Shown in pieces: positions 1 to 24,857 of a stretch of 24,857 nt of DNA. The stretch comes from Spirochaetia bacterium (GTDB taxonomy: Bacteria > Spirochaetota > Spirochaetia > PWKH01). The notes beneath the pieces are model-generated. The model was not told the origin of the DNA and searched no databases. It saw only the letters and a program-made list of their open reading frames with translations. Within the stretch, counting starts at the first letter, position 1. Every line of letters starts with the position of its first letter. The stretch covers positions 1-24,857 of the forward strand of contig JAIPFU010000010.1 in the NCBI GenBank assembly GCA_021736505.1, given 5' to 3'. Position numbers and translations under genes: made by a program.

Positions 1-8
1 TTTTGCTT

Positions 9-80
9 CAAAAAGGAGCTGTCAGAGATCCTGTTCAGATATGGGTATAGAATATACGCATGACAGGTCTACTCCAGCTC
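9..80 (-). terminator. possible riboswitch-linked intrinsic terminator
   Basis: On the minus strand, downstream of the cobalamin aptamer, a bulged stem can form. GAGCTG (plus 75-80) pairs with CAGCTC (plus 16-21), and CCTGT (63-67) pairs with ACAGG (30-34). A run of five T follows (plus 10-14). This fits the expression platform of a transcription-attenuating riboswitch. The loop is long (about 28 nt) and the stem is interrupted, so it is only moderately convincing. Confidence 0.45.
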
Positions 81-103
81 AATCCTCGAAGCTGAAATGA
101 TTT

Positions 104-256
104 GGTTTGTACCTGCATGGAATATCCTGACTTATGGGTATTTCCTCATCCGCGCCTTCCCAAATGCTCTCTGCATTCAGTGGCATATACGGATTCGTTC
201 CCAATTACAGTGGCGGGTCCGTGGGAGCTTCACACTCCTCTTCCTCGCATACAAGT
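104..256 (-). ncRNA. cobalamin (B12) riboswitch
   Basis: Read on the minus strand, this segment carries the conserved blocks of the cobalamin aptamer in the right order. These are CCCGCCACTGTAA (plus 205-217), GCCACTG (178-184), GGGAAGGCG (153-161) followed by GATGA, and the B12-box-like AAGTCAGGATA (123-133). The closing helix P1 can form between TTGTA (250-254) and TACAA (107-111). The aptamer is at the short end for the family. It is read leftward, so the controlled gene lies beyond the left edge of the window. By family knowledge it would be a B12 transport, synthesis or B12-independent isoenzyme gene, repressed when adenosylcobalamin or methylcobalamin is plentiful. Confidence 0.88.
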
Positions 257-275
257 ATTGTTAAAAATTTATTTT

Positions 276-304
276 ATCTTACTTGAAAGAATGGGCTAAG
301 TCAA
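276..304 (-). promoter_or_regulatory. sigma70-type promoter for the riboswitch transcript
   Basis: The minus strand reads TTGACT (plus 299-304), a 17 bp spacer, then TAAGAT (plus 276-281). This predicts a start near plus 269, just ahead of the aptamer. The -35 box is only a few bases from the start of the truncated gene at 309. Confidence 0.65.
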
Positions 305-308
305 CAAA

Positions 309-1040
309 ATGCTTTACTCTTTACGCAGAATTAATCTGGACCGTTATGATGATAGAGATGATGTCCGCACGAATTTATTTGATACATTTGAAAGGATAAT
401 CGCATTTGGGCAAAAACACTTACCAGATCCTTTTTTTACAGAAGGTATTCATCGGATTAGTTTGCGGGACATTATTTTCAGAGAAATTGCTTCAAATACC
501 CTTATTCATAGAGAATATATGAATGCTTATCCTGCAAAAATTATCATTAAATCACATCAAATATATTTGGAAAATAGCAATAAACCACATATTCATGGAC
601 CTATTGATCCTGACAATTTTTCTCCTTACCCTAAAAATCCTAATATTGCACATTTTTTTAAAGAAATTGGTTATGCAGACGAATTAGGTTCCGGTGTAAG
701 GAATATTTATAAATATTCAAAATATTTTTCAAAAATAAAACCTCAATTTATCGAAGATGATGTTTTTAAAATAATAGTACCATTAACCGAGCAAGCTACC
801 GAGCAAGCTACCGAGCAAGCTGGTAAAATTAGAGATAAAATAAAAACAATTCTTCTTTTTTGTGAAAAACCAAGAACAACAAAAGAGATAATGAATCATA
901 TCGGCCTGTCTCATAGAGAATATTTCAGATCTGAGATACTCAATCCCTTATTAGAAGAAGGAAAGCTTGCACCTACCATTCCGGATAAACCCAGAAGTCC
1001 AGCACAAAAATACTTTACTGCAGAGGTAAAAAAAACCTAA
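309..1040 (+). pseudogene. C-terminal part of a COG2865-type ATP-binding protein (AlbA_2/HATPase_c_4 family)
   Basis: The 243 residues match the C-terminal half of the family often annotated as 'ATP-binding protein' or 'RecG-like helicase-related' transcriptional regulators. Visible landmarks are R-Y-D-D-R-D (residues 12-17), the S-L-R-D-x-I-F-R-E and L-I-H-R-E-Y stretch (about 50-70), D-P-x-N-F-S-P-x-P-K-N-P-N-I-A, and D-E-L-G-S-G-V-R-N. Family members are usually about 450-500 residues with an N-terminal AlbA_2 DNA-binding domain, which is absent here; a stop lies just upstream at 297-299. A T-E-Q-A repeat precedes a C-terminal winged-helix-like part. The gene is clearly more AT-rich than its neighbours, which suggests transferred or decaying DNA. 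I see no good ribosome binding site, so it is probably a remnant. A short functional form cannot be excluded. Confidence 0.7.
786..821 (+). repeat. three 12-bp direct repeats (T-E-Q-A units)
   Basis: Three exact copies of ACCGAGCAAGCT lie head to tail at 786-797, 798-809 and 810-821. They keep the reading frame and encode a T-E-Q-A linker between the ATPase-like part and the C-terminal helical part. Similar T-D/E-Q-A-T linkers are common in this protein family, so this is an expandable linker rather than a regulatory repeat. Confidence 0.9.
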
Positions 1041-1097
1041 AATAGTCGCCCCGCAGCAGACCTCCGCAAATCTTCGCAGACTACGAAGCAGCCTGCC

Positions 1098-1766
1098 CTA
1101 CCAGAGGGAATCTTCCAGAACCATGCACAGCATGTGGTAGACCGGCAAATGGAGCTCCTGCACCTTATAGGTCTCCTGCTCAGGCACCTGGACGCAGACA
1201 TCAGCATAGCGCTTCAGCCAGCCCCCGTTTTCTCCAGTCATCCCCAGAACACGCATGCCCCTGACCCGGGCAGTCAGGGCTGCGGCGACCACATTCTTAG
1301 AGTTTCCCGAAGTAGTCAAGGCCCAAAGCAGGTCTCCCGGATTGCCCAGAACAGAAACCTGCTGAGCAAATCCCATAACCGGATTAACATCATTGCTGTA
1401 AGCGGAATTGAGGGCAGTATGCTGGGTCAGCGACAGAGCCGGTATGCCCTGCTGCAAGGAACCAGCAATCTCTTTCCCCAAAATGTCATCAATGCTCAGC
1501 AGTTTCTCCTCCAGACTCTCATCAATAGCCCGGGGTTTTCTAAAAGATTTCATCAGCTCACCTACTATGTGATCCGCATCCGCCGCACTTCCGCCGTTAC
1601 CGCAGATAAGGACTTTCTTTTTCTCCACCGCAGCCTTCAGAAGCAGCTCCGCCGCTTCCCCGATATTCTGACGAATCACCCCCAAACGAGGATACCGTGC
1701 AATAAGATCCTCAAGATGCTCTTCGAGAATACGCTGATCCTTATGTTCCTGTCTATTTGTGTTCAT
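1098..1766 (-). CDS. SIS-domain phosphosugar isomerase, GmhA-like
   Basis: This 222-residue protein is a single SIS domain of the sedoheptulose-7-phosphate isomerase (GmhA) type, expected in the cytosol. Visible motifs are the phosphate-binding I-C-G-N-G-G-S-A-A-D-A-D-H (about 54-66), a second sugar-phosphate loop T-T-S-G-N-S-K-N (about 151-158), and a C-terminal E-T-Y-K-V-Q-E-L-H-L-P-V-Y-H helix. In GmhA that last region holds active-site Glu and His residues. GmhA is usually about 190-200 residues. The extra length here is an insertion around residues 75-100 (K-P-R-A-I-D-E-S-L-E-E-K), also seen in GmhA-like paralogues. It is the last gene of the operon, 84 bp after the ROK kinase. Substrate is inferred: a ketose/aldose phosphate, possibly a heptose phosphate given the kinase-phosphatase fusion at the head of the operon. 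It could equally be a paralogue recruited to another sugar phosphate. Confidence 0.85.
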   Translation of the reverse strand: MNTNRQEHKDQRILEEHLEDLIARYPRLGVIRQNIGEAAELLLKAAVEKKKVLICGNGGSAADADHIVGELMKSFRKPRAIDESLEEKLLSIDDILGKEIAGSLQQGIPALSLTQHTALNSAYSNDVNPVMGFAQQVSVLGNPGDLLWALTTSGNSKNVVAAALTARVRGMRVLGMTGENGGWLKRYADVCVQVPEQETYKVQELHLPVYHMLCMVLEDSLW

Positions 1767-1850
1767 GTATACCGCCTGATGAGTACTTTTTTTTCAATTA
1801 ATCTTTTTTACGCCGAACTTCGCTTTCTCTGACTCTTTCTGCCCTCGAAT

Positions 1851-2825
1851 TCATTCTCTCTCCGTAATTTTTTCCCCGTTAATCGCAACTCCCAGGGAAG
1901 CCATATCACCCAAGCTTTCCTGCAGTCCCGCAGTTTTAATAGAGCATGCCCGCCCTGCAGCAGGAAGAGCCTCTTTTTCAACCTCCTCCTCCATGAGTCT
2001 GCGGAACAGATGCTCACTCCTGGAAAAAATACTTCCAATGATAATGCACTCCGGATTGAATAGGTCAATCAGCAGTGCAAGACCCCGGCCGAGGTATCGG
2101 CTGCTGATCTCAATAACCTTCTGCGCCCTTTCATCCCCGGAATCTGCCAGATCGCAGATCTCCTTCGCACTCAGTTCATCTCCATGAAGATGGCCGTATA
2201 ACTTCTTCAAGCCGCTTCCGCTGCAGAAACTCTCCCACGAACCATGCTTACCATAGCAGAGCGGCCCCTCTTCTGCCATCCGAAGATGTCCAACCTCCCC
2301 CGCCAAACCCAGGGTCCCGGAATATAATCTGCCGTCAAGAATAAGACCTGCACCAAGCCCGGTCCCGAAGGTGAGAAAAATCAAATTCCTGCATCCCCTT
2401 CCATTACCCCAGTACCACTCCGCAAGGGCGCAGGCATTGGCATCATTTTCGAGAAAACAGGGCAGCCCTAAACGCCCCTCAAGAATCTCCACTACGGGAA
2501 CATCATCCCAATTCGGCAGATTCGGCGGCGATTGAATGATTCCCCGCTTACTATCCAGGGGACCTCCACAGCTGATACCCACCGACTGGATCTTTGATCT
2601 TGCTGATGCCTCCGTAATGCCGTTTTTTTTCAGCTTTTCTGAAAAAATCTCCGTTTCCAGTTCCTGATACAGCCTATCCACGCTGCGGTGAATATCATCC
2701 AGGACATCTGGATACTGGGGTTTTGTCTGAAACTGCTCTCTCCACAGGATGCTGCCCGATTCCGTCCCCAGAGAGACTGCAGTTTTCGTCCCCCCAATAT
2801 CTATTCCTATAAACAAATGACTCAA
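1851..2825 (-). CDS. ROK-family sugar kinase (glucokinase-like)
   Basis: A 324-residue ROK kinase that would phosphorylate a hexose or amino sugar in the cytosol after import. It has the N-terminal phosphate loop G-I-D-I-G-G-T-K, the catalytic E-N-D-A-N-A-C-A-L-A-E block, and the G-T-G-L-G-A-G nucleotide-binding turn followed by G-E-V-G-H. The usual zinc motif C-x-C-G-x-x-G-C-x-E reads L-C-Y-G-K-H-G-S-W-E: none of the three ligand cysteines is in place, a variant I recall from some ROK clades. I place the start at a TTG (minus strand 2825) because GGAGG sits 5 bases before it and G-I-D-I-G-G-T-K follows at once. An ATG 18 codons upstream (2879) lacks such a site and adds a Cys-rich tail unlike the family. 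It follows the importer genes in one operon. The exact sugar is unknown. Confidence 0.88.
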   Translation of the reverse strand: MSHLFIGIDIGGTKTAVSLGTESGSILWREQFQTKPQYPDVLDDIHRSVDRLYQELETEIFSEKLKKNGITEASARSKIQSVGISCGGPLDSKRGIIQSPPNLPNWDDVPVVEILEGRLGLPCFLENDANACALAEWYWGNGRGCRNLIFLTFGTGLGAGLILDGRLYSGTLGLAGEVGHLRMAEEGPLCYGKHGSWESFCSGSGLKKLYGHLHGDELSAKEICDLADSGDERAQKVIEISSRYLGRGLALLIDLFNPECIIIGSIFSRSEHLFRRLMEEEVEKEALPAAGRACSIKTAGLQESLGDMASLGVAINGEKITERE

Positions 2826-2914
2826 AGCTTCCTCCGAAAAACCTGTGCACTGCCTACAGCAGCTGAAAAACGCCCTCACATCAGCAGCGCGGTGTATGAT
2901 AATTGCGAAATCTT

Positions 2915-3739
2915 TCAGCCCTTAACCGAACCGGCAAGAAGTCCTTTAATGAAATACCTTCCAAGAATAATATAGACAAAAAGTGTCGGCAGAGCGGCTA
3001 TCAATGCTCCAGCCATCTGGACATTCCATTCAATCACCTGACTTCCTGCAAGATTCTGCAGTGCTACGGTAATCGGCTGAATTGAAGGGTTCTGAGTAAT
3101 TGCCACGGCAAACAGGAAGTCATTCCAGACACTGGTGAACTGCCAGATAAGCACAACTACCGTTGCGGGTGCAGATACGGGAACAATTAAGCGCCGAAAC
3201 ACCCCCCATATTCCCAATCCGTCAAGCATCCCGGCCTCCAGAAGTTCATCCGGCAGTTTTGCATAATAATTCCTGAACATCAGCGTCGAAATAGGAAGAC
3301 CGTAGATGATATGGGTAAGAATCAGTCCCCGGAGCGTACCATACAGTCCGAATTTATTCAGTACCTGCACAAGGGGAATCAAAATACTCTGATACGGAAT
3401 GAACATGCCGAAAATAATCAGGGCAAAAACCAAATTGGAATATTTGAATTTCCATTTGGAGAACATATAGCCGTTAATAGAACCGAGAAAAATCGAAAAA
3501 AAGGAGACCGGGATAACCAGCAGAAAGCTGTTTATCATATTGGGTCTGAGCTTCTGAAAGGACTCTAAAAATCCCTCAAGACTGGGAGTCTGGGTAAGAA
3601 GCCACATTTCGCTGATCCGCACCTCTGCAAAAGGCTTCAGGCTTGTATTGATCAGCACATACATGGGAAAAACAAACATGAGAACGAAAAACACCGCCAG
3701 AATATACTTTATCGTCTTACTCCAAGCTATTTCTCTCAT
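2915..3739 (-). CDS. ABC sugar importer permease, MalG-type
   Basis: An inner-membrane permease of 274 residues with about six hydrophobic segments, the first at residues 11-33. The EAA loop that docks the ATPase reads L-L-E-A-G-M-L-D-G-L-G-I-W-G-V-F and is followed by I-V-P. The C-terminus F-I-K-G-L-L-A-G-S-V-K-G is typical of MalG/LacG/AraQ proteins, and the length is normal. The start codon overlaps the stop of the MalF-type gene by 4 bp (ATGA), with GGAGG 4 bases upstream, so the two are translationally coupled. With the MalF-type permease and the binding protein it forms a CUT1 importer. No cognate ATPase gene lies in this operon. CUT1 systems without their own ATPase commonly use a shared MsmK/UgpC-type ATPase encoded elsewhere. 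Confidence 0.93.
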   Translation of the reverse strand: MREIAWSKTIKYILAVFFVLMFVFPMYVLINTSLKPFAEVRISEMWLLTQTPSLEGFLESFQKLRPNMINSFLLVIPVSFFSIFLGSINGYMFSKWKFKYSNLVFALIIFGMFIPYQSILIPLVQVLNKFGLYGTLRGLILTHIIYGLPISTLMFRNYYAKLPDELLEAGMLDGLGIWGVFRRLIVPVSAPATVVVLIWQFTSVWNDFLFAVAITQNPSIQPITVALQNLAGSQVIEWNVQMAGALIAALPTLFVYIILGRYFIKGLLAGSVKG

Positions 3740-4629
3740 ACTTCCTCCTCCCTGAAAATTGAATACAGGTAGGGAACGATAACCAACGCAACAAGCAGAA
3801 GCATAACAATAGAAATGGCGGCACCTTCAGCATAATTATTTCCGCGAAATGTCGTCTCAAACATAAAGAGACCGGGGAAATCAGTGACAAAAGCTGGTCC
3901 CTTCCCAGTCATGGCATAGGCCAAATCGAATATTTTCAGAGAAATATGGCCCAGTACAATCATTGCAGAAAACGTAATCGGTTTAACCATGGGAATAAGG
4001 ATATTCCAGATGATGCGGAACTCACCGGCACCATCTATCTTGGCAGATTCAATAATCTGTTCAGGAATGCTCCGCAGCCCCGCCAGAAACATAGCCATGG
4101 TATACCCCAAATACTGCCACGAAGCAGCTATTATCAGGGATATAACAGCAAGATTGAATTTAGCAACACTATCCGTGGAGGTAAACCAGCCGAATTCTGC
4201 AGGAAATCCCATCATCCTGAAAAGAGCATTCACACCAACCTCAGGTGACAGCACCCACCGCCATAAAACTCCGGTTACAACAAAGGAGAGGGAAAGGGGA
4301 AATAGGTAAATGGTTCGAAAAATTGCCTCCCCCTTCAGTTTTGAAAAGAGCAAATAACTCAGGATAAAACCGCCGATGATGCAGGTTCCCATGAAGAAAA
4401 GAGTGAAATAGAAGGTATTAAATAAATCAGTCTGGAAGCGCTGGGAGGCAAAAAGTGTCTTATAATTACTTAAGCCCATGAACTTCATGTTGGGAAGAAT
4501 ACCTTCCCAGGCGCTGAATGAAACACGCAGGGACCAGAAGATAAAGCCGTAAACAAATATGAAAAGGACCGCAATCATTGGTAAAATAACAATAAGCCCC
4601 TTTTGTATCTCTTTTTTTGGACTATACAT
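3736..4629 (-). CDS. ABC sugar importer permease, MalF-type
   Basis: An inner-membrane permease of 297 residues of the CUT1 MalF/LacF/UgpA type. The first membrane segment is at residues 11-33. The large insertion of E. coli MalF is missing, which is normal for this branch. The EAA loop reads I-I-E-S-A-K-I-D-G-A-G-E-F-R-I-I and is followed by I-P-M-V-K-P. The start has AAGGAG 5 bases upstream. It sits 76 bp after the binding-protein gene, with a strong hairpin in between, and overlaps the MalG-type gene by 4 bp. The transported substrate is inferred to be a di- or oligosaccharide, because CUT1 systems generally take those and an AGE epimerase is encoded in the same operon. Confidence 0.93.
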   Translation of the reverse strand: MYSPKKEIQKGLIVILPMIAVLFIFVYGFIFWSLRVSFSAWEGILPNMKFMGLSNYKTLFASQRFQTDLFNTFYFTLFFMGTCIIGGFILSYLLFSKLKGEAIFRTIYLFPLSLSFVVTGVLWRWVLSPEVGVNALFRMMGFPAEFGWFTSTDSVAKFNLAVISLIIAASWQYLGYTMAMFLAGLRSIPEQIIESAKIDGAGEFRIIWNILIPMVKPITFSAMIVLGHISLKIFDLAYAMTGKGPAFVTDFPGLFMFETTFRGNNYAEGAAISIVMLLLVALVIVPYLYSIFREEEV

Positions 4630-4653
4630 GACAACTCCTTACATCCCAAAAAT

Positions 4654-4681
4654 TCTCACAGGGCAAGAATGCCCTGTGAGA
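4654..4681 (-). terminator. intercistronic hairpin between binding-protein and permease genes
   Basis: A perfect 11-bp inverted repeat (TCTCACAGGGC / GCCCTGTGAGA) with a 6-nt loop lies 25 bp after the binding-protein stop. On the minus strand it is followed by AATTTTT. Such hairpins between a binding-protein gene and its permeases typically act as a partial terminator or a block to 3' decay. The expected result is much more binding protein than permease. A complete stop is unlikely because the permeases have no evident promoter of their own. Confidence 0.75.
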
Positions 4682-4705
4682 TGTGTCTAAACTTTCATGA
4701 ATCAC

Positions 4706-5977
4706 TTACTTATTAGCTGGTGCATATCTGTCTGCAAGAGACTGGAATTCCTTCATTGCCTTATTCACATCAAGTTCAGTGGTGAATACGCTCATAACAT
4801 CATTTATCTTTGTCAGCCAAGCTTCAGAAACAGCTGAGCCATGGGCCAGACTGGGAACTATGACATCAGATGAAAAATCATCCATCGCAGCCAGCTGATA
4901 GCTGTTATATTTCGATCTGTCGCTGTCTGTTCGAGCGGGAATAGAACCCTTGATGGGATTGAATGCATCCTGTCCATCCTTGGAAGCACATACTTCAAGC
5001 CATTTTACCACATTTTCACGGTTCGGTGCATTCTTTGTAAGTCCGAAGGAGTCCGACAGCATGATGAAATTGCCAGCTGTTCCAGGAGAGGGAGCCCAGT
5101 CCCAATCTTCACCCTGGGTATATCCCTGGGACATGTAGTAACCGGCAACCCAGTCACCCATAACATTCATGGCAGCTTTCCCTTCAGCAACGTATCCTGC
5201 AGCATCCATGTTAGTTAATGCGGCATGATCACTGTTTACGTAATCCATCATTTTCGCATAATTTTCCAGAGCTTCCTTAACATCTGCATCCGACCAGTCT
5301 ACCGTTCCTTCCCACAGACCTTTGTATTTTTCAGGACCCGTGGATGCAAGAATAACGCTTGCCAGCAGATGTGTTGCAGGCCATGTATTGGTATCTCCTA
5401 AAGCCAGCGCAGTGATATCATTTTTCTGCAGCTCTTCAGCAACTTCAAAGAATTCATCCATAGAATCAGGCACACTCAGTCCGTGTTCATTCAGGATGTC
5501 TGCATTGTACCACATAACATTGGATCTGTGTATATTTACAGGAATACTGTACACTTCACCCTGATAGGAAATAATATCAATTACATCCTCAGGGAACACA
5601 TCCATCCAGTCGTTGTCTTCCAGTACGAAAGTTACTGGTTCCATATAGTCTGATACTACCCAGGTGTCAATCAGTTCATGTCCAGCGTGCACCTGGAATG
5701 CATCGGGAGGATTTCCGCCCTGCATTCGGGTTGCCAGTACAGCTTTTGCGTTTGTTCCTGCACCGCCGGCAACGGTGGCATTGACAACTTCAATCTCCGG
5801 GTATTTCTCATCAAACACATCAATCAGTGCCTGAAGTCCTTCAGCTTCTCCTCCAGCTGTCCACCAGCTGAAAATTTCCAGAGTTTTTTCCTCTTCCAGT
5901 TCCTGTTCACCTGCTGCAAATAGTAAGGCAGGGATACTGAACAGAAGAACCAGCATAATTAAAGCACTTTTCCTCAT
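4706..5977 (-). CDS. ABC sugar importer solute-binding protein, family 1 (MalE-like)
   Basis: A secreted binding protein of 423 residues. The start at 5977 has AAGGAG 7 bases upstream and gives a clean signal peptide: M-R-K-S, a hydrophobic core, then L-F-A-A-G followed by E-Q-E-L-E-E-E. There is no lipobox Cys, so it should be a soluble periplasmic protein cut by signal peptidase I. The reading frame is open 43 codons further upstream, but that extension is hydrophilic, would bury the signal peptide and has no supporting site. The mature part has the family-1 pattern: W-W-T-A-G-G-E near the N-terminus, V-P-V-N-I-H-R-S-N-V-M-W-Y-N (about 150) and G-K-A-A-M-N-V-M-G-D-W (about 270). It precedes the two permease genes. 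By family knowledge it sets the importer's specificity; the ligand is unknown. Confidence 0.93.
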   Translation of the reverse strand: MRKSALIMLVLLFSIPALLFAAGEQELEEEKTLEIFSWWTAGGEAEGLQALIDVFDEKYPEIEVVNATVAGGAGTNAKAVLATRMQGGNPPDAFQVHAGHELIDTWVVSDYMEPVTFVLEDNDWMDVFPEDVIDIISYQGEVYSIPVNIHRSNVMWYNADILNEHGLSVPDSMDEFFEVAEELQKNDITALALGDTNTWPATHLLASVILASTGPEKYKGLWEGTVDWSDADVKEALENYAKMMDYVNSDHAALTNMDAAGYVAEGKAAMNVMGDWVAGYYMSQGYTQGEDWDWAPSPGTAGNFIMLSDSFGLTKNAPNRENVVKWLEVCASKDGQDAFNPIKGSIPARTDSDRSKYNSYQLAAMDDFSSDVIVPSLAHGSAVSEAWLTKINDVMSVFTTELDVNKAMKEFQSLADRYAPANK

Positions 5978-6142
5978 AATAACACTCCTTTTGAAAAATG
6001 TATTAGCCCCCCACGGAGGCATATCTAAACGGAACTGCGAAACAGGAATTTCTTTGTATTTTTCCTTCCCGACGGTACCGTTCAATTCACTTAGTATGTT
6101 TTTCAAGGCGGCACAAAGCTTTGCGAGCCATAGCAGCGCCTA

Positions 6143-6207
6143 TCTTTTGTCATGACTCTCTTTTGTCATGGCTGTCTTTTGTCATGACTGTCTTTTTATC
6201 AAGACTC
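6143..6207. repeat. 16-bp imperfect tandem repeat, four copies
   Basis: Units beginning TCTTTTGTCATG are at 6143-6158, 6159-6174 and 6175-6190, and a diverged fourth copy runs 6191-6207 into the epimerase stop codon region. Each unit carries a TCATGA or CCATGA core. The array lies between the epimerase stop and the binding-protein start, so on the transcript it is in the 221-nt intercistronic gap. It may have arisen by slippage from the 3' end of the epimerase gene. A regulatory role is not shown. A 10-bp palindrome, ACGGTACCGT, lies further on at 6072-6081. Confidence 0.85.
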
Positions 6208-7488
6208 TATAGTCAGAATCTTCTCAAGTCGGTCCGCGGCAAGCACTGCTCCACGGATGGAATGATAATTCACCTTCCATGAATGACTCATATGCCTCCA
6301 CACAGCATCCCCCTTTCTGTTCAGCAGGGGCAGCCATTCACCAATTTTGTGATGTATCATCTTTTCCATGAGAAAGGCATTCACATTCCCGTAGACATCA
6401 AGAAAACGTTCATCATGGAAGAGCAAATAGGCATCCAGCATTCCCGTAAGAAATTCCGCCTGCTGCCAGAACTCTTTGGAATCGTCATACACCACAGTTC
6501 CGTCATGAGAACCCTCGACGTAAACACCGCCGTACTCATAATCCACCCCGTGCTTGACCGCATGATCAAGTATCTTTGTGAACATATCCAGATAGGGTTC
6601 AGGATCTTCAGCCATGATGCCCAGCGCCTCGTTCAGCAGCCAGAAAAACTCCACATTATGGCCGTAGGATGTATTATCAAAGGCGTTCTGCTTTTCTCCG
6701 CTGCTCGAATCAAAGCGGTCCCAGCCCCATACAATTGAAAATTTTATCTGCGGAGCCTGTGACCAGTCCCTATAGAACTGGGGTATTCCGGTACGGTATT
6801 GGGGATGCATGATCTTTCCAGTCAGGATATCAATAATCTCCTGCAATTTCCGTTTGTGAATATCCTTTCCGCTTGCGGCATACAACTGGGTAAAGGCTTC
6901 CATGAGATGCATATGGACATCTAAAGTTTTCCGGTCTCCCCCTTCACTGCCCGGTCCGCAGAGCGACCAGTCGCGATTAAACATTTCCCAATATCCGCCG
7001 TATGTAGTTTCTGCGGCATATTTCTGAATAAGATCAAAACAGAGTTCAGCATAATGAAGCCCTAGAGGATCTTGAAACGTCTTGGAATACACGGAGAGGG
7101 CATAGATGGAGAAACTCATGCCGTAGATAATCTTTTTATCCTCCAGCACGCGGTTCTTCCGGTCAAAAAGCCAGTAAAACCCTCCGTAGACAGGATCCCA
7201 ATACTTGTCCACCGCAAGTTTCACACCTCTTCGGGCCAAATCACGACATCTGCCGTCATGATCATGACCGTACTCTGCAGCAAGACTCAGAGAATAAATC
7301 GTGCGCATATGCGCGAGAAGGGATTTTTCATCCGTCCCGGTATCTTCCCCCTCCGCACCGAACTGTGTAATAAAACCGCCGTTTTCCCCATCCCAGCATC
7401 TGTCCAGCCAGAAGGGCAGCAGTTCATTATGAAGGTGATCTGTTATCTCCTCTTTCCATGCCGCTATCTGATTTCTATCCATTTTCAT
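6199..7488 (-). CDS. AGE-family sugar 2-epimerase (cellobiose/mannobiose 2-epimerase-like)
   Basis: A 429-residue cytosolic (alpha/alpha)6-barrel protein of the N-acylglucosamine 2-epimerase superfamily. Landmarks are W-D-G-E-N-G-G-F near the N-terminus, K-S-L-L-A-H-M-R-T-I-Y-S-L-S (about 55), Y-G-G-F-Y-W-L-F-D (about 100), K-I-I-Y-G-M-S-F-S-I-Y-A-L-S, the D-V-H-M-H-L-M-E-A helix (about 190), and G-H-N-V-E-F-F-W-L. The conserved Arg and His residues of the cellobiose 2-epimerase branch appear to be present. That enzyme epimerises the reducing-end glucose of cello- or mannobiose at C2. The alternative is a GlcNAc or mannose/fructose epimerase; the choice needs an alignment. Two start codons lie two codons apart (7488, 7482). 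AAGGG is 3 bases before the first and 9 before the second, so the second may be used. It lies between the gene of unknown function and the binding-protein gene. Confidence 0.85.
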   Translation of the reverse strand: MKMDRNQIAAWKEEITDHLHNELLPFWLDRCWDGENGGFITQFGAEGEDTGTDEKSLLAHMRTIYSLSLAAEYGHDHDGRCRDLARRGVKLAVDKYWDPVYGGFYWLFDRKNRVLEDKKIIYGMSFSIYALSVYSKTFQDPLGLHYAELCFDLIQKYAAETTYGGYWEMFNRDWSLCGPGSEGGDRKTLDVHMHLMEAFTQLYAASGKDIHKRKLQEIIDILTGKIMHPQYRTGIPQFYRDWSQAPQIKFSIVWGWDRFDSSSGEKQNAFDNTSYGHNVEFFWLLNEALGIMAEDPEPYLDMFTKILDHAVKHGVDYEYGGVYVEGSHDGTVVYDDSKEFWQQAEFLTGMLDAYLLFHDERFLDVYGNVNAFLMEKMIHHKIGEWLPLLNRKGDAVWRHMSHSWKVNYHSIRGAVLAADRLEKILTIES

Positions 7489-7579
7489 TCACCCTTGCCT
7501 CATATCATTGTGTATCTTCAAAAAATACAACTTCTTCATTTTTCAACTGAAAAAGCACAGCTCCAATTTTCGGGAGTCC

Positions 7580-8704
7580 TTACTCTTCCCGCCGTAAAAG
7601 TTCCTGAAACAGTCCTGTAAAGAAGATCCTGTTATCTGCGCAGGTGTAATCCTTCCTGCAGCCCATGCGGCTGAAGGTTTTCATGAAGCGCAGATAATAT
7701 GCCGGATTATCCGAAGGCGGCTCCCCCTTGTTCCAGTTCCAGGTCTCCTCCTGCAGATCAACCACGTGGATTCCGCAGTCCCTAAGTTTCCTGCCATGGG
7801 GAATTCCTGCATTCCTCACCATGGATAAGGATTTCTCAAAAATCATCGGCGACATCACCGCGGATCCCACGGAGAGATAGACTCCACCCTCAAGTCCCTG
7901 TACGCTGTTTACATAGGAGAGAAAATCTCTGTCCGCAGTGCGGCCTATTACAGCTCCTCGGTTAGCCGGGTGAGTATATATAATATCATGCCCTATCATG
8001 GGGTGACTCGTGAAAGGAACACCTCTGCTGTAAGCAGTCGCCTGGACACTTGTATCCGGAGCTGTATGCTTGATATGCAGAAAGCCTGAAGGAATTTCGA
8101 GGGTTTCAAGCACTTCCAGGAGATCCGCTGCGGCAGCTTTTTTCCACAAGGGCAGACCTGATTCCTCACCTGTACCGTAGATTATCTCCTTGAGGTCTTC
8201 CCGCTCCGGAATTTCCAATCCGTCATAACTGATCATAGCTCCAACGGATTCGCCATACCCCAGCCCTTCATAAGCACCGACAGCCAGAGCTAAATTAATA
8301 TAAAGACCTGTCTCATCCCATGTTCCGAATTTTCCTTCCTGGACATTCGTCCTGACATCTTCGCTGCTCTCTCCCTGGTAGGCGAACTCCCAGTCGTGAA
8401 TTACGCTGGCGCCGTTGGAAGCGAGATGAGTGAACCAGCCGCGTTCAGCAAAGGCAGCCAGGACTCCTCCAAGGCCATTTTTAATGGTATGCGCTCCAAA
8501 TGCACAGATAACAGAGGCCCCATTCTTATGCGCCCCACGTATTTCATCGGCTATCAGGGATATCCGTTTCTGCAGATGCCGGTCGATGTGCTCCACAGGA
8601 GCATAGGGGTCAATTTGCGACTGTCGGATATCAAGCTTGTTCATCCGGTCCTTCAAGGGGTGGGGATGCAGTTCTTTTCTGTTAAAAAGATGTTCTCGTA
8701 TCAT
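7580..8704 (-). CDS. conserved protein of unknown function, faintly deoxyhypusine-synthase-like
   Basis: A 374-residue soluble protein without signal peptide or membrane segment. I cannot assign a function. The N-terminal third contains I-C-A-F-G-A-H-T-I-K-N-G-L-G, then L-A-S-N-G-A-S-V-I-H-D-W-E-F-A and S-S-E-D-V-x-x-N-V-Q-E-G-K-F-G. This resembles, from memory, a bacterial family sometimes annotated as deoxyhypusine-synthase-related, with a possible Rossmann-like NAD-binding core; that is weak evidence. Further on are H-T-A-P-D-T-S-V-Q-A-T and G-L-E-G-G-V-Y-L-S-V-G-S-A-V-M-S-P. The start at 8704 makes a 4-bp ATGA overlap with the stop of the kinase-phosphatase gene and has AGGGTGG 5 bases upstream. 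A GTG six codons upstream is less likely. Tight coupling to that gene suggests action in the same step or on its product. Eukaryal-type hypusine formation seems unlikely in a sugar operon. Confidence 0.85.
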   Translation of the reverse strand: MIREHLFNRKELHPHPLKDRMNKLDIRQSQIDPYAPVEHIDRHLQKRISLIADEIRGAHKNGASVICAFGAHTIKNGLGGVLAAFAERGWFTHLASNGASVIHDWEFAYQGESSEDVRTNVQEGKFGTWDETGLYINLALAVGAYEGLGYGESVGAMISYDGLEIPEREDLKEIIYGTGEESGLPLWKKAAAADLLEVLETLEIPSGFLHIKHTAPDTSVQATAYSRGVPFTSHPMIGHDIIYTHPANRGAVIGRTADRDFLSYVNSVQGLEGGVYLSVGSAVMSPMIFEKSLSMVRNAGIPHGRKLRDCGIHVVDLQEETWNWNKGEPPSDNPAYYLRFMKTFSRMGCRKDYTCADNRIFFTGLFQELLRREE

Positions 8705-10749
8705 GATATCCACCCTATCCACTGGGATACGAGTTCTATACAGGAGAAATCCGGAATAAGCAGATCCGCACCGGCTAGAACCAGGCGCTCCCGTTTCGCC
8801 TCATTCCTGCCGAAGCGCTGTCGCTCATCACTCAGCATGCCCACGGCGACCATACCATGCTTACGCGCCTCACGGATTTCCACAGGACCATCTCCAAAAA
8901 CTGCACAACGTTCAGCAGCGGCGTCAGGACGCTCCTCGATTTTTTCCAATATCCCCTTCATAACCATCTGCTTGGGATCCCGGCTTACATCTCCCACTGA
9001 TCCGTAGATTCCCCCGTTAAAATAGTCGGCATATCCCAACAGGGCGGCCTCTTTGCGGACATCTTCCTGGTCTGTGCCGCTGGCAAGATACAGGGTTACT
9101 CCCTTCTCCCGCAGGGTCCTCAGGAAATCGACAGCCCCCTTCATAGTGACATCCTCCAGGGATAGCTGGCCGGACTGAAACCGCTCCGTCTTTTTATGTA
9201 CGTTTTTCATGAGCATTTCATTATAGATGTTTTTGTATTCCGCGGGGGACAGGATTTCGTTTCGAGGTATGAAGCCGCTTTCCTGTATCAGGTCAACTAA
9301 CTCATACATCTGAATAAGCGTCTGTACTCCTGTGGTTTTGCTTATCAGTTGATCAGCCTTAAGTTCAATTTCTTTGAGAAGCTCAGAAGAGAGATTCGAA
9401 TAGGCGCTCCCTGCAATACTCATGACCATCATCCGTTTCATCACCTCTTCCCAGCCTTGACGGAGTGTGGAAATTGTGCCGTCATGATCAAAGACAGCGG
9501 CTGCAGGATATGCATGGTCAAAACTTCCCTCAAGGGAGCTGCGGATCACTTCAATATCTGTTTCTGGAAGGAGTTCTGCCAACCGTTTGTCCCGTGCAAG
9601 TTCCGGATTGTACCGATAGTCCCCCCGTTCATGAATCTCAAGCACTTCATCAATGGTGGGGTGGCCCGTTTCATACAGGGTCTGGACGCTCACGCCTGCT
9701 GTCTCATTTCCGACTTCAGCAGCTTCACCCAGAGAAGCCCCTGCTGCCAGGGCCATGGCCAAACCGGCAATAAAGGCATCCCCCGCTCCCACGGCATCAA
9801 TGGATTTAATAATATGCAGTCCCAGCACGGTGTGCATGGTTTCTCCGTCATAGCTTACAGCTCCATCTTCTCCCCTGGTAATAACGACGGGCTCTCTCCA
9901 ATGGTCATGCAGCCAAAGCAGCAGATCACTGTCATGTATGTTCCTGATTTTCTGTGCCGATGCTTCCTTATCTGTTGCGTTCCCTTCAGCTTTTCCATCC
10001 TGCTGATACTTTCCATCCTGCTGATACTTTCCATCCTGCTGATACTTTCCATCCTGCTGATTTCCATCCTGCTGATGGTTCCCAAGCAGTTGATGATAGG
10101 AGGCGTATAATTCCCGGGCTTCATGATTGTTCAGTTTGTGGATAGTGTGGGTATAGACATCCTGCAGCTTCCTGCTGTCCGTCAGCCACAATTCCCTGTT
10201 TCCGGAAGCTCTCATTACTTCATTAAGACTCTTCTGGAAGTACGGATTATGCAGCCCCTGCAGAACCTGTTCATTTATAATAATGATATCATAGGCATGA
10301 ATATTCCTTTTCAGTTCCAGAATCAAGGAATCTATCGTGTTCGCATCAGGGGTATTGTAATTGCCGATATCATAGCGAGGGAGTTCATTATCCTTATCAT
10401 ATACCTTGTGATATACATGGGTCAGCCAGCCCTCTTCCTGTACAAACATGCCTTTCGTGCGGATCTGCTCCTGCAGCAGCAGCTCACGAACTATCATACC
10501 GAAATAATCACTCCCGATGATACCATAGATATCCACCCTTCCTGCACCAAGCCGTTTGCAGTTAACGGCAACATTGCCAGCGCCTCCGAGTTCATGCTTG
10601 AATGCACTCACCGCATTGGTTTTGAGACCGGTTTCTACTGATACTTCCGTATTGTCATTATGTATAAAATAGTAGGTATCCAGGCAAATGTCGCCAATTA
10701 CGGCAATAACTGCGTTCTTATTATGCGATAGTATCGTTTGTAGATCCAT
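8701..10749 (-). CDS. fused PfkB-family sugar kinase and HAD phosphatase
   Basis: A 682-residue cytosolic two-domain protein. Residues about 8-370 are a PfkB/ribokinase-fold kinase of the HldE N-terminal kind: G-D-I-C-L-D, L-G-G-A-G-N-V-A-V-N (about 50-60), and the catalytic D-A-V-G-A-G-D-A-F with its Asp near 324. Residues about 415-680 are a HAD hydrolase: V-F-D-H-D-G-T with nucleophile Asp near 421, L-A-S-G-T motif II, a Lys in D-P-K-Q-M, and F-G-D-G-P-V-E-I in motif IV. The kinase is interrupted by a Gln/Asp/Gly/Lys/Tyr repeat at about 223-251. The start at 10749 has AGGAG 5 bases upstream; an ATG six codons earlier has none. It is the first gene of the operon. With the GmhA-like isomerase it recalls the GmhA-HldE-GmhB steps on heptose phosphates, but the nucleotidyltransferase domain of HldE is missing. 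The true substrate is unknown. Confidence 0.9.
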   Translation of the reverse strand: MDLQTILSHNKNAVIAVIGDICLDTYYFIHNDNTEVSVETGLKTNAVSAFKHELGGAGNVAVNCKRLGAGRVDIYGIIGSDYFGMIVRELLLQEQIRTKGMFVQEEGWLTHVYHKVYDKDNELPRYDIGNYNTPDANTIDSLILELKRNIHAYDIIIINEQVLQGLHNPYFQKSLNEVMRASGNRELWLTDSRKLQDVYTHTIHKLNNHEARELYASYHQLLGNHQQDGNQQDGKYQQDGKYQQDGKYQQDGKAEGNATDKEASAQKIRNIHDSDLLLWLHDHWREPVVITRGEDGAVSYDGETMHTVLGLHIIKSIDAVGAGDAFIAGLAMALAAGASLGEAAEVGNETAGVSVQTLYETGHPTIDEVLEIHERGDYRYNPELARDKRLAELLPETDIEVIRSSLEGSFDHAYPAAAVFDHDGTISTLRQGWEEVMKRMMVMSIAGSAYSNLSSELLKEIELKADQLISKTTGVQTLIQMYELVDLIQESGFIPRNEILSPAEYKNIYNEMLMKNVHKKTERFQSGQLSLEDVTMKGAVDFLRTLREKGVTLYLASGTDQEDVRKEAALLGYADYFNGGIYGSVGDVSRDPKQMVMKGILEKIEERPDAAAERCAVFGDGPVEIREARKHGMVAVGMLSDERQRFGRNEAKRERLVLAGADLLIPDFSCIELVSQWIGWIS
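9995..10081. repeat. 18-bp coding tandem repeat (Q-Q-D-G-K-Y units)
   Basis: Exact 18-bp units CCATCCTGCTGATACTTT lie at 9995-10012, 10013-10030 and 10031-10048. A 15-bp shortened copy (10049-10063) and a diverged copy follow. On the minus strand they encode Q-Q-D-G-K-Y repeats inserted in the PfkB kinase domain. All length changes so far are multiples of three. The insert falls before the catalytic part and is hydrophilic, so it is probably a surface loop whose length can change by slippage without breaking the frame. Confidence 0.93.
10620..10636. promoter_or_regulatory. operator-like sequence inside the kinase-phosphatase gene
   Basis: TTTTGAGACCGGTT (10620-10633) is identical over 14 bases to the operator at 10845-10863. 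The dyad TGAGACCGGTTTCT (10623-10636) is in fact closer to a perfect palindrome than that site. It lies 226 bp from it, inside the coding sequence, like an auxiliary lac operator used for looping. Coding chance is possible. Confidence 0.45.
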
Positions 10750-10844
10750 GCTGTCTCCTATATGCATTTGGATACAAAAATGATTGATATTACGGGACTG
10801 CTAGTAAAAACCAAACAGCTTGAATGTACCGCTCTATCATGGTA

Positions 10845-10863
10845 TTTTTGAGACCGGTTACAT
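10845..10863. promoter_or_regulatory. LacI-family operator O1
   Basis: TTTTTGAGACCGGTTACAT matches the site at 11121-11139 in 18 of 19 positions. The core TGAGACCGGTTACA is a dyad around a central CG, the form typical of LacI/GalR operators. It covers the predicted transcription start of the minus operon (about 10861), the position expected for repression. Confidence 0.8.
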
Positions 10864-10867
10864 TATT

Positions 10868-10896
10868 ATAGTACGGCAGGAGGTCCAAATTGTCAA
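10868..10896 (-). promoter_or_regulatory. promoter of the minus-strand sugar operon
   Basis: The minus strand reads a consensus TTGACA (plus 10891-10896), a 17-bp spacer and TACTAT (plus 10868-10873), with a TATAAT three bases further on. The start is predicted near 10861. The LacI-type operator begins at once downstream, so a bound repressor would block initiation. Confidence 0.85.
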
Positions 10897-11120
10897 CAGA
10901 ATAGCGACGATAATTCTTGAAGCTTCAGCATTGCTTTTTTTACTAAAGTTATACATGCATAACATATATTTTCGATTAATTCATTTATTATCATACATAT
11001 AACTGCACTATTCCCTTATTGCTTTTTCTAGAATATCAGGGTACTATATGAATCACAGGCTAAGATGTTTATTCAGGCTCAGACATTATCCTAAAGGAAT
11101 ACAGAGAAAATATTGTATCG

Positions 11121-11139
11121 TTTTTGATACCGGTTACAT
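11121..11139. promoter_or_regulatory. LacI-family operator O2
   Basis: TTTTTGATACCGGTTACAT is the second copy of the operator, 66 bp before the lacI-type start codon and 276 bp from O1. The position suggests autoregulation of the repressor gene and possible looping with O1. Confidence 0.8.
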
Positions 11140-11204
11140 ACATGTATACAGAAAAAAAATGTAACTAGAATTCAGCATGTATTTCATCTGCAGAGGTTTT
11201 TTAC

Positions 11205-12194
11205 ATGAAAAAAGTTACCATTAAAGACATAGCCGTGGAAGCAAATGTCTCAAAAGCCACTGTTTCACGAGTCCTTTCCCACCCGGAACAGGTTAATGTA
11301 AAGACCCGCAGAAACATACTGGATATCATGGATAAGCACTCATATATCCCCAATCAGCTAGCCCAGGGCTTAGCAGGGACACTTACCAGAACGGTGGGGG
11401 TCGTTATTGATGAGCTTTCAAACTTTTTCTTTATTGAAATTGCAGAAGGGGTGGATCGAATCCTCAGTTCCAATCAGTACTCCATGCAGCTGTCCAGTTC
11501 CCGCTGGATCCAGGAACGGGAAACAGATATTGTCCGCTCCCTGATCAGCAGCCGTGTAGACGGTGTACTCTTGGCTCCGGTAGCTCCGGAATCGGCATCA
11601 ATCCAGCTGCTGAAAAAATCAGGCACCCCTTTTGTCATCATGAACTGCATCCCGGAAGATCCATCCCTTGCCTATGTTTCCTGCGATAATATTGCCGGAG
11701 GACGCCTGGCGGCTCAGTATGTTAATACACACCCCCGAGAACAGACCATCATGGTAACTGGCTACCACCATCAATCCCTTCAGGACCGGATAAACGGCTT
11801 TTCTCAGGAATACAGCAATGCTGCGGAACTGAAACATTATCCCAATATCCGTACCTTTGAAGACGGATATGAGCTTATTCCCATTCTTCTGAACCGAGAT
11901 AGTATTGACCGAAGAAAAACCACCCTCTTTGTAACTAACGACAATGTGGCCATAGGCATTATTCAAGCTCTCCTGGAACGGGGCATATCAATACCACAGC
12001 AGGTTTCAGTTATCGGCTATGATAATATACGGCTGTCAAATCTCTCCCGAATACCCTTAAGCACCGTTTCACAGTCTATCAGGGATATGGGCCGCATTGC
12101 CGCTCTTGAGCTCATGGAAATGATCAAAGATCCTTCCCGAAAGCCGCCTCAGCATTTAATAAAACCTGAACTGGTGGTCCGCAAATCCAGTTGA
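11205..12194 (+). CDS. LacI/GalR-family transcriptional regulator
   Basis: A 329-residue cytosolic repressor-type regulator. Residues 3-56 form the LacI helix-turn-helix and hinge: T-I-K-D-I-A, A-N-V-S-K-A-T-V-S-R-V-L, and Y-I-P-N-Q-L-A-Q-G-L. The rest is a periplasmic-binding-protein-like effector domain, starting V-G-V-V-I-D-E-L-S-N and including D-G-V-L-L-A-P-V, F-V-T-N-D-N-V-A-I-G and V-I-G-Y-D-N. The length is normal. It is divergent from the kinase-phosphatase-led operon. Two LacI-type operators in the shared intergenic region make it the likely regulator of that operon and of itself. By family knowledge a sugar or sugar phosphate from the pathway would release it. The GH13 gene follows 157 bp downstream and may be under the same control. 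Confidence 0.95.
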   Translation: MKKVTIKDIAVEANVSKATVSRVLSHPEQVNVKTRRNILDIMDKHSYIPNQLAQGLAGTLTRTVGVVIDELSNFFFIEIAEGVDRILSSNQYSMQLSSSRWIQERETDIVRSLISSRVDGVLLAPVAPESASIQLLKKSGTPFVIMNCIPEDPSLAYVSCDNIAGGRLAAQYVNTHPREQTIMVTGYHHQSLQDRINGFSQEYSNAAELKHYPNIRTFEDGYELIPILLNRDSIDRRKTTLFVTNDNVAIGIIQALLERGISIPQQVSVIGYDNIRLSNLSRIPLSTVSQSIRDMGRIAALELMEMIKDPSRKPPQHLIKPELVVRKSS

Positions 12195-12216
12195 GTGCTG
12201 TTTTAGGCTAGGCTGC

Positions 12217-12258
12217 ACTATACTGCCCTAGACTATACTGCAGCACTGCGCCGTGCTG
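12217..12258. repeat. direct repeat and small hairpin after the lacI-type gene
   Basis: ACTATACTGC occurs at 12217-12226 and 12232-12241. CAGCAC (12241-12246) pairs with GTGCTG (12253-12258) around a 6-nt loop. No T-run follows, so it is a poor intrinsic terminator. Confidence 0.5.
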
Positions 12259-12351
12259 ATCTGTACTCAGCTGTGCTTGCAGAGTGTCCGTGAAAAGTAT
12301 ATGATGAGCCCCGAAATCCACTTTTCCCGCACTACATAGACAGCAGCAGGG

Positions 12352-13824
12352 ATGCACAAGGGGGCGGAATTGTCACAAGCCTGGTACGAAAAAGCAGTAT
12401 TTTACCACATCTATCCCCTCGGTTTCTGCGGGGCTCCTGAAAAGAACGACTTCACCTCGCCTCCTGAACCGCGGCTGAAAAAAATCATCCAGTGGATTCC
12501 TCACATGAAGCACCTGGGCATTACTGCCCTCTATCTCGGCCCGGTCTTTGAGTCTGCTAGCCACGGCTATGATACAAGTGACTACTTCACCGTGGACCGT
12601 AGGCTGGGAACAGCCGAAACGCTGCGCGAAGTCATCAGCAAGCTCCATGAAAATGATATTCGAGTAATCCTGGACGGAGTGTTCAACCATGTGGGCAGAG
12701 ATTTTTTTGCCTTCACCGACCTCCTTCATCAGCAGCAGAACTCTATGTTCCGTGAATGGTTTAAGGACATTGATTTCAGCCGGAAAAGTCCCCTGGGGGA
12801 CCCTTTTTCGTATCAGGGCTGGCAGGGTCATATGGAGCTGGTTAAGTTGAACGGTGCTTACAGCTATGTGCAGGAGCATCTTTTCTCGGCCATACGCATG
12901 TGGAAGGAGACCTTTGAGATTGACGGGCTGCGTCTGGACGCTGCGGATGAACTGCACGATGAGTTCATACTGAACCTATCCCACTTTGCAAAGGAGTTGA
13001 AAGAGGATTTCTGGCTCATGGGTGAGCTTATCCACGGCGATTACACAAAACTGCTGGGACCGGATAAACTGGATTCCCTAACCAATTATGAATGCTGGAA
13101 GGGACTCTACTCCAGTCATAACGATGGGAATTATTTTGAAATTGCTCATTCTCTGAAACGTCTGTTCAATCCTAGCGATGGGCTCTGCAGGGATGTGCAG
13201 CTCTACAACTTTGCTGATAATCACGATGTGAACCGCGTCGCTTCGCTGCTGCATGATCAGCGACACCTATACCCTCTCCACCTCCTGCTTTTTACCATGC
13301 CCGGAATTCCGTCCATCTATTACGGGAGTGAATGGGGTATACAGGGAAGGCGAAGCAGCACCAGCGATGCCCCGCTGCGCCCTGAACTGGAACTCCCGGA
13401 ACTTGAAAAAGTCCCAGAAAATGGAGAGGTGCGGGATTTGTATCCGCACCGAGACCTTGCAGAAGCAGTCAGCATATTCTCACAGCTCAGGGAGCAGCTT
13501 CCGGCTCTGCAGATCGGTAAATATAAGCAAGTGTATGTTGCCTCTCAGCAGTTCGCTTTCCTGCGCTTCCTTGAACAAGGGGGAAATGCTGTTCTCATAG
13601 CTGTTAATGCAGAAGAGAAGCCGGCGGAAATCACCTTGGACGTATTTGCCATTTCCGAAATCTGTTCTGCTGAACAGTCTAATTCTGGAACACAGCTGGA
13701 AAGTATTTCCTTAAGGGATCTTCTCAATCCTGAATTTTCCCCTGCCCAATACAATCTGAAAGAGAATACCGTATCACTGATAATCCCCGGAAATTGGGGA
13801 TGCATGTTTGAAATTACTTGTTAA
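12352..13824 (+). CDS. GH13 alpha-amylase-family enzyme, cytoplasmic
   Basis: A 490-residue (beta/alpha)8 glycoside hydrolase or transglycosylase of family GH13 without signal peptide, so it acts on imported alpha-glucans or alpha-glucosides. All four signature regions are visible: D-G-V-F-N-H-V-G, G-L-R-L-D-A-A-D-E-L with nucleophile Asp196, G-E-L-I-H-G with acid/base Glu225, and F-A-D-N-H-D with Asp292 (numbered from the ATG). M-P-G-I-P-S-I-Y-Y-G-S-E-W-G follows. The C-terminal beta domain is short and ordinary. The best guess is a neopullulanase, cyclomaltodextrinase or alpha-glucosidase type; I cannot choose. The ATG at 12352 has AGGG directly against it with no spacing. A TTG at 12370 has AAGGGGGCGG upstream at a usable distance, so translation may begin there. 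It lies downstream of the lacI-type gene, on the same strand. Confidence 0.92.
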   Translation: MHKGAELSQAWYEKAVFYHIYPLGFCGAPEKNDFTSPPEPRLKKIIQWIPHMKHLGITALYLGPVFESASHGYDTSDYFTVDRRLGTAETLREVISKLHENDIRVILDGVFNHVGRDFFAFTDLLHQQQNSMFREWFKDIDFSRKSPLGDPFSYQGWQGHMELVKLNGAYSYVQEHLFSAIRMWKETFEIDGLRLDAADELHDEFILNLSHFAKELKEDFWLMGELIHGDYTKLLGPDKLDSLTNYECWKGLYSSHNDGNYFEIAHSLKRLFNPSDGLCRDVQLYNFADNHDVNRVASLLHDQRHLYPLHLLLFTMPGIPSIYYGSEWGIQGRRSSTSDAPLRPELELPELEKVPENGEVRDLYPHRDLAEAVSIFSQLREQLPALQIGKYKQVYVASQQFAFLRFLEQGGNAVLIAVNAEEKPAEITLDVFAISEICSAEQSNSGTQLESISLRDLLNPEFSPAQYNLKENTVSLIIPGNWGCMFEITC

Positions 13825-13952
13825 GCATGCAGTAAGCAGGTACTTCGGCGGCATTTTTGTCAAGCACGTATCTCAACTTCGAACTTTTTACCCCTTGGTA
13901 TTCTACGTCCCTTAGTATGTTAAAAAAATCCAGTCATAAGTACAAATTGTCC

Positions 13953-13981
13953 TTATCATCAGAATCATCATCTGATATAAT
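13953..13981 (+). promoter_or_regulatory. promoter of the SBP-AraC regulator gene
   Basis: TTATCA (13953-13958), a 17-bp spacer and a consensus TATAAT (13976-13981) lie just before the gene. The -10 box ends 8 bases before the ATG at 13990, so the transcript should begin at or within a base or two of the start codon. Confidence 0.7.
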
Positions 13982-13989
13982 TACAGACC

Positions 13990-15717
13990 ATGGGTAAAAA
14001 AAATGATATCGGCAAAATGAGGATATTCTGGATCAAGGATCAGAAATCCCTCCCTCCCCGACCAGAGAATCCTGAAAGGTATCCTGAGCATGATATCCGT
14101 CACTGGTATGATCAGGAATATGCTGCTTTCTACACGCATAAAAAAAATATCCCTCAACAGCGATTTGACGACACACCGCGGGGCAAGAAGGTTATCTGCA
14201 TCTACCCGGGAAATCATCCCTACATGGACGACCTCAGGGAAGGGGCCAAAAAAGTCGCCGATATGTACGGTATTGAAACGCAGTTTTATACCACCAGCTG
14301 GGATAAACGTCTTCAGACAAAGAAAGTGGAAGACGCGATACAGAAAAGACCGGACCTGATTATCATGGTACCGGAAAATACAAATTCCTGCGAAGATCAC
14401 TATAAAAGAATCAACGAAGAGAACATACCCATTATCTGCAGTAATTCGCTGCCTGAACCCGCCGTATATCAGCATATTCTAGCCTGGACCGGTCCAGATG
14501 ACTGGGGTCAGTACCGCCTGCTCGCCCGCGAATTTGCTGAATTGATGAACTACTCCGGAAATTATGTCATTGTGCGGCACATGCCGGGAAGCTCATCATA
14601 TAACGCCCGAACCTGGGGTTTTGTGTCGGAATTAAACATCATTGCCCCGGATATCAAGCTGCTAGAAGCTGAGACATCATACCTTGATCCTCTCTTTACG
14701 GAAAAACTTGTCGGCACCTGGCTGGATAAATTCGGAGATTCAATACATGGTATTGTTAGTTCAGGGGGAAGCCCACTGCAGATGGCAATTAATAATGTCC
14801 TCATGGATTATAAGCGTGAAGATATGATACGGGTATCCGTAGGAAGCTGTGAAAAAATATTTGATATCATCCAGCAGGGGGGAGTGCATGCCGTAGCTTA
14901 CCAGACCGGAGATATGGACGGCGCTCTAGCTATGCAGACCGCTGTTGACTGGTTCAGCGGTTTTAAGATTGAACCCGTAAGATTCCTGCCCCGTTTTATT
15001 GTGACAAGGAAAAATGTCCAGGATTTTATTGAAAAAAAAGATGCCGTCCCGGTGCTGAATGACGAACTCCTGCAGAAATCCATCGAAAAAATGGATATTA
15101 AAGGGGTGGACATCTTTTTTCAGGATTTGTTTGCCTCTTTGAGCAATGTGAAATTCATCAAAGAGGAATTTGTCCGAGGCTATATCATTCAGCTTTTTTC
15201 TGTGCTGATTCAGAATTTAAAGAACAGCGGCGTGGAACTGCATGAATTTTTTGATGATTATGAAGGAATCTACAAGCATCTCTTTGATCATCAATCCATT
15301 GAGCAGTCATTTCTCTGGATACAGTCCACCGCTAAGGAGATAATTCGGCTCATGCAGAAAAAATTCTCCCAACTGAACACAGTCTTAAAAGTAATTGATT
15401 ATGTGGATAATCATTACACATCTCCCATCTCCTTAAAGACAATAGCGGATAGCTTTGACGTCTCTCCCGCCTATCTCGGTCAGCAGTTCAAAAAGGAGAA
15501 GGGAGTCAGTTTCAGTAATTATGTTAACTCCATCAGGATAGAAAAAGCATCGGACCTGCTGAAAAATACGAATCTTTCAGCAAAGGACATTGCTCTGTCC
15601 GTAGGCTTTTCTGACCACAACTATTTTTACAGGATTTATAAAAAATATACCGGCACATCCCCTACTGAATTCAGGGAGAATCTTTATCTGCAGAGAGCAG
15701 AAAATTCTCCCGATTGA
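13990..15717 (+). CDS. AraC-family regulator with a binding-protein-derived sensor domain
   Basis: A 575-residue cytosolic transcription factor. Residues about 65-345 are a ribose-type periplasmic binding domain without signal peptide. Residues 468-568 are an AraC/XylS double helix-turn-helix (I-S-L-K-T-I-A-D-S-F-D-V-S, then D-I-A-L-S-V-G-F-S-D-H-N-Y-F and Y-T-G-T-S-P-T-E-F-R). A helical linker joins them. The sensor is clearly homologous to the binding protein encoded at 17488-18672. Shared stretches include T-G-P-D-D-W-G-Q (167-174), I-V-R-H-M-P-G-S-S, and, before the domain, an H-W-[YW]-D-x-E-Y-A element. It probably senses the same ligand and activates the importer and UroD-like genes. 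No Shine-Dalgarno site precedes the ATG and the promoter is almost on top of it, so the mRNA may be leaderless; an internal ATG at codon 10 has no better site. Confidence 0.93.
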   Translation: MGKKNDIGKMRIFWIKDQKSLPPRPENPERYPEHDIRHWYDQEYAAFYTHKKNIPQQRFDDTPRGKKVICIYPGNHPYMDDLREGAKKVADMYGIETQFYTTSWDKRLQTKKVEDAIQKRPDLIIMVPENTNSCEDHYKRINEENIPIICSNSLPEPAVYQHILAWTGPDDWGQYRLLAREFAELMNYSGNYVIVRHMPGSSSYNARTWGFVSELNIIAPDIKLLEAETSYLDPLFTEKLVGTWLDKFGDSIHGIVSSGGSPLQMAINNVLMDYKREDMIRVSVGSCEKIFDIIQQGGVHAVAYQTGDMDGALAMQTAVDWFSGFKIEPVRFLPRFIVTRKNVQDFIEKKDAVPVLNDELLQKSIEKMDIKGVDIFFQDLFASLSNVKFIKEEFVRGYIIQLFSVLIQNLKNSGVELHEFFDDYEGIYKHLFDHQSIEQSFLWIQSTAKEIIRLMQKKFSQLNTVLKVIDYVDNHYTSPISLKTIADSFDVSPAYLGQQFKKEKGVSFSNYVNSIRIEKASDLLKNTNLSAKDIALSVGFSDHNYFYRIYKKYTGTSPTEFRENLYLQRAENSPD

Positions 15718-15737
15718 TCAGCGATCTGAGGATCAAT
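15713..15737. terminator. inverted repeat shared by two convergent stop codons
   Basis: ATTGATC (15713-15719) pairs with GATCAAT (15731-15737) around 11 nt. The two arms contain the stop codons of the AraC-type gene and of the convergent UroD-like gene, which are only 15 bp apart. It may serve as a bidirectional terminator, but the stem is AT-rich and no long T-run follows on either side. Confidence 0.4.
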
Positions 15738-16902
15738 GTATTTCAGGTATATCATAGGATCCCAAATTCAGGGGATACTTCCCGTAGCTTCTAATCAAAT
15801 TCAGTACATATTCATAGCGCTCCGCTGATACATTGGAGGGAACAGAATGATCTGACTGCATGATATAACCGCCACCTTTAGCAGCATTCATTTTGGTCAG
15901 AACCTCAGTTTTCAAATCTTCCAAATCTGCAGTCCCCCAATGAAGGGCATCAATATTACCGCAGAATGCAATATCATGACCAAACTTCTTCCGTTTATCG
16001 ATGACATCCATCCCGGATTTCGACTCCAGGGGATTATACACATCCAGTCCCATTTCAATCATATCAGGGAAAATATCCGTTGCATTCCCGCAGCCGTGAT
16101 AAATAACCGGCAGATTCTGTGAATGACAGTAATCAATTACTCCTTTCACACAGGGTTTGAAGAACTTACGCCACATCTTCGGAGAGAAGAGCATTCCATT
16201 AACGTAGGCGACATCACCCCAGATAACCATACCATCAAGCAGGCCGTCTGCAGCTGCAATCTGCGCTTTGCAGAGTTCAATATTGAACTCCGTAACCCTG
16301 TCAAGAAATATCTTCATTTCATCCGGGTAGAGTGCCAGCCACATAAGCATGTTTTCACTACCGATGACTCTCCAGCCGAATTCGTGACTTTCACAAACTG
16401 AGCCGTATACAGGCATTTCCGGGTGGAGGGCCTTTATCCCGTCTATCCAGGGCGGAGTATTTCGGTGAATTCGGTCCCCGACTCCGGCAATCTGGTTGTC
16501 ACCGCCGGAAAAGAAGCGACGGTCATCCCAGGGATCATCAAATGTGAATGCCAGGGCTTTCTCAATGGTATTCGTTTCAAAATGCTGGAAATAGGGCATC
16601 TCCGCCCCATCCTTATGGCGAATCACAGCTTCAAAACCGGTTTTTAAGATAACATCTTCCTCGGTCTCCTTTATCACTTCAAAGGATTTGATGTGCGGAT
16701 CCATATTGGGCATGGTGCAGATCCAGTCCAAGTCGTAGTACTGATAGGGTGAGGCATCCTTGGGCAGGCCCAGCTCCTCCTGCCAGCGGGCTATGAAGGA
16801 GGACCAGAAAAAGTCGCTTACAGGCACCTGATCTCCTTCTTTATGATTAATAGCATTATTCATGCGGTTCAGCTTTTTTCTGCAGTTCCTGCTCCGTTCC
16901 AT
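15733..16902 (-). CDS. UroD-superfamily protein (corrinoid methyltransferase MtaA-like)
   Basis: A 389-residue cytosolic TIM-barrel protein of the uroporphyrinogen decarboxylase/methyltransferase superfamily. It lacks obvious UroD haem-pathway hallmarks. It has an H-G-C-G-N element (His269, Cys271), the H-x-C pair that binds zinc in MtaA-type methylcobamide:thiol methyltransferases, and F-C-G-N-I-D-A further on. D-G-M-V-I-W-G-D-V-A-Y-V-N-G-M-L-F-S-P-K-M-W is typical of the superfamily. The start has GGAG 8 bases upstream. It is the last gene of the importer group, 138 bp after the RhaM-like gene. By superfamily knowledge it could move a methyl group to or from a corrinoid protein, but many sugar-locus UroD-like proteins have no proven function. 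Position suggests a role in breakdown of the imported compound. Confidence 0.87.
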   Translation of the reverse strand: MERSRNCRKKLNRMNNAINHKEGDQVPVSDFFWSSFIARWQEELGLPKDASPYQYYDLDWICTMPNMDPHIKSFEVIKETEEDVILKTGFEAVIRHKDGAEMPYFQHFETNTIEKALAFTFDDPWDDRRFFSGGDNQIAGVGDRIHRNTPPWIDGIKALHPEMPVYGSVCESHEFGWRVIGSENMLMWLALYPDEMKIFLDRVTEFNIELCKAQIAAADGLLDGMVIWGDVAYVNGMLFSPKMWRKFFKPCVKGVIDYCHSQNLPVIYHGCGNATDIFPDMIEMGLDVYNPLESKSGMDVIDKRKKFGHDIAFCGNIDALHWGTADLEDLKTEVLTKMNAAKGGGYIMQSDHSVPSNVSAERYEYVLNLIRSYGKYPLNLGSYDIPEIH

Positions 16903-16991
16903 TACTCACTCTCCAAATTCATCTTTTTTGAATATGATTATTTCTGATCTAAACAAGCTTGGATCATTCAAATCAAATTTCCGGTGTTTTC

Positions 16992-17051
16992 TAATCGAAC
17001 TTAATCGAATTTAATCGAATTTAATCGGGCTTAATCGAATTTAATCGAGGT
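16992..17051. repeat. 10-bp tandem repeat, six copies
   Basis: Six head-to-tail units of the form TAATCGAATT run from 16992 to 17051, with variants AACT, GGCT and AGGT in the last bases. The right-most unit overlaps the last codons and stop of the RhaM-like gene. On the minus-strand transcript the array fills part of the gap before the UroD-like gene. The 10-bp period puts every copy on the same face of the helix, but duplication by slippage from the gene's 3' end is the simplest origin. Confidence 0.93.
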
Positions 17052-17364
17052 GATACACCTCTTTCATTTCCGCCCACCACTCGCCCTCTTTCCTCGTTTC
17101 CAAGGGACGCTGCATGGGTTTCATGATAGCCCACCACTCCTGAGTCTTAGGGTCATCCGCCATTTTCTGCATATCCGCATCAAAATCGTCTCCGACATAC
17201 TCAAAATAGGAAAAGAGATAATCATCCTTCAGATATATGGAATAATTTGTGATATTGCACTCTCTAATTTTTTGATTTATCTCAGGCCATGGATTTGCAT
17301 GGTACTGCATATATGAGTTTATAGAGTCAGGATCCACTTTAATAACTTGACCGAATCGTTTCAT
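17041..17364 (-). CDS. L-rhamnose mutarotase-like protein (RhaM family)
   Basis: A 107-residue dimeric alpha/beta-barrel-type protein of the RhaM family, which interconverts alpha and beta anomers of L-rhamnose or related sugars in the cytosol. Visible features are G-Q-V-I-K-V-D-P, Y-H-A-N-P-W-P-E-I with the likely catalytic His, the Y-S-I-Y-L-K-D-D-Y-L-F-S-Y-F-E-Y strands, and the C-terminal E-W-W-A-I-M-K-P-M-Q. The length equals the family norm when starting at 17364 (M-K-R-F-G-Q). An ATG three codons earlier (17373) has AAGG directly against it and is less likely. It sits between the binding-protein gene and the UroD-like gene. Rhamnose itself is not proven; family members near other importers are thought to act on other deoxy- or modified sugars. 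Confidence 0.88.
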   Translation of the reverse strand: MKRFGQVIKVDPDSINSYMQYHANPWPEINQKIRECNITNYSIYLKDDYLFSYFEYVGDDFDADMQKMADDPKTQEWWAIMKPMQRPLETRKEGEWWAEMKEVYHLD

Positions 17365-17407
17365 TTCTTTCATCCTTCTTTACATGGTTTTTCGCAAGCA
17401 TAGCAGC

Positions 17408-17431
17408 AGGAAGACGCACATGCGCCTTCCT
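17408..17431 (-). other. intercistronic hairpin after the second binding-protein gene
   Basis: AGGAAG-A-CGCA pairs with TGCG-C-CTTCCT: an approximately 11-bp stem with one G-U pair in the minus transcript and a 4-nt or smaller loop. It lies between the binding-protein stop (17488) and the RhaM-like start. No T-run follows, so an mRNA-stabilising role is likelier than termination. A 14-bp near-repeat (17447-17460, 17461-17474) adjoins it. Confidence 0.6.
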
Positions 17432-17487
17432 AGCTGATAATTACTGGTCTATCAAACCTGATCTATCAATCCTGATGAACAGCATTC

Positions 17488-18672
17488 TTACCACTGAGCG
17501 GGCATAAAATCGTCTACATCGGACTGGGTAATGATATGCTTGGGCAGATAATTTACTGGAGGAATGTCCTCACCATTAAACCATTCAACGGCGGTGTAGA
17601 GTGCAATCGCACCATCACCTTCAGCAGACTGATAGGTAATTGCTTCAGCGTCCCCTGCTTTAACAGAATCCATTCCTGTTTTACTGTTACCAGCAGCGGC
17701 AATAACAATATCTTCTCGACCTGCATTCTCAATTGCTTCCAGGGTTCCTGTCATGGAGAAACCGTCTCCAGCTAAGATCAAACCATTGAGCTCATCACCA
17801 TATTTAGTTATCCATGCGGATACAAGCTGCATCGTTCCTTCTGCTTCAAGATTTGCTGTATCCATATCAAGAAGCTCCATATCCGGTGCATATTCTTTCA
17901 GCTCAGTAATAGGAGCATAGGTTCTGGCGAAAAAGGGAGAAGAACCTGGCATATGTCTTACAATTGCATAACCGCCTTCCTTGCCTAATCTATCTGCAAA
18001 TCTTCTTGCAAGCAGTCTGAACTGACCCCAGTCATCGGGTCCTGTCCAAGCCAGGCAGTACTTCATAGCTTCATCCACCGGAATGGTGTTGGAAGTGATT
18101 ACAGGGATATCCGCCTGGTTTATCTTTCTCAGAAGCGGTGTACATGCCGTAGCATCAACAGGAGCAAAGATAATCATATCCGGACGTTCATTAATAGCCT
18201 GGCTGGTCTGCTGAGACTGCAGATCCTGGTTCCAGTTTGAATTAAAAATCTTGACTTCCATATCATAAGCTTCAGCAATAGCCTTGAAGCCGTTTACATA
18301 GGCAGTCCAGTATGGGTGATCTCCCGCTTTCATGAGAACTACTTTCTTACCAATAGCCCCATCTCCAGGAGATTTCGGCTGCGATACTTTTTCAGTTGTC
18401 CATCCGGCGTATTCGATATCCCACCAATGACCGGCATCATCTTCAGGCAGTGCTGAAGGATCGCTGGGACGCTCAGGTACATCCTTGGGTTCTCCGGGCA
18501 GAATCAGCGGCTGACCGTCTGAACCCATCAACGAGAACACATCTACTTCCAGTGATTTTTCCAGATTGCCTTCTCCCGCAGCTGCTTCTTCCTGATCCCC
18601 TGCAGCAAATACCAGAGCTGCCGTCAAAGCGAACATACAAGCTAAGAGTATAGCTTTTCTCATTTTCATCAT
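17488..18672 (-). CDS. ribose-type ABC importer solute-binding protein
   Basis: A 394-residue secreted binding protein of the Peripla_BP_4 (RbsB-like) group. The signal peptide is M-R-K-A-I-L-L, a hydrophobic core and V-F-A-A-G, followed by acidic D-Q-E-E; no lipobox Cys. A stretch of about 80 residues precedes the binding domain and contains H-W-W-D-I-E-Y-A. The domain begins at G-K-K-V-V-L-M-K-A-G-D-H-P-Y-W and includes T-G-P-D-D-W-G-Q (about 210) and I-V-R-H-M-P-G-S-S. These elements recur in the sensor of the AraC-type regulator next door. AGGAGG precedes the two adjacent ATGs (18672, 18669); spacing favours the second. A 231-bp gap separates it from the upstream permease, so it may have its own promoter. 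The ligand is unknown, probably a modified monosaccharide given the RhaM-like gene. Confidence 0.94.
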   Translation of the reverse strand: MMKMRKAILLACMFALTAALVFAAGDQEEAAAGEGNLEKSLEVDVFSLMGSDGQPLILPGEPKDVPERPSDPSALPEDDAGHWWDIEYAGWTTEKVSQPKSPGDGAIGKKVVLMKAGDHPYWTAYVNGFKAIAEAYDMEVKIFNSNWNQDLQSQQTSQAINERPDMIIFAPVDATACTPLLRKINQADIPVITSNTIPVDEAMKYCLAWTGPDDWGQFRLLARRFADRLGKEGGYAIVRHMPGSSPFFARTYAPITELKEYAPDMELLDMDTANLEAEGTMQLVSAWITKYGDELNGLILAGDGFSMTGTLEAIENAGREDIVIAAAGNSKTGMDSVKAGDAEAITYQSAEGDGAIALYTAVEWFNGEDIPPVNYLPKHIITQSDVDDFMPAQW

Positions 18673-18690
18673 AGTTCCTCCTGTTTTTTA

Positions 18691-18705
18691 CTCTATAATA
18701 TAGAG
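18691..18705. promoter_or_regulatory. 15-bp palindrome before the binding-protein gene
   Basis: CTCTATAATATAGAG is a perfect dyad with 7-bp arms, 18 bp upstream of the binding-protein start. It could be an operator or a weak 5' hairpin, and it contains -10-like TATA sequences. I do not find a matching -35 box. Confidence 0.4.
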
Positions 18706-18803
18706 CATTTTTTCAAATTTTCTTTTATACGTATTCCCTCTTTTGTGAAGGAAGGTATCCCTTGTGTTTTTTCAGTGAAACCTCTTTTTTCCTGTATACG
18801 GTG

Positions 18804-18837
18804 TCACAAAACTTTGTGATGGGCTCTTGAACAGCCC
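18804..18837. promoter_or_regulatory. two adjacent inverted repeats in the permease/binding-protein gap
   Basis: TCACAAA-AC-TTTGTGA (18804-18819) is a perfect 7-bp-arm dyad. GGGCT (18821-18825) pairs with AGCCC (18833-18837) next to it. They lie in the 231-bp gap between the last permease gene and the binding-protein gene. They could be an operator plus a partial terminator. The dyad is not a CRP site, whose half-sites are in the opposite order. Confidence 0.45.
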
Positions 18838-18903
18838 GAAGACGCCGTTTTCAGTCTTTCTACATAGTCAAAATTGCTCTACCACTAAACTTTATGCCAG
18901 CAT

Positions 18904-19941
18904 TCAAGCTTTACTCTTCTCCAATTCCTGGAGAAGATTCGGCCGCTGCCCCTTGAGAAGATTCTTCTTATAAACCGTATAGGCCTCATACAGGACAACG
19001 AGCGCTAGGATAATCCCATTAACAAACATCTGGACTTCAAAACCCAGGCCGAAACAGCCAATTCCATTATTGACGCTTATCAGAACAAGTACCCCGAAAA
19101 AGGATTTTACAATATCACCCTTTCCTCCTGTTATAAGAGTTCCACCGATAATGACAGCAGCGATGACCTGCAGCAGGGTCTTATTCCCGAGGATGGCATA
19201 GGAGGTTACGGAAGCGAGCTTCATTGCAAACAAGGCACCACCCACCGCTGCGAGACCATCACAAATAATAAATCCAATGATGATATACCTGTCCCTGTTC
19301 AAGCCCGCCAGCCATGCTGTCTCAGAGTTGCCTCCCACTACAAAAAAACCTTTGCCAAAACGTGTTCTTGTCATCATAAGTGCAAACAAAAGCACTATCG
19401 CTATGGTTATCAAAGAAAGGGGAGTAAAAATCCACAAGATCTCACGTTCCAGCATATCTGCCACGCGAAAATCATTGACAGCCTTTGATCCGCCGTCACT
19501 GTAGAGGTGCATAAGTCCAAAGGTAATGATCTGTGTCCCCAAGGTGACGATGAAAGAGTTTATTTTAGCCTTTGAAACGAGCAGTCCGTTAACTAATCCA
19601 ACCATTACTCCTGAGCCTGCGGCGGCAAGAAAACTCCCGGTCCATCCTAGGGACGGTTGAAGTCCTATACACAGCATCCCGGATAACATCAGAACTGCAC
19701 CGATGGATAAGTCCAGTTGTCCCAGAATAAAAATAATGGTAAAGCCCACGGCGCAAATTGCGGAAAGGCTCGCTCCTGTCAGGATTGTGCGAAAATTATA
19801 TATTGAGAAAAAATTCGGGGCAAATACAGAGAGGCCGAGGAATAGAAAGACAAGCATGGCCAGAGCTCTGTGTTCATTTAATGTATGCCCCAGATTTTTC
19901 CTTGCGGCGGAACTGGATATTGGTTTTTCACTATTAGGCAT
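18904..19941 (-). CDS. ribose-type ABC importer permease (RbsC-like), second
   Basis: A 345-residue inner-membrane permease of the CUT2 family with 8-10 hydrophobic segments, the first starting near residue 28. Family landmarks are G-A-S-L-S-A-I-C-A-V-G-F-T, Q-L-D-L-S-I-G-A-V (the D-L-S-x-G signature), G-L-V-N-G-L-L-V-S-K, I-N-S-F-I-V-T-L-G-T, and I-I-G-G-T-L-I-T-G-G-K-G. It has GGGGA 6 bases before the start, which overlaps the stop of the other permease by 8 bp. The two permeases are different proteins, so a heterodimeric channel is likely. Confidence 0.94.
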   Translation of the reverse strand: MPNSEKPISSSAARKNLGHTLNEHRALAMLVFLFLGLSVFAPNFFSIYNFRTILTGASLSAICAVGFTIIFILGQLDLSIGAVLMLSGMLCIGLQPSLGWTGSFLAAAGSGVMVGLVNGLLVSKAKINSFIVTLGTQIITFGLMHLYSDGGSKAVNDFRVADMLEREILWIFTPLSLITIAIVLLFALMMTRTRFGKGFFVVGGNSETAWLAGLNRDRYIIIGFIICDGLAAVGGALFAMKLASVTSYAILGNKTLLQVIAAVIIGGTLITGGKGDIVKSFFGVLVLISVNNGIGCFGLGFEVQMFVNGIILALVVLYEAYTVYKKNLLKGQRPNLLQELEKSKA

Positions 19942-20965
19942 AATCTTTCCCCTGTTTTCTCAGCTGATACTGATGGATTCCCACCACCAGGATAAAAATA
20001 GTTCCTGTGACAATATTCTGCTGAAAGGTGTTCACTCCCATAAATGTCAGGATATTCGTCATCAAACCAATCACCAGAACACCTCCAAAGACTCCGAACA
20101 TGGATCCCTTTCCACCGCTCTGCATCATGCCGCCCAGGACAACCGCGGTTACCGCTTTAAAGTCATAGCCCTGTCCAAGGTAGAAGACTCCCAGTTTATT
20201 CATACTGGTTATAAAAATACCGCCGATGGATGCGCATAAAGCAGTTACAATGAAATTCAGCAGGATCACTTTTGTCACATTCACACCCGTGCTTCTTGCT
20301 ACATCCCGTGAGGAACCAACAAGTTTAGTCTGCAGCCCGAACTTTGTCCGTGTAAAAACAAACTGCAGAATAAGGAACATGGCAATCATAACAACAACAA
20401 TCAGGGGAACAGGCCCGATATCCGTTCTGAATATGGCAATAAAATGTTCCGCGATGGCTGAATCTTTGCCGCTGGTTTCAAGTACCTGATCAGGATACAG
20501 CTGGCTGTTACTCCAGGCAAAGCGCATGAAGCCTTCCATAAAATAGGCCACAGCCAGTGTCCAGAGGATCGGATTTGCATCAAGCTTCCCAATAACAAGC
20601 CCATTCAGCGCCCCGATCAGCATCCCGGCTAAAAGTCCGAGAATTATGGCAGGGACCAGGCCCCAGGGCAGCATCGCCACGGTAATAATTCCGGAAAAAG
20701 CCATATACGACGGAATAGCCAGGTCAGCAAGGTTACCATTGTATACGACAAAAGCCATACCGCAGGAAGCTATTCCCAGAAGGGCTACCGCCCTCAGAAT
20801 ATTCATAAAATTTGAACCGGTAAGAAAATTCGGCGATACAAATACCCCGATAATCAGCAGAATACCTGCTATGACATAAATTCCGGCTTTCTCATAAACT
20901 CGTCCCAGCATATTCTGCCGATTTCTGTTGAACCGATCAGAATTTACTTCACTTTTCCCCGGCAT
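19934..20965 (-). CDS. ribose-type ABC importer permease (RbsC-like), first
   Basis: An inner-membrane CUT2 permease of about 343 residues. It shows L-G-I-A-S-C-G-M-A-F, N-L-A-D-L-A-I-P-S in place of the usual D-L-S-x-G signature, G-A-L-N-G-L-V-I-G-K-L-D-A-N-P-I-L-W-T-L, and V-V-L-G-G-M-M-Q-S-G-G-K-G. I place the start at 20965, which has GGAG 8 bases upstream and follows the ATPase stop by 16 bp. ATGs at 21004 and 21013 would overlap the ATPase gene by 23-32 bp; 21004 also has a possible GGGG site, so the start is not settled. The altered signature may mean an unusual substrate or simply an asymmetric partner. Confidence 0.92.
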   Translation of the reverse strand: MPGKSEVNSDRFNRNRQNMLGRVYEKAGIYVIAGILLIIGVFVSPNFLTGSNFMNILRAVALLGIASCGMAFVVYNGNLADLAIPSYMAFSGIITVAMLPWGLVPAIILGLLAGMLIGALNGLVIGKLDANPILWTLAVAYFMEGFMRFAWSNSQLYPDQVLETSGKDSAIAEHFIAIFRTDIGPVPLIVVVMIAMFLILQFVFTRTKFGLQTKLVGSSRDVARSTGVNVTKVILLNFIVTALCASIGGIFITSMNKLGVFYLGQGYDFKAVTAVVLGGMMQSGGKGSMFGVFGGVLVIGLMTNILTFMGVNTFQQNIVTGTIFILVVGIHQYQLRKQGKDYA

Positions 20966-20981
20966 CCCAGTTTCTCCGTTT

Positions 20982-22511
20982 TTAGTATTGTGTATAGCAG
21001 ACATCGCAAACATCCCCTTCGCCGTTAGCCGCTAAAAGCGCGGTCTCTTCAGTCAGCTGCTCTTTATACATCTCTCCGATTAAATGTCCATGGCGCATGA
21101 CAATAACTCTGTCTGCCAAACCTACAAGCTCCGGCAGATCACTGCTCATCAGCACTATGGTCATTCCTTTATCGGCCAACTCAAGCACGACATCATGGAT
21201 GGTCGCCTTTGCTCCGACATCCACCCCTCTAGTCGGTTCATCCAGGATAAGTACTTTCGGATCCATGGCCAGACATTTTCCAAGAAGTATCTTCTGCTGG
21301 TTCCCTCCGGAGAAACTATTCACCTCCTGCTTCACATCAGGGGGCACTACATTCAGTTTTTCCACCAGATACTGTATTAGTGAATTGGTTGATGATTTTG
21401 AAAAGATCCCGAACTTGCAGTGCTCATCGATGACCGATGAGTATAAATTCTCACCCGCCGGAAGTCGGAGAAATAATCCGTCATTCTTCCTATCCTCGGT
21501 AAGATATGCCAGTCCATTCTTTATAGTCCTGGGGTATGAACCTGGTTTTAAATTTTTACCATGGATTCTGACTATGCCCTCATCCAGGGGATCTATCCCG
21601 CAAATGGAACGGCCAAGTTCCGTCCGACCAGCACCGGCAAGACCAACAATCCCCAGAATCTCACCTTTTTTAGCCTGAAAACTGATATCGTGAAAGAAGC
21701 CGTATCTTACCGCATGGTCAACTTCAAGCATCACTTCTTCTTCGGCAGCTCCTTTACGTTTAGCATAAAACTCATCGATAGACTCCCCAACCATCATATG
21801 GACAAGATCCGCCGTAGTAACATCATCTACAGGTTTTGTATCTACCCTTTTTCCATCCCGCATGACAGTTACCCTGTCGGCTACCCTGAATACTTCAGGA
21901 AGATGGTGAGAGATATAGATGATTGCCATCCCGCTCTCTTTCAACCTTTCTATCAGCTGAAAAAGCAGTTCAACTTCATCTCTTGAGAGAGCTGAGGTAG
22001 GTTCATCCATCACCAGAATCTTGGGATCATTGCTCATGACCTTGGCAATTTCCACAAGCTGGGCTTCATGCTGGGATATTTCTGATATTGGTACGCGCGG
22101 ATCAAGATGTTCTAGCCCAACCTTTGAAAGGATTGTACGTGTCTGATCAATCATGGCGTTCCTGTCTAAAAACAGCCTCTTTTTTACCGGCAGTCGTCCA
22201 ACAAGCACATTCTCTGCAATGCTGATTGGTCTAGCTAAACTCAACTCCTGATATACCATCCCAATTCCTTTTTTTATGGAATCACCGGGACTATGCAGAT
22301 TGACCGGTTCTCCAGAAATTTTTATCTCACCGGTATAGTCATTGAAAGAGCCTGCCAGCATTTTCATTAGTGTGCTTTTTCCTGCCCCGTTTTCACCGCA
22401 GAGGGCATGCACTTCCCCGGGATAGACAGTAAAATCGACATTATCTACTGCCAGGGTCGCAACAAAGGCTTTTCTCACCTGTATCATTTCCAAAACTGGA
22501 ACTTTCTCCAT
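20982..22511 (-). CDS. ribose-type ABC importer ATPase with two ATP-binding domains (RbsA-like)
   Basis: A 509-residue cytosolic ATPase that powers the two permeases. Domain 1 has Walker A G-E-N-G-A-G-K-S-T (about 39-47), a degenerate signature I-S-E-I-S-Q-H-E-A-Q, and Walker B I-L-V-M-D-E-P-T-S-A-L. Domain 2 has a weak Walker A at G-L-A-G-A-G-R-T-E-L, the strong signature F-S-G-G-N-Q-Q-K, and L-I-L-D-E-P-T-R-G-V-D-V-G. This asymmetry is normal for CUT2 ATPases. A short tail ends C-D-V-C-Y-T-Q-Y, slightly unusual in its Cys content. AAGGAG lies 9 bases before the ATG, and a good promoter lies at 22566-22594. It is the first gene of its group, so the order is ATPase, permease, permease, binding protein, mutarotase, UroD-like. 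Confidence 0.95.
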   Translation of the reverse strand: MEKVPVLEMIQVRKAFVATLAVDNVDFTVYPGEVHALCGENGAGKSTLMKMLAGSFNDYTGEIKISGEPVNLHSPGDSIKKGIGMVYQELSLARPISIAENVLVGRLPVKKRLFLDRNAMIDQTRTILSKVGLEHLDPRVPISEISQHEAQLVEIAKVMSNDPKILVMDEPTSALSRDEVELLFQLIERLKESGMAIIYISHHLPEVFRVADRVTVMRDGKRVDTKPVDDVTTADLVHMMVGESIDEFYAKRKGAAEEEVMLEVDHAVRYGFFHDISFQAKKGEILGIVGLAGAGRTELGRSICGIDPLDEGIVRIHGKNLKPGSYPRTIKNGLAYLTEDRKNDGLFLRLPAGENLYSSVIDEHCKFGIFSKSSTNSLIQYLVEKLNVVPPDVKQEVNSFSGGNQQKILLGKCLAMDPKVLILDEPTRGVDVGAKATIHDVVLELADKGMTIVLMSSDLPELVGLADRVIVMRHGHLIGEMYKEQLTEETALLAANGEGDVCDVCYTQY

Positions 22512-22833
22512 ATATTCTGTTTCTCCTTCAAAAGCTTAATTCATTTGAATGTTTGCTGTTTCTCTAGATTAAGATGCTTCATAGCATTCTGCAACGTGAA
22601 AAATTTTACATAAAACAGCAATAATTTAATATATGATTTTTCAAGTCACCTTCCGGCAAGACAAAAATTTCATAATCTTCATAAAATTTTTACAGACAAC
22701 TCATTAATTTTTCTACTTTCTCTCCCCCGCCGCTGCTTCTATACTTACATGAAAACATGAGAGCTACACCACCGACGAGCAAAAGTCTGCAGTTAGGCAG
22801 CATTAATCGTAAAATTGGCAGTGAGGAGGATAT
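22512..22833. other. divergent control region between importer and UroD-like genes
   Basis: A 322-bp AT-rich stretch without a gene, between the importer ATPase (minus) and the UroD-like gene (plus). It carries the minus promoter at 22566-22594. For the plus gene a TATACT at about 22741 is a possible -10 box without a clear -35 box, as expected for an activator-dependent promoter. The AraC-type regulator would be expected to bind here, but I cannot point to a convincing repeated half-site. Confidence 0.55.
22566..22594 (-). promoter_or_regulatory. promoter of the ribose-type importer operon
   Basis: The minus strand reads TTGCAG (plus 22589-22594), a 17-bp spacer and TAATCT (plus 22566-22571), about 50 bp before the ATPase start. 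The spacer holds a small dyad, ATGCT-ATGA-AGCAT. Confidence 0.6.
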
Positions 22834-23943
22834 ATGAATAGAGTAGACAGCAAAAAGTCAGCAGACAACAGCATCGAAAAAAAAACAGCCCCTGGGGATG
22901 CAAAAAAACGGGTAATGACAACATTTCAGCATAAAGAACCTGATATGGTTCCCCGCTGGTGCGGTTCAAGCCCTGAATTCTGGGATAAAGCAAAAAAATA
23001 TACTGGAATCAGTGATGATGAGGCTCTGTCTCAACGCTTCGGAGATGACTTTAGAAGAGTATACTCTGCATACCGCGGCCCGGAGCATGAACTCCATAAC
23101 GGCGCTACCTGGTGCAGCCCCTTCGGTGTGGAGAGAACCGGCATTGGCTACGGGCAGCCGACATCCCATCCTCTAGCCCAGGCTGCTTCAATCAAAGATA
23201 TAGAATCCTATAACTGGCCATCACCGGACTGGATAGATATATCCGGTATACATGAGCAAGCAGCGCCCTTTAAAAACGATTATGCAATCCTGGGGGGAGA
23301 ATGGTCTCCATTCTGGCATGACGCAATTGATTTAATTGGTCATGAAAACCTCTACTATTTCATGTTTGACAATCCTGCAGCGGCAGAAGCCCTTTTTGAG
23401 CATATTACCGACTTCTACTATGAAGGTACTCGCAGGACCTTTGAAGCAACTGGGGATGATATTGATATCTTTTTCATAGGAAATGACCTAGGCGGGCAAA
23501 CTGGTCCGCTCATAGGGGTGGAGTGGTTCAAACAGTTTGTACTGCCCTCCTTGAAGCGCTTAATCAATCTGGGACACCAGTACAATAAATATGTCATGAT
23601 GCACTGCTGCGGGGGATTCAGACAGCTGATTCCTTCACTCATTGATGCCGGTCTGGATGGGCTGCATGCCCTGCAGCCGGACTGTGAAGGGATGGATCCC
23701 GCCGGGCTGAAAAGGGATTTCGGCAAGGATATCGTTCTGAACGGCTCCATAGATTCCCATAAAACCCTTATTTCCGGCCCTTCTCCAGAGTATGTGGAAG
23801 AGGAGACAAAGCGCATTCTGGATATTATGAAACCCGGCGGGAGGTACATCTGTGCAGCAAGTCATGACTATATCCTGGAAGAGACCCCAGTGGAAAACGT
23901 ATTGGCAATGTTTGATGCTGTGGAAAAATACGGCCGTTACTAA
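22834..23943 (+). CDS. UroD-superfamily protein (corrinoid methyltransferase MtaA-like)
   Basis: A 369-residue cytosolic TIM-barrel protein of the UroD/MtaA superfamily. After a charged N-terminal tail of about 25 residues come K-K-R-V-M-T-T-F-Q-H-K-E-P-D-M-V-P-R, the usual family opening, and W-S-P-F-W-H-D-A. It has M-M-H-C-C-G-G (His257, Cys259) as the candidate zinc H-x-C pair, and N-G-S-I-D in place of the C-G-N-I-D of the gene at 15733. A further Cys is in Y-I-C-A-A-S-H near the C-terminus. GAGGAGG lies 4-5 bases before the ATG. It is divergent from the importer operon and upstream of another superfamily member. It differs clearly from the protein at 15733, so the two are separate subfamilies. 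Enzymatic role is unproven. Confidence 0.87.
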   Translation: MNRVDSKKSADNSIEKKTAPGDAKKRVMTTFQHKEPDMVPRWCGSSPEFWDKAKKYTGISDDEALSQRFGDDFRRVYSAYRGPEHELHNGATWCSPFGVERTGIGYGQPTSHPLAQAASIKDIESYNWPSPDWIDISGIHEQAAPFKNDYAILGGEWSPFWHDAIDLIGHENLYYFMFDNPAAAEALFEHITDFYYEGTRRTFEATGDDIDIFFIGNDLGGQTGPLIGVEWFKQFVLPSLKRLINLGHQYNKYVMMHCCGGFRQLIPSLIDAGLDGLHALQPDCEGMDPAGLKRDFGKDIVLNGSIDSHKTLISGPSPEYVEEETKRILDIMKPGGRYICAASHDYILEETPVENVLAMFDAVEKYGRY

Positions 23944-23983
23944 GGGCTTATCATTTTTTCAAACTTTTTTATGGATATTACAG

Positions 23984-24055
23984 CAGAATGTTTCGGATGT
24001 TCAGAATATTTCAAAAGTTCAGAATGTTTCAGATGTTCAGAATTTTTCGGTTATT
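23984..24055. repeat. 18-bp imperfect tandem repeat, four copies
   Basis: Four units starting CAGAAT[GA]TTTC lie at 23984-24001, 24002-24019, 24020-24037 and 24038-24055, with the first and third nearly identical. They fill the gap between the two rightward UroD-like genes, just after a T-rich stretch at 23952-23970. The third positions and lengths would allow in-frame reading, but no start or homology supports a protein here. Confidence 0.88.
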
Positions 24056-24121
24056 CATCGCCGACATCTGTATTTCTTATTTGAGTAAAATACTAAAACG
24101 ACGTATGCAACGGAGGCAGAA

Positions 24122-24857
24122 ATGATTCATGACCCAAGTCATAAACCCGTATATCCCACCGCTGAGGAGATCAAGCTGAAACCGAAGGAGAAGGATGTAC
24201 TCCGCGGCTTAGCAGCGAAAATTGAGACCTATTCCCGCGATCCAGCCAACAAGGAGCGGGCAGTACTCTGGCAGAAACTGAATGACCTTGAATCCGAACG
24301 ACCCATGGTCTGGATCAACGAAATCCCCTGGCATGAGATGAACTACCAGGATGAACTGACGCTTCAGACGGAACATCCCTGGGCCCGGGAGCATGAAACT
24401 GAACTGCGGCGGAAAATTTATCAGTGGGAGCACATGCAGGGTGATATGGTACTGGACGATTTTATCACCTGCCCGCTGGCCATCTACAGTTCCGATTTCG
24501 GCATCATGGAAGAGGTGGATACGGTTAAGACGGATGATGAAAACGATATCTACTCCCGGCATTTTAAGATTCAAATAAAAGAGCCTGAAGATATTGAGAA
24601 AATTAAGATGCCTAGAGTGGCTCACAACGAAGAGGCCACAGCATACGCATTCCAAGCCATGCAGGACCTATACAAGGACATTATGCCGGTTCAGAAGCAG
24701 GGGCAGACCCATATCTGGTTCACCCCCTGGGACTACCTGATCCGCTGGTGGGGAATTCAGGAGGCCATGATGGATCTTATCCTTCGCCCCGACATGGTGA
24801 ATGAGGCCGTCTCCCGGATGGTGGACAGCTGGATGATTGAACTTGATCAGTTTGAGG
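24122..24857 (+). CDS. UroD-superfamily protein, cut by the window end
   Basis: The first 245 codons of a gene that runs off the right edge. GGAGG lies 5-6 bases before the ATG at 24122, and the frame stays open to the end. The N-terminal part matches, from memory, a distinct UroD-superfamily branch: V-L-R-G-L-A-A-K near residue 27, L-W-Q-K-L-N-D-L, E-R-P-M-V-W-I-N-E-I-P-W-H-E-M-N, D-E-L-T-L-Q, then R-R-K-I-Y-Q-W-E-H-M-Q-G-D-M-V. It is the third superfamily member around the importer and follows the 22834 gene by 178 bp on the same strand, probably in one transcript. The zinc-binding region would lie beyond the window, so catalytic competence cannot be judged. A corrinoid-binding protein gene downstream would strongly support a methyl-transfer role. 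Confidence 0.85.
   Translation, partial: MIHDPSHKPVYPTAEEIKLKPKEKDVLRGLAAKIETYSRDPANKERAVLWQKLNDLESERPMVWINEIPWHEMNYQDELTLQTEHPWAREHETELRRKIYQWEHMQGDMVLDDFITCPLAIYSSDFGIMEEVDTVKTDDENDIYSRHFKIQIKEPEDIEKIKMPRVAHNEEATAYAFQAMQDLYKDIMPVQKQGQTHIWFTPWDYLIRWWGIQEAMMDLILRPDMVNEAVSRMVDSWMIELDQFE

Follow-up and report, generated by a model that had tools for sequence, protein, structure and literature searches.

The sensor of the E. coli regulator XylR is of the LacI/GalR-like type, and that of the hybrid two-component system BT1754 is periplasmic, as is partly clear from its entry title. Both resemble the regulator described here, P0001: XylR (4fe4, 4fe7) has an N-terminal binding-protein-like sensor and a C-terminal AraC domain and lies beside a CUT2 importer (XylFGH), and BT1754 (2x7x, fructose-binding sensor) uses a CUT2-like fold as its sensor. 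The LacI/GalR repressors, such as RbsR, are thought to derive from one ancient event joining a binding protein to a DNA-binding domain, according to two papers (PMC555942 and PMC3877293, both citing Fukami-Kobayashi 2003).

The regulator, the importer and the cassette

The window is the whole analysed stretch of 24,857 nucleotides, within which the following features were located:

13990..15717, plus strand: AraC-type regulator P0001, 575 aa, Peripla_BP_4 and HTH_18 (Pfam)
14044..14157, plus strand: N-terminal extension of the regulator, residues 19-56, HWYDQEYA at 38-45, common to the sensor family
14197..14949, plus strand: CUT2-type binding-protein sensor domain of the regulator, residues 70-320, Peripla_BP_4
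15043..15381, plus strand: helical linker of the regulator, residues 352-464, helices in the model
15442..15678, plus strand: AraC helix-turn-helix domain of the regulator, HTH_18, residues 485-563
15733..16902, minus strand: UroD-like protein A (UroA), PF01208, 90 bits
17041..17373, minus strand: RhaM-like L-rhamnose mutarotase, 110 aa, PF05336, 114.9 bits, between the binding protein and UroA
17488..18672, minus strand: secreted sugar-binding protein P0002 of the CUT2 importer, 394 aa, Peripla_BP_4 at 111-368
18373..18486, minus strand: N-terminal extension of the binding protein, residues 63-100, HWWDIEYA at 82-89
18904..19941, minus strand: importer permease B, PF02653
19934..21013, minus strand: importer permease A, PF02653
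20982..22511, minus strand: importer ATPase with two ABC domains, PF00005 in two stretches
22834..23943, plus strand: UroD-like protein B (UroB), PF01208, divergent from the importer operon
24122..24856, plus strand: cassette protein C, cut by the window end, named UroC for its company

Pfam, the AF2 model (pLDDT 92.5) and the fold comparison showed that in P0001 a sensor resembling a binding protein is fused to an AraC domain. The sensor was assigned to the CUT2 binding proteins by a PF13407 score above the cut-off and an RbsB-like fold, and the C-terminal helix-turn-helix (residues 485-563) by PF12833 (79 bits) and PF00165 (65.7 bits). No N-terminal LacI helix-turn-helix was found in P0001 by Pfam; one is present in the window gene 11205-12194. 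The fold models have high confidence, and the extension of P0001 is predicted as ordered, with a block pLDDT of 87-97 over residues 21-60. The linker together with the helix-turn-helix aligned at 33-36% with two response regulators, and the linker aligned alone gave no significant match to them. P0001 has no hydrophobic segment and thus no signal peptide, which places its sensor presumably in the cytoplasm, and P0002 has one such segment (residues 7-25).

The comparison of P0001 with P0002 by BLASTP gave 285 bits (E 1e-95 for a single comparison), with 130 of 329 residues identical (40%) and one gap. As the alignment (residues 19-347 against 63-390) starts before Peripla_BP_4 in both proteins, the similarity extends upstream of the Pfam domain. 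The shared stretches are HW[YW]DxEYA at residues 38 and 82, TGPDDWGQ at 167 and 210 and IVRHMPGSS at 194 and 237, respectively. The sequence-only reading was thus right about both genes (it omitted the minus strand of the second), about all three stretches, about the likeness beyond the domain and about a sensor that comes from the neighbour's family, lacks a signal peptide and is followed by an AraC domain.

The importer and the UroD-like genes form a recurring cassette, found also in a Planctomycetota MAG and in Hydrogenedentota (one Planctomycetota and two Hydrogenedentota/Hydrogenedentes loci in the genome-contig scan). UroA is MtaA/CmuA-like, yet far below the NCBIfam cut-offs. UroB is 54% identical to a gene of the L001 cassette, and UroC, for which neither Pfam nor NCBIfam gave a family at E 0.001, is 69% identical to its counterpart there over 245 aa. 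When 68 Hydrogenedentota genomes were searched with P0001, 12 had a match at E 1e-30, and in all 12 the binding-protein stretch alone was matched. Literature searches on the AraC fusion or on the importer/UroD-like cassette gave no lead in the parts of the sources consulted. The cassette is hereby marked out as one that recurs.

The sensor family and its motifs

The relatives used were the best 120 of 174 and the best 120 of 676 matches, which with the two window proteins make 229. They showed that the extension and the motifs belong to a family with four architectures: secreted binding proteins and permease, AraC and chemoreceptor fusions. The motif counts are based on 227 listed proteins, where "binding protein" denotes every entry that precomputed Pfam did not class as an AraC, chemoreceptor or permease fusion, including some whose length is unusual. 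W[YWF]DxE[YFH] occurs in 65/70 AraC fusions, 112/122 binding proteins, 10/14 chemoreceptor and 19/21 permease fusions. Since the upstream element is a family feature, it gives no evidence for the duplication that had been argued from it, and the view of the extension as a leftover from a single event at this site was rejected. The stretches had also been called uncommon, which fails: TGPDDWGQ is widespread too (47/70, 90/122, 9/14 and 18/21, in the same order), and only exact IVRHMPGSS is restricted (3/70, 40/122, 0/14 and 13/21).

Among the listed relatives, 122 binding proteins were ranked by similarity to the sensor, and the neighbour came only 54th; by BLAST score it is 75th out of 229 when the query is counted. 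Likewise, when the 70 AraC sensors were ranked by similarity to the neighbour, that of P0001 came 61st; its closest AraC-fused sensors stand at 97%, 66% and 59-60%. Seven of the 70 have an organism name, and all seven are spirochaetes. The same sensor occurs in 14 chemoreceptors among the relatives listed, where it apparently also lies in the cytoplasm. The search for regulators in viral contigs gave 20 pattern matches, none confirmed; the binding protein was not found in viral contigs, and no plasmid record of the AraC fusions was obtained at 80% coverage.

Ligand and putative target genes

Eleven positions, which we take to be pocket positions from RbsB contacts, were compared; in the alignment RbsB R141 lies opposite W209/Y252 and R139 opposite R207/R250, and the R139 pair was used as the pocket arginine. 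The sensor and its neighbour are identical at 8/11 positions, and 44 of the 122 listed binding proteins agree with the sensor equally well; only 7/70 listed AraC sensors reach 8/11 with P0002. The agreement is not specific, and it is no more than plausible that the regulator and the importer sense the same ligand. The imported substrate may be a 6-deoxyhexose or a close relative, our best guess because of the RhaM-like mutarotase in the cassette; the guess is weak, as the mutarotase is present in just 4/13 distinct other cassette loci.

It is also conceivable, if somewhat unlikely, that the sensor binds a different ligand, such as a related sugar or a metabolite formed further along the pathway, and that the two are partners without a common ligand. 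This would fit the pocket differences M79/W122, E156/V199 and V284/A327 and, near the pocket, G260 of P0001 opposite D303, an aspartate invariant in 68 aligned binding proteins. It would also fit a mismatch in pairs elsewhere, each of an AraC fusion and a family binding protein for which contigs of equal size are listed: the sensors of P0014 and P0007 match their inferred contig-mates P0215 (longest contig 13,021 bases for both) and P0220 (151,311 bases, paired by equal size alone) at 5/11 positions and match P0002 at 8/11. For a third inferred pair, P0031/P0151, a 5.46-Mb contig size is listed for both, again the sole basis of the pairing. However, the listed AraC, binding-protein and chemoreceptor groups agree at 42 positions, each conserved to at least 90% in every group, and R250 and Q348 of P0002, which map to the RbsB pocket, are among these.

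The regulator gene is convergent with uroA and not divergent from the importer, and a gene on its own strand (12352-13824) ends 165 bases before it; an alpha-amylase-like gene lies upstream of the regulator. This arrangement would allow the two genes to be chance neighbours, with the regulator controlling other genes, for example the alpha-amylase-like one. We regard this as improbable, as a same-family sensor adjoins a same-family binding protein here, and such a pair is indicated elsewhere by the 13-kb contig size listed for both. No operator was recognised, promoter-like matches were at chance level (19 found, 19.7 expected), and a repeat search revealed AT-rich partial repeats at 22500-22850.

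Most likely, cytoplasmic binding of the imported sugar by the regulator would turn on the cassette. The importer would take up the sugar, the cytoplasmic sensor would close on it or on its first product, and the closure would be relayed through the helical linker of about 110 residues to the AraC domain, which would activate the putative target operons, importer/rhaM/uroA and the divergent uroB/uroC.

Origin of the sensor and comparison with known systems

The large tree of the 227 listed proteins, which leaves out P0169 and the AraC fusion P0060 for their short domains, showed one exclusive group of 70, consisting of 67 AraC fusions and three truncated ones (P0068, P0071 and P0087, at first exceptions and then relabelled AraC, because their sequences continue beyond the sensor before breaking off; the linker is backed by BLAST in P0071 and P0068, while P0087 was judged by eye and by the source word "partial"). 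In a 62-row quick tree the AraC clade had a support of 50 only. This set held P0001 with its six nearest AraC rows, then every third AraC row, and hand-picked members of the other groups; the three truncated rows and nine long-branched or short AraC rows (P0070, P0069, P0055, P0017, P0040, P0038, P0041, P0063 and P0060) were left out. A further subset of 40 rows, with P0043 removed, gave the AraC clade no more than 93/68 in an unrooted tree. In the rooted tree, from which P0058 and P0032 had been removed, the AraC group had a support of 98/90 and was placed among the binding proteins. A single clade of all 20 binding proteins was not rejected in the rooted analysis (p 0.26), so that a capture from within the family hinges on the root. 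Forcing the sensor and its neighbour into sisterhood cost 262-266 log-likelihood units (AU p 1.0e-6 and 9e-56). The tree check, in which sister branches were to support duplication, placed the sensor with the other AraC-fused sensors, the outcome that had been named as refuting it.

That the neighbour's gene was copied locally, lost its signal peptide and gained an AraC domain would fit the adjacency of the genes, the 40% identity with one gap through the extension and the shared pocket positions, but the AU tests, the ranks among the listed relatives, the single AraC group and the family-wide extension refute it as a recent or lineage-specific event, and it is extremely improbable; its rescue would need heavy signal-erasing gene conversion. 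Judged from the sequences, the AraC-fused sensors go back to a single old fusion event. We consider it quite probable that the sensor was captured once from a family member in an ancestor of the regulators, apparently spirochaetal ones, and later diversified, is not the neighbour's copy, and reads the imported sugar to activate the cassette. A broader idea, rather unlikely as it stands, is that in spirochaetes a cytoplasmic branch arose from one sugar-binding-protein family and acquired two outputs, the AraC regulator and a chemoreceptor with a C-terminal intracellular sensor; one and the same fold would then recognise the substrate of a single importer cassette both outside the cell, for uptake, and within it, for gene control and swimming. 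Strong likeness of adjacent genes, even beyond the domain, can mark a family rather than a duplication, and one old fusion beside a same-family importer, with a parallel chemoreceptor fusion, offers a set for testing the co-evolution of ligand specificity.

Compared with XylR, the helix-turn-helix (464-563) is the sole sequence match of P0001 to 4fe4/4fe7: a BLASTP comparison between residues 1-350 of P0001 and residues 1-280 of XylR gave no match at E 10. XylR is not among the 50 structure matches listed. XylR and XylF share 17.7 bits over 35 residues (E 0.43, not significant) and RbsR and RbsB 27% identity, whereas P0001 and P0002 share 40%, extension included, and the remark that the match to the importer is unusually close is borne out. 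Unlike in the LacI/GalR repressors, the DNA-binding part of P0001 is AraC-type and C-terminal, and its sensor falls within one binding-protein family. Relative to the RbsB-type CUT2 proteins, the ordered N-terminal extension lies outside the range of most structure matches listed, and the alignment does not preserve the RbsB pocket residues D89, R90, F214 and D215. In contrast to BT1754, P0001 has no signal peptide and its sensor is joined directly to the DNA-binding half.

Relationship of the regulator's sensor to the neighbouring binding protein

Both genes proposed in the sequence-only reading were found at their positions: the AraC-type regulator P0001 at 13990-15717 on the plus strand, and the secreted binding protein P0002 at 17488-18672 on the minus strand. 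According to Pfam, P0001 carries Peripla_BP_4 at residues 70-320 and an AraC domain at residues 485-563; it has no hydrophobic segment, and P0002 has one at residues 7-25. Compared as a single pair (E 1e-95), the two proteins are 40% identical across 329 residues, and their alignment has one gap. The alignment starts at residue 19 of P0001 and residue 63 of P0002, well ahead of the Pfam domain, which confirms the likeness reported upstream of it, and each of the three motifs quoted in that reading is present in both proteins.

Contrary to what had been supposed, the pair is not special. The motifs are spread across all four architectures among the matches listed. The protein searches (best 120 of 174 relatives of P0001 and best 120 of at least 676 relatives of P0002) left 227 domains: 70 AraC fusions, including three truncated proteins, 21 permease fusions, 14 chemoreceptor fusions and 122 others, all counted as binding proteins. 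Among these matches, TGPDDWGQ occurs in 47/70 AraC fusions, 90/122 binding proteins, 18/21 permease and 9/14 chemoreceptor fusions, and W-[WYF]-D-x-E-[YFH] in 65/70, 112/122, 19/21 and 10/14, respectively. Ranked by BLAST score among 229 proteins (the matches listed and the two window proteins), query counted, P0002 was 75th with the P0001 sensor as query, and P0001 was 202nd with P0002 as query. By aligned identity, P0002 was 54th of the 122 listed binding proteins (38.6% vs. 43.5% for the best), and P0001, in likeness to P0002, 61st of the 70 listed AraC sensors.

The FastTree phylogeny of 227 rows placed all 70 AraC sensors (67 labelled initially and the three truncated ones) in one group with nothing else inside. 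An AraC group was also recovered by IQ-TREE on 40 selected rows, with support 93/68 (the binding proteins had 95/93 and the chemoreceptors 100/99), and by a 62-row quick tree, with support 50. Sister branches for P0001 and P0002, each with its near-copy, were predicted by the local duplication that had been proposed and were rejected in the 40-row analysis by 262 log units (p-AU 1.0e-6). In a 42-row tree rooted with four outside binding proteins, the AraC clade (98/90) and the chemoreceptor fusions, its sister (82/76), were both placed among binding proteins, and the P0001-P0002 clade was rejected again (266 units, p 9e-56). The sister relation is weak, since trees with the AraC or chemoreceptor sensors outside were not rejected (p 0.14 each); neither was a single clade of all binding proteins in the rooted set (p 0.26). 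A local copy of P0002 as the source of the sensor is ruled out by the trees and clade tests. As the AraC sensors form one group and the P0001-P0002 clade is rejected, the sensor of P0001 is probably one old capture from the binding-protein family of P0002.

Among the matches listed, all seven AraC fusions with an organism in the source name are from spirochaetes (P0017, P0020, P0036, P0048, P0059, P0064 and the truncated P0087), and a binding protein 98% identical to P0002 is named Spirochaetales. P0002-type binding proteins were found in 12 of 68 Hydrogenedentota phylum genomes (E 1e-40), where the search with P0001 (E 1e-30) matched in the same 12 genomes by its binding-protein part alone. 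At 1e-40, P0002 matched one of 149 genomes drawn from Planctomycetota, the genome used as centre.

The 14 chemoreceptor fusions (P0072 to P0115) are among the listed relatives of P0001. In P0072 and P0074, the two scanned with Pfam, the signalling domain comes first and the sensor follows it towards the C terminus. The HW[WYF]DxE element could be placed in nine of the 14, at residue 264-489. Membrane segments were predicted in 11 of the 14, all within the first 73 residues, and none in P0074, P0093 and P0101. With the segments all N-terminal, the sensor would sit in the cytoplasm; judging from hydropathy and the weakly supported sister branch, these sugar sensors, too, are apparently inside the cell.

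The importer cassette

The importer operon, followed by rhaM and uroA, diverges from uroB and uroC; the copy in the window spans 15733-24856.

Features of the importer cassette
20982-22511, minus strand: ATPase of the importer operon
19934-21013, minus strand: permease A
18904-19941, minus strand: permease B
17488-18672, minus strand: binding protein P0002
17041-17373, minus strand: RhaM-like mutarotase (PF05336, 114.9 bits)
15733-16902, minus strand: UroD-like gene uroA
22834-23943, plus strand: UroD-like gene uroB
24122-24856: uroC, cassette protein C

The cassette recurs in a Planctomycetota MAG (locus L001) and in Hydrogenedentota (L018-L020, L024); the L001 contig carries UroA, UroC, UroB, RhaM, the ATPase, both permeases and the binding protein. 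Loci L001-L016 represent 13 distinct loci, as L004, L006 and L015 repeat L001, L002 and L003. Within the stretches covered, at least one Uro gene is present in 12 of the 13; the exception is L003/L015, where the contig stops a short way past the binding protein. RhaM was found in 4/13 other loci (L001, L019, L020 and L024, the last three being longer stretches). It was not found at the remaining loci, some of them cut short, but not L018 (19.9 kb, with UroB and UroC). No AraC fusion was found in any of these stretches. The RhaM-like mutarotase would point to a 6-deoxyhexose-like imported sugar, weakly so where RhaM is absent.

The scores of UroD-like proteins A and B against the named methyltransferase families lie far under the cut-offs. 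Neither Pfam nor NCBIfam gave a match for cassette protein C, which shares 57-69% identity with cassette genes of other phyla. Between rhaM and uroA, at 16992-17058, there are five overlapping copies of a TAATCGAATT-type repeat with 10-base spacing, together with a small terminator-like hairpin (17047-17061). Permease B and the binding protein form one open frame in L001 (6771-9065), L017, L018, L020 and L023, and the relatives listed include 21 permease-binding protein fusions. At 8701-10767, a PfkB/HldE-like kinase and a HAD-like phosphatase are fused in one protein, and a QQDG-type amino-acid tandem repeat lies mid-protein. The same stretch carries a GmhA-like isomerase and an epimerase-like gene, as well as a second sugar importer and a ROK-like kinase, both assigned by eye.

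Sugar pocket, proposed mechanism and known systems

The AlphaFold models were confident (mean pLDDT 94.4 for P0002 and 92.5 for P0001), with an RbsB-type fold in P0002 and in the P0001 sensor and an ordered N-terminal extension in both. P0001 and P0002 agree at 8 of 11 pocket positions mapped from RbsB contacts. Among the matches listed, the same agreement with P0001 is reached by 44/122 binding proteins, none being higher, and 7/70 AraC sensors reach it with P0002. Inferred pairs elsewhere agree no better than cross-pairs: the P0007 and P0014 sensors match their own inferred partners at 5/11 and P0002 at 8/11, and the P0031 sensor its own at 6/11 and others at 6-7. Moreover, D303 of P0002, invariant in 68 aligned binding proteins, is replaced by G260 in P0001. 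Given this non-specific agreement and the lost aspartate, the pocket speaks neither for nor against a shared ligand.

We infer a working in which the importer would load the sugar, the cytoplasmic sensor of P0001 would bind that sugar or its product, and the change would be relayed through a helical linker of ~110 residues to the AraC domain, raising the importer, mutarotase and Uro genes. In alignments of 188-210 residues, the linker and AraC half (residues 352-575) matched two response regulators with receiver domains (P0230, P0231) at 33-36%. Because the linker alone gave no significant match to them, the replacement of a receiver domain by the sugar sensor is only a suggestion.

A search of open-licence papers found nothing on a fusion of the P0001 type. 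The E. coli regulator XylR has the same domain plan; its match with P0001 is confined to the helix-turn-helix, and XylR and XylF show no significant match (17.7 bits). LacI/GalR regulators are thought, according to two papers (PMC555942; PMC3877293), to derive from a single ancient binding-protein capture. P0001 looks like a separate example of such capture, with an AraC output, and its kinship to its own importer is much closer than in these known systems.
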